The position numbers and the translations under genes are program-made. From Trichuris trichiura (lineage: Eukaryota > Nematoda > Enoplea > Trichinellida > Trichuridae): a stretch of 64,000 bases of DNA. The notes below the pieces were generated by a model that saw nothing but the letters and a program-made list of their open reading frames with translations, did no database searches and was not told the DNA's origin. Within the stretch, counting starts at the first letter, position 1; each line of letters starts with the position of its first letter. The DNA lies in contig JBAJFE010000026.1 in assembly GCA_037903355.1 (NCBI GenBank), forward strand, positions 4,092,001-4,156,000, written 5' to 3'. Below, piece after piece: positions 1-64,000 of the stretch.

Positions 1-26
1 ATGCAAGCTGAACCACTCATTTTCAG

Positions 27-3000
27 CACAAATAGAGATCATCCCATGTAAAGTATGCGGTGACAAGTCCTCTGGCGTACACTACGGTGTCATAACCTGT
101 GAAGGTTGCAAGGTAAGTTGGAGTGTACCTTATTCCAAAAGAATTCGACAATGTTCTTCCAGGGCTTTTTCCGCCGCAGCCAGTCCTCTGTTACAAATTA
201 CCAATGCCCAAGAAACAAGAACTGTGTAGTAGACAGAATAAACCGGAACCGTTGTCAATACTGCCGACTAAAAAAGTGCCTGGAGCTTGGGATGTCTCGA
301 GAAGGTTTGACGGCGGCAGTCAATTTTCAGCCTTTTGTTTTCAGTTGCTGAAATAGTTCATTGCAGCAGTGAAATTTGGCCGTATGTCAAAGAAGCAGCG
401 GGAAAAAGTAGAAGATGAAGTCCGGATGCACAAGCAGCTCCAAGAGCAGTTGCCCGTGACACAGGTAGTGCCAGGTGTTATGCCGGTCAATGGCTCTCCA
501 AACGTGTATGGTCAGTACAGTTGCAGTTCCGTGCAGTATTCGCCGAGCTCACTGTGCGTCATTTAGCTATTTCATTTGAGGAAACAGTTGACAAATATTT
601 TGTGTATGCAGGTACTCATCCTATCAGGCTAATGGGACAGCTTATTTTGGCAACGGCTACAATGCGTACCAGTCCATTCCGTCAGTTAGCAACTACCAAG
701 CCGCATACGTAGTACAAGCACCGCCATACACAAGCACGCCTTTGGTCTCCTATGCAGGCAGCAGCACGCCCACGTGGACAGTTGAGTCACCATTGACACC
801 AGGGGTCCGCATAAAAGCGGAACCATCGGAGGAACCAGCGCAGACCTTTGGTAACACGCATTACCTTGACAGTCTTCCGACACTGATGGTTTTAGACAAC
901 TCTAGCACCGTAAAGACAGTACTAGCAGCGCATACACATACATGTGTCTATACGGCTGATCAGCGCCAGCAGATCAAGCAGACTCCCATCGATCAGACAC
1001 ATTCGATTTTCCTGAAGTACAAGAACATGGTATATTTACGATCTTGGATATTGTTTCTTAATGGGTCCAAACGTTTTCTTGTTAAGTTCCAGTACGACCT
1101 TTTTATTGCTATGTTTTGGTTTCTGAAATCAGCCAAACGAACGCCATACCAAAGGGAAGATGAGCACTTATTAGAGAAAGAGTCAGAACAATGAATATTT
1201 TCAGAGCTTTTGGAACCACCGTGTCCGTAGTCATTGGAACTCACATTTGATAACCCTATCGTTGAAGACAGCGTAGGGTCATCTCAAAAGCTCTGAAAAT
1301 ATTACTCTGACATTTTCTCTAATAATTTGCTCACTCACCTTTTGGTAAGCTGTTTGGCCAACTTCAGAAACCAAAAAAAGCAATAAAAAAGTCGTACTGA
1401 AGTTCAGCCTGAGAAAGTATGCTTGCTTGATTTTACTTTAATTTATATGAGTTTACGAGTGGTATTCTGTTATTGTCAGGGCTACCGAAGAATTGTAGGA
1501 AAACAACATTTATAAGTGCACGATTTTATTCCCGAAATAGATTCAAAAACGCTCGTTCACAAAATTTCAGAAGAAAGTCGTACCTTATTTTAAATTAAGA
1601 ATGTACCTTTAAAAGACTGCTTTGCGTTATTTTCTTACAGCACGAGATTCCACTTCGTCAAGAAAGGTCTAATTTTTAGGTACAATGTACGCTGTTTCCG
1701 AAATTGAATATACAAACAGATGATAAAATTACTAATTCTAGCTAGTGACATGCACTTCGAATCTTGAACTTAGCTTTTTTCAGGAGATTAGCCGTTCTGT
1801 CTTCGCTATTTTACTGCACTTTTAGGTAGCATTGCTAGGGAAGGTGCGCCGCGTTCCTTATTAAAACAGTCACATATTTCAGGTTTATTGCAATTAAGTA
1901 ATAAGTTGCATTAAAACCCAGGTTTATTGATATGAGAATGAGTCACACATCACCCTGTTCATACGTTCTTTTGTGGTCCATCAACAAGAAATAAAGGTTA
2001 TTGTTGAAATTTTCATAAACTCATTAGAGACAGTGAGTTTTGGAGATCACGTCCGTTTCCTGAAAGGTATTAAAGTAAATTTGTGAAGGAACTGCGTGTT
2101 TAGATAGGTTAGTCAACATTTCTTCCAAAATGATAAGTTTTCATAACACCATGACAGTTAGCCCTTGAAAAGTCAAATTTCTTCCAACAATCGTGCTAAT
2201 CATATGTCTCAATAACTTTTACCGGTGATTCTCAAGCGGATAATATTTTCTTCTGGCCTTGGGGAAAATGGGGGAACAGCATTAGACTTCCTTGCCGTTG
2301 AGCTCGGCAAAGGTACAGGAAGAAAAAGACTCACAGAATCCCTTCTCTGGTCATGTTTCCTCCCAAAATGTCAGCCGATTTTTGCAGTTGTGAAAGCTGC
2401 TCCACGCGCTACCTGTCGCTTTCCATCAGCGATTCCCAAAGGGAGCTTTTCTAGATTGAGGACGTGGATATTATTGAATACCAGAGAGGCCAGGAGGAAA
2501 CATAAGTGGAGATAATGGCATGAAAACGGATAAGGAGGGAAGGTATGAGAAACTGTTGAGATTACTTAACTTTTCATTCCTCTATTTTCTTGCCACCTGT
2601 CATTGTCACTAAAAAATGGCAAAAAAAGAAATGTGGGACGCGAGTGGTCGCGATTGTCCTTCCCCGGTTTTTACAGCTTTTTTCCAGCCATTTGCATCTT
2701 TACTCATTGGGCAAAACTAATCAACCCGGAGGCGGTAGTCAGCCTGAGCTTGAGAAATATTGATCTGTTCTGTTCGGCCAGTAGTTTCTTACTTTTTCTA
2801 TTTTTTTTTTCAGGGTTAGTGGAACCTTGTGTTTGTATCCACATCAAAGCGTATAAACATAGCGGAGTTTTTAGAGCGTGTTGACTTTTTGTTTAACAGC
2901 GCTTTCGATGCTGCCAGACAAAACCACTGAGAGCGGCATCATCAGTTAAGCAACAAACTGCTGAAGCGAAGGTTTAAGCCAGGTTAGTTCCTGATAAGGA

Positions 3001-6000
3001 GAGATAAGAACGGAAAGTAAACATTCTGAATCTCTTCTGAGTCTTTGAAATTGGTTGTCCATTCGGAATTTCCAGTCCGATTTCTTTTCCAGATGTGCTC
3101 GTCGTGTGAGTTGTAGCTCTTAGCTAGATGCGTTCACCATGTGTGGCTGGATTCGTACGTCTCTTTTTGTCTTCCTTCTCAATCGTGGAGATTAGAGTCC
3201 TCTTTGAGAACGCTGCAAGCAAGAACGTCCATCCGCAGTTGGAGAGTATTGACTAACGTTATTTCCGTTAGATGGCAAACTGATACGCCTTTTTTATGGC
3301 AGCGTGCAGCACTGTATGCAGCGTAAGACACTGTTCCAGACCTCTGAGACCTCTGCATCATTGTCACGGTCTACGGGACGCTTTTGGCTGATGTATAGGA
3401 TTTCTTTTGCCTTTCTAAGAAAAATTATTGTATTTAGAAAGGATACGCGGCACTCTGATATGTATGCCAGTACCGCAGAGGACTTCAGTGCTCTTGCCGC
3501 TACGACGGAGGGAGAGATCGAGTTTAACGTTCAGGCCTCGCTGTGGCGTGCAGGCTTTGGAATTTAATTTTTATCATTGTTATATCCGTTTAACCACTTA
3601 ACATGCTTACTGAATCTTTCAACTGATGTGCGGCTAGTCTCTCTGACATAGTATGCTGAGCAAGCACATTTGACCTCAGACTATACCTGGACATTGTTCA
3701 CAAGGTATATTCATTTTGTCATTGCTAAGAATGGTGCTTGTCGTCTTGTTATTTTTTTAAACCACACGGTGAAGTTTAAGGTTTTACTAAATCTGCGTAT
3801 TTTCTCGCGGAGGATTGCGTAGTAGGGGATAACCAATCTGCTATCCGTGGAATATCGCTATTGGTAGTATTCATTTGTTGCAACCGACGGTTTATAAAAG
3901 CGTTTATTGGCCCATCAAGGTTCCCGTTCAACGTCTTTTTAATGCGAGCTGACTCAGTATGAAGGGTCTCAGGGTTGCGTGCGTTTATTGGCCTACACCT
4001 TGCCCTTAATGGTACCAGCTGTTACCGAACAGGGATGATGTGAAGACAACCAGGGTAGTGGTTTGAGTGCTTAGGTTTTCTGTAGATCATCGTGAAACAG
4101 TCAAGTTATGTTCCTTTTTGCGTACGTGTTCTTGATTGTTACGGTTTCTTGGACTACGTAACGTCCACGTTGTCCCTTTTGACTGATGAAATTACTGCTA
4201 ATAATTGATGATTAGCCCGCTAAGTTTTCGAGCAATCAAAGTGTCCAAGAAAGAAAGTTTCCCATTCACCTTGGTCTCTACTGTGAAAACTATTTGGTTC
4301 TTCAAAATCTTGTTCAAGTTTAAGAAGCCGTCATCGCCTCATGTGACCCCCAAAACTGACATAAATGTGGCGTTTAAGGATTCATGAGGCTGTGTTTTTA
4401 TCTATTGAAGAAAATGTTTTCTGCTGTAGCGTTCTCACGAGAACCTCTGCGAGTACAGATGACAGCGGATTCCTGCGGTAGTATCGTTGCCTTATTATTG
4501 AAAATACCGCTCTCAGTGGCTTGATCAGCGTTGAAAACTGAGCTCGGTTAACTCTGAAAGCTCCTCTGGACTTCTATAGTGTCGGCATGTATATAAATAA
4601 ATAGTTTCATTGCCTGTCACGAAAAATAGAAGATGAAATATGAAATTTGAAAGGACTGTTAACAATCAACGATTCAAAGCCAGAAGTTAATGTTGGGCCT
4701 GTGCACTCAGTTTCTGCATTTCTGACGCATTCGTTTTAACAGCTGCTTCAACTGAATGTTAATTGTATTTACAGAAATATTCATCACGGGGAGGAACGCG
4801 TTTTTATCAGCATCCAAAACGAGTTAATGCCAGTCGCTTAAAAATCTTTAAGGCGAGCTTCGATAAAATAAGATAAAAATGTTTTGCAGTGCCTACTCAC
4901 CAGGTCCCCCTTCCGGCCTCTGATATGCATTGAGAGTTCAGAAAAGATCGTAGTCACTTGATGAAAGGACTGATGAGTATAGTGGATAAAAGCATGCGTT
5001 GATCTTCAGCTTCTCAGGAGACGTGAACGATGCGTGGAACCAAGCGCTGTCGTGAGAAAAGATAAATTTGTTTCTGCCGGCCAATGCCACCTGATTTTGT
5101 CGATTGTGTTTACGCCGCAGTATACCTCAGCCTTAATAGTTTCTCCACGTCTAAAAAAGTTGCAACTTATAACGCCTTTGACATATCTCCATAATAGCAC
5201 AGTCTTTTTCAGGGGAAGTCATGACCTAGGAAAGGATTCTAGTAGTACTTTGTTTATTTAACCAAATGACTCTGTTTCAATTACATCTTTTATTGAAGTA
5301 ACCATGAAACAAGGAACTTTCGGGCGTCACACGATTCGTCACCAGCGAAAGCTTTTGACATTCACCGAATTTAGTCTTACCTTTTGCAAACTGGTCAACA
5401 TTACTAGCTTTGGCAGGAACATTAGCTGTCAGCTCGATTGTAAGCCATCGAGTGTCGGTCCTGCCTCGTCAGTCTGGCGGGTGGATGGAGCGTCTGACCG
5501 AGCGAGCACTGTAGTGGCAAGGCAACGAGCGAGTGAACATGACAACAGACGTTTTTAAACATTCTTCCCTTTTGCTTGGGCTTCAAACCTATCATCCTTT
5601 GAATTCTTTGTTCTTCTATCGGCAGTTCTCCAAACGCACTTTCATTTCATAGTATTTCTGCTTTTCATACTGTGCTTTCTTATAAATCTCTTTTTTTGCA
5701 GCATAATATGCAGGAGTAGCTAAGGCTTTTGGAACGCGACTGTTACCGTTTTCATCAGCAGGGCATAGACGGTTGTGATCGCCTGACGGTCTGCCATCGC
5801 CTTTGCCCTAACGCTGAAGACGGAACCGGTCGTATTCTGAAAGCCTCGGCTATACTCCTCTGTGCTTTTCCGTGCAATAGGAATTAAAACCGTTTTTTTT
5901 CTTGTGGAAACTTGCCCATTATGAAGCTCTCGATCTTCACCTATGCAAGAGTAGAAAAGCTATAAAATCATGTGCAGCTATAAAAGCGTTGCAACGCAAG

Positions 6001-9000
6001 TCAACGTTCCCTGCCACCAACTTTGATCTACGCAGACTTAACAGCCACTTTCAGTTATCCATTACGTTAGTCATACGTTAATAGCATCGGCGGAGGTGAA
6101 TTTAAAATCCAGCAGCTTTATATCAGGCCCTATCTGCGCAAAGAAATGATTTTTATTGCCCTGTTGCACAAGACGAGCGATAATGTTTGTTTTTATCGAA
6201 TTTGTACGTGGTGCTTGTTACGCAAGGAAATCTTGAATTTCGGATAAAATAAATTTCTGGCTGCTATGACGTTCCGCTTTTGTATAGATTGCTTCGTCAC
6301 AGATTTAACTTGGACGTTAATACTTACAATGTTCGCTCGCAAGTCTGTTTTTGTGCTTGTATCGTGTCGATTTCCCACTACTCACTAACTTTTCATCACC
6401 GTAGACTCGACTGCAGTGGTGGTCTGACTGTGCTGCAAAGCTTACCGTAGCCGTCCAGCAGATTATCGAATTCGCCAAACTGCTTCCTGGATTTATGAAG
6501 CTTCAACAGGATGACCAAATAATGCTTCTCAAAGGCGGTATATCAGTTTGAATTTTTGCGTCGGTTCTACTTAACGTCAAAAAACATACAGGCCTATCCC
6601 AGCTACTAGGAACAATGCCCTTTCTAACAGGAAAAGTGTTAGTTTAATTGCTATGGAAGGATGCATATGCACGCATAATTTTGTAGTGTAAAATTGCTTA
6701 AGAAGCTTACACTCTTCTAGGTGATTTATCAGACCCTGTAGAAAAGTTCTTGTTATTCATGCAAAATATGCTATATCTGTTGTCTTCCCATCCTAAATAG
6801 ACTACGACAGTAAGATGCAGACTAACTTTTTACCAGAACAGAATAGGCGAATAAAAAAATCAGATTTTTCAAGGTCATTGGAACGACTAATCCAATCTAG
6901 AAGTTATATTAGTAAATGATTCAGGCTTTTAAAACGTAGTTCTTCCAAGCACGATAGTAGTATTTCACGCATACTGCAAATTTTTTTTGGTGCAACAAGT
7001 TGTCGGAATTTTTGCGATCTTTCCTATTTTATGCTTATCAGGCATACTGTCAACTCTGCAAAATCCACTGAGATGTGCAGATTCGAGGGTTGAAACTTTA
7101 ACATGGCTTCCTGTTGGACCAGCATTTGTGTGACAGAGCGCACACCCTTGAGTCCATCTGCGCAATTAATTTTCCACCTACGCTGCTTGACCTTGTTTAT
7201 ATCATTGCAGTACACAATTCTGCGTGAGTACTAACAATTGCTGCTTCACTTCTTCGCGGACGAACAACTTAACGAGTAATTCGCCTGCAATTTCTTTATA
7301 GCCCGCCTAAGCTTAAACCAAAACTGAAGACAACTGAGACATTGGTCGTTCCTTTAAAGTAAAAACTGTAGGCTGACTGTGTGCAGAGTCAACGGTTCTA
7401 GTTGTTAAGTCAAGTGCAAGGAACATAGATGACGTCTCGAATAGCTTAAGTTTTGTTTAGGATTAGGTGGCCTACATAAACTGTTGGGAAATTTTCGGTT
7501 TATATCGAAAAGCAATGACCAACAGGGGCCTAAGCAAGGAGTAATGCGAGCAACAAGCCAGCTTGCCTAGAAAAAGTATGCTCAACGTCACAGTTGCATT
7601 AAGTTTCGGTTTAGGCTGAGGTTGCCTACAGAAATTCCTGGCGAATTACTCGTTAGGTTGCCTGTCCGCGAGGGACGAGCAAGCTAATCGCAGTAGTACT
7701 GACGCAAAAGTGTGTTAATGCTGCGGGACCCACAACTGGCTGCCAGACGTCCGCATTGACATAAAAACGCCAAGCAAGGTCAAGCAGCCTAAGAGAAGAT
7801 TAATTGAAAGGAAGAACTTAGGAGTTTACATAATGGCACGGAAAGTACTCGTGGTCATCCAATAGGAAGCGGTGTTAAAGTGTCGCCGTTGAAACCTACA
7901 TTTTTCGGTGTTTGCTGAGTTAAAGTATGCTTTGTGAGCATGGAATAGGAGAAACCCTTTTTTGTTGCTCCAAATAATGGAATCCAGCCGACAAGTAAAA
8001 ATCTACAATCTAAATAATGCAAGTTTTGAAATAACTATTTCTTTTGAAAAGCTGTTTTCGTTCGGGGCAGTCCCTTTCACCATCAGTTGACTGACAACGC
8101 TGATTTTTTTTGGGCGCAATCAAGCTGAATAACGGTACTATTATGGCCAAAGCAAATGAAAATCACTTCACTCTTTTCTTCTGCTGACTGTGCCTAGCAA
8201 ATTTTGTGCAGGTCCTAAAGACTTGCTATAATACTAACAGTAAAGTTAGCACCCGTTTGGTCATCGTCAGTGTCTGATAACTAAGCAAAATGGATGTTCT
8301 CTATGTGAGTAGCAGTTGAGCACTCATTACAAACTAATGAACTAACAGAGCATGGCGTTCACCGTGAGCCCTGAAGCTGTGGTTAGACGTTGACTTTAAA
8401 ATCCGGACTGACTATTATCTGTTTTGTTGCCGTTTTACCCGTTGTAATTGTTCATCCATTCGCTAGTGGAGCATTTTCTTTGTTCATCTACAGACTGGTA
8501 ACAACATAAATATTGTCAAGCGTGAAACATGAAGTAATACCGGTTTGAGCTAAACCTATCCAGAAGCTAAAGGATCACCAAATCACCCCATCTTTTCCAT
8601 TTTTTATGCAATGCGAAGATAGGAGTTTTTTATTTCATTACATTCAGCGCTTAATGCGCAGTTGGCAGTGAAGGTAATGCTAGAACCATAGTTGTTTTCA
8701 TAACAAGGAATTATGCGTATCAGTGTTATAATATTAATAATTGTTAGTCCGTACGATTTCACAGGTATACGAAAGAATTAGAAAGATCAACACAGGTCCC
8801 ACATTTTTTTGCTTCCATATTCTTGCTATTTCATTAATTGCATTTTTATATTTTGCTTATTATTTTAGGAGCCTTCGAAGTGGCTGTAATTCGGATGTCA
8901 TCTTTATATGACTTGAACATGGACACAGTGTTGTATGGGAACGTGTACGTCCCAACAGCGTTCTTCTGCTCGGATGACGCAGTTGAACAGCAATTTGTCC

Positions 9001-9388
9001 TCAACATTTTTACCCTCGTTCGAGAACTAGCCAGCATGTTTTTGACAGAAACTGAAGTTGGACTCTATTCAGCGCTGGTGTTGATGTGTCCAGGTTGGAA
9101 TCGCATGCTTTCATCTGTGTGACGTGTCATTTGGTAATTATAGGCAGGGCTGGCATAAGGAACCAACTAGAGATCCGAGAAATGCACGATTTGTTCTACG
9201 ACTGCTTAGCTAATGAAATCCGGACAACCCATCCCAATGATCCTACAATATTGCAGCGATTGACATCGTGCATGAGCACACTCCAAGACCTGGCAGCACA
9301 ACATGTTAGTGTACTTTCCAAGTTCAAGAAACTGGCATTAGTCGAACTACCGGCATTGTACAAAGAGCTATTTTCCGTCGATGGGTAG
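27..9388 (+). CDS. nhr-23: NHR-23/DHR3/ROR-family nuclear hormone receptor, 5' partial
   Basis: Exons 27-112, 163-304, 367-505, 612-1029, 6405-6537, 8869-9093, 9144-9388; every phase agrees and 461 residues remain, with the amino terminus outside the window. Exons 1-2 encode the two-finger DNA-binding domain: [11 protein letters not shown]-box CEGCKG, second finger CPRNKNC and CQYC. Exon 3 continues the conserved carboxy-terminal extension [16 protein letters not shown]. Exon 4 is a long hinge with a sumoylation-type IKAE motif. Exons 4-7 carry the ligand-binding domain ([17 protein letters not shown], then [10 protein letters not shown]) and end in the AF-2 helix LYKELF, as in ROR. The family binds monomeric RORE-type sites and in C. 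elegans NHR-23 drives moulting genes; the same role here is inferred. Intron 4 is 5.4 kb and intron 5 is 2.3 kb, both full of repeats. The family call is secure; the exact ends of exon 3 are less so, since another donor lies 5 nt downstream. Confidence 0.93.
1083..1408. repeat. Foldback repeat, arms about 130 bp, in nhr-23 intron 4
   Basis: The left arm (about 1083-1215) is the imperfect reverse complement of the right arm (about 1282-1408); both contain a run reading ttttggtttctgaa. Near the centre, at 1263-1293, is the motif TTGAAGACAG followed by AAAAGCTCTG, with a diverged inverted copy near 1204-1240. The outer arm sequence (tctaataatttgctca) is shared with the 29.4 kb palindrome and a half copy near 30.8 kb, so these are one family. 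It starts about 53 bp after the exon 4 donor. Confidence 0.8.
3060..4060 (-). mobile_element. Penelope-like element remnant A (GIY-YIG end)
   Basis: Read on the minus strand, a degenerate GIY-YIG-type endonuclease end is visible around 3580-3720: EQCPGIV, then after a stop and frame change [20 protein letters not shown]. Further downstream on that strand (about 3470-3540) comes [11 protein letters not shown]. The roughly 940 bp are diverged but colinear with 45470-46410, including the sequence upstream of the endonuclease. It is interrupted by stops and frameshifts and is not functional. The reverse transcriptase part is not visible here. Confidence 0.7.
4061..6404. other. Rest of nhr-23 intron 4
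   Basis: Intronic DNA between remnant A and exon 5. No open frame with recognisable homology was seen on either strand; the short frames near 5006-5558 look like chance. Together with 1409-3059, this part of the intron is taken as unassigned, probably old repeat-derived sequence. Confidence 0.5.
7218..7710. repeat. Inverted-repeat element (MITE-like) in nhr-23 intron 5
   Basis: The segment 7252-7331 (cgcggac, then taacgagtaattcgcc, ending in taaaccaaaact) is the reverse complement, with mismatches, of 7592-7671. Weaker complementarity extends outward to about 7218 and 7710. The spacer of about 260 bp has no coding frame. No convincing target duplication was found. The rest of intron 5 (6538-7217 and 7711-8868) holds nothing I recognise. 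Confidence 0.65.
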
Positions 9389-10053
9389 ATTAGGGACACA
9401 AGGACCCCAGCCTGTTGAATCGATCTCTGTTTGCAGCTACTACACCTGAGCAACCTTTTCTCATTGATATTTTGTTTCTTATTATTTTCAACAAGCCAAA
9501 ATAGTTATTTTGGGCAGGCGCTTCTTAGGTGAACGTAAAGGCAAAGAGCAGATACGACGCAGACCATCATACCGTTCATGCAGTTTTCCTGCTGACGGTG
9601 TCTTCGTTCTTCTGGAGCATTCCTAGCGTCGGATAGTCGAAAATTTCCTAAAACCATCTTTCTTCAAGTACATGCAACCTGTTGGATGTAGACATGGTAT
9701 GCTATTTTTCGACCGTGTATCTGTGCCTTTGCGTAGATATGTTTTCTACTATTTCATACGAATGGGTTTCCAGCGTGCCTGAACATTGCCTCCTCCCCAG
9801 TCGTCATGATATGCTTGAGCTATCTCTCCTTTGTGTCCTACTTTCATTTACCTGCTTTACCTGCCTTTACGTTCTAAAGTTGCCACTGTCCTGTTGCCTA
9901 TTTGGATCTTTTCTCGATTAATTCCGTTGTATGTTTCCGTTCTGACGTAAGCGGGCGTCATTTTTACTTTTCCCATTGACAATACAGCTTTTGCCATTGA
10001 TTGACAATTACATTTGCCAAGTAAAATAACTTTTCATGCTCAAGAAGTACATA
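9389..10053. other. Intergenic gap between convergent genes
   Basis: These 665 bp separate the stop of the nuclear receptor from the stop of the TMEM267-like gene, so both 3' untranslated regions must lie here. No RNA gene, repeat or further coding exon was recognised; the open frame at 9682-9921 is hydrophobic but without homology. Confidence 0.5.
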
Positions 10054-10650
10054 TCAAGCTACTTGCTGAGTACTTGAAATCTGCCTTTCTGGAACCTCCT
10101 TCAACAGCAAGAATGTGGCTATGGGAGCGGCAAATGTTAACAAAAACAGATAACACGGTTGTGATATAGGAGATGTATCGTGAAAAGGGTACAACATAAA
10201 ACCGTGACGGTTCGCATCTCGTACTTGATGCGGGAACCAAGAAGAAAATGCCAGCGCAGTCACATACCCGTACTGCGTACGTCTGACCAAAAAGTATAGT
10301 AGCGCATTTGCAGACGCAGTGAACGTAGTAATGTGGAAAAACGGGTGTCGTTTCAGATTCGTCAGAGCTTTAAGAGTAAGTTCATCTACCAGCAGAAAAT
10401 GATCAACGTCAATGCAACAGCTAAACACACCGCACAAAAACGCTAACAGAGCGTATTTACGGCGAGGAGAAGTACTACAGGCTGCTACCCAAACATAGGT
10501 GCTTGATGTCCAATGCGCTAATTCATCACAAAAGACACGCGCAACAACAGAGTAATCATTGAAAAGGACATGGTCAGCCATGAGGTTTATGCAGATGCAA
10601 CAAATGCTGCCAACTACTGGCATAAAGAATTGGTACGCTGTCCAAGACAT
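10054..10650 (-). CDS. TMEM267-like multi-pass membrane protein
   Basis: A single uninterrupted frame of 198 residues. It shows the pattern of the TMEM267 (C5orf28) family: an early ADH at residues 25-27, the hallmark IDVDHF at 80-85, then KRHPFFH, and HQVRDANRHGF at 141-151 followed by PF. Several hydrophobic stretches alternate with these histidine/aspartate motifs, which are reminiscent of membrane-embedded metal-dependent hydrolases; a catalytic role is only inference, and the human protein's function is not established as far as I know. Length is close to the human protein (about 215). The start was taken at the first ATG; a ttatag just upstream could be an acceptor for a 5' untranslated exon. 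Confidence 0.88.
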   Translation of the reverse strand: MSWTAYQFFMPVVGSICCICINLMADHVLFNDYSVVARVFCDELAHWTSSTYVWVAACSTSPRRKYALLAFLCGVFSCCIDVDHFLLVDELTLKALTNLKRHPFFHITTFTASANALLYFLVRRTQYGYVTALAFSSWFPHQVRDANRHGFMLYPFHDTSPISQPCYLFLLTFAAPIATFLLLKEVPERQISSTQQVA

Positions 10651-13410
10651 AATAGTATCCTATAATATTTAGTTCAAAGCCATTAACACGTGAACATAAA
10701 ATTTGCATCTTACCTAAACACCTGTTGCCTGGAAGCATCAGCGGCAAACCAGCGTAGTCATTCAGGGCCGAAAAAACCTTAAAAGGCTGTAAGAGACTTT
10801 TACGAATTGAATGTGAGTCAATTTTTAAAAGTTTAGGTAAAGGATGAAAACTTGGGAACCATTAAAAAACTCTTGAAGACATGCTAAAAATGGCAGAACA
10901 TTAACAGCAAGTAATACTACGTCAAGTAAGAACATCGCAATTATAGCCATGCAGCAGAAGTCGAGACCACTATTATGTACGTCCATAATTACAAGGACTA
11001 GAGAAAGCTTTGCCATCGAACTGAGCAGATAAAATGCAATGTCATACTTAAACTGGAACTTAAACTTCAATTTCACTACGAAATGCCTCTACGAAATTGA
11101 GGGCGTTTATTCATTATTTGTGATACACGTACAGGTTAATACACCACCGTTGAGATACAACTCAATTAGAAGGGACTGATGGGCACTAACTGGGCGTCGC
11201 CAACTGTCCGCACAACTCGTCATGCGCTGACCGAACATAGGTGCGGTAATCGCTAACTCCAACGCCACTTTTATTATGAAAGAAGTTTTTTAAAAATGAT
11301 TAAACGGCGGACGATTGAATAATCAAAAAATGAGAAGACAGGCATGCATAATGTAGAACCCAGAAAAAGTAATTATGCGGTGTAGAACTCAAAATGAACG
11401 TGATGTAAACGGGTTGAACGGGTTCAATAAGAATTCTAATAAACTAAAGCTTAACAGGATAATTATCTTGAAATAGCAAAAAGCAGCAAACGACAGTAGG
11501 AAGAGAGAGAAGAAAATTAACTTACAGTTTATCAACTGGAACCACGTGGGTGCAGAAGTGGACCGCGGACAGTTGTTTAGTTCTTCAGACACCTTTCGTA
11601 GAAATAAAGGTAGGAATAGGCAGTTAGCGCGCAATGAGTTCTGCTGGCAGACGGCGGCCCCCAACTGCTGTCTCGCAATGTGTTCTAATGACCGATAACA
11701 GTTGTCAGCTAAGGTTTACGTCAACGGCGGCATGCTAAGATGGATATGTATTCCTACGTGAAAAATTTCAAAGAACCAAAAAAGTGTCAACGGAATACTT
11801 CCTTTCAAACGCAATCCTAGGGTTAGAAACTAGGGAATTTCTCTCTTTTTCTACTATTCTTTATCGCTTTTTTCCTGTTTAGGCATGACTATCCCACTTT
11901 ACTTATGCTTATTTTTAATTTAGTCGTACCTTTATTCAATAATTTCCACCCATATGCATCACACCTTTCTCGGGTTTTACCTTAAACGTTTACATTTTCT
12001 GAGTCCAAATTGCATATGTCCCTCTTTACATCTATTGAGTATTTCATCATGAAGCACTTTTTCTGTTTGAACTTCTTCGTAAGAAAGAAAGGTGGGACTA
12101 AGCGATTAGCGCACAACGAATTGCGCAGGCAAACCGCACGTCTGGCTCGAGCTTTCCAGTCTGCTTTAATCAAGCTGTACGTCAACGGTGCCATATTAAT
12201 CGGCACTTCTATTACAAATGTGAAATCCTTCTACAGATAAGACCATCACAATCATACAGCACATAACGGAAGTACTGTTGCCTAGTTGTTTGAATTGACA
12301 TGTCGATGACAACAACAGCAATAATAATAATAAAGTTAGTGGCAAGGCTTCTTTGGGAATAGGAATTCGGTTTATGTTTGAAGCTGTCATCTCTGGTCTT
12401 TTCTTGTTGACAGTACTGCAGGTGGAATAATACTTCTCTACTGTTACGATGCCTTCAAAACTGCTTACATTCGGTTGTCAGTGTATCGAATAGTGAATTG
12501 TCATACAAACAGGCGCATCCATAGAAAAAGACGGTGATCGATTTAAACATACGTACGCCCTTTTGCACATCACAAGACCAGATCTACTTGCAGCATTCGT
12601 ATGACTTTTCCTATAATTTTATCTTAGGTTGCGTCCTGTGCATTAGTTAGATATACTGAGAATTCATATTAGAATAAAGATGGGGAACCGTTATGCGAAG
12701 AACGTAGGTTCCTACGTTTTCTGGCTGTGGGAACGACCAGAATAATAGTGTTGGCACAACGGCGCTTCAAATGTCGATCAATTTGATTCGACTGTTGAAG
12801 GATTTGCACATGCAGCTATTTGAGCGTGAGTCTGAAGTGCTTAGGTTGCGGTATGGCGCTCAAACAGAGCTGGCGTGATGTTGTCTACTGCTACTTAAAA
12901 CAGAGAAAAAGCACTTTCGCTTTTTATAAACCAAATTCAAGTCTTTCGCTGTTGAGAAACTGATTCATACGATTTTCTGAATTTTGCAATAGGCACTATC
13001 TGCGGGTGAGGCGAGCCCGTCGTGGTAAATCGGGCACACCTTTCTCAATGTTTTTAACGCAACTAGGAATCGGTACGTGCAATTCTTTAATTCTATCTGT
13101 GGATTTCCAAGTCACTGTAAATTCAGCGTGTAACCAGCAGAAAGACTTTCGGATAATGCTGCCATTGGAAATAATCATGCAATGTGGCAGGATGTACTCC
13201 TTCATTTCTTTTCAAAAAATGAAGCTACTTAAAACAGGCAGAAGATGCGTTTACATGCCTTGAACAGCCTGATGTCCAACAGGTTCAGTCGTGCTAAAGT
13301 CGTGGATGCAACAGCCATCGGTCGCATTGAAGATGCGTAGGTAGACACAAGCAGTCGACAGAGTTGTTGTCAGACCCGTGAAAAAAATGTTACCGTTACG
13401 GTTATTCATC
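10651..13410. other. Gene-free stretch
   Basis: No exon with recognisable homology. A hydrophobic frame at 10825-11076 (-) and short frames at 11389-11664 (-), 12010-12240 (+) and 13006-13263 (+) lack splice context or family resemblance. It contains the upstream side of the TMEM267-like gene, so a promoter is expected just above 10650, but nothing specific is visible. Confidence 0.4.
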
Positions 13411-13418
13411 GTATAGAG

Positions 13419-13645
13419 CAGTGTTTCTCAACGTGGGCCCTGGGGCCCCCCTGGGGGGCTCTGGGAGATTTTAGGGGAGCCCTGGAAGCCACGGGGGCCC
13501 TGGAGGATAATGCGGCAGGACATTGTCTCAATAAACTGTGGGCCCTTACAAGGATTAGGGGGGCCCTCACAAGGCCTAGGGAGGCCCTGGTGGGCCCTGA
13601 CAAGGCCTAGGGGAGCCCTGGGGCAAAAAAGGTTGAGAAACTATG
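13419..13645. mobile_element. hAT-type non-autonomous MITE with intact 8-bp target duplication
   Basis: The 227-bp element begins CAGTGTTTCTCAAC and ends GTTGAGAAACTATG, giving 14-bp terminal inverted repeats that match at 12 positions. It is flanked on both sides by the same 8-bp sequence gtatagag (13411-13418 and 13646-13653). An 8-bp duplication and CAGNG-type ends are the hAT superfamily signature. The interior is GC-rich and made of irregular repeats of gggccctgg and ggcctaggg. It encodes no transposase, so it was moved in trans. Confidence 0.92.
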
Positions 13646-14569
13646 GTATAGAGGTAGACAAAGGTGCACAAGGGAGGGAAGGAAGGAAGAAAGTGTTATT
13701 CGTGAGGTGAAATCATTTGGCAGTAGTCTGCGCTACGAATTTTCGCGCTAAGGCGAGCGCGCAAAACCAGAAACAGGTGATCAGCACGATTAGCACTACA
13801 ACAACAAATCATACGTTAACTGGTGACACTGACCTGAATACAGTGGCAGCGCTTGGGGTTTTCGGTAGGACATTTGTACTCGGAGCTATGGAGGCCACGT
13901 CGAAATGTACAATGTTGATGTCTGTTGTTCGCTTATCAGTGAAAAACGCGGAGTATCGGGCTGCAAGAGCTGTAGAAAGCACCTGCGATTGCTGCCTATA
14001 CGAAAGTCGGTTCTTCCTTCTTATGGCCCACCAAGTCGTACTGTAACTGTGCAAAGTCAGCAAAACATGCAGGTTCCAACGACAACACTACAATGTTGCT
14101 TCCCGTTGGACGACTGCTTGCGGGATTGCGCGCATTTCTAAGATGCACTTAACACTGACGCGAATTACATTGCCACAGGGTAAAAATCGATCACTTTGAC
14201 GCATAGTTCAAGTTGCCACAGCGATCAAGCTGACGAAGCGTTAAGGTTGACGCACGGGGTAGATGGTTACCGCAGTCCATGCGTCTTTTTTTGCTCTATA
14301 CAGTGGCTTTGAATTACCTCTCCCCTCGACACCATTTCGCATTTGCTCCCCTGCAACCAACGTTCACTACTTTAGATGCGTGGGTATATTCAAAATTTTG
14401 TATGGGCCCAACTCCCGAATTGCGCTGAACACTATTCGAGTCAAAGCTTGGATGGATTGACATCCCCAACAAGAAAAATTGCGGATTTGTCGAAACGTCC
14501 AATGGACTACCATTCTGGATAAGTCGGAAGGTCAAAGGGTCTCACATCTGCCACGGTCAAATACTGAAT

Positions 14570-14860
14570 TGTTCATAATGCCCAGCTAGCCGAAATCACG
14601 TGAAATCAGAATCCTGAATGAGTCCAAGTCCTGAACTGGTCTAAATACTGAACAAGTCGAAAGTTTGAATAGTCTGACTCAAAGGCTGAAATTCTGAATA
14701 GTTCAAAATGACCAGACATCTGAAAAGGTTGGAATGACGAATGGACTGCGATCTTGGATGTGTAGAAATCTCGAATAACTTGTGATCGTGAATAGCTTGA
14801 AATGCACAGTGGATTGAGATTTCAAGAAGATCCAAATCTCGAATGGTAGAAATTCCCGAA
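14570..14860. repeat. Degenerate minisatellite, unit about 17 nt
   Basis: About fifteen poorly conserved tandem units resembling ctgaatagtctgaaat follow one another. Typical units are tcctgaatgagtccaa, tactgaacaagtcgaaa, tctgaatagttcaaaa, ctcgaataacttgtgat and ctcgaatggtagaaat. Traces may reach back to about 14400. The array has no coding potential. The remaining DNA of 13654-15758 contains an unassigned frame at 13717-14046 (+), and a segment at 15120-15260 similar to 41945-42090, that is, old dispersed repeat. Confidence 0.65.
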
Positions 14861-15758
14861 AGAATTAAGAGAAAGCAAAAGGTACTCGTCTATAAAAAGC
14901 TGCTTCTTTTCCTTCCATGGTTGTTGTAGTCCATTATATAGAGCTTTTACTATTCTTTTTATTTCTTTAATTTACCATGCTATTTCTCGGTTTCTGTCTT
15001 TATTTTTTAATCTTTTGTTATATAGTTATGTCATTGGATCTTTTCCGTTTTGTGCCGTCACCTAAAGAATGGAGATCCCTTTCCGACAAGCGTGCGACTA
15101 GCTAGTGTCTACTAAAAGCAGTACACTTGAAGTACACGCCTGGATGCCTACGCTGTGGTGTACAGCCCAAATTCGTACTAATGCAGTCCCACCTCTGACT
15201 TACGACTGTCGACAATCTACAACCTCCATTCGTTCAGGATAGGGAGCAATATGTTTCGTCGCTCATGTCTCTAAGGTTTCTTTTTTGACGCGCTTTCGTT
15301 CTAGTTTTGCCAGCTTTGCCAAGAATGCGTAGATTTTAGTCGCGCGGCGGGTTTTCTTCTGATGTGGCCGAAAATACTTCCGGACAGGCACTCTGCTCAT
15401 AGGCTCCGTTGCTTAGGGAAAACGTACATATGTTAGCCGGTGTGACGGTAGAGTTAACTGGAACTTGTTGCTTTTGAATGTTGTTTGCAAGATTAGGTGT
15501 TTCGCTTGTGTTCTTCAACTCTCTCTTTCTCTACGTGATAATAAGTCACTTAGTGTTTGTGCGCGTGCTGCATTAACCTTCACTGAAAACATACAACGAT
15601 GGGGAACAGCTTTTTTACTACAGTAACACACAGCAGGATAAGTACCAATTCATGGTTGGCTAATAGTGCGGGTGGCAGTTAAGGATATGATGACTATTGA
15701 AAACATTTTTTTACTCATGTGAAGAACCAGGGAATTTGTAAACACTTTATCTTCTTTG

Positions 15759-18700
15759 CTAATCAGTAAGTGGAACTTTTTCGTTTCGGTATGGGTCCTG
15801 GTCAGGTGAGTCGAACTCATAGTCCCTTTTGGTGGGTAGCATTGGTGGAGTAGGATAACGCTGCTTTTCTCGGTATTGTTGCCAAAGTTCATGCACAAGA
15901 TCAGTCGTGACAATGTCCCCTGCGTTAGTTGCTATGATTCTTAGCAGAAATACACCGTCTGGCCGGAGAACATGTCGCAAAAAACGATTGATTAGCCGTT
16001 GTTCAGGCAGACTGTCGCTGATGTTGTCAGAAACGCGAAGATAGCGGCTAATGAAGTGAAACTGAGACCTCTGACTGATCGTAACAGCAATCCAGTAGAA
16101 AAAGTTCAGTACTGTAATTATACTAACAACAAGAAACCACCACCAAAGAAATAAGTAAATCTTTTCGTTGAACATGTTGATCATTAAGACGCATTGGACA
16201 GTCCAGCGGTGCAAATTGCCTAATACACGAACGTCAAAGTCACACATAGTAACCCGAGGGAAATGACCAGATTCTTGCCATTCCCTCCCATAAGCCAGAT
16301 CTCGCAAAATTTCAAAGCCCCAAAACGTGTATTGCGGTCCGAGGAACTTGTTTAGTAACAGGAATTGTAAGAAGACGTTCAGAATATACAAAAACTTGAT
16401 GAACAAATAGAGACTAGTGACGTAAGCTCCGTAATGCTTTCCATAGACTAAGAAGCCGCATAATTTTCCTGTAGTTTTTAGTTCCCTCTGCAGTTCTAGA
16501 GATTGGCGAATATGAGTTGCGACGGTGTGAACATTTTTGCCTCGAGTGCTTGAGTCCATGTTGCCTGTGTCCATAGCCATGCTCGCAATCGTCTGAACGC
16601 TGATACCTTAAAGCAATTCTTATTAGCAAATCCATTATTCGAAACCGACATCTTCTCTGCACAAACAACGAATACGTCTCAGTGTGACTGTAGTTTCTTA
16701 CAGATGATCATTACATGATTTGTGACTCGTTTTTCTATGTGATTAAACGAAGCAGATGCTTCAGCAACGACTGAAGGAACAGTTATAAGAAAAAAAGGTC
16801 AATGGCTTAAGCTCTGAGACGTTATGCTATTTCCGCAGGGGCCTCGATTTAAGTTCAGTTCGATAGTGGCGCACATTCATTTCGAAATGTCCCGCTTAAC
16901 TCTGTCGACTAATCGAGGAATGGCCTAGGGGTGTTGCTCTGGTGCAGTGAACTGCAACCCAGCCAGTCAGTCACATGGTCACTATGGCAAATTATCGATC
17001 GCCTAAGATGGAAGACGCCCTCTTTGCTTCTTAGATATTGTACTTATCCGTTCCATGTTTGAGAAAAGCAGTTGCTTTATAATGGATCGACAATGTTTCA
17101 TTGCATTTATGAAACTCGTTTTCCCTTGCTAGTGACTGACAGCACTGAATGTATGTCGATAAAGAATGCTCAGCTAACGGATTACCGACGAACATCAGTA
17201 AGCACGAGTATGATGGTCATAAATATTTAAGCGTATTGTGATGTTTTTGCCTGGAATATGGCCACCCGTGGCAGCGTTCCCCGGTATGTCGCAGTACTGC
17301 CGTGATTGATGATCAGTGATGGCACGCCGTAAAGGGCCATTGAACACTGAAACTTTATTTGTCCTGCAGCTTCTTACCAGAGTGGATTAGATACCCTCCT
17401 CCTGTGTCCCCACAAAGGCAGTGCAGGAGCCGTTTGTTACGGAGGCGGGATTAGCTTGGGTTCACCCGGCCCCACGCTGTAACTCGTTTCGCTGCAGTGT
17501 CAACTAGGCTTGCGGTTGGCACCCCTGCCCTTGCTGCCCTCGTTAAAGGCGTTAACAACTTGCGTCTGCCTTAATATCAATTGCTGAAAATTGAAACAGG
17601 CAGTTTCTGAAAGCTAAGATATCCTTTTCTGATTGAAAACTAACAGGGATTAAACCATTGTTACTGTTATACAACAGCGACCCGTTATGAGAACAAACAT
17701 CATTAATAGTTCCCATATGTGGAGTTCTATGTTTTTAACCCAAAAACAGAATTGCTGTATTGTACGATACGCTTGCAGGACATTACTCCACTCAACTGTA
17801 ACCTCGTTCAAGAGTTTAATCTTGTTAAGACAAGCTGCGTGCGCCTCTGATGTTCAATCGGTTCTAATCCACAGCATGGATTCGTTTAATATTGTCATGC
17901 CCATTTCACTGTGACGGCCTCCTACCATGGCAGTCAGCCTTGTCTCTGCTGAAATCAGTTTAACTGTGTTAACACCGTGCGGTTCAACTTCATTTCAAGC
18001 ATGCGCCTAGGCCTAAACGTTTATCAACGACGCCATTGAACCAATTTATTACCAACGGAGACTGCGGGGTACTACGACTGAGAAACCGCCGCCATTGCGA
18101 TAAACGCATTGAATACACTTGTAAACTTACGATGGAAAGCTTGGAATGAAATGGCATCTGAAGTCGTGATCTCCTGTATGTATATACCACGTCACTGTTA
18201 AAGCGGTCAACTTCCCACTCAAGGAGGTTGTCCTTGCACTTATTAAAGTGCGGACAAACCAACTGGTCAAAATTCGGTCAACCCGTGTTTCATCTCCCGT
18301 GACAACACGGTCAAGAAACCCGGTTTCATTACTTCAATCTTCGTTAAAAGCTCCCGAGAAAGGTTAGCACGTCGAAGTAGCTGTTCTTTGAGCAACCCTT
18401 TTGGGACCCATCGATATGAAAGCTTTCTCAAACCAAAGGTTTTATGCAGTATTCCAAATGCTGAATGGAGGGAAATCCCAGCCATTCTAGCAACCCTCCT
18501 AATAGTAATTCTGCGGTCTCCTTCCGCTAGGTTCCTGATAAAGGCCACGGTTCTTTCGCTCGTTGCGGCTGCAGGTCTTCCCGCTTTCCAATCGTCTTCG
18601 ATGGCCTCTCTACCCTCCTAGAAACGTTTTATCTACTCATAAACAACCGATTTAGATGGTGCACCACTTCCGTAAACCCTCTGCAAAGATTGAACAATCC

Positions 18701-21676
18701 TCCTCAGCTGCCAACCAAGATTGGATAGAAAATTAATGTTAGCCCCGACCTCAGAAGGAAGATTTTCCATATCAGAAGAAATATGATTATTTTAGGAGCA
18801 GGTTGTACCACACTGGCGCAGCGTCGGATAAGGCTACCTCTCCGTACATGTCCGAAGATAATGGAAATAAGATTAAACATGTTTTGTCCACTAGTTGGCG
18901 TCCTGTTAGGTACTGCACCGTCTTTCCGGAAATTTTCCAACGTCCCTTGTATGTAATTTTCCTTGACGCTAATATTTCTTTGGTAGAGTGCATATTGTCG
19001 AACCAGCTTTCCTCAAAGATGGAAATCAGCAAATCTTCCCTACTATTTAGCATTCACCAAGCTAATGCTCCTCCTGGGTAGCTGGTCAGTGAACCGGTAG
19101 TTCTCCAGTGGACTCGGTCAGCAAACACAGACATCGAGTTAGGAGTCTGATGGACTGACTGCCTTTGCGTCCCGCGTTTAAAGGTGCATCATTGCTTCGT
19201 AAACGCTGGGGGACAAGTCCAGACGCAAACGCTGCCCCATTCATTATGTCAGAGTTTTCTTTGATAAGTCTTCTTAGTCTTGGGCAGATATATGCTGATT
19301 ATTTTGTCTGCAGTAGCAGCAGCTCCGTGAAACACCAATAAAGCGTATAACGCCAACTATCCTATCCCCTTTTATCAATGAGGAACCGTAAGGTTATAGT
19401 AATTTCGTCTGTCTGAACAAAGGGGTTGAGTAGTATCATGAAAAAGCCTGGAAGCCCTTGATAGCTCCCCGTCGATAATTTTATTTTTAATGACAATGCG
19501 ATTCACACATGTATAAGTGACAGGTGCCGGTTTTACTTCTTATGCAAGCTATAAATTGCGTTATACTCAATTGCTTGGGCGATGGAAGGAGAAACCGCGG
19601 ATACAAGGTGGTCTGACTGCATGTGCTGGTAATTCTCGTATAACGCGTTTTTCGCTCGTACGAAATTTTACCGACTGGAAAACGTGGGCACATGGCAAAG
19701 TCTCCTTGCGTCATTAGCTGAGAGCAAACAGACAGCGCTCTGATCTTACGCGCGTCCTTCTTCGGTCACACGCAAGCGAAGCACTGGTTCTGCTGTGACA
19801 AAAACGTTTATGATTCTTCTTAGGACTTACCATAGAAGCCTGGAACGACGTATCGAAACAATGCATGTGGCACACTTGACACAGTTTTATCCCAGATATG
19901 ATCTGTAATTTTAAAGCCTTTGTGCCTTATGGTCAAGCGTGCAAAATTATTGAAAGCTGCGTTCAGCTGGGCAGATTTTCAAAGAAGCGGAATATGAGGA
20001 TGTTAAAGGCATTCTCAACTGTCAGCAGAACAAGCTGATCTAACAATGAGCTGCAGAGGAAACAGAAGTGAAGAAGCAGACGATAAAAGTCAGGACTCCC
20101 CTCTGCGACAACAGACCACTGCTGAGATTTCGCTTAATCTAGAAACTAATGAGCAGCGGTTACAGTGGTTCGAAGACAATTACTGTAAGGCAATACAAAC
20201 CAGAATAGTCTTAAAAGGCAGCTGAGCTAGCTTGTGGCCATATAAGTGTCTGCTACACTAAAGAAGATCACGTGCAAAACAAAGCAAGCTTGAGTTCTAC
20301 TTTACTGCAATAAAAAACATTGTTAGGGCAGCGAAGCGCTACCTTACACGTTTAATAAGACTTCAATTCACCCATAACTAAAGATGATGAAATGAAAGAG
20401 CGAGTTCAATGAAATTTCCATTGTTTTCCAAGTACGAGGTCATTTATTTTAGAATTGAGATGACCTCTTCCCATAAGCTAAAGACGGAAGCATTTTGCTC
20501 CTGATAGCCACTTTGAACTCTATCCGCTGTAGAGAGTTCTTTCATAAAAGTTACCCAGTTAATATATCATCACCATAAAAGGAAAGAGAATGCGATTCAG
20601 ATGCTGTGAAAGAGGATCCATACTTACAAGATCCTAACGGTTGAGTAAGATACAGCATGATTCCTTTCTCAACGTAGTTTATTTATGAATCAGTTTTTAT
20701 TTACAACTGAACAATGCTTCTGACCCTTTGAACCAAACCGCAATTTTCCCATAGCTTACGGGTCTCCCATAACGCGATTTCACATAACCTGAGATTTTCC
20801 ACAAATTTCAAATAACCAAATTTTCGCGTTATACGAGAACAACCTGTTATTTTATTTATACAACTGGTTTTGAATAATTTTGATTGTGCATGCATAAAGT
20901 TACTCGTTTGGCTTACTCAATCTTTTTATTGAAAACTGCATTTAGGGTTAATCGAATTGGCGATAATGACGAGAAGCCATTTAACTTGGAAGATCCGTTC
21001 AACACAGAGATTGAGTAGACCGAATGGGCACTTACAAAGAAAGAAAATTAGTTGTACTTTGCAGGTTAAGTTAATAACGTCGGTTTCGTACAACCGTAGA
21101 CGAGAAAATGAATTTTTTTAGTCAGCAGTACTGGTTGTGCATATCTTTGCAAAGATATTTAAATAGCCTACATTGCAAAGCTAAAATTGCCGCAACTGAA
21201 TTGCTAGTAACGCATGAGCGAACGCTCAAACGCATGACAGAATAACTGTAAACGGCCTCATTTGAGAAATCACTCGGTAGAAAAAATCTTTTCTTACCTG
21301 AGTACCAGTTCGTAAGCTTCCATATTAAACAAGGGAGATAAAACAAGAACGCTTGAAGAGCAAGTATGAAAGGCACCCATTGATAATAGCCAATTTCACG
21401 ACGGTCACGTTCATCGTATTCTATCGGTATTGCATGCGTCAGCTGTAGAAAGTAGGTATTCTGGACAAAGCAGTAATTTTCTGTGTATTGCTCCCAGGCG
21501 CCGGTGAACTGCGCTGGAACCCAGCATTGAATAGGCTGACCCACATACTGCTTGGCGCTAAGTGTTAGCGAGAAGATGGCAATAATTATTGGCGTATAAT
21601 AGTAATTCAGTCGATCAACAATATCGTCATCATTTTGTGGTTTCAAGGATTTCAAGAAACTATCTACAAAGAACAT
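15759..21676 (-). CDS. Innexin 1 (gap-junction channel subunit)
   Basis: Exon 1 is 21298-21676 and exon 2 is 15759-16606, giving 408 residues. The donor GTAAG and an acceptor ending taag join in phase 1 at Ser126-Gly127-Ile, the same place as in innexin 2. It has four membrane segments (about 29-46, 100-119, 192-215, 276-297). The innexin signature YYQWVPF lies at 97-103. Paired extracellular cysteines Cys51/Cys69 and Cys248/Cys265 are all present, as is [14 protein letters not shown]. Innexins assemble into hexa- or octameric hemichannels that dock between invertebrate cells. The length is normal and there is no disabling change. Its 4.7 kb intron carries mariner and Tigger remnants. Which C. 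elegans innexin it matches cannot be settled by eye. Confidence 0.95.
17690..18165. repeat. Dispersed repeat family A, copy 1
   Basis: Diverged but colinear with 27330-27775 and 42750-43170. Shared landmarks in order are aaaacagaattg, a ggttctaatccacagcatgg-type block, a gtgcggttcaactt block, a block reading aacgacgccattgaacc, then accaacggaga and ggaa(t/c)aaaat near the end. There are no intact frames. It lies beside the mariner remnant in the intron of innexin 1. Confidence 0.65.
18255..18620 (-). pseudogene. Mariner transposase remnant, N-terminal half
   Basis: The minus-strand frame from 18600 down reads [11 protein letters not shown], then a helix-turn-helix-like region with [13 protein letters not shown] and [11 protein letters not shown], then [11 protein letters not shown]. 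This is the DNA-binding half of a SETMAR-type mariner transposase. Near 18300 the frame is lost: the +1 frame continues with VVTGDETRV, the expected first catalytic aspartate block. The rest of the catalytic domain is missing or unrecognisable, so it is dead. Confidence 0.8.
19626..20846. mobile_element. Tigger/pogo-type element, internally deleted
   Basis: The left end CTGGTAATTCTCGTATAACG is inverted at the right end, 20825-20846, which ends TATACGAGAACAACCTG. These are typical Tigger/pogo terminal repeats. Inside, near 19810-19870, the frame [12 protein letters not shown] resembles the C-terminal end of a pogo/Tigger transposase; most of the transposase is absent. The element of about 1.2 kb is colinear with part of 42186-42720. 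No TA duplication survives. It lies in the intron of innexin 1. Confidence 0.72.
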
Positions 21677-21947
21677 CTTGCTTGGATTTTCTTGCTGTTC
21701 TGAAAATAAAGGTCACAGTTCATTTTAAACCAAGCATGCTCTGTTTACAGACTTGCAGGCTCAAGTGCAATAGTGTCTACTATCTGGCAGCTTCGCTAGT
21801 TCGGATGTGTTATGCGCAGACAACTAAGTTGGGAGGGGAATAACGAAATGCGGAACAATTTGGTGCACCGAAATCCTTTGCTTCACAACAGCTCCAATCA
21901 CACTTTAATTCTCATGGACTTTCAGATACGCGACTGCTTCTTTAGAA

Positions 21948-22150
21948 ATAAAATTCAGCAGCTCAGTGTTTTGGCTATTTCAATTAGTAATGTCGTCTAC
22001 GTTCACATTCACTCTGAAGACCGAACTAGTTAGCCGTGAAGTTTCTTTACCCTGGAAGTTCCACTTCCTTTTATGCGTACTTTCGGTTCTGTCTGTCTTT
22101 CTCTTAATTTAACTTTTCCTTGAGTTCTACTGTGTAATCGCATCCCTACT
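21948..22150 (+). repeat. Solo copy of inverted-repeat family B
   Basis: Contains tcgtctacgttcac, gactagttag-like and gcgtac-like blocks in the same order as the arm at 25817-26030. No coding frame. It lies just upstream (on the minus strand) of innexin 1 exon 1, within 0.5 kb of its start, so it may sit in that gene's promoter region. Confidence 0.55.
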
Positions 22151-22393
22151 GAATATTATCTTTGCTCGTTGATGTAGTAACAGCGGATATTTTGCTGTAT
22201 AACCAAGGCAGAGAAGTTCCACCGAGATTTTATTTCAATGGATAATACAAGTGCTTTCGATACTGCACAGCGTAAACGTTGCAAGCTGCCTATTATTAAT
22301 CAAAGTCGAAATCTCAAAGAAGTGAAACTGGTGCATCCGTGAAAGGCTTATATGAATTATACAGCGTACGACATAAAGACGCAAAAGGATAAA

Positions 22394-23853
22394 CCGGGTC
22401 TACTAAAAAGTTCCCCCCCCGGAAGTGAAGGCGGCAGTATCAAGGCATATTCGGCTACTCTGCCGCGCAATGAAGTGTGATTACTTGGACAGTGACAGAG
22501 ACGGTGTCATTATGTTTAGTGAACACGTGCAAAATAGCTGGCGCGTCAGCACAATAGAGCATCAGTGGCACATGCAGTGACCCGTATGTCGGTCTAACGG
22601 ATTAGCGCCGAAGAATTCTGCTGCACTGCAGCTGAATAGCGTTTGCAGGTGTCACTGATGCAGTTAGTGACCCGTTCGAAAGAGCGAAGGCGAAGGAATT
22701 ATTCAGCTGCGCATGAATTGAAGGTACGGGAAACACAAAGGGGCCTGCAGTGGTTCACGCTAAGACCACGTCTTAGCGATTCGTGAAAAACATCGGAGAT
22801 CAACGGTCTGAGCCGCGTCTTGCCTTGGTAAACCGCGTAAAGCTCACTGTGCGTTATGTCTGTGCCGACGTCTAGTGATAGTATGCCATCGGCTGAAGGG
22901 TATGTCGTGCGTTTGCGTTTATTTTTTCTGAGCGCGTTTCTGTGATCAGGTCGAAACAGCCTCTAGCGAAACCACCGCCTTCGCCGGACTCTAAGAATCT
23001 CTGAACGGTATGTACGCTTGTTCGCGTTATCTGTCTCTCGCGCTTGAAACTGCCGCTTGTTTACGTTCAGTGTCTTTGTCCCTAAGCAACTGTTTGCCGT
23101 CCGCGTCAACGCGGTACACTAATACTCCTAATCGTAACGAAACACACACACACATGTTCAGGTTTAGGCTTAGGCTAGGGCAGAGCAGGATGGCTGACAG
23201 AACTACTGTACGACGGCAGCTGGAATGGAGAAACACAGTCTTGGCTTAGGCTTAGGCTAGTTTAGGCTTAGGCTAGGGCAGAACGGTTAATAAGACCCAG
23301 TCCGGGTCTACTAAAAAGTTCTCTCGACTCTACTGTTGTAACGAAACACACACACACACATGTTGAGGTTTAGGCTTAGGCTAGGGCAGAGCAGGATGGC
23401 CGACAGAACTACTGTACGACGGCAGCTGGAATGGTGAAGCACATAGTCGCCATCGGCATTTTTTCATTGTTTCGTAAACACGCGCCATGTCCGCACTGTG
23501 CACCTCAGTGACCGGTCCGTACGCTTTTTCACGTTACGTATTTCCCATTGCTCGCATGCTAGTGTCCGCATTCTGTGCGCAAAACAGACAGACTCCATTG
23601 TAAGTCTTAGGCTTAGGCTAGGGCAGGACAGGATGGCCGGCTAGGCTGCAGTACAACGTCGCTGGAAAAGCGTTAGCCAGACGTTGACCCTTTGCAGTGC
23701 AGCAGACAGGCAGTAATACGCATTAGTGTGTGCCAATGCGCGAACAATGACATTACGGAGGCAATTGTTTCGTGTGACGTAATAATCTCCACTTGACCTC
23801 CTTTGATGTTGCCGCCTTTCACTTCCGGGGGGGAAGGTTTTTATAAGACCCGG
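22394..23853. mobile_element. TIR DNA element with internal TTAGGC-bearing repeats
   Basis: The left end begins ccgggtctactaaaaagttc and, with few mismatches, about 50 bp of it is inverted at the right end (23805-23853). Both ends include a C-run followed by ggaagtgaa and ggcggca. Flanking sequence on both sides is ataaa, a possible target duplication. Inside are two near-identical units (about 23125-23240 and 23335-23435) and a diverged third near 23600, each starting with tttaggcttaggctaggg. A nested copy of the terminal sequence lies at 23307-23330. There is no transposase frame; the tctactaaaaagtt end recalls mariner ends. Confidence 0.75.
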
Positions 23854-25816
23854 ATAAACTGTTCTATTTCTTTGCTAACAAAGAACCAAAGAAAAATGGC
23901 AATAAAATAGTCAATGAAAGACGGAAGTAGTTTTAAAATGGATAAAGTGTTCATAACATAGTTTAAGATTCGCGTAAATGAAAGAGTACAGATACCTCGA
24001 GACATGGTGAAGGAACAAGCTGAGTTGTTCATAAAAAGTTAATCGCTACCCAGACATACGATGCCGACGAGACTGTCTTATTTTCGAAAAGTTCTCTTAG
24101 GAAACTTCTGACGACGAAGGATGCAGAACCATCGAGATATTACAGAACATAGAACAATCGTGTCATTATCTTACGTTTTCTTAACTCTGTAGGCATTTGT
24201 AAGTGCGACCGTCGGCAGAAGCTTACTTTGCAGGAACTTCAGAGGTACAGCACATTTTCCAATGATTTGCCGCACCAAAAGAAAGACGTAGCTGACAACG
24301 GCGATTACATTGAAATGGTTTGAAAAGTATTTTGTTCCGGAAGCTGGAGCCCAATATCATTCTACTGGCGTCTACCGTGACTAGCAGATTTTACTTATTT
24401 TAGGCAACTGCTCTGCTCTTTTCATCCGAACCCAGAGCTGCTGATAAATGGTAAGGTTTTCTTTATTTATCTCCTACTGAACTGCACATAGCTGATTTTA
24501 CCAACGGACAACTCTATTATACGATCTGTTAAGTGTAAGTATCGCGTCACATTTATGCTATGCGAACTGAATGCAGTTAATTCTAGATGACCAGTGCGAT
24601 AATTCCTGAAAGAAGTTGGTATGACAGATATGGTTTTGCATTGCCAATGTTTGAAATTCCATGGAAGCACGCAGCCAAAAAATGGATGTCATAAAACGTA
24701 GTCACCTTTAAAGTTTGATCAAGCACCTGGTAAAGGCAATTTAGATCCAGCATTTAGGAATGCAAGGCGTAAGGAAAGTGTAAATCAACTGCTTTCTTGC
24801 GCGGAGTACCTGATTGATCCTGTCGTTAAGAACGAGTGAAAGCACTGCAGAAGAACCAATAAGTGCAGATGAAGCTTTCGCCATTGTTCAAATTATAGCA
24901 GCTCTGACATAGCAAACATTACAGCAGATGAGAAAAAACAAGGTGGAGGTCAAAGAGGTGATAGAGATGGGAAAACGCAGCAGGGAAAGCTTCTGTTGAC
25001 AGATTAATCCAGCTCACAGAGGAATTGGTAAAAAGTCTACAGCAGTGATTCTCGAGGAGCCGCTGGGAGCCTGAAGGGGGCAACAACGTATAATTTTATG
25101 CAGCAGAGATGATAGTGACTCTCAACAACGATTCCATGTTTAAGTGCCGCAAGCGCTCTTTCCAAGCTACTGCATATTTTCCCTAAGATCTGCGACAGAA
25201 CTGTTAGCACTGCAGGATGTTACTTGGGTAGCACCTAATACCTTTGAACAAAATCGTCATTCTGTATAGTGGTTGCTCCATAATTACATCAGCAGAACAA
25301 CTATCATGAAGGTACATGCGACAGGACAGCTATCGTGAAGGTCCTGCCATGTGAAGGACGAATATAAAATAAAAGGCTAATGTTTGCGGATGCCTTACCC
25401 TCGAACCAAGTACCCGTTGCCAAAAACACCTTTGTCCTGCATTGCACCTTGTGGTATCTCTAAGTAAGCGCTGGGTTGTTCTACTCTGCGGTCAGTTTCA
25501 TAAGGCAACCCTGGAGATGCAAAGTCTTTGCTGATATGGGATTCCTTTCTCATAAAGGAAACATAAAGCAGTATCTTCATTCTTAACCTGAGTAACTAGT
25601 GCATGAGAGCTCATTGCCATGACTCACGCGAAGACAGGAATTGATACAGTTGAACCTCAACAATCCATCAGTTTCGCTTACTGAGGAATACTTTCCTTGG
25701 GCAACTAATGTCAAGATCAACGAACTTTTGACATGCTTAATGCGTTGAAGTTCTGCGCCATGAAAGTTTTACTCCTAGAATAGTTTTCTAGAGTTTTTGG
25801 ACGTGCAGCCCCCGTT
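23854..25816. other. Gene-free, repeat-derived stretch
   Basis: No supportable gene. Around 24890-25060 the text resembles decayed DNA-transposon coding sequence (a frame with DEAFAIVQ), but there are many stops. Nothing else recognisable. Confidence 0.35.
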
Positions 25817-26452
25817 TACGAACAAAATTCGTCCACTGCACACTGCGGTGACATTTGTTTCAAATAATGATATCGTCTACGTTCACGTTCACTTTCACTT
25901 TGACGACTAGTTAGCTCTGAATTGCTGCTTCCTCTTCGTCCCTTGCGTACCTTGGTTGTGTCTATCATTTTCACAAATGCAACTGTTTCTAAAGATCTCA
26001 TTATGTAATTGCAGGCGTACATCATACTACAGATGCAGCGCCGTAAACTACTCATAGTCAGCATATGCTGCCGTCATGAGCTATCAATCCTGGTGTCAAA
26101 TGACAAAGTGCAGAGAGCGGTTGTATAAGCCCACCATCTGCCAGTATCAAATTCTATCAGTTCAAATTGATAAACTTCTGACCTTCATTTTCTTATAAAA
26201 AGGAACAGTGATAATGTACTACTTCTTGTTTCACCTGTTCCTCAACAACATTTCACAAAAGGCTTGCGACAACACAATCAGAGCCTTACAAACAGTTGCA
26301 TTTGTGAGAATGATAGATAGTACCCAAAAATACGCAAGAAACGGATAAAAAACAGCAACTCAAAGCTAACCGGCCGTTAAAGTGACAGTGAACGTAGACG
26401 GCACTGTTATTGGAAACAAAAGTCATTGCAGCGTGCAGCAGTTGAATTCTGT
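25817..26452. repeat. Inverted-repeat element, family B
   Basis: The arm at 25817-26010 is the reverse complement, with mismatches, of about 26285-26452; the shared core includes tcgtctacgttcac and atcatt(t/c)tcacaaatgcaac. The spacer is about 270 bp and non-coding. A third, single arm lies at 21948-22150. This arrangement fits a MITE or foldback element. The following 26453-27329 holds only short unassigned frames. Confidence 0.65.
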
Positions 26453-27329
26453 TTGTAATATACAACCTGACATAGTGGTGCTTTATTTGCCCCAAACACA
26501 AATGTATTTACTCAACAAATGGACCAGGGCACAATAGCTGCCTTCGAAGCATACCATTTGCCGCCAGCTTTTGGCCAGGCTCTAAAAGAGACTGAGTCTG
26601 GCCGAATACTCTGTGAGTTTTGGAAAGGTTTTAATATTCCAAGTGCTATATGAAATGTCGGTGCTGCATGGAGAAAAGTTACACAGAGACGCATACAGAA
26701 GACCTGGAGAACATAAGTGAACCCACTCGATGATTTGAACAAAAATTCTGCAACTGACGAAAAAGTGAGCGACAAAACACTGAAACTTGGAAACGGAAAT
26801 GAAATTTAGCCTTCCATTAAAATGATACTCAATCAGGTCATCAACGTGGAAGCCGAACAGCTTACGAATTTAGAACTGATCAGGTTGATAAAAAAAAGAA
26901 AAGAAGTTCCAGCGGAAGTAACAAACAAGTTCATTGCGAGAAACTGACTGAGCCGTTTGCTATTATAAGCAGCGGCGTATAGATGTTAGAAGAAATGATC
27001 GACAACTGCAAGCGATTTCTGAAAGCTGATCGACAAATTCAAGATGCTCTCGCCTGATACGGAGAAATATACAAAGGATGAGTGTAAAAATAAAAATTGG
27101 TGCCTTTCTAGAGCAGCATACGCCTGGTACACCAACAAAATGCAGAAGTGCCTTCGAGCTATCAATGAGTCGAGTAAAGAAAAAAGTTCACGGGGTCGCC
27201 ACAACAGCTTTACTATCTTCTTGCAATATTAATTCAGCGCATCAAACGTTGTTGCGGATCAGTGAACTCTTGTAGCTGTATGCACATCAATGGTTGCCAT
27301 ATATAGGGTTTTATCCTATTAATTCCAAA

Positions 27330-27775
27330 ACAGAATTGTTTACTCCCATCATAAAGCAGGCTTGTGCAACATAATTTCCTTCAGCCGTAAGGTAATTCAA
27401 GATTTCAACCTTGTTAATATAGACTAACGGCATCTCTGAGGTTTAACGTGTTCTAATCCTTAGCATGGGTCCGTTATAATGTGTCGTATTTGTTTCGCCA
27501 TGGAGACGTGTCATCGTGGGCGTTCATCGAGCCTATGCGGAAGTCGACTGGATACCGTGCAGTTGAACTTCAAAGCGTAAATTTAAGCCTGCGCATATAC
27601 CAACGACGGCAATGAACCGGTGTGTGGTTAACGGAGAGTTACGGCGAAACTCCCATTGGAAAAATGCCGCGGTTCGGTTCGGTGTTAAATGCATTGATTA
27701 CGCGGTAAGACTCATGAGGGTTTTGATTTAGGATGAAAAGCTAGGAACAAAATAGCATCGGAAGTCGGCGACCAC
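27330..27775. repeat. Dispersed repeat family A, copy 2
   Basis: Colinear with 17690-18165 and 42750-43170 from aaaacagaattg through accaacgacggcaatgaacc, taacggagag and gcggttcggttc to aggaacaaaatagcatcgg. No frame survives. Confidence 0.65.
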
Positions 27776-27789
27776 CTGTATTAAAGACA

Positions 27790-28050
27790 TTCACGCCTCT
27801 CCCGTACCTTACCAGCTTTTTTTGCCTACAGAACCAGGACTGTTCCGAAAGGTTTGAGAAATTCCTTCTGTACACATGAAGGAGAGATAAAACCGTTTCT
27901 TTAACTGCAACACAAAATCTCCTATGAAGTCTTGTATCTTCAGAAACCTCTTGTTTCCACGTTCCAGGTCCCCTTCCTCTTTGCGCAGTCCTGTTACCCT
28001 TGAATCAAACAGTACTTTTCGAGGCCTACTCGACGTGGAACACATGTTGG
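27790..28050. repeat. Dispersed repeat, second copy near 58.8 kb
   Basis: Matches 58775-58940 at agaaccagga(c)tgttcc, at a run of diverged sequence of equal length, and at a tatgaagtctt-like block. On the minus strand one copy has an open 78-residue frame and the other a 66-residue frame without recognised homology. Possibly part of a retroelement; unresolved. The DNA from 28051 to 29221 holds nothing I can name. Confidence 0.45.
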
Positions 28051-29221
28051 GACAACATGCATTCTAGGTCAGGCTAAAGACCGAAACATAAAAAGTACAA
28101 CCGAAATAGTGAATAGTAGATGCAAGCCCCGTTAAGAAGTGAGAACGAATTAAAAAACGATCCCTGGAACACGAAAACACGTGATGACTGTTCCTTGGCT
28201 GAAGGATAAACAGGTCGCACAGAGAGAGCAAGTGATGCTACAATGCAGAAGCAAGAGGTTACTGTTGTTTTCAATTAGAGGGTACAACGGTGGTGAAGAA
28301 ATGCCTTGTATGCCTCATAGTCAGGATGCCCTGTTATCATCATCATCATCACAAGCTGTTCATGCTACCGTGACATTAGAAAATTAAGGTAATAACTGCG
28401 ATAGCCTACAATCTCCTGGCACCTAATTCTACTAATTTGTATTAATAAACGTCATTTTCGAAATGACTGTGAAGAACGTTCTTGTTCAGGGAAAGTGAGT
28501 TAATGTACTTCCATTTTTGGTCTGACTTTTCGTTTAATGCCTTTCATTCTTTCCCAATTAGTCTTGTAAAGCTGTATCAGAAATTCGAAAGATAGGGTAA
28601 ACGACCTGCTTCACTTGTGCTGGAAGTACCAATGCAGCGCGTAACGCAGAAGGAAACGTGCACATTTCCGCCGGAATGACGGTAGAGTTGCCATAAAGGA
28701 AAACACATATTATTCAGATCCTGTGAAGGATCCATAGCTATGGATGCCTAACGGTTGAATATAAATAGTTCAGATATAGCATAATGTTTTTTCAACGCAG
28801 TTTATTCATGAGTCAGCTGTTGGTTCTGTGTAAAGGAATCTGTCGTTTGGGAAGTGTTGACGACGGAATAAGAGCAGTTCCAAAACGTACGGTATACACT
28901 GTTTTTAGCTTACCCATTTGCTGGAAAAAATTCTAAAGTTTAATCAGAGACCACAAAACAGTTCACATCCGTGAACTGAAGATCAGTTATGAAAACTCTG
29001 AAGCCCGTTGCAAGACATCCCGTTATCCGAAAAGATTCTAATTTTTGGAAATTTGAGTGGATGAAATATAGCTAACTCAGATTGAATATATTTTTGCAAA
29101 GATTACAAGGTTTAGCTGATCCGTTATTCTGGATGGTCATAGTCAGAACTAGGGAGATCCTTCCAGCCAATTTGATATTGGCAAGATTTTGAAGACGGGG
29201 TGCTTCTTAACGGGGCAATGG

Positions 29222-29596
29222 ATTTTCATCACTACTTTATACGGTATGTTTTCTTGCCCGTTGATGGGTTCTGAAATTAAACCGAAGCAAATGCCCTGCC
29301 AACGGATGGATGAGCAATTATTAAGGAAAAATACAGAACAAATATTTAAACAGTTCAGAGCTTTCGGGACTAACCTTGTTCCGTCGTCAGCGATAATGGT
29401 GATGGTAATGGACCATTACCACCATCGCTGACGACGGGACAAGGTTAGTCCCGAAAGCTCCGAACTGTTTAAGTACTTGTTCTGTATTTTTCCTTAATAA
29501 TTGCTCATCCATCCGTTGGCAGGGCATTTGCTTCGGTTTAATTTCAGAACCCATCAACAGGCAAGAAAACATACCGTATAAAGTAGTGATGAAAAT
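29222..29596. repeat. Long near-perfect palindrome (foldback), arms about 185 bp
   Basis: The arms 29222-29411 and 29413-29596 are reverse complements at roughly 95% or better, with the centre at 29412 and no spacer. Near the centre on each arm, facing outward, is CTGACGACGGGAC, 7-nt loop, GTCCCGAAAGCT (right arm 29428-29459). The outer part includes the aataattgctcatcc block shared with 1083-1408 and with 30790-30840. Flanks on both sides carry ttggcaagatt (left about 29178, right about 29595), perhaps traces of the target. It is much younger than the other foldbacks. Confidence 0.9.
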
Positions 29597-30317
29597 TGGC
29601 AAGATTGCTTTGGAAACAGACGTAGTAAGATGCCTCCCCGCTATTCATTTTCACTTTACAAAAATTGATCCGTGGATTCGACGTCCTTGCAATAAGTACT
29701 AAACGCGCTGAGCGCACCTGAAATCCGTGTTCTCGAGAAGCAGAGAAAACACGCCACGGTGGGAACAAAGCCAGCATTTTTATGGAATACGAACAACAGA
29801 GAACCAAATATGGACACCGGAGGAGTTCTTAGTCTACTAGGGCCATAAACTACAAGGACAGTTTGCGGTAATGCTGAAAAAACTAGAAGTTGAGCAAAAA
29901 GCTCCAATTCAACTCCTTAAAGCTAGAACAGCAACGCGTCTAAGTGGCATGAGATGCAGGAACAGCAGACGCGAAAGAACCAGAGATCAAAACAAAGGTA
30001 TGTCTAGGATTTTTATACCTATCGTCAACAAAAAGGTCCAGAAACAAAGTAAACTTCAAGAACGAACAAGATGCAGCCAGTGTATTCATCTACTACAAGG
30101 AATTGCATGAACAGAAAAAGCATGCACGATAACAAACAGCAGACAAATTTTGAACTCCACATGATCAAGTAGATTACGCAGGGAATCACTGGGATGGGCG
30201 CTACCCATTAACTCATCAAAGATTGAATGGATAACTATCTCAGTTGTTTATCTTGGTAAGAGAAGAAAAGTTCCTTAGCTGATTACTCTTTTATCTGTGC
30301 CCATTTGTTTGCAGAAC

Positions 30318-30390
30318 TAATCCTGTTTCGTCATCAGCGTAAAATATTCTGCACTGATGACAGAATAGTGCCAGCTCCGAAAGAACCAGG
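30318..30390. repeat. Head-to-head pair of CTGATGA-type motifs
   Basis: The right motif reads CTGATGACAG at 30354-30363 and ends in CCGAAAG at 30377-30383. An inverted partner (tcatcag, 30331-30337) lies 16 nt upstream. The pairing resembles the centres of the larger foldbacks, but the arms are decayed. Confidence 0.45.
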
Positions 30391-30739
30391 TTATTTGTCT
30401 TTTTCTATTTATTAAATGGATTAAGGGAGGTTTGAAATAAGAATATGTTCGAAATGCATTTATAGTTCACAACGTTTAGAACGATTAATATTATATGTTC
30501 AGTCGATTATTATTCAATAGATTATTGATATTTACATAACCATAGACGTGTAGTGAAACGCAATTCCCGCTTATGCTAATCCTACGTGGACAGTGGCTAA
30601 ACCAGTTTCGTTGTATCCCGTTTTGCCGGACGTTACAGTTTCCGGAACATAATCCGACGTAGAGCGAGAGCTACCTGTGCTTTTAAACGAGGCTTTAAAA
30701 AAATAACGACTTAAAACTTTAAACAATACTCCCTTCACC

Positions 30740-30880
30740 TATAGACTGTTTCATCTGTCTCAACAGTCAATGTAAGGACTGTTTTTCCGTGCAGAGCTGT
30801 CCTATGTTTCTTCTAACAATTTGCTCATCCCTTCGCTGCTATGACATTTGTGTAGCTTAACAACTCTTATCAATGACAAC
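30740..30880 (+). repeat. Half copy of foldback family arm
   Basis: Contains gcagagctgtcc, ttcttctaacaatttgctcatccc and gacatttgtgtagct in the same order as the outer arms of 29222-29596 and 1083-1408. Only one arm is present. The DNA from 30881 to 31164 is unassigned. Confidence 0.5.
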
Positions 30881-31164
30881 GGGTAAAAGTCGTGATTGGA
30901 TAGTGCCGTAAAAGAATGCAGGGATCTTTTCCATTGACCGCCCGGAAGTTCCAGTTTCCTGACAAAGTGACAGATTACTCATCAGTTGAAATCATTTATC
31001 TTACTACGGTGTTAAGTAAACTCCTTGACTTGGTCATTAATCTTCTGGTGGGATAGTGCCGAGCTCGGCGGACGACCAACGTCGTGCTGGCGCTATTAGT
31101 TAATGTCAGAATATAGCACCGAAAATGGAGCTCCTTCTAACCGGTGTGTGAAAGAACATAATGG

Positions 31165-33375
31165 TTATATGAAGGTGCTACCCGCTAAGCTTTTATTTGG
31201 CGAAGCTTTCGAGAAACGCCGGTTCCCGTCTTCAATGCGTGAAAGAATGGCAGAGTGCATGCTGGCACATCACTAGTCAGACTAATTACTTTACAAGGCG
31301 GAATTCTTGGGTGGTTTTAAACGGGTTACAACATTTAAGAAAGGGCAATGGGTAGGGGAAAGGGGAGCATAACAGAAATCAGGAGAGCAATTTTAAAAAA
31401 AGGAAAAAAAGAAGCAGAAAGGAAGAAAACAATAAAGGGATTGCGGGAACGGGGGATTTCCAAAGAAAACGTCGAGCACCTTTATTGTCGCCGTGCAGGA
31501 GATACATATAAGAGGCAGCAGTTTGTAACCCTGATGACGCAGTCCAGGAGTCGCTTACTGCGATGCTACTGTCCCTGTTAATGTATGAACTGTATTATTC
31601 AAAGTGCTTCTTTTATCTTTCTGATCATTAAGTGTCCCTCTTTTCAGAGCACCTTCGCATGCAGTTGACCCATGCTCTGCGCTGCATGCTGTGGCATTGC
31701 TGACGTCTGAGTAGCCTGCTCCATCGCGTCTCGCAGGTCAAGTGATGGCGGCCGTCCACGTGATGTCTTGGAGTATTCTCCGTTCAGTCGGTTAACTGCA
31801 TTCCTATACTGCGTTGAGGGCCATTTGTGCTCCTGGCACCCATGCGCTAACGTATTGCACATTTCCCCAATATACGAGGCTGAAAATTCACATTTTATTT
31901 CGTAAACCACCCCAGGACATTGGTCCAGTGGTGCCTTTTCTTTGTCATTCCATAGGATGGAACGGAGGTTTGGGTTTCCGTAGAACCGTACCTCAACACC
32001 CAGTCTATTCCCAAGCCTTTTAATTTTTTCTCCCAGGCCTGCGTGATACGGGAGGATGAGTTATACCCCTGAAGCAGGTTTTTTCACCCTTGTTCTGCCC
32101 TCCAGTTTTCGCTGAATTACTAACTCGACAAGATGGGCAGGGTACCCATTTTCTGAAAATGTTTTCCGCAAATAATCAAGTTCTCGCTCCAAATATTCTT
32201 GATCGCAAATGGTCAATGCGCGATCCGACATACCATCCAATACTCCAGTCATAATGTGTCGCAGATGATGTGACGTGAACTCCACATATTTGTCAGAATG
32301 CGTTGGTTTTCGGTAAATTGTGGTTTCTGTACCCTCCAGTGAACGAATGATGATGTCCAGAAAAAAATTTTTTCCTTCCACCTCTTCTTCAATCGTAAAT
32401 GTTATCACGTTGGGAAATTCACAGTTCAGAGTTTCTAGAAAACTGTCTTCGTTCCCCATCTTAAGTACTGCAAAGACGTCGTCCACGTGTCGTTTAAAGT
32501 ACGTGGGCGCAATCTCAGTGTTGGTTTGAGAAAACACTCGGCGTTCTAAGTACTCCATGAACACCTCCGCTAGTACCAGATATAGTGGCCCCTCATCGGT
32601 GTCCCATTTTCTTGTTTATAAAATGATCTTTGAAAGTGAAAGATGTGTCGCCTCCAGGACGCAAAAGGAGCAAAGTTTTACACTGTGAAACGGGTTGAGT
32701 TTTGCACGTTGAGGTAGGGTTACCTCTGAACTTAGTAATTCTAGCAAAACCTGTAGGGCTTCCGGTATGGACAAGCTTGTGAATAAGTCTGTGACGTCAT
32801 AGCTGACCATGTTTGTAGAATCGAGGTTTATGCTTTCAACCTCCCCACAGAAAATCCTGCAGTTTTTAACCGTAGACTGCTGTCGTCCAACTAATAGCTG
32901 AATTAGTCGTTTCAAGTACAAGTCAAGTTCAAAAGAGATGCTGTTAATACATAAAACTACCGGTCGGAAAGAGATATCCACCTTGTGAATTTTGGACAAT
33001 CCATACATTTCTGGGTATTTGTAACGTAAGGAGTGCCCCCGTTTCTTGCTTAATCTGGTTAGTGTTTCATCTCCAGTTTCTCAGGCGAAATTCTGAAGCA
33101 GGCATTTTAAGGTTTTGTGTAAATTCTTGGTGGGGTCTCCTTGAGTAAGCTTATAAACCGTGTTGTTCAGAAGGAAGGACATCCTGTCTACGTAAAAGAA
33201 CTTCTAATGTTGTAACCCGTTTGAAACCACCCAAGAATTTCACCCTTTAAAGTAATTGGTCTGACTAGTGATGTGCCAGCATATGCTCTGCCGTTCTTTC
33301 TAGCGCTGAAGACAGGAAGCGGCGTTTTCTAAAAGCTTCATCAAATAAGCGTTTAACAGGTAGCACCACCGTATC
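31165..33375 (-). mobile_element. Penelope-like retroelement B, with inverted terminal repeats
   Basis: Minus-strand coding text from about 33195 to 31620 reads through several stops and frameshifts. It gives YKLTQGDPTKNLHK, YGLSKIHK, SFRPVVL, MVSYDVTDLFTS, then KRHVDDVFAVLK (catalytic YVDD-type box with H for Y), RKPTHSDKYVEF, LILPYHAGLGEKIKRLGNRL and CPGVVYEIKCEFSASYIGE. That order, a Penelope-type reverse transcriptase followed by a GIY-YIG endonuclease, is diagnostic. The start of the reverse transcriptase is missing. About 165-bp inverted repeats flank it (31168-31340 and 33205-33368), sharing gctggcacatcactagtcag and ttcttgggtggtt. Each carries a degenerate GAAGAC...AAAGCT motif. Stops make it inactive as it stands. 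A frame at 31348-31581 (+) inside it has no support. Confidence 0.9.
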
Positions 33376-33981
33376 ATCATTATGTCATGATATAACAATT
33401 GATGTCTTATCAATCAACTGGAAAACCGGAAATTCCAGGCCCCTAAACGAGTGCCGCATTTTAATTCAAAAAGAAGTGCGTACTCTAAAGAGCCATTTTG
33501 GACCACTGCAGTGTTTTACTTTCGTGGGATGTTATTGTCTTTCAGTTGCATTACAGAATGTTTTGCATCAGAATGCAATTACGGGACAACATTTTGATAA
33601 AGCGTTCACTACAAGAAAAGACTGCGCGCGTAAAGTTTCCTTTGGTATTCCTGCACAATTCAATGAAAGATTGAATTAACATAAATTGACTTACCACAAT
33701 CGCACTTCCGTGTGTTAGGATACCAAACCTATCCTCGCAGAAGGAAGCAGAAGTGAGTGAACGAAACTTGTCCTCCGCTTCAAGGGCTTACTCTAGGAAA
33801 GTACTTTTAAGCTGAATGGAAAAATCAAACGCAAAGATGTAAACCTTCGCTAAGAAGGTTCGTCGTAGACGGAGAAAAAATTAAAATCGCCGAATGGCTA
33901 AAATTTTCATTTGCAGCAATGACAGAAAAGAAATAACAAGTGACATTCATTCAGAGATCGGCAAACGAAGCGACACAACGA
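33376..33981. other. Intergenic gap downstream of innexin 2
   Basis: About 600 bp between the retroelement and the innexin 2 stop. Nothing recognised; the innexin 2 3' untranslated region should lie here. Confidence 0.5.
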
Positions 33982-36588
33982 CTAAAAGGTACTCTCCTTC
34001 GGATTTTCTTTCGAACCCGTAGTTGGGTTTTGATCGTTTCTTTGTTGAGTTAAGCTCGGCTCTATCGGAAAAGTGCTATCTCCATCTGTAGTATCGTACG
34101 GAGAGCCAGGCGAAAGAGAGTTTTGGTCATCCTCTTGTGATTTCTTGAGGTAACGTGCCTGATACCGACGCCACATGCAATCTACCATTTCTCGGCTAAC
34201 AGCATCGCCTGAGTTGCAACTGATTAAACGCAGCAAGAAAACTCCATCGGCACGAAGGCATTTTTTCATGAAATTCTTCAAATTAGATTCAAATTCTTTT
34301 CTCTTCAATGCCGGGTAATCGAGCGTATTTAAGTAGTCCCTGATCAGCCTAACATTGTACACGTCCACCATAAGCACTATGAACCAGGACAGAAGACTTA
34401 AAGCGTTGACAATTATTAATATTAAGAACCACCACCACAGAAAGAGGAAAATCTTCTCATTAAACATGTTTATCATGAGCACGCACTGAACAGAGTGGCG
34501 GTGCAAGTTTCCCAGCTCACGCACTTCAAAATCGCAAACTGTTACTCTAGGAAAGTGGCCAGTTTCTTCCCACTGAGAACCTTCCAAAAGACTTTGTGTG
34601 ACTCTTAGTCCCCACATGTTATCTTTGGCTCCAAGAAACACTTGCAGTAGAAGAAACTGTATAACGGCATTGATCAAAAATAGCCCCTTTGTGATCAGAT
34701 ACAATCCAGAGATATAATGTCCCGTCATGAAAATGTTCCCATATAAATTTTCAGACAACACTACCGAATGATCCAGCAGTCGAACCATTTTGTCAACGTT
34801 CTTCTTTCGCGACGTTGGTTCTACATGATGGACTATGCTTGTCATGTCACATATTGTCTTCACGCTAATACCTATAAATTTCAGCACATAAAAGGATTTA
34901 AGAAAGTATGTGGAGTGCCAATGCGTTTTTTTTCAAGCTAACTATAGGCAGGAAAAACACGTGGAATGAAATTGCTCATCATCCCAGCAGCTTGCTGGAG
35001 GTGCGTATTGTGGGAACACATTCACATCTTAGGCACAAGAAGTGACCATTCATATAACCAACAGAATGTTTATGCGTACAGTCAATTACGAGGAAGAAAA
35101 ATATTCCAACAGCTTGAAAAATTACGCTTAATTGTCAAGATTAGTTCTTCCACCCTAGACCATTGTTTCCCATCCTCTTACTCGCCAACGTTTTATTCCG
35201 TTCCGTACTGCCTTTATTTCGCGGACGATGTCCACCTGTAAAGTCCTTCGTTCACAGAAGTGTCCCTTAACAGACGTTGAATCTTTCAACGTGCCCTTGA
35301 GAATCACTGTGCTACATTGTGACAAGAAAGCGAACTAGTGCGCTACCGAAAAGTGACAGTCTGAAGTTAGCCGACTGCCGTTCAGTTTTTGAATCTTATC
35401 TTTTCCCGTTTGTCGAGTCAACACATTAATCGAGGTCATCATGTTGTTGGATCTGTAATCTTTGCGTCTGCCATCGAGTTGCTGACCCACGAACGGCATT
35501 CTGCTCTATCAAGAACTGATCAAGAACTGCCTGTTGACATCCTCCGTGCTGTCGAAAGTAATGTTATAGCATAACAAGACCGGCGATCCAAAATCGCGCA
35601 GCTTTTCAGCAGTTTCCAAAACAAATAACTCATGCGCCTGTTAGCGACCGCATTGTGATTGCGATTAAAGCATTGGACCCTCCTAAGTTCAGTGAATGTT
35701 CGAACATAAACGTCGGTAAATTGCCAACTCCTGTGAACAGAGCTCGGCGTTTTTCAGGTGAATCAGCAGCTACGACGGCGCGCGGTAGTGAAACGACTAG
35801 AGAGATCAGGGACAATGGAGTTCCTACAACTCACAAAAGCTTACATGAACCATGTCCAGTTCCAACAGCATTCAGAACAGTCATCAATATGGCACTTCGG
35901 TCATTCTGACAATTACCTGTTCTAAGGATCAGTTCTGACAAACTGAACAGCTAACGGGGTGAACAACTTCTTCAAGTGAAAGATAACAAAACAGCCGTAA
36001 AGAAATCATCTGCTTAATCAAAATGCTCCGAGGAATCTTGTTTACCTGGAACCCGCAGAATATCAACTTAAGTGCAAACGAGAATATCTGCACGGTAACG
36101 GGAATTACTCTAAGTTACCTACCGGAGTGCTTGTTAAGAGCTCGCCAAATTGCTGTTGGTATGAAAAAGCATATCGCAACCAATGCCAAAATAAATGGCA
36201 CCCACTGATAATAGCCTATAAGGCGCGCATCACGTTCTTCTGTTTGCATGGGGATATCAATTGGCGAACTGATCAAATCCCAGTAATTCTTGATCAGAGT
36301 CTTGTTATAAAACGGTAAGAAGTAGGTATTTTGCACGTAGCAGTAATCTAACGAATATTGTATCCACCAGCCTTTAAAATAAGCTGGAAACCAACATTGA
36401 ATGGGTGAACCGACGAAGGACCATCCGCTGACGATCAGTGTGCATGCAACTAGTGTAATAACTGTGTAAAAAGAGTTAAGTCGATCGACGAAGTCACCAT
36501 CTCGATACGGTTTAACTGCAGATAGGAACTGCGTAACCTTATCCATAACCTTGAAGAATTTGTCACTTTCAGAGCTCCAGACAAACAC
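33982..36588 (-). CDS. Innexin 2 (gap-junction channel subunit)
   Basis: Exon 1 is 36123-36588 and exon 2 is 33982-34871, giving 451 residues joined in phase 1 at Ser155-Gly156-Ile. YYQWVPF lies at 126-132. The extracellular cysteines are Cys65/Cys83 and Cys268/Cys285, and [14 protein letters not shown] marks the fourth membrane segment. The carboxy tail is rich in Ser, Thr and Pro and may be phosphorylated (inference). The first extracellular loop is about 25 residues longer than in innexin 1. The first ATG was chosen; a second in-frame ATG 14 codons later gives a start closer to other innexins. The donor is GTAGGTAACT; a GTAAC donor 4 nt later would break the frame. Same strand and gene structure as innexin 1, so a tandem duplication is likely. 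Confidence 0.95.
35380..35910 (+). other. Coding-like frames antisense in the innexin 2 intron
   Basis: Two plus-strand frames, 35389-35574 and 35655-35909, are separated by a frame change. The first includes HHVVGSVIFASAIELLTHER and the second KLPTPVNRARRFSGESAAT. Composition looks protein-like rather than random, but I recognise no family. They may be a decayed retrocopy of a host gene or a transposon fragment. Confidence 0.35.
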
Positions 36589-39500
36589 TCTGCTTACTGT
36601 GCAACTTTAGTCGAACATTCAAGGACAGAACTTCCAGAACTAGACGCAGTTTTCGCCGTAATCAGTCAACAAACAGCGCCAAACTTCCGCTGGTAAAGTG
36701 CATCATGAAGTTACTGCAGTAGAGATCACAACGCTCTCTGGTATCATTGCGCGTCTAAAAGAAACACTGTCATCGCTACGCTGTCGCAACCAACAGAGGT
36801 TTTGCCGCGTAAATGCTGCATAGTGAGCAGAGCGGTCATTCTGAAAAGGCACTACTTGCTTTTCACTACTTACTGCTTTTCCTGAGCGAAACTACCGTTT
36901 TACTTGTCATAGTGGATCGTCGTGTCGGGTGTTGCCAGATACGAAGCAGCCACTAAAGCGTTTGGAACTTTTCTACTGTCGTCTGCTGCCAATGAACCAA
37001 TGCAGACGCACTAAACTATCGCAGTGAGACCCGATGGCCTAAATTTACAAGCCAGAAACCATTTTTGCAACCGGTTTAGCATAAAGTGGATGACCATCAG
37101 GTCATTACGTTGAAGTTCCCATGACCCGTTTCGCAAAATAGCATTTGTTTTTCCACTGTACAGATATACCCACTAGTGGTTTCCAAGAAGTTGCTGTATT
37201 AAGAGTGAATTAAGCTGAAGCTATGTGTGTTTCGGCGGTATCCTGGACATTGTTTCCAGCCTCGCAACAACCAAGGAGCTCAGTTTCGGCTCGCAAAACA
37301 CGGCAAAGGCTTGAACAAACATTGTAGCGCAGCCAAACGGGCCTCTCTTCGAATAACAACATTGTATGGGCTTGGCAAAACATTCCGCGCAGAGAACTAC
37401 TTTCATGGCTTGCTATTTAACGTGAAGTGCGTCGTGCCCAAACACAAAAGGATCTAATTTGGTGAAACCTGTAGCGGTTCAGCTTAATTTAGACCCTTTG
37501 TTACGTCGAATGCACGTTGGTGTTAAATCGCTTAATATTGTGAACAAAAGCAAATGGGCTGTTCTAACTCACCTTTAAGTTAAACTGTCAACTTTACCCA
37601 TCTTAAAGTTCCTCAGGAAAATGTACAGGCATAAAAAGTGCCTTAGCGCTTAGTAGTTAAGGCCTCAAGGCGTAGGTGGTGAATGTCCATAACATAACAG
37701 AAACAACTGCGCATCATACATAAATTTTCTTCTTGATGACTTGTTTTATCAGGAGCAGTGAGGTCGTCAACTAGGCTCATAGCTTTTTATGTTACACAGC
37801 GGCATTCCGTCTAGCAAAAGTTCATGAGTGCTCAGGCTGCACACTTCCGTTCACGGGTTACTTCGACTTATTGACCATGCTGCTGAACAAATGTTTTTGT
37901 CGAAGTAGTCACTAGATGCTGCATACTTGAAACTGCAGGCAGTCTATTTTCGCGCAAATATTGTCGACCGCTGGTTATTACACAGTTCAGGGCCATATGG
38001 AAATAAGAAGGACACCGAAGTTCCATTGCTTGCAAATCCCAGGCAACAAAATGCGAACTTTTAAGTGTCGCCTATTAGTTCAGAGCAATGCACTCACAGT
38101 ATAACTGAAAAAAATAACGCGGAAAGCAAAAGCGTTTCACCTACGCAGCATTGCAATAAACAGCCTAGATTCTTTACCATACCCTTTGCAGCTTAAACAG
38201 CACGAAGGTAAAGACTGTAGATAGCGTCAAGTGTGGCAACTGCTGCTATGAGTAACGACAGATGAAGAAAACTACACATAAACTGGCAGAATAACTTATC
38301 TTTTTAGTTCTGTTTCGTCCGTACTTTGTTTATACTAGCAGATAACGTAAAATCCGAACTGGCGTATTCTAGATAAGAACCAGATGTTTCAGGCATGCTC
38401 AAGTAGCGATAATGTAAACCTTGTTCAGTTCTTTTGAACCATATGATGCAATCTTAGCCTTCTAACTGCAGTGCTTTCTCAAACGAAAAGAAAAACCCCT
38501 GCACATTTAAAGCTTTGATACTGTTTATTTTCGAAGTGGGATAAGTGCAACATACCAAAGAAGTAGCTGATATGATTAACAGAAAAGAAAATCTAACGCT
38601 ATTTTTTGTATTGTCTCATATGAATCAGGAATGCAACTTGTAGCTTATTCATTCGGAAAGTGTAGCGCTGACAACGAAATGATAGTGACATGCCAACAGC
38701 TGCTGGCATTTGGAAAGCTTCAGTAGACAGGTGCATTCATGTAACCACTGGCTGCAGTATTTTTCAGAAGTGTACGCGAGACGATGTTTTCACGAAAATT
38801 GAAACGGCTAGAAAACGAAGTGCCACTATGGTTACAAAGACCTTCTTATTTTTAATTTATCTGAACTGTCTTAACTTCTAGCGGATTAGTGACTCAGATA
38901 AGAAGGTACAACACATCTGATCAAATATCATATAGTACTATATTAACGTTATTGTTAGTACGAAAATGGCGTAGTAGATCGTATTGGAGTGTCTGTTAGT
39001 GAAGTGCTAATGCTAGACCAATTTGTGGTGTAGTGTCCGTTTATTAGTGTGAAACTCTCGAAGCTTTCGGAAATCAACAGTTCCTGTCACCAACAATTTC
39101 CATAAGTACTAGTGCTTATCCATTATAGCAAGTTTCGTAAGAGCAACGTTGCCTTTAGCATGCTAACGGTATTTTCAAGCTAGAGAAACAAAACACAAAC
39201 TTTACGTAATCATTTGAAGCAGCTTTGTAGTGCTGCAGTAGAAGGTTAGTAGTGAATATAGTTCATTACTCAAACCCAATTCAGGATTGCTAAAACACAG
39301 TACGACAGAAATCAAATTTTGCTGATACCACGATCACGTTGAAAACCTTAAAACCGGCTACAATTTTAAGCCTTCATTTGAGGCTGTCTCTGTAGTCCGG
39401 TAAAACGAACTGTCACTGATTCTTGCAAAGGTTTTACAAAAATGCTTTTGGCATTCTTCTTATTCTACATTATGTTCAAACTAAGTTTCAGTTTGCATAG

Positions 39501-40229
39501 ACAACTAGTGAGCACAACTGCCTCTTCATGCAGCGCTTTAAACCTGGAGTGAAAGCTTTGTTGCACAGGTGCTTATGTAAAAAAGCTTAATGCTTATATG
39601 CTATGCACTCAAAGCCTAAGTGGGCTTGTTTCTTGATTCAACAGTACCATAACACCTTGAGCGGATTAGTTTAGATTGAGATAAGATGAAATTACTCTGA
39701 AACAGCTGGCAAGAACGTTTATTAATGCTTCAGATGATACTCAACTGATCTCCATGCCATCGTTTTGTCAGTATTAGCGGTTTGAGAACAATGTGACTTA
39801 TTAATTGTTGCTCTATTTTACTAAGACTGAAGTTACAATAATTCGTCAAAATGTCTACCTCTTGGTTCCGATTACGATAGTTCTCAGGCAACGCTTGTTT
39901 CCATAATGCAAAGTCGTCTTTTTTCATGTCCTGCAATACGGGAAGGAACTGTTTATTTGAACACACAAAAGAAGCCAAGTTTTCTAGAAGCGCCTGCCCA
40001 AGTCATCAACGCCAACGTATGAAAGAATAGGCAAAGTTGTCTCAGCCTGATGAAGCGCGAAGTTCAGAGGGAAAATGGGAATAAAAAAAAAAGATTGTGG
40101 AAGTATGGCAGTAGACGAACAACCCTTGCGTCGATACAAGAATAAAGTGGGCTAAAAATGTAATGAAGGGGACGAATATCCAAATTTTCCTGCTTTGGTC
40201 AATTCTAGAGAGGTTCCGGTAGTTCGGCC
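36589..40229. other. Long gene-free interval above innexin 2
   Basis: No recognisable coding exon. A single decayed motif of the foldback family lies at 39055-39100 (gaagctttcgg with caacagttcctgtcacc, minus orientation). Frames at 37227-37457 and 38690-38881 are unassigned. The innexin 2 promoter should lie just above 36588. Confidence 0.4.
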
Positions 40230-41320
40230 ATTTTTGGATAGTTCCATTGGTTATTAACATTAAGTCCTTTGGCGCAGTTGATTGCGTGGTTGTTTTTGAT
40301 TTACAATGCTTTTCTGCCTTTCTCAGGAAAAATCTCGGTCCCTACGTAGTACGCAAGGTTGTGAGAACCGGTGCACTCAGAAGCACACGGTGCTACTGCT
40401 TTATAGCTTTGTGCATAACGATAATTGGTTTAAGAGAGGAAGACCGACGGCGTTTTGTTTTATTACCATGAACTTTCATCATTATTGCACAATGTCAAGT
40501 TGCCAATGCATTGTTGTAATCTATGGGATGATGTCTTGCCTGTAACCCCAATGTAGGAGGCTATCGAAAATGAAAGACTTTGTAACGGCGTTGTAAAATT
40601 TGATGTGTTTATTAGTTACTGAAAGGATATGGGCCGTGTCGTTTTATACTTACACACAATTTGTTAACTCCCCGGAACTTTTAGAGCCTGGCGTGCTCCG
40701 TTTTCAACTGCAACAGGTACGGGACCTATGTGCGCTTGCTGTTACGTAATACTGATTGCAAGTAAAAAGAAACAGTTTGTATCTTTCCCGTAACAAATAA
40801 GCATATGAAATCTAGGAGACTGATCAAACACATTTAATCCTACAAACAACTCCTGGACAATGGCCACCTAGGGTCAGAACTTCATTAATTGCTAACATTG
40901 ACAACTCCCTTGCATTAAACTCTGCGGTTAAAGGTTTCCTGGTATGTGGGTACTCCTGCCCAGGCCAATATAGAATAGAATGAGGAGCTTTGTTTCTGCT
41001 CCAGTGCCATTCCTCGGTATCTTCCTTTGGTTTAATCAGGAACGTCTGGCGGGTTCCTCAAATGGTAATGAACATCCATTGTCATGGAGCGTTTGTCGGT
41101 TGTTTTTCAATCATTTTCCAGGAAAGGAGATCGCATATTGCAAGGACCCACCTGACACTTTGTATGACACCAACTATCACAGACCTTGGAGTGATATGAA
41201 GAAAAATCGAGATATCGATCAGATTGCGTAGGTTTCCTGCAGAACAGGTGTGGAGAACTTTTCCTGCTAAGGGTCACTGAGTTACACATAAGGTCTTTCA
41301 CAAGCCGCAAAAGATTACTA
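40230..41320 (-). mobile_element. Penelope-like element remnant C
   Basis: On the minus strand, 41230-41180 gives RKPTQSDRYLDFSSYHSK, the same reverse-transcriptase motif as RKPTHSDKYVEF in element B. Further on, 40575-40480 gives SIASYIGVTGKTSSHRLQQC, the GIY-YIG core. The spacing is as expected for a Penelope-like element. Stops and frameshifts are frequent and the catalytic DD box is not seen. Confidence 0.78.
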
Positions 41321-41940
41321 GCGCAGAAACTAGCCGACTACTTTTCAGCCAGAGGTTTAATCAGCTCACCCATAGTGCAATAGTAGGAACTCTTTCTCCT
41401 TAACGAGGCGAGCAATTTTAGCTGGTATTGATAATGCTGCTACCCGCAGCGGTGTTCCAAGTTTGCGTCAGTCAGTCTGGAGTTCAGTCTACCCTGCGAT
41501 GGTAACCCTTGAAAAGGACTGTTCACGGCAGTAAGTTATTTTGAGCACTGATGCATATTTCAATGCACGTCTTCTTAGGGTGTAAAAATCATCACTGCTT
41601 ATGTATAGAACTGAAGTAGTGAAATGGTGTTGTACCTAGCTTTCAGCTCATTACCGCCTTGCAGCAGATTGATTACGTATTGTGGTTACCAGCAGCATCA
41701 GCTGGTTCGACATTGAAAGGCGTAGCAAAGATATTCGATTCTATCTGTTTACTTTTGACGTCCTTCAATTTTTCACTGAATGTCCCAATTAATTTCAGAA
41801 ATTTACCAGCATATTGAAGCGTCGCTGAAAGCTTTTGTGTTTCCAGGGTGGAGAAATGCATCGTATTATTCCTTCTGTGTCGCGCTTTCCCTAGCTTTAA
41901 TTTAAATCTAAATGATTTCACGTTTCAACGAACCAGATCA
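41321..41940. other. Unassigned DNA
   Basis: No gene or recognisable repeat; a minus-strand frame at 41673-41921 has no homology that I can name. Confidence 0.35.
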
Positions 41941-41944
41941 GTTC

Positions 41945-43170
41945 GACCTGTGCGATTCGCTGCACAGCCGATTCGTACTAATGGAACCCGGTGTGTGACT
42001 CATGAATGTCGTTAATAGGTCATCCACATTTGGTTCATGCCAACATGCATTATGTTTCGCTAGCGACATTTCTAACGTCTCCTCTCAGAAACGCTTTAGT
42101 TCTCTGCTGATGCGTTTTCTTCAAAGCTTTCTTTCCGTGCACCACGTTTCCACCAGGTACATTTCCATTGTCCTGCAACGAAATACAGGTGTTTTACGTA
42201 TAATGCGTGCTCGTATAACGCGTTTTTCGCTCATACGCGATTTTACCTGCTGGAAAGCGTGGGTGTATGGCAAAGTCTCCCATGGTTTTTATCCACCGAG
42301 AGAAATCAGACTGCGCCCTGACCTTATGCATGTCCTTTGTTCACGCGCAAGCGGAGCGGTGATTCTATTATGATTTATTTTCGATGTTATAACCTTAGGA
42401 TGGACAGCAACAACGTCATAGAAGTCTAGAATAACGTAAAGAAACAAACCTGCATCATGTTTGCCGAAAACTTATTCCAGACCTGGAATGTAACTTTAAA
42501 AAATTAATGCCCTCAGCGAAACTACTGAAAGCTGCGTTCAGTTGGCAAACAGGCTAGGCTTCGGAGAAATGTAATGTCAGGATATTAGAGACATTTTGAA
42601 TCGTCAACAGGATGAGCTGCAGGTGAAGCAGCAGAAGATGAGAAGTACACGATGATGAAAATCAGGAAGCTTCTCCGCGGCAGCTGACCATCACTGAACT
42701 ATCAGATGCTCTAGAAACTATTGACCCGTTAAGAAGAAAAAAAGAAAAAAGTTCTATTTTATTAAACTGAAAACAGAACTGCTGTAATATAACGTAGGCT
42801 TGCACGACATGATTATGAACCGCTACCTCGCTGAAAAAGTTTAACTTTGTTAAGACGGTGGATGAACCCTTCACATTCAAACAGTTGTAGTCTTCGGTAT
42901 GGGCTGGTTAGAGTTCGTCAGATCCACTTCGCTGTGAGTACATCCCATTTTGGCTGTTCGCCTTGCCCAGGCTGAAGTCGATTGAGTACCGCGCAATTGA
43001 ATTTCATCACTAGCATAAGCCTAAGTCAAAACGGTACTGAACTAGTGCGTGGCCAACGGAGAGCAATAGCGAAACTCCCACTGAGGAAACTGCCACCTCC
43101 GCGGTTCGGTTCTGCATTAAATGCATAGATTGGAAGTTCTGACTTACGACGAAACGCTTGGAACAAAACA
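41945..43170. repeat. Composite of Tigger-type remnant and repeat family A copy 3
   Basis: 41945-42180 resembles 15120-15260. At 42186 a Tigger-type end begins (CAGGTGTTTTACG preceded by TA) and 42200-42720 follows the internally deleted element at 19626 in colinear order, including the cgcgtttttcgctc block and gaaagctgcgttcag. 42750-43170 is repeat family A copy 3. No matching right end was found, so the Tigger copy is truncated. Confidence 0.6.
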
Positions 43171-44581
43171 GGGGGAGTTAAGTAGGGGACCCCCCGTACT
43201 TTGAAAACAAAAAAAAAATATAAAGAGCGGTAGGTAACTTGTAGCTATTAATCGTATGGCCTAATTTTTTCATCCCAAGTACGTGAAGTCGACAGTTCAA
43301 AATGGTTATAAAAAAAGAAACGCAGAAAAATAAAGGAAAAGGAAAGCAAAGTTGCCCGAATTTCGTATGTATTCTTGCTTGCTTAGCAGACACGTTGAAT
43401 AAGAATTCACCAATTATGCAAAACTTTTAACAAGGAAGAAGCCGAAACATACAGGAAAACTGCTGCATTTCACCGAGTTGCGCAACAATGATCTTGTCGG
43501 TTGCACGCCTACCGTTTGAAAAATGCAGGTTCCTTTCGGGCAAGTATGCGGCCATCCTGTTCGGCCCTTATCGATGGGCATGCAGACTGTTCTATTCTAG
43601 CCTTACGTAAGCCTAAGCTGAAATATGAGCTTTGTGTTTTGGTTTAGGTTTTGGTAAAGGCAAAAGAGGAAGGTTGCAAATGTACAAATCATCATGGAGA
43701 GCATAACCTACAAGACCCTAAAAGCGTATTACCAAGTTTACTCACAACCTACTTTTATTTTAATATTAGGTTTAGGTGAGCGGCAGTTACGAGTCTGAGT
43801 ACTGTTGCGTCTTCCGCGAGGACCAACGAAGAAAAGATCATATTGAATAGGTTGCACGATTACAGGTTCCTTACCATGGAAACCCCTTGTATAAGCAAGA
43901 CGAGTGCTTAACACTTTTAGTGTGGAGCAATGCGATTCGATGCCGCTTGCCTTTCGAGAAGGGAACTGCCAACATCTAAGGTTAGAGCTAAACGTAAGCG
44001 AATATTAACTATTGCTCTGTACGTAGACGGGAAAGGCAGTTCTATTTCCCAAGGCGAATTAGTGCTGCGCTAAGGACTACCGAATGATATCTATTACGTT
44101 ACCAGAAGTCGGCGGTCATTGCGAGGTTTGAATGAACCTTATTTTACTAAGATTACCGTAAAGTTGGGGCTTATAAGAACAGACGTCCTGGAGAACCCCG
44201 CATCTGTCAGGAGAAGCCGTATTTGAAATTAGAGACCAGTATAAGTAAATAATGTCTATTGTTATATGTACTAAACAAAACAGCTGCAGTAGGATAACTA
44301 AATACAGGGATGTTTGTCACCTGCTCTGTGAGTAGAGAACTGTAGCCTGAGGTGAATATCTTGCAAAGTTATGTTTCTTTTGTGTTCTGTACTTCAACAT
44401 TTTAAGCTCAGTTAATTCGTCGGCGATTGTTCGGAATATTCTGTGTCATATGCTAAATTTTGTATCAATGGCTTCAATTGTAGTCGTATCGTTTTCCTAA
44501 TTTTTTCGAAGTGTTCTTTTGCCACGTTACGCCCGAAGAAATAGTTTAAGCGAAAATGAATTGTAATTAGAGTGCGTAGGT
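43171..44581. other. Upstream region of PRMT5
   Basis: No exon recognised. Several ttaggtttaggt/gcctaagc-like runs occur near 43600-43790. The PRMT5 promoter is expected immediately above 44582 but no specific element is evident. Confidence 0.4.
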
Positions 44582-47500
44582 ATGACAAACCAGACCTGCA
44601 ATTCGTTGGCCATTGGCTTGGTTACGCCATGTTCGATTCCGTTTCATGAAATATTCGAGGAAGCGCTTGAAAGCGGGTGCGTATCAATTTGAAACTGCTC
44701 CAGTTTTGTATCTTGCGATTTTAGGTTTACGTTTGTCGCGGCAAAGTTAGCGCATCCCAGATGTTGCCTCGACATCAGGCAGCAAAGTGATATGCTTCCC
44801 TTTTCTATAGCCGATAAAGTAATGAGCTCTCACAATTGGGAAGCCGGTGTGGTAGGAGTGATCTCGCCATGGATAGATGTCGATTCCGATGATTTAACAT
44901 TGGCTGCTTTATCTGAGCAGGTACACATTTAACGTAATAGCTTTTAAGCATTAAACGTCCTTTAGCCTGTTGGCTGATTTAGTAAGGCGTAAGCAGCTTT
45001 CTTTCTGACGTTTTACTGGAACAAAGTATGAAACTTCTAGATCTTCTCTAGCCTTGTTGTCAGCATTGAAAACTTGTCGACTGATTTTGGACGCTGACGA
45101 TACTTGTTTTCAATACGAATGTTTTTCACACGACGAAATAAACGGTAAAAAAACAGAATGAAATTGTGCGGTTCCGAAAAAATCGAAATAAAATTAGCAA
45201 CATATTGCTTTAGACATATTGTTTGTAACGGTTCGTTTAACTTTCATCTTTTGAAAGGTCAGCAAAAACCGTATGTACACAAAGACCATTTGATTCAAGC
45301 AGAGTTTTCCTAGATAGTCGGCCTTTGTTTTCACCGTTGACAAAGACACTGTGAGCAGTATTTATAAGTTAAGTACCAACGTGCTGGTGTACTGGTTAGT
45401 CCAAGTCAGCGGTTGCTAATGAAAGGTCAAAACGGAGAAGCAAATGTTTGGAGTCCTTTTCTGTGGATTCCAAATTGTTTCCTTCATTCCAGGTTTCCAG
45501 CGGAAGTTGTTTTCCAAGTATGCTCGCCTTTTTCTCGCTCTATAAGTGTAGTCCTCCAGTGGATACGTTCATCTTATGTGATGGCATTCGTTCCTCTCCG
45601 TTTTCTCTTTCTCACTTCTGGGAATCGCAATCCTTTTTAGGGAAGCAACAAGAGGTCCTAGCCATAATTGGTGGGTATTGATTAGAGCTTCCTTCCATAG
45701 ATGGGAAGTCGAAGTTGTTTGTTTCCTCTTGACTTGTAGCCCTTTTTTCTTGTGACAAGCTGCAGCACTGTGAGCACTATAAGAGGGTACTCCAAACATC
45801 TGTGGCCTCTCCATTATCGGCACGATGTATGGAGTCTTTTTGACAAATGTGTAAGGCTTCTATTGTCTTTTTAAGGTAGAAATTACTCCCTTTACATAGA
45901 ATCTGCGGTCTTGAGGATCTCGGGCAGTGCGTCTGCTGCTACCGCAGAGAACTTCAACGCTCTTGCTATTGTGGTAGAAGGGTCAAGTTTTGGAAGGCGG
46001 TCTCGGAGTTCGTTTTTTGCTTTATTATGTCTGCTCATGCATTTAATGCGTTCACGGAGTTTGTCAACTAATGTACAGTCTGTCTCGCCGAGATAGTGTG
46101 CAGAGCGAGCAAGTACACTTGGCCGCGTAGGTTATACCTGCACATTGACTAGGAGGTATTATTCCGTCATTCCTAGGAATTATGCGAAAGCTTTTTGCTC
46201 TTTTAAACTACACTGAACTTAAGCTTAACGTTTTGCTTGACTTGCAAATGTTCCCACAGTGTCATGCAGAATAGGGGACGACCAGTTTGGAGTTTGATAG
46301 AGTGTCACTGATGACAGTATTCCTATGTTTGCAATCGACGGTTTATAACACATTTTGAAAGCGTTGAGATAGCTAAGTCACATTAAAAAGACACTAAACT
46401 TGATTGAGTAACCAGCAGAGTTTGTAATAGATCTTGTAACGTTCGTGCCCAGAATGGGAACTTATGCGAACGGATTATGCAATGTTGCGTAGTTGATGTG
46501 TGGGTGTGGTACAGCATTAGCAATGACGCACAATCCAACATACCATGAAAGGCTTAGCTTTCTGCGAAACATCTGCGGGTTTAAACGGCCGCAAATCTGT
46601 CTCACGACTTGGCAAAAGTAGGTCCCGAAATTTCGACTTTGACAACGCTTAGTTTCTTCGGTGGATCTTTCTCCTGGTCATTTTCTCGCCACTTTACTTA
46701 GTTAAGCTGGCTTCGCCACTGTTGATCTTGAGACCAAGCTTCGCGAAAGAGGACAGCCTGTTGCACTAAAACGTAAGCTGTACGTCCAATCTCATGTAAA
46801 AACGTTTGCAGTTTTTTTCTGAGAAATTTACTGACACCGGAACGGTTTGTTTTTCTAGTATTCAATTGATGCTACGTTAGGCTTACAACTAATCGGTCTT
46901 CGGATAGTAAAAATAAACATGCAGTTTCTTTCACTTCCAAGCTCAGTCATTCCCTGGAAACTGTTCTCCCTAAAAATTATTACTGAATAGCTTATCACGA
47001 CTTACGGTACATTTTTGCAGGAACTTCGCTCTGAATTAAATTACTTCGATTACCTGTGCGTGGGAGGAATAATGATAGAGTTAAAGAAACCTTGCTTGAA
47101 CCTGGCTCGATTTTTAAACAGTTACCTGCAGCAGTCGAGTAGAAGTCGAGTAAATTTTATGGAATCGCTCTGAAATAAGCAATGCTTTAATTTCCTTTTC
47201 TAATAGAAAATAAAAATTTATGTTCGAGTTCCATTGGTAAGAGCTACTGGTGACGCTGATCCGTGGGAATGGTGGTCGCTATTGAAGAACATGTGCGACC
47301 AATCGCTCAGCATTAGCGCAGTATTAGAAATTGGTCTTGATTTGCCTGACAATTTTGAAATTGTTGACCGCTGGTGTGGAGAAATGCTGGATGCGGTTTA
47401 CATGAAAAACAACATTTTTCTCACTGGTTCCAAGTCGGCTCAGCCTTTGGTGAGTGTGGCGCACAGGAACTTGTTAGGAAAAATCTTGGACCACGTGGAC

Positions 47501-50500
47501 CATGTTTTCATGGAGTGCGAAGGTCTTAGCCGCGAACTTAGAGACTGTTCCGTCTACGCTCGTGCAATCCATGAAGTCTGGGTACTCTTACTGGGTGACG
47601 AAAATGCGTAACTCATTCTTCTTTTTTCCTAGGACCATTTCCGTTGCGCAACGAAAGCGAACCAGGCATATGAACTTTATCGCGACGTAGTTCAGATACC
47701 TCTAGAACCTTTGGGTGATGACCTTCGCTCTGAGACGTACGAGGTCTTCGAAGGTGACTGTGTGAAGTATCGCATGTATCAAGATGCTTTTGAGAAAGCG
47801 CTTCTTGATAGATGTGCAGCATATTCAACCGACTCTATGTATGTTTTTCCTCGAATATACTTGCTCCAAAGTTATCGTTTTGTAGGGTTGTTATGGTTGT
47901 TGGTGCCGGCAGAGGACCATTGGTTTCAGTTGTGCTCAATGTACTCGCAGCGCAGCGTATGACGGATGTAGAAGTGTACGCTATCGAAAAGAATTCCAAT
48001 GCCATTGTATCGTGAGTATCTTAACCACTCATAGGGAATCTTAGATATGTTAGGTGTATAGTTTGTCCTCTCATATTCCCTATTTAGTCACGCGTCTTCA
48101 CTATCCGTGCTTGCAGTAGCTCTCAACACCTTGCCTCTCTTAAATGGTTTTATAATTTTTATGATTTGATGTCTGTTTCTTCCGATCGGAAAAAAGCATT
48201 GAAATGCCTTACAGTTTCATGCGTTGATCAATCGTGAAAACGATGCGAATTAGATCCATTATTTCCTGGAAATTTCAGAAATTCTTGGTTCATGCTTGCC
48301 TTATGCCAGATTTAGCGGTAGAATAGGAAAGTGAAACTGTTCATAAGTGCTGAGCATGCGCATGGTAGACCATTAAATTTAAGTTTGAATAGAATTGTCA
48401 TGGTGCATTCAAATGTTCTGTTAGAAAAAATGTTTAGTGAGTAGGTCTGGAGCTCTTTGGGCCTTCTCAGTCCAATAATTGAATTGTGAAACTTAGTCAA
48501 GTCAGTGCAATATGGCATTTGAATCGACGAAGTTTCACCGCTTACCAAAAACTCCATGTTTTTTCAGTGTAGAATTTTGGGTCTAATCCTGTTCATGGGC
48601 ATTTTTTTAACCAGGCGTTTCTTCATAACAAAATGGGAAGAAATTAATGTATAGACATATTCCATACCGAACGTGAGTTCGTTATGTTGCATTGTTTTAA
48701 CATGCAAAATATTCCGAAGCCTTCAGGGCGCTTGATCCTGAAAGGACATACTGAATTTCATTAAAGCAGTCCTTTCCAAAATATTATGCTTGCAAGCTGA
48801 GCTGCAGCTGAAACCTGTACAAAGAAATCGCTATGACATGCATCCAAGCGGGAGGAGGCAGGGTTGACTGGAGAAAGAACGGTGGCATGCTTTTCATCCT
48901 ATCGTTGTACTTAATCTTTTTTCCAATGAGGTTAAAGACAATCTTTTTTCAGTGAACTTGCGAAACAACCCGATACTTATTCAAAATGAAATAATAATAG
49001 CGAAATCAGAGGAAACCGCTAAAAGTGTTGCATTTTTAAAAGTCGCGCGTATTGTTGTATTTTGCCTAGCGGTGCATACTTGCAAGCTGCTTCGCCTATC
49101 CTAACAGTCCATACTGCTTCCTAGGCGTTTTCCGCCCCTTATGAGAAACATTGGATTCGATTGTCGGAAAAGAGAAACACCCCCGTATAAAATCTTTATC
49201 TAGTACTACTGCAACGTTACCTTTGTCCGCTTTGGATTTTCTGTCAGGTTTTGGCTTAAGATTTTTATGGAATTGGAATTCTGTCCTGAATATTTACTTT
49301 TGCTTTGAATGATAGGGTAGCACTAATTTTGATATTATGCTAAAGGCAACTTGTTTTTGTTAGGAGTACTTCTATTGAAGAGTCTGCGTTGCTGCACCTG
49401 CTTCGCGACGCTCTGGTTCCCTGCATTCTTCCGTTTAATGAGAAGGACGTCCTTTTTCTTAGGAAAGGTTTAAGAAGCATTTTACGCATGGGTATTGAAG
49501 TCAGGGAGCCATTGAGTAATCTCATAAACCACGTTAATTGTTGTATTAAGGATTAATCGCCGTTTACCATGTGAGAGTGAGTTCTTTGCTTCTTTAACCA
49601 TTATTGAGAGGGTTTCACTGAATGCCAGGAACAGAAAGTCGTAGTATGTGGACGAAACGACATAACACGTTAAAAAGCACACAAATGCGATGGGAAAAGA
49701 AAGCTTTAAGGAAGAAAAACAAGCTCCAGGACGTACGGTTAGGTCGTGAAGAGACCAAAGATTGAGACAAAAATCAAAAGACATTACAAGAAAAAACGAA
49801 GTCGCAAGATCTTGTTTAGTTGTTTGGGTCGAGTCCTATCAACAATCCTCCCGCTGCAGTAGTGTGCGATAGGTCACGTCGATGAACCTCCTATCGTTGT
49901 TATCGTTCTTGTGGTCACAGCAGGCGGCTGCAATTTCCATTCACGGGCCGTGACTGAGGCGGACTGTCAACTTAGTCAATTATCCGCATAACTAACGATG
50001 AAAATTTCTACGTGGAAAAGAAGTCCTAAACGCACTTATACATACACGTGCTTGCGCGCGCATGGTACACACGCAGCGCACACTGAACACGATATGACCC
50101 TGGAGGAATGTTAGACGGTTTTGGCTGCAACATGTAAGAGTGATCGCTCGCGCTGCTCCAAGGAACTATCTATCCTTAATGGCAATAGTTACAAAGTAAG
50201 GGTGGTGCAAAGAGACGCTGTTACTTTGAAATGCATTGGTGAGGTCAGAGGACAGAATTTAGCGAAGTGGTAGCGTTCGTTTGCGTGTAAATGTCAAGGA
50301 ATACGAAAGTTAGTTACTTGTCGCGGGAAATAGGTATAACAACAGTGCTGTTTTCTACCACTGCAGTTCTACAAAACGCGTTTTAGGGATTACTGAAAAG
50401 GTGGCTTGCGACTGGAATCACAGGATGTGATGGCTTGCATCGGATTCCATAGAACGCACTCCTGTAGTCATAGGAGGATATGGTTGAACGGTGAAGATTG

Positions 50501-53500
50501 ACGAGACTCTTTTCTCCCGGAAGAAGCATTCACATTAAATGTAAAAAAAAAATTCGCTCCGCTAACCCTGCCGTTCAACTTTGTCACTGCGCAAGCTGAT
50601 GGATCTTTTTCATGTGGGCATAACTCAGCCAAGCATCTGCTTCACATCCACAAGAAGATTTTAGTCCGTTTCAGCAGTCCACTGTTTTATTAAGCTTTTG
50701 TCATGGACTCTAGGAAGGAACATCTTTGACCCGCATTATTTTTTTGTAAACGAGGAAAGACAGTAACGGCAGCGAAGAGAATTTTGTGTGGTACCTGTGG
50801 TGATGGGATTGTGTCGGAAAGCGCATATCAAGGGTAGCACAGGCACTTCCGGTGCGGGAACTTTGATAAACCAACCGGCAGAAGTCAGAGTGCCCTTCGA
50901 TGGAGATTTACGGATTCTGTCGGGCCATAACTCAGTTATGATGGAGAAACATTTCGCTGAAGCAGTTGATGTGCTTCTTACCGCCGCAGATCTGGATCTG
51001 CATGGGACGACAGCGATACAAAAGTCTGGATGGAAAGTGGGCCCCACATTCATTACTAGAATCAGCAAAAAGGGTCGGCTCTAAACATGCAATGAGTTGC
51101 TGAAAAATCACAGAAAAAAGTTTTGTTTGGCGCATGGTTACGGCCCACGAAAAGTAGATCCTGTGTGAGCATTCCAAAAGAAAAAATATTAGGTGGATTC
51201 ACTTCAAGCGAGCACGTCCGCACTAAAGGCCATCATACATAGAAGAAAGATGCTGCTCTGTGCTTTGCGGGACCCTGACGCTGTGTACCATCATGAATTG
51301 CTGCAACCACGCCAGACAGTCACTATAATCGTTTGTCGCTGAAAGCTTAAAAAAGTATCTCGGATCTTGTGAGAAAAGCGGTAAAAATATTTACCTAACC
51401 AGCGTGGTGTCCTTTTGTTGCATGACGACACTCGTGCTGCATCAGCGACAAAGAATACCATTCTTAAGCTGGTTTCGAAATGGTTGCTTCGGGCGGCACA
51501 TTCACAAAAATAGCTGGCTAATTTCTTTCGACCAGATAGCCGAGCTTTATATTGTGATGGGATCCATTTTGTCAGAATGTTGGCAGAAGGCTGCTGAGTG
51601 CAATGGAAAGTACGTTCAATAAATAATATTTTTATAATTCAGTTTTATGAGTACTTGAAGTAGACAAAAAACAGTGAGAACTTTTTTCAAAGTTCATGTG
51701 ACGCAGAAATCAGAGTATTGATGCGTTCGACAAGATCCCGGAAAAGATTGGCGCCTCCTAGCCGTCCAAATGATGGACTCTCTCGAAGATGAGTGCTCCT
51801 TCGTCTTTGCTTTAAGCGTCACTGCTCCACACGCCTGTTTTTTCCAGGCATAACTACTTCTGCAAAACTTTTCTATTGCGCGCAATACAAGTCTAAACTG
51901 AAAATGCATAAATTTCTATTTGATGTAGGAGCTTCGTTTGCCTGAATAGTTCTAGGGCCTCACCATTGCGCATAAAAATGCAATGGAAAGCAGTCGCGTC
52001 TCTGTGTTTCAGTGTACGCTTAGGCAACATGCAGATGTGCTAACTCGCAATGCTATAAAGAACTGCTTGTCAACCTTGGCGTCTGGAATGTCTTCTAGTA
52101 ATTAACGCAGTGGAATATGTGGTCCAGCCGCCGTGGTCATTGCGCACAACTGGGATAGGAGCCGGCTGCTATAACCCGAAGAACATTGAAAGGTGTAGGG
52201 AAGTCATCATCGTGACTTATCTCACGCATTTTCGCACAGTAGGGGTGCTGATGGGTACGGATGGGAATAGACACTCATTTCATTCTGATAAATGTAAAGC
52301 AAAACAGCTGCTCAAGGGAAAAATTTAGTACAACTGGATAATAAAGCAGCTTTCAGAAGCGTCTGATTGCTGTCATTGGTGATGGTGTAAACGGTACTCT
52401 TTTTATGATCTACTAATGGCTGGATAAGAACGAAGTTGTTTAAACGCTTATAAGGTCAGTTACTGAATTTAATAAAATATAGGATGTTTCTTAACGAATA
52501 TGTACATTTTTGTATCCAAAATACGTTACTTACGTTAGACGCATTTATTCTTGTGGAGAAACCCAGAGCTCTCTGCAGATATCTGATCTCATCTTCAGAT
52601 ATGTCCCGAGAGTTCTATGTTTCTTTGCAAGAATGGGACCGACATGGTTACAATGCGTTTTGAAATTGAGAACACTTTTGGTATTATTGTTTTTAAACTT
52701 TACATTTATATTACCGTACTTGGTTTTCACCATTGCTCTTATTTGCTGCTAAATGGCAACTTTTTCTTTTGACACGCATCCCCTTTCTTTGAACTGTGCC
52801 ACCCCGACTCTGACAACCTTACCGTTGTTTATTGTTTTGTTCGACGCTGACGCATGAACTAACCGCCTTTTATGATTTTTGTCTACTTTTATGCCCGTTA
52901 AACTTTTAAAATCAAGCGAGTTTCATGAGTAGCTATTAGTCTCCACAGTCTGTTACTCTCTCCTGCCTTGGAAACGAAATTAACAGGCAGCCGAACTCTT
53001 CCAGCTGGAGCAATTTATTTTGCCATGAAGAATTATTTAAATAATTTAGGTTCACTTTGAACTTCAATGTTATAAAACCCGCAGTTCCCCAGGTATGTTA
53101 ATCGCTGCTAGTGATCTGGATTAGTATTCGCACGTAATACCTTCAATAAGTAGTAAGAAAAAGTAGATGCTATTCCCTTTTAAAAAAACGTTTAGCTAGC
53201 TTCCCACCACCGTTTCTTGTCCTCTTATTAAGTTTTGGTCGTTACATTAGTGCAGTGGATTGTGCGAACGCAAAAATATCTCGATTAGTTTGGGCGTATA
53301 ATTTATGCAACGACACTAGTGAGGAAATGTTTGACCGTCTTCGTAAGGCTCGTAGTCCTTAGCTGTTCTGCCGTTGCTGAGCCGTTCTTGCTTCATGTAC
53401 AGCCTGAGTCTGTTGATTCGACCATGAGTGCTTTTTCGCTTTAGGTTTCCTGGCGTTTTCGGCGCTGTCGCATTACCTCCTCTAAGTGATAGAATCCTGT

Positions 53501-55646
53501 ACCTCCTTTATTCTCATGTACTGCAACTTTTGTTTCGAACCCGTTGTCATGGATGCCCGTAATCAAAACTACGCAAGTCATTTTGAAAATTGTTCTTTTC
53601 ATGTCGGGCCTGGAACATGCCAAGTAGGGAAACAGCTTATTATGCCCGTTGACGTGCAGAAGTACTTCATCCATTCGCTGGTGAGTCGCTTGCGTAGCTT
53701 AATTACAGACATGCTACAACAATGAGAAAAGCAGTAACTGAAGCACAGCATGAAAATTGTAGGCATTTATTTTCTCGTGTATGTAAAAAGTATATGATAG
53801 ATGAATGCATGAACAGGAATGTCGACAAATAGTAGTGCTACGGATTTCAGAATTTTCCAAATTCTGGAATGTGAGCTTGGATCCGTGTTGTTTCTTTCAT
53901 CGGTGTTGGGATACGTGTTTGGACGGTGACTAGTTCAGTCGATAGACAAACGGTTTAATAGCAGAGTAAATATAGAGAGGCGAATAACTAGTCGACCGAT
54001 AGGGCACTTGCGTCATAAATGACAGATAACGTTCTCGGTGGAGAGTACTGTGCATGAAAAGAAATGTGTGCTGACAAGTCACCAGGACCTGAGGAAGTCA
54101 CTTCCAATAACTGAAATTTACTGCGAAAAATTTCACGAGCATGTTTAGTTGTCGGCATGTCAGAAAATTGAAGATTATGAACTAACTGATGACTTAAAAG
54201 CGTCTGTTGCAAAAACTTAGTAAATTTGTGTGCCTACTCACAGAAAAAAGTTTTATCAGCTTTTTCGTCGAAACAGAATATCACCACAATACAAACAGAA
54301 TGAAATTTCAAGATTTTTACTTTAAGTTGTAGTTGTCCCTTTCGTACTTTTGATCGAAAGGATCCCACGCATGGAATGCTAATGTCTGCCTGTAGATCGT
54401 TTTCTGATTTTATTCCGTTATTTAAATTTTCTTTTGTTTAGTCTGAACTATTCAAATGCCATGCGTTGGAATAACAGGGTGAGAATTGTCGAAGGGGATA
54501 TGCGTTCAGTGGATTTACCGGTCAAAGCAGACATAATGATATCAGAAATGTTAGGTTCTTTTGGTGACAACGAGTTGAGCCCTGAATGCCTTGATGGTGC
54601 TTTGCATTTATTGAAAGGTAAAATGAATGCACTGTAGGCGTTTTATCCAAAACGTTAATGCTTTATTGTTTCAGAAGATGGCATCAGCATTCCATGTTAC
54701 TATGAATCGTTTGTGTCGCCAGCACATGCTGCCAAAGTAACAAGCCAGATGGCCAGTCTGTGCAATGCAAATAACCAGACAGATCTTGTAGGAGTTCGTT
54801 TTTATACGTATCTTTCAAGTGCAATAGGTTTTTACGGAGAAAACCTTTTGTTTTTTTAAAAAGACATAACTCGCTTTCGAGGCACGTGTTCATGGCACTA
54901 ATTCGAAAGCAAGCTGCGGTTTTCGAAAAATAAAAATGCCTTCCTCAAAACGCGATGAAGTTTCATACAGACGTTAAAAGGCTTTTTACCTTTCAAGCAT
55001 TCACTTGATCCGTTTTCTAGGTATCGCTTGAGACAATGATCGTGGTTAAACTGCACAGCCATTTCATTATATCATCGCCTAAAAGCGTTTTCCGTTTTGC
55101 TCATCCAAACCGAGGTAACAAGAGTGACCCCTGATGACTTTTTTCCGCTAGAAGCACAGCAGTCATGTTTAGACCAATTACCTAACAACCGTTACAAGCG
55201 AATCCACTTTGAAGCGCCTATAGACTGCGTACTCGGTGGTTTTGCTGGCTACTTTCGGGCAAACTTATACGGCGATGTCTTTCTAAGTAAACAGTTCTAA
55301 AGAACGATTTTGTTTTCCCCTATTTCTTATGTCGAAATGACCATTTAGGCACGGTTCCGAATGATCATACACCCAATATGAATAGTTGGTTTTCCATGTG
55401 GATCCCCTTGCAGGTTAGACATTTCTTAGCTCCTGCAATGTTGTCTGCCGTTCATCCTTTTCATTCTTTTCGTAGCATTCGATCCGGTTGAAGAAAGGCC
55501 AAACAATCGAGTTACACATTTGGCGTTTTTCTGCGCACGAGAAGGTGTGGTATGAATGGTGCGTTACCAAGCCAGTTGTAACCCGTGTTCATAATCCGAA
55601 TGGCCGGACAAGCGTAATTCGCTTGTTTTCTGGCGATAGGTTTTGA
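44582..55646 (+). CDS. prmt-5: PRMT5, type II protein arginine methyltransferase
   Basis: Twelve exons: 44582-44676, 44725-44920, 47021-47149, 47207-47581, 47633-47838, 47886-48011, 54442-54617, 54675-54787, 55021-55114, 55152-55286, 55349-55413, 55476-55646. All phases agree and give 626 residues (human 637). The N-terminal part is the TIM-barrel-like region ([38 protein letters not shown]). The catalytic part has ETYEVF (Phe304, matching the human Phe that enforces symmetric dimethylation), the SAM loop VGAGRGPL at 339-346, and [15 protein letters not shown] with double-E residues Glu411 and Glu420. The C-terminal barrel ends with EKVWYEW and [13 protein letters not shown]. It makes symmetric dimethylarginine on histones and Sm proteins. 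Exon 1 was placed from the ATG at 44582 because it continues into [15 protein letters not shown]. Intron 6 is 6.4 kb and intron 9 only 37 nt. Confidence 0.96.
45470..46500 (-). mobile_element. Penelope-like element remnant D in PRMT5 intron 2
   Basis: Read on the minus strand, 46130-46080 gives a frameshifted endonuclease core ending [20 protein letters not shown]. It continues with [20 protein letters not shown] and [18 protein letters not shown] down to about 45905. The last part matches remnant A ([11 protein letters not shown]). It is broken by stops on both sides and carries no reverse transcriptase. Confidence 0.75.
46501..47020. other. Remainder of PRMT5 intron 2
   Basis: Intronic; nothing recognised apart from the acceptor tttttgcag at 47012-47020. 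Confidence 0.5.
48012..51080. other. First half of PRMT5 intron 6
   Basis: Two coding-like islands on the plus strand lack a family assignment. 49361-49555 reads [20 protein letters not shown] and [20 protein letters not shown], preceded by an acceptor-like tttttgttag. The other is the open frame 50788-51084 (98 codons, with [18 protein letters not shown]). Neither joins PRMT5 in frame as far as can be seen, and neither corresponds to a known PRMT5 segment. The rest is unassigned. Confidence 0.35.
51085..51630 (+). pseudogene. Mariner transposase remnant, catalytic half
   Basis: In shifting plus-strand frames: [11 protein letters not shown] (the first catalytic block, where D is expected and H is found), then [52 protein letters not shown] (second catalytic aspartate block, HDN expected) and finally [15 protein letters not shown] before the stop at 51620. 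This is the C-terminal part of a SETMAR-type mariner transposase, dead by frameshifts and by loss of the first aspartate. It lies in PRMT5 intron 6. Confidence 0.82.
51631..54441. other. Second half of PRMT5 intron 6
   Basis: No gene recognised. A minus-strand frame at 53441-53674 (with [14 protein letters not shown]) and one at 52545-52733 look somewhat protein-like and may be retroelement debris, but I cannot name them. Confidence 0.35.
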
Positions 55647-56219
55647 ATGAACCTGAACTACTTTCGCAGTTGTTCAGTACTGGTAATTGGAACCATAGAT
55701 AAATATAGTTATTGATGCAACTTTGTTCGAGTGCGAAGTATTATGCGACTTCTGCATTCAGCAGGGCACTGTTACTTGAAAGAAAAACTGGTGTCCTTTT
55801 GGCGGGGATCCTATCTTCTATTAGAAAGTGAGCGGAATGCTACTAATAAACAACGCGTTCTGTTTCTGTTTTATCAAATGGTTCTTAATAATTTTTTAAG
55901 CTACGTATTCTGAGTTGCGTTTCGCACGCACGTACATAATCTCAATTGTTTGCTATGATTGGCGAGTATACTTGGTTAGGCATAGGCACAGTATGTAAAG
56001 CTAAGAGCAGATGACGGCCGTAAGGTAAAGGCAGCTGTTGGCGAGAACCTGACGTTTCCTTTTTCCTTGACATTTATCTACTACAATCTGCATTTCTCTG
56101 ACTCAGCATATGAGAATGAGCAGTTGTTGCTCAGTCATTAATGATTAGACTGCAGTTTTCTGTTACTTCTAAACACGTTGTGTTGGTTGGCGCTCTGAAG
56201 AATACAAGCGGCAAATAAT
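55647..56219. other. Gap between PRMT5 and the GTPase gene
   Basis: 573 bp between two genes on the same strand. It must contain the PRMT5 3' untranslated region and, unless the genes are co-transcribed, the promoter of the GTPase gene. The small frame 55731-55913 has no support. Confidence 0.45.
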
Positions 56220-59200
56220 ATGCTTCGAAATCGAAAAGTGCTGAACGAGATACACATAGCCGTAGTTGGTGCTGATGGTTCTGGAAAATCTGGTTAGGTA
56301 AGCACCGTTTCAGTCCAAATTTAAATGCATATTTTCAGCACTGACCGTGAAATTTATGACAAAAAGATATATTGGAGAATATCACGTGAATCTCGGTATG
56401 TTTTCTGTTCACTTAGTTCCTTTGAATTCATGTTTTCGCGCTTTAATTCTTGAAGTGGCCCATTTTTTCAAAGGAACTTTAGTAGCTTTTTACCTCACCT
56501 TCTTTAGAGGACACTTACTGCAAACAGATGACAGTCTGCAATAATGAATGCATGCTTTGGATTATGGACACTGTTGAACAGGTGAACTGTGGTGCAAACG
56601 TCCATCGTACGGCTAAATGAGGTTATGAATTCTAGGACGGTAAAAGTTCCAGCCGCTACATTAGTTGGGCAGATATCTTTTTGCTTCTGTACAGCGTAAC
56701 TGACAAAGATTCTTTCGAGTACGCAGAAAATCTTTTGAAGGAAATTCATGGTCATGATCACTCCATATGTGTTAGAAATCACATGGTCTGCTTAATTGGA
56801 AATAAAAGCGATTTGGAACGCTACAGGTTGGCATTATCTGTAATGTTGATAAAACCGTACTTTAGTTGCTATTTTCTTATTTTTTGACAAGCTGGCTTGC
56901 GCTTTTTGCGAATCCGTTCTTTCATTTACCTGCAAAATATTAGTTTGCTGCGTAAATTCATCTATTTTCTGGCGACCTAAGGCACGCTTAGAATCAATTC
57001 GGAACAGCCTTGCTTATGCCAAATAGCCTTTCAATCGATTATACTCGGTGGTCTTTTGCCAGCGTTCTGACTGCAAATGGATGCCCAAGTGAGGGAACCT
57101 ACCTGCCCTAATCGTAGCACATTTTTCACACTACTAAATTGTTTGAAGCGCAGACCACGTAGTTGTTTTTCCCTTGACTTGAACAAGGGGTTATGAAAAA
57201 ATGATACCTAATGAACACGCTGTGTGTAATAACATTTTCTCCCATTTCGTTTTGAACTCATTAGGGTTTTTTTGTCGTCGCGTCGATGTAAAGCGCTACT
57301 ACGGAATAACACGCATTTTCTGTAGTGATCATCTGATTCCGTTGCAGCAGCTAGTCTGACGTGCACTGCGCTTTCCCATCCGGTCGCACATAGAAGAGCA
57401 ACTTTTTTCCATTTGTCTTTGCTGAATAGCAGGTGTTTTAGCAGCCTTTAGTAACATTCTTTCTCTCTTTTGACAACTATGGACCTATGTTTAAACTAAG
57501 CTTTTTATCCATAACTTTCAAGGCTGCTCTTATCCCAGCCACAGCGGAGACATTTAAAGCTTTCAGGTGCGAGATAGATAATGGGCATTGAAAATGTGAA
57601 GTTTAGTTTGAAGATTGTGAATGTACATTTCGTTTTCAAATTTGCCTCTGTGCCCAACAACATGTGACTTAATCGCAAGTCATTGTTTATTCTTGTCGAA
57701 TTCCCTCTTACTGCTACTTCTAGGTCCCGTTTGATAGTGTTATGCTTCATGAAAGATGCCAGTTTGAACTTACATGAATAGAGTGTGATTCTCAGCATGA
57801 TAACTTAGAACTTAAGGCAGCGGAGCCTCCACAGGCATGTTTTGCAATCACAAAAACTTTTGTCGCTTTATCCATCACCGTAGTACGCTCAAGTAATTGG
57901 TGCGGTGTAACGGAGCGGTAGCAGCCCTCCGCCAGACATTCCTGAATATCGTTTAATTTTTTATGTCATCGTTTCGATTAAGACGAAGTAAGGATGTTTG
58001 AAAAGCTTCGAGTGCATTTTTTGCGATTGCAAATAAAAGTTTTTCTGTTAACAGGCCAAAACTGTACGAAGTGGAATTAGCTAGTGTTCTTGAAAGCATT
58101 GTAATAGTGTTTTCGGTTTGTAATAGGTTTGTCATTCCCGAAAATTGACGCATTCGAACTCAAGCGGCAGCTTGACACTTGTTTTGAAGGAGTGTACGAA
58201 AACACTATTTTGAATAAGACTCTTTGAGATAGACTGGCAATATTCAAGCACTCCATCTGTCTCCGCAGTGTTATTTGGACTGACTGTGACTTTGAGTGGG
58301 TTTTTAAGTTGTAAAGTTTGAAATAGAAATCTATTTTTAAAAGCTGTAAATGTGGATTGACTTGTAAATGTAACTTCTTGGTACGGGACCGTATAGTTTC
58401 ATGTCGAGTTTCTTTTACGGAAATTTTGTCCCGTTGATAATATTTTTATTATTCCGGAGCTTTCGGGTCAAACGAGACCCGTCTTCAGCGGTGTTAAAAT
58501 AAAGTTAGGTTACTTCATTGCTTTATTTTAACACCGCTGAAGACGGGTCTCGTTTGACCTGAAAGCTCCGGAATAATAAAAATATTATCAACGGGACAAA
58601 CTTTCCGTAAAAGAAATTCGAAATGTGGATTGACAGTTCATGCAAGCAGAAGGGGAAGTAAAACATAATTTAAGAAATTAAGGACGGGAAATGGATGGAA
58701 AGCTGATATGTAATGTTGCTCTGGTTAATCAGAGCAGGTGCTGTGAATTAGCCTGTTGACCCGTTTTGTGCGTTATATAAGACCATGACGACATTCACAC
58801 CTTTCTTTGCTGACGAAAGAACCAGAAGTGTTCCAAAAGTTTTGCGCCCCTTCTTTTGTGCGTACGAATAGGACAATAAGCCGTTTGTTATACTGTAACA
58901 AGGGCTCGTTATGAAGCTTTTCATTTCCATTGTGTCGTCTTTACTCAATTTGGGTTTTTTTCTTTCTTTTTTTAAAACTGTTGTTTGTTTTAAACTTCTA
59001 TAAACGCTGTCCTTTAAAGTATTCGTGTAACCGGCTCACTACGAAGTTGCCTTGTGCCATAAGTTTTGCAGTAAAAGCGGAAGTAGGGGCGTCCCGTAGG
59101 GTCAGCTATTATAAGTAAACCTCTGGACGTCGCTTTTCCTTATGAAGCATAATGGCTTTCTTTGTGAGTAACACGTAAAGACGCAAAACATATTTGGAGA

Positions 59201-61358
59201 TATCAACGCGTGAACGACAAGAGGTAGAGAATGTGCAAAAACGTGACAATTGGGCTTGGAGTGCAGGCTTGCTGTCGCTCAGCAGCCATATATCAGCAAG
59301 ACAGGTTTCAGGAGTCTTTTTTAAAATGAAAGACAGCGTTATGCGAGTCTAAGAGATCAAGAAGTTCGTCAATGACCACTGCGAAAAGCAGGGGTGACAC
59401 TGGATCACCCTGCCTTATGTCTCAAACTAAGGGAATAACATCAGATCTTTCCTGCCGCACATAAACTTATTTCGTCGAATTTTTGAGCAGATAGCATCGG
59501 AGCGCAATGCTTGTGGGATCCACGTTTTCTCTCTGCTGTGCACGAGGAGCTGAGTAGTGTGACACAGAGTCGAACGCCTTAACAATGTCAATCGCAATTT
59601 TAGATTATAGAATATGTGCTTTCGCGATCACATAACCTACTGCGTTGTATTTTGCTGCCCTAATGGAGCTTTGGAAGATCATCATGCAGCACATTGCTAG
59701 CCTTAGAAAAGTACAAAATACACAGTTTGAAATGCCCGACTTCCAAACCCGTCATAAGGCCAGGCCCATGAAAAGTCAGAACATCGAAAGCTGGGCACTC
59801 CACAGACAGATTGTGAACTGAATGGGCGTGAAAACTGGTAGATGACAGTGATTTTTAGGGAAATAATACGACGTGAAGATCACCCAAACAGTCGAAGGAA
59901 GGCCCTAGCATAAACGAACTGAGCTTTAATACCACGCGTGCACACAGATTCTCCCTTACTTCAGCCATTGGCTTTCCCACGGGCACCTATTTCTTGTCCA
60001 GCGCTCAGTCCGGGTGGTGGTCTTTGCTCTCTGCAGCGGTGGTCCGGTTCCCATGCCAACTAGGATGTCGGGTTCACACATCACCGCAGAGTCCGACCTC
60101 TGCTCTTGCTGGACAGCTTCTTCAGGCCATGTTCACACAGTTCCACTTCTCTTTAAGGCACCACTGTTGCAGTAACCATGGTTGAATAAGCAGGATGACG
60201 TAGTCCAACCAGCAGCAAACTTGACAATTCACAGCAGCAAACTGTTCGAGCAGAGAAAAATCCTGCAGGTGTTATTTCCTACTTCTGAGTTTAAGTTACT
60301 CTTTTTATTTAAAGCAGGCCTTGTTTTTCGCTTTCCTTCAGGGCAACCAATTCAAATTGATTGTCCGAAACTGCAGGCGACGCTGGAGAAGACTGAGGAA
60401 AAATGATCACAGAGCTTTTAAGCATTTCCCATTTGCATAAAGTTAAACTTTTACCTGTGCAGTCTTCACATTTGCTGTTTTACCTTCTGTTTTCATCGAT
60501 GTTTCCACTTTCCTTTTGGCAGCCCCTAGAGAGCGAGTGCTTTTTAATCTTGAAAGTTGGAGCTGCCAGCAGAAATCTCATGGTGTATGACAAAAGGATG
60601 GCGTTATTTGCTTTGTCTTTGTAAAAGTGTTGAAGCAGTAGAACTGGAGAAGTGGAATTGCAAAAATGTTGGCTATTTTGTTTAGCCCTTTTTGTTTTAT
60701 GGAGTTTTTCATCCAATAATGTATGTTGTTAAAGCTAAAAAGGAGTTGTTCGACAGCACTTTGTCCAGCTATCTAATGGTCAGCCTGCTGGAGCTTAGCT
60801 AGTCGCTTGTACAAAGAAACCAGGATCTAATCCTATGGAGACGCCATGCAAAGTAGAACATTGAAACTTGAATATTACTTCAGATGTTCTGAGCTGTCCT
60901 CAGGCAGGGATATTTGTTGACGTCATTTGACCCTTCTTGCTGCTAACGTTACAATTTTTTCGTTTTGTAGGGAAGTGAGCAAAAATCAAGGTGCAATAAT
61001 GGCAGCAATGTATTCTGCTAAATTTTATGAGATAAGTGTGACTGAAGAATATTCAACAATTAAGAAATTATTTCGTGATCTCACTGAAGAATCTCTGCTT
61101 AATCGGGAGCGCTCATCTACCTTGGCTACACAGATGAGCCAGAAAAATCAGCTGTGGGTGAATGATACGGATGGTGGTGAAATAATACCATCAGATGGTA
61201 GTATACTGAAGACAGTAATTGATCGTCGTTCCAAGTCTCCATCGGTCAAAGTCTATGATTCGATCAAGGTCAAAATGCCACCAACGTTGCATCAAAAGAA
61301 AAGTTCTGGTTTGAAAATCTTGAAGCTTTTCCAAGAGAAGTACAAAGAAAATTCGTGA
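56220..61358 (+). CDS. RERG/RASL12-like Ras-family GTPase with atypical switch residues
   Basis: Exons 56220-56292, 56339-56395, 56508-56581, 56636-56826 and 60971-61358 join in phase to give 260 residues. The P-loop is GADGSGKS (17-24), followed by FMTKRYIGEY, the RERG/RASL11/RASL12-type switch approach, then EDTYCKQ, DTVEQ, SWADIFLLLYSVTD, and the guanine-binding NKSD at 124-127, then YEISV. In Ras numbering there are several departures: Asp at 12, Asn for Thr35, Val-Glu for Ala59-Gly60. There is no CAAX box; the C-terminal tail of about 70 residues is basic and ends KYKENS, so membrane attachment by prenylation is unlikely. Exon 1 ends at GTTAGGTAAG, using the first GT; the stronger GTAAG site would retain an in-frame stop. 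Function is unknown; loss of normal GTP cycling is inferred. Confidence 0.88.
58405..58620. repeat. Foldback repeat, arms 100 bp, with 14-bp flanking direct repeat
   Basis: The arms 58405-58504 and 58521-58620 are reverse complements at about 97%, with a 16-nt loop. The right arm carries CTGAAGA at 58537-58543, then GGGTC, loop, GACCT and GAAAGCT, facing outward; the left arm carries the same motif inverted. The sequence aaatgtggattgac is found at 58348-58361 and again at 58621-58634, suggesting insertion with target duplication. It lies in intron 4 of the GTPase gene. Confidence 0.85.
58775..58940. repeat. Dispersed repeat, second copy of 27790-28050
   Basis: Shares agaaccaga(a)gtgttcc and a tatgaagctttt-like block at the same spacing as the copy near 27.8 kb. 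Other parts of this intron (57500-58160, minus strand) contain protein-like frames without recognised homology. Confidence 0.4.
59310..59640 (-). pseudogene. Non-LTR retrotransposon reverse transcriptase fragment
   Basis: The minus strand reads VDIVKAFDSVSHYSAPRAQQ, then DPTSIALRCYLL, then after a stop IRQGDPVSPLLFAVVIDEL, followed by LDLLDSH. AFDSVSH and RQGDPVSPLLF are the standard reverse-transcriptase blocks of R2/R4/NeSL-type LINEs. Only part of the domain remains, interrupted by stops. The following DNA up to 60970 has no other recognisable content. Confidence 0.8.
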
Positions 61359-63073
61359 TAGCAATCACCAGCATTTCGCTGACAAAGCTTGGCAGGCTTG
61401 CGTTCTCGATAATGTGTTGGTTTGATTTCCGTTTATACACACTAAACACAACTTTACTCTTATGTTGCGCATTGAAATAGGCGACTGTTCCACCAGTTAC
61501 GCAATTAATTGAGAAAAATGAACATCAGGTTTGCTAGTTCTTTTTGTAAGGAGTCGTTTGGTTTCTCTTGCAAATGAATTCATTTTTATTCTTATCACAT
61601 GGAACACCAGTTAGAAACATGATAAAGGTCTATTATATCTGTGTCCTTTGAACTTGCCTATGTTCTAATTTCTTTGAAAAACGTTGAAAATACCATATAT
61701 AAAGACGTGTAGCCCAAAGCTAACTGGATGACGAAAGTTATCTGACCACTGATGATTGAACCACGTTTCATCGAGGCTGATTGGTCAATTTAGGTAAATG
61801 TGATCGGTTGAAAATGTTTTTTTACCACTGACGTCCGGAATCAACTGTTCTATCAGTAGACCGTAGGACCATAAAAGATTTAGTGATTCTTTTCTCGTTT
61901 AGTTATTGCCTAGGTCCATGTTTGACAAAGCTGATCTGTTTCTTTCTCTGAAGTATGGGCGCAGTGTCAGTGTGGCTGTTCAAGTAATACGTTTTTGAAT
62001 CCGCTGGTCAATGCTGATTGATAAACGTTATGCCGTTTTGAACAAAGGAGGGAGGCCGTATCAGTCTTGTGCGCCTTAAGATCTATCGCTGACAACGGGA
62101 ACAAAGCTATTCTGAAAGCTACAATACGGCCTCCTTGCGCATAGGAACAGAAAACAAACTGAAAACAAACAGGAGCCATCTTTATCCCACTATTACACCT
62201 AACCGTTATGAAACTTCGTATTTTCAAAATTTTACTGGGTTTTCCATCTGACGGGGACTGCAGGCCGGTTCACGTAAAACCTCATTACCGCAACAGTGCT
62301 AACTGCTGGAGTACTGCAGAAAGTTGCCGCGTGAAAATTGTTGACGGTCAGGCTGAACTGCCGATTGCTCTACCTGGCTGAACCTGATACATAAGCTTAC
62401 TGCATCTGATAATCTTTTTAATATGGGTAGGTAATATGCTGAACAGAGAATATTCCTCCTTGTTTGAGTACACAATACTTTAATGCTCGTTTGCGCACAT
62501 GGAATATATAGAACATGGACAAAAAGCAGAGTGCTAACTAAATTCAAGCGTTTCTGGTTAGCTTGACAAAGACTGTTCAACACGTAAAAGTTACACGACG
62601 CTGTGAGCTGATAGTATAACAAAAAGCGGCATGCGGTCACTAGCGGTCAAGGAAGATGCGTTCGGCAATCATTTACAAAATGATACTTAAGCGAGCGGAG
62701 AACAGGAGCAGCAATAGTGCTTGTAAGCTCACTCACAGACTCTAAGGTTTCCCTGAGTAAACCATTTCGAGATCGTTAATGCGAGCGATCCGTTATAACG
62801 ACTTCCTTTTCACCACTAAATACTTCAACCGTCTCGGATGTGTTCGTCGCTACCTGATAGATCAGCATATTTTGTGTCTTTCAATATGCTAGGGGCTGAA
62901 CATTAAAAGCCCTATGCAACATTAGTTCTTACAGCATGTCAGGATAAACGAGCGTTTCATACACATCACAGTTGTCCTGCAGTAGATACCTTCATCGTTT
63001 CAGCAAACGCCGCGGGTTGCTGTTCGATTGATCGTTACCTTAATTTAGATATCAGGCTTTGTTGACATGCGCC
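61359..63073. other. Intergenic DNA, convergent 3' ends
   Basis: Lies between the stop of the GTPase gene and the stop of the minus-strand gene at 63074. A small inverted pair (aggccgtat at 62053-62061 and atacggcct at 62123-62131) encloses a decayed CTGACAACGGG...TGAAAGCT motif at 62089-62120, similar to the foldback centres. Nothing else is identified. Confidence 0.45.
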
Positions 63074-63752
63074 TTAAAGTTGGAAGAGTATGAGTGCTAC
63101 TTTTGCCTGCGACACTTCAGAAGAAATGTTACTCCGCCTTTTACGCGAATCTATTGACTGAATCCATCGCTCCCAGCCTGTAAATGCAGACATAACTTGA
63201 CATTCTTGAGTATGGTCTTTTTGTTTGGGAAGGATAACGTTAATGTAGACGTAAGGAGGAGCAACGTTTCGCAAAAGACTCAGCCAAACGAATCGAAGCA
63301 GCCGGTAAAGAAAAGCTTTCCTAAATTTGGGAAGTAGAAGTAGGAAACGCTGCAAGCGAAAGCAGCTTTTGCAATCTTCTGACTTTATTATCGTTAGTTG
63401 AACAGCCTTCGCTCAGTCTCTTTAAGTAATAAAGAAAAAAGAATGCCGCTATTCCGCATAAAAAGGCATGAACATTTGTTAGCATGCCGCTTACAACGGC
63501 AATTAATGAATGGTCATGAAGTTGGAGGACTGCCATTGCTGCTTTCGATTGCAACGTCCCTTAATTTTGTTACTTGAATTCAGAGAGAATTTTACCGGGC
63601 ATTTCATCTGACTCGATAAGCGAACCCTTTGCGTACGGTTCATTCTCTATCCGTAAATGCAAATAAAAGCTGCTTACTCCTGTCACCGCACTCTTCAGGT
63701 CGTCCATCATTTCGGTAATACAAAAGCGCAAGTATGAAGAGGATTTCAAGCT
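63074..63752 (-). CDS. Unrecognised protein, last three exons (5' partial)
   Basis: Minus-strand exons 63596-63752, 63384-63559 and 63074-63349 join in phase across introns of 36 and 34 nt with GT-AG ends (the second ends ttgcag). They give about 202 residues from an acceptor cgctcag onward, so the gene begins upstream. The text includes ITEMMDDLKSAVTGVSSFYL, a hydrophobic segment (AVVSGMLTNVHAFLCGIAAF), FFLYYLKRLSEG, then a basic-hydrophobic stretch (FLLLLPKFRKAFLYRLLRF), PPYVYINVILPKQKDH and a polar tail. It looks like a membrane-associated protein. I do not recognise the family. Agreement of phase at both tiny introns is the main support; no ATG is seen. Confidence 0.55.
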
Positions 63753-64000
63753 CTGAGCGGTAGAGGTAGACAAGGAAAATAAAAACTGCCATGCGGCAAG
63801 ATAGTTTGATGTTTCTGCTTTGCTACAGGTTAAGTATGATTTTATCCTGTCCTGTAACCGTGGAACGCGCTCTGATTAAGTGCTTTAATCATTATCAACT
63901 GTCTTCCACTTTCTCTGATATTATCAGTTCATCTTAAGGCAGTGTGTGCTCATACAATTCATTACCATAGGAAACTTTATGTGCAAAAGAGAATCAAGAA
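63753..64000. other. Window end, probably intron of the minus-strand gene
   Basis: Nothing recognisable on either strand apart from the acceptor cgctcag read on the minus strand at 63753-63759. Confidence 0.4.

Follow-up and report, generated by a model that had tools for sequence, protein, structure and literature searches.

A predicted minimal hammerhead ribozyme in the leader of Trichuris trichiura Penelope-like elements and its probable spread by insertion primed from both target strands

The whipworm Trichuris trichiura holds thousands of copies of a short motif that, judged by sequence, look like minimal self-cleaving RNAs of the hammerhead type carried by Penelope-like elements (PLEs). 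We consider it probable that the motif is a hammerhead of the PLE leader that cleaves as a dimer and is spread by PLE insertion primed on both target strands. The foldbacks and the PLEs with inverted ends in which it occurs are one thing, i.e., single insertions with two head-to-head, independently truncated arms. A sequence-only reading of the window, the whole stretch of 64,000 nucleotides analysed here, had placed the motif at foldback centres and in the inverted ends of a PLE; the positions of the window copies bear this out, and the tie to PLEs proved to be direct, with the motif adjoining RT/GIY-YIG open reading frames (ORFs) and preceding their apparent start codon.

Structure and copy number of the motif

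The predicted monomer would comprise a 3-bp helix I, CUGANGA, an extra nucleotide (mostly C), a 5-bp helix II, GAAA, GCU and H17, followed by the cut and the second strand of helix I. Written out, the motif has the layout NCG-CUGANGA-C-GGGNN-loop-NNCCC-GAAA-GCU-H, predicted cut, CGN, in which helix I is formed by the strands that precede CUGANGA and follow H17, and the CUGANGA and GAAA boxes flank helix II. A strict pattern gave 1424 + 1444 matches (2868) across the 72.7-Mb, 62-contig genome and the same pattern read backwards gave 0 + 0; the copy number is far above chance. Head-to-head pairs numbered 95 with a core gap of 2-32 and 202 with a gap of 33-63 (controls 0), and inward pairs with a gap of 2-32, sought by a similar pattern, numbered 2 (3 in its reversed control). 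The claim that the motifs always face outward therefore holds as a strong rule but not as an absolute one, with locus L001 carrying two converging copies and L017 two in tandem.

A covariance model was trained on 47 sequences, 46 of them from outside the window, and E below 0.01 was taken as significant. Nine motif copies in the window fall below this value, five of which were already in the sequence-only reading. They are given here with the other features (TSD, target-site duplication).

1198..1299, 1198-1237 on the - strand and 1259-1299 on the + strand: decayed outward pair, marginal (E 0.24, 0.043); no TSD found
5811..5852, + strand: degenerate hammerhead motif (E 4.1e-6)
17581..17622, + strand: degenerate hammerhead motif (E 0.0042)
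29178..29188, no strand: left TSD TTGGCAAGATT, identical to 29596-29606
29189..29595, no strand: foldback PLE insertion L031, two head-to-head truncated copies; 34-nt tail on the left (29189-29222), right end tail-less
29352..29393, - strand: minimal hammerhead motif, left arm (E 2.3e-10)
29425..29466, + strand: minimal hammerhead motif, right arm (E 9.8e-14, training-set member); predicted cut after C29460
29596..29606, no strand: right TSD TTGGCAAGATT, identical to 29178..29188
30308..30383, 30308-30340 on the - strand and 30351-30383 on the + strand: possible decayed outward pair, not significant (E 0.099, 0.67); no TSD found
31118..33385 (approximate limits), - strand: degraded PLE insertion L061 with inverted ends; left-end tail reading MFFHTPVRRSSIF, none at the right end; no TSD found by script
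31197..31238, - strand: hammerhead motif in the PLE end downstream of the ORF, with T in place of C3 (E 4.7e-9)
31644..33080, - strand: PLE ORF broken into three open stretches, in which YFKRHVDDVF and YIGE motifs can be seen by eye
33303..33344, + strand: hammerhead motif in the inverted PLE end upstream of the ORF (E 1.4e-5)
39055..39096, - strand: marginal degenerate copy (E 0.042)
58348..58361, no strand: left TSD AAATGTGGATTGAC, matches 58621..58634
58362..58620, no strand: foldback PLE insertion, second family; tail end on the left, reading MKLYGPVPRSYIYK
58451..58491, - strand: minimal hammerhead motif (E 8e-15)
58534..58574, + strand: minimal hammerhead motif (E 4.9e-14); predicted cut after C58568
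58621..58634, no strand: right TSD AAATGTGGATTGAC, matches 58348..58361
62086..62127, + strand: degenerate hammerhead motif (E 1.6e-4)

The copies originally read at 29428 (+) and 58537 (+) were recovered, each with a mirror copy on the opposite strand (at 29390 and 58488, respectively), as were those in the inverted ends of the 31.2-33.4 kb PLE and the degenerate copy at 62089. The degenerate copies at 39055 and 1263 are weak only, and the copy at 30354, which has no GCT after its GAAA, is unsupported on its own. The copies at 5811-5852 and 17581-17622 are absent from the sequence-only reading.

That reading had held that the lack of any Rfam covariance hit would count against a hammerhead, and here the outcome was negative: a search of the window at the gathering score and at E up to 10 gave zero hammerhead matches, and RF00008 had no match in the whole genome, nor in any of 14 control genomes. 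The Rfam models presumably miss the motif because they expect a stem III, which is absent in cis here; a match to a curated model is of practical use and does not define a hammerhead. Compensatory changes, its second line of evidence, are abundant in helix II and also in helix I, which it had missed. The foldbacks at 29222-29596 and 58400-58625 drew sub-threshold Rfam matches to the miRNA families mir-3913, MIR2670 and mir-3747, and mir-785 was matched on palindromes too; with scores under their cut-offs and matches sitting on palindromes, these families were rejected. Such foldback hairpins could be mis-annotated as miRNA genes.

Pairing was assessed in two sets. A scan for CTGANGA...GAAAG[CT]T without any pairing filter, covering the window and 90 partly overlapping loci (355 kb), yielded 102 instances with distinct flanks, many of them related copies. 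Helix I pair 3 was TA in 35, CG in 33 and GC in 28, giving Watson-Crick pairs in 97/102 where 33.8 were expected, and helix II pair 4 was TA in 42, AT in 39, GC in 7 and CG in 6, giving 94/102 paired where 36.5 were expected. Pairing ends sharply, the positions I-4 and II-6 lying under expectation in the same instances. The second set comprised 47 non-redundant sequences, for which at least four of the five helix II pairs were required and helix I was unfiltered. Both sides had changed in 6/7 pairs; 93.6% of the cells were paired (77.9% when shuffled), 47 cells were double-changed (13.6 when shuffled), and the covariation score was 0.460, compared with 0.177 for shuffled and 0.026-0.163 for slid versions, with 0/500 shuffles reaching it.

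Because the search patterns prescribed CTGANGA and GAAA, the constancy of these boxes is no evidence; the intervening helix was left free. Position N7 is free (A 38, C 36, T 28 of the 102 instances), H17 is C in 67, T in 25, A in 8 and G in 2, and the extra nucleotide after CUGANGA is C in 95. Genome-wide, H17 is G in 51 of the 2868 strict matches. GCT directly follows GAAA in 66/71 distinct copies and in 2363/2525 genome matches to GAAANNTHCG. The free N7, the rarity of G at H17 and the GCT after GAAA, none of which was required by the search, fit what a hammerhead demands. Twelve of the 19 places listed with G at H17 are one repeated variant, CTGAAGACGGGAACCGTGTCCTCCTGAAAGCTG (e.g., G000:C2:39094), which also has a weakened helix II and is thus presumably an amplified, dead ribozyme. 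Folding of 29400-29470 gave a z of -1.84, only mildly better than shuffled sequence (10/200 shuffles fold equally well). For the motif on its own, the predicted structure has a 6-bp helix in which the extra C is paired with G12 of GAAA, a pairing that would disturb the core. According to a 2023 survey, known hammerhead alignments contain no more than 1-2 inserted nucleotides after A9 (PMC10085705), and one extra nucleotide therefore appears to lie within the tolerated range. Altogether, the covarying helices I and II, the H17 rule and the kept AGCU support the interpretation of the motif as a predicted hammerhead ribozyme.

PLE reading frames, tails and insertion ends

RT copies number at least 150 (150 were scored among 1287 candidates). 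The strict-core motif is present at 22/30 loci fetched by a PLE RT fragment, and 19 of these 22 have it downstream of the RT and in sense orientation. Where copies flank the RT on both sides (L068, L069, L080, L083 and L088), the upstream copy is antisense in 5/5; L071 and L073 share one motif copy between two RT pieces, and the sense copy upstream of the RT in L089 comes from another family. The L080 ORF matches Pfam RVT_1 (7.6e-13) and GIY-YIG (1.1e-4), thus combining RT and a C-terminal GIY-YIG in a single ORF as in EN+ PLEs, and the L082 and L086 ORFs match RVT_1 only. By eye, all three contain YVDDIF, and L080 and L082 also a GETGNT..RF.EH stretch. EN+ PLEs are characterized by an RT related to TERT; here a search of solved chains gave a best E of 0.0038, to another RT, and 0.012 to TERT. 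For the long PLE ORF of L082, 22/23 best relatives are from T. muris and T. suis, with 44-68% identity, the other being the protein P0009. The pieces of the broken window ORF (31644..33080) had no match in a Pfam search; relatives of this ORF carry RVT_1 and GIY-YIG.

Insertions of head-to-head arms mostly have TSDs, which vary in length. Their long end runs about 35-50 nt past the short end, and the short end stops near the start codon; in family I1 (30 loci), for example, the outer end after the motif is ..GTGATGAAAA or, 34-35 nt further, ..GTGTTCAAG. In one family after another, the tail at the long end can be translated from an ATG over about 13-14 codons (MKIHCPVKKHPVFK, MKTYGPVRRNHVFK, MLLHTPVRRNYVFK, MKTFVPVPRNPVFK), typically MK...PV....VFK, from which the copies at L001, L003 and L028 depart. 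The N-terminus of the related PLE protein P0009, MRSYPVFRNPLFN, resembles this reading, suggesting that the short end lies near the start codon, that the ORF begins with the tail and that the hammerhead sits in the leader. We infer that the tail ATG is the true start of the whole PLE ORF. What is new here would then be the position of the motif, in the 5' leader of the PLE and before an ATG that opens a recurring peptide, with the predicted cut roughly 45-130 nt before this ATG. A location in the PLE leader/pLTR characterizes minimal PLE hammerheads, and a 30-40 bp tail with a TSD characterizes EN+ PLEs; the whipworm elements show both. A further hammerhead family with a GGCTCAAG..TGAGCC helix II (L036:2499-3017, L089:3272, L034:2110) has a longer outer part and no MK..PV reading.

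Each insertion carries one tail. Among 33 insertions with both ends, 32 have one tail end and one tail-less end, L036b being unreadable; none of the 32 readable insertions has two tails or zero tails, and a TSD was found by script in 29 of them. Family I1 contributes 15 independent insertions, each with one long and one short end and a TSD by script (15/15); one of them, L043, lies in a microsatellite. Left out of I1 were L033, which has two tail ends and is a duplication, as the same flank occurs in inverted order, L052 (second end partial, no TSD), L048 and L056 (flanks as in L036), L055 (the L045 insertion) and ten loci with one end only. The other families contribute 18 insertions (18 pairs, plus L088, minus L070, which has the same TSD as L068), with a TSD by script in 14/18, one mismatch being allowed in L001 and L069. 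The ends of L043b and L077, in microsatellites, were read by eye and have no scripted TSD, and the window PLE, L061, has a single tail end and no TSD.

A family-blind test of 20/22 outward pairs (L036b and L070 left out) found 15 with a TSD of 11 or more exact bases; the end offset was 35-50 nt in 13 of these and 25-27 in the two in which the duplication runs into the element. Mismatched pairings reached 11 bases in 9/380 cases, 8 of them via nested I1 copies in the flanks of L034 and L043. L088 has a 14-base TSD and an end offset of 35. Since the pair-listing script allows one core mismatch, decayed pairs among the examined loci may be missed. A rule that the ORF arm carries the tail was rejected: as assigned by eye, the tail is on the ORF arm in L061, L068, L077 and L083, and on the opposite arm in L069, L080 and L088.

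The near-perfect inverted arms (105-185 nt), short size and high copy number of the foldbacks would also suit MITE-like DNA transposons, bounded by terminal inverted repeats and tied to PLEs by nothing more than shared sequence. Such elements should have identical repeats and a TSD of fixed length, whereas the ends here are unequal because of the tail and the TSD length is variable; in addition, each arm is truncated on its own within the palindrome, RT/GIY-YIG ORFs are bounded by ends of this kind, and no transposase-bearing relative with such ends and a fixed TSD length was seen among the loci examined. We therefore regard a MITE-like origin as highly improbable.

Arm lengths and priming

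Inner arm limits in I1 were set by BLAST with a reference arm of 1400 nt. The tail-less arm is the one that extends further inward in 7/15 insertions (L031, by 4 nt, L032, L037, L039, L040, L042 and L045), the tail arm in 5/15 (L038, L041, L043, L046 and L060), and the reach is equal in 3/15 (L034, L036 and L059); the inner limits of the two arms are independent. The arms of one insertion differ by 0-7 positions and are nearly always of the same subfamily, a shared common variant differing in 1/16 tabulated pairs (L034; in this comparison L048 repeats the L036 insertion). N7 differs between the arms in 2/90 typed pairs, which may be point mutations. Mixed subfamilies were considered as proof of two RNAs and rejected, given the single variant in L034. 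The two templates would thus be either a single RNA copied twice or two RNAs from one locus.

The likeness of the arms, together with centres that are often nearly palindromic (unpaired centre of 0-5 nt in 32/90 typed pairs), recalls the self-priming proposed for Adineta vaga Penelope, in which a cDNA or antisense transcript folds back close to its end and serves as its own template (PMC3846280). A copied arm would, however, share the outer end of its template, yet the tail is at one end only, and a tail-less arm that is longer than its supposed template, as is clearly seen in L032, L037, L039, L040, L042 and L045, cannot be a copy of it. Self-priming is thus an improbable origin of the whipworm arms, whose lengths speak against what was suggested for A. 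vaga (PMC3846280). The two systems are otherwise alike in their inverted pLTRs, head-to-head palindromes and pLTRs with first codons; the A. vaga pLTR plus tail extends to 22 codons of the ORF, the tail is optionally at one pLTR and the TSDs are 8-10 bp, similar to the whipworm insertions, which differ in having many more copies and one tail per readable insertion (PMC3846280). In the part of the open-licence literature surveyed, neither the one-tail regularity nor the argument against self-priming was found stated.

One tail per insertion is consistent with reverse transcription primed on both strands of the target, at two internal sites, and speaks against the published self-priming. In the explanation that we favour, EN+ (RT + GIY-YIG) PLEs would spread the motif by insertion: reverse transcription would be primed from both strands of a staggered target cut, begin within the RNA, at either of two positions around the start of the ORF, run back through the hammerhead and stop at variable points, and the two cDNAs would then be joined head to head, producing the foldbacks as well as the ORF copies with inverted ends. 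An ORF element with inverted ends would simply be an insertion with one long arm. Two joined cDNAs from the two sides of the target would account for the TSD, the outward ends and the variable inner ends; priming from both target strands would in this way follow from the insertion products. The 2868 strict matches and 297 close head-to-head pairs in a compact genome amount to a natural record of integration products, against which two-strand priming, the significance of the tail and the site of ribozyme cleavage can be tested directly.

A close comparison is with PAc (Poseidon, Anolis carolinensis), whose enzyme cuts and extends both target strands in vitro, with reverse transcription starting within the template early in the ORF and the tail representing the stretch between two start sites (PMC11167929). 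The whipworm elements appear similar in the hammerhead at the leader-ORF junction, the internal start early in the ORF and the tail between start sites; they differ in that PAc forms tandem arrays and is cut 26 bp inside the ORF, whereas in whipworm head-to-head pairs are common and the predicted cut precedes the ATG (PMC11167929). Two features of PAc would, by analogy, count against our explanation: in vitro the hammerhead is not needed for insertion and uncut RNA is inserted, and no difference in start site was seen between top and bottom strand (PMC11167929).

Stem III, cleavage and related hammerheads

Stem III is absent in cis, and the sole evident candidate is AGCU against the AGCU of a second copy. 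With no stem in cis and AGCU being self-complementary, the A15.1-U16.1 pair, and with it stem III, would be possible only between copies. In GAAA-GCU-H-CGN, the AGCU could thus pair with a second copy, the two forming stem III and cleaving as a dimer, with predicted cleavage after H17; both cleavage and dimer formation we infer. At L028:2521-2562, GAAACGT stands in place of GAAAGCT, a double change that keeps a self-complementary stem (ACGU) and, as one case, merely hints at stem conservation.

None of 30 arm ends of family I1 lies within 2 nt of the predicted cut, so the genome holds no record of cleavage, and truncation at the cut site as such a record was rejected (0/30). Most arms contain a complete hammerhead, which implies that their templates were uncut there, in agreement with the insertion of uncut RNA by PAc (PMC11167929). 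The roles left for the ribozyme are likely to be the processing of tandem transcripts or the holding together of two templates. A cluster of 16/30 arm ends (family I1) lies 10-22 nt upstream of the motif and might mark the RNA 5' end; a subfamily difference in the reference could equally cause it.

PAc, which inserts in vitro without cleavage (PMC11167929), also lends some weight to the idea that the motif is a hairpin conserved for protein binding or priming, hammerhead-shaped and no longer or never catalytic. The absence of a cleavage footprint among the 30 arm ends and the ability of the extra C to pair with G12 point the same way. Against such a hairpin stand an H17 that is not G in 98.2% of the 2868 matches and the kept AGCU, both of which are expected of a catalytic hammerhead, and we know of no reason for either in protein binding. 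On balance we consider a non-catalytic hairpin unlikely. A more speculative extension, to which we give little credence, is obligate paired integration, in which two RNAs dimerized by AGCU would be copied from both strands of one target cut, one starting at the tail site and the other at the start-codon site, and the cDNAs joined head to head; if true, the conserved function of the ribozyme would lie in pairing templates no less than in cutting.

Minimal type I hammerheads of PLEs were reportedly described by Cervera & de la Pena in 2014 and by Lunse, Weinberg & Breaker in 2017. They lack helix III and may cleave as dimers (PMC7761336, PMC7229834, PMC6155905). The whipworm motif resembles them in being PLE-borne, without its own stem III and putatively dimeric (PMC7761336, PMC6155905, PMC7229834, PMC10085705), and differs, by comparison with the descriptions in reviews, in its extra nucleotide, 3-bp helix I and putative AGCU stem III. 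Metazoan retrozymes likewise have a type I hammerhead and are small non-autonomous repeats that maybe use PLE enzymes (PMC7229834). They form direct tandem repeats of 150-450 bp with mostly canonical stems (PMC7229834), unlike the close pairs in whipworm, which are mainly inverted, PLE-derived arms placed head to head, with one tandem pair in L017.

Elsewhere in the window, inverted repeats of 46-83 nt with 74-79% complementarity lie at 21978-22023 and 25816-26458, within which the covariance model gave only a chance-level match at 22011-22037. Three copies of a unit with TTAGGC-like repeats, which we take to be the nematode telomere unit, occur at 23142-23660, far inside the contig. Innexin genes are present on the minus strand: 15759-16607 has a Pfam innexin domain, 21122-21712 and 36115-36606 are, by eye, perhaps N-terminal innexin exons, and the ORF at 33982-34932, aligned over 94% of its length, is 82% identical to an innexin of Trichuris muris, the next best being 42%.
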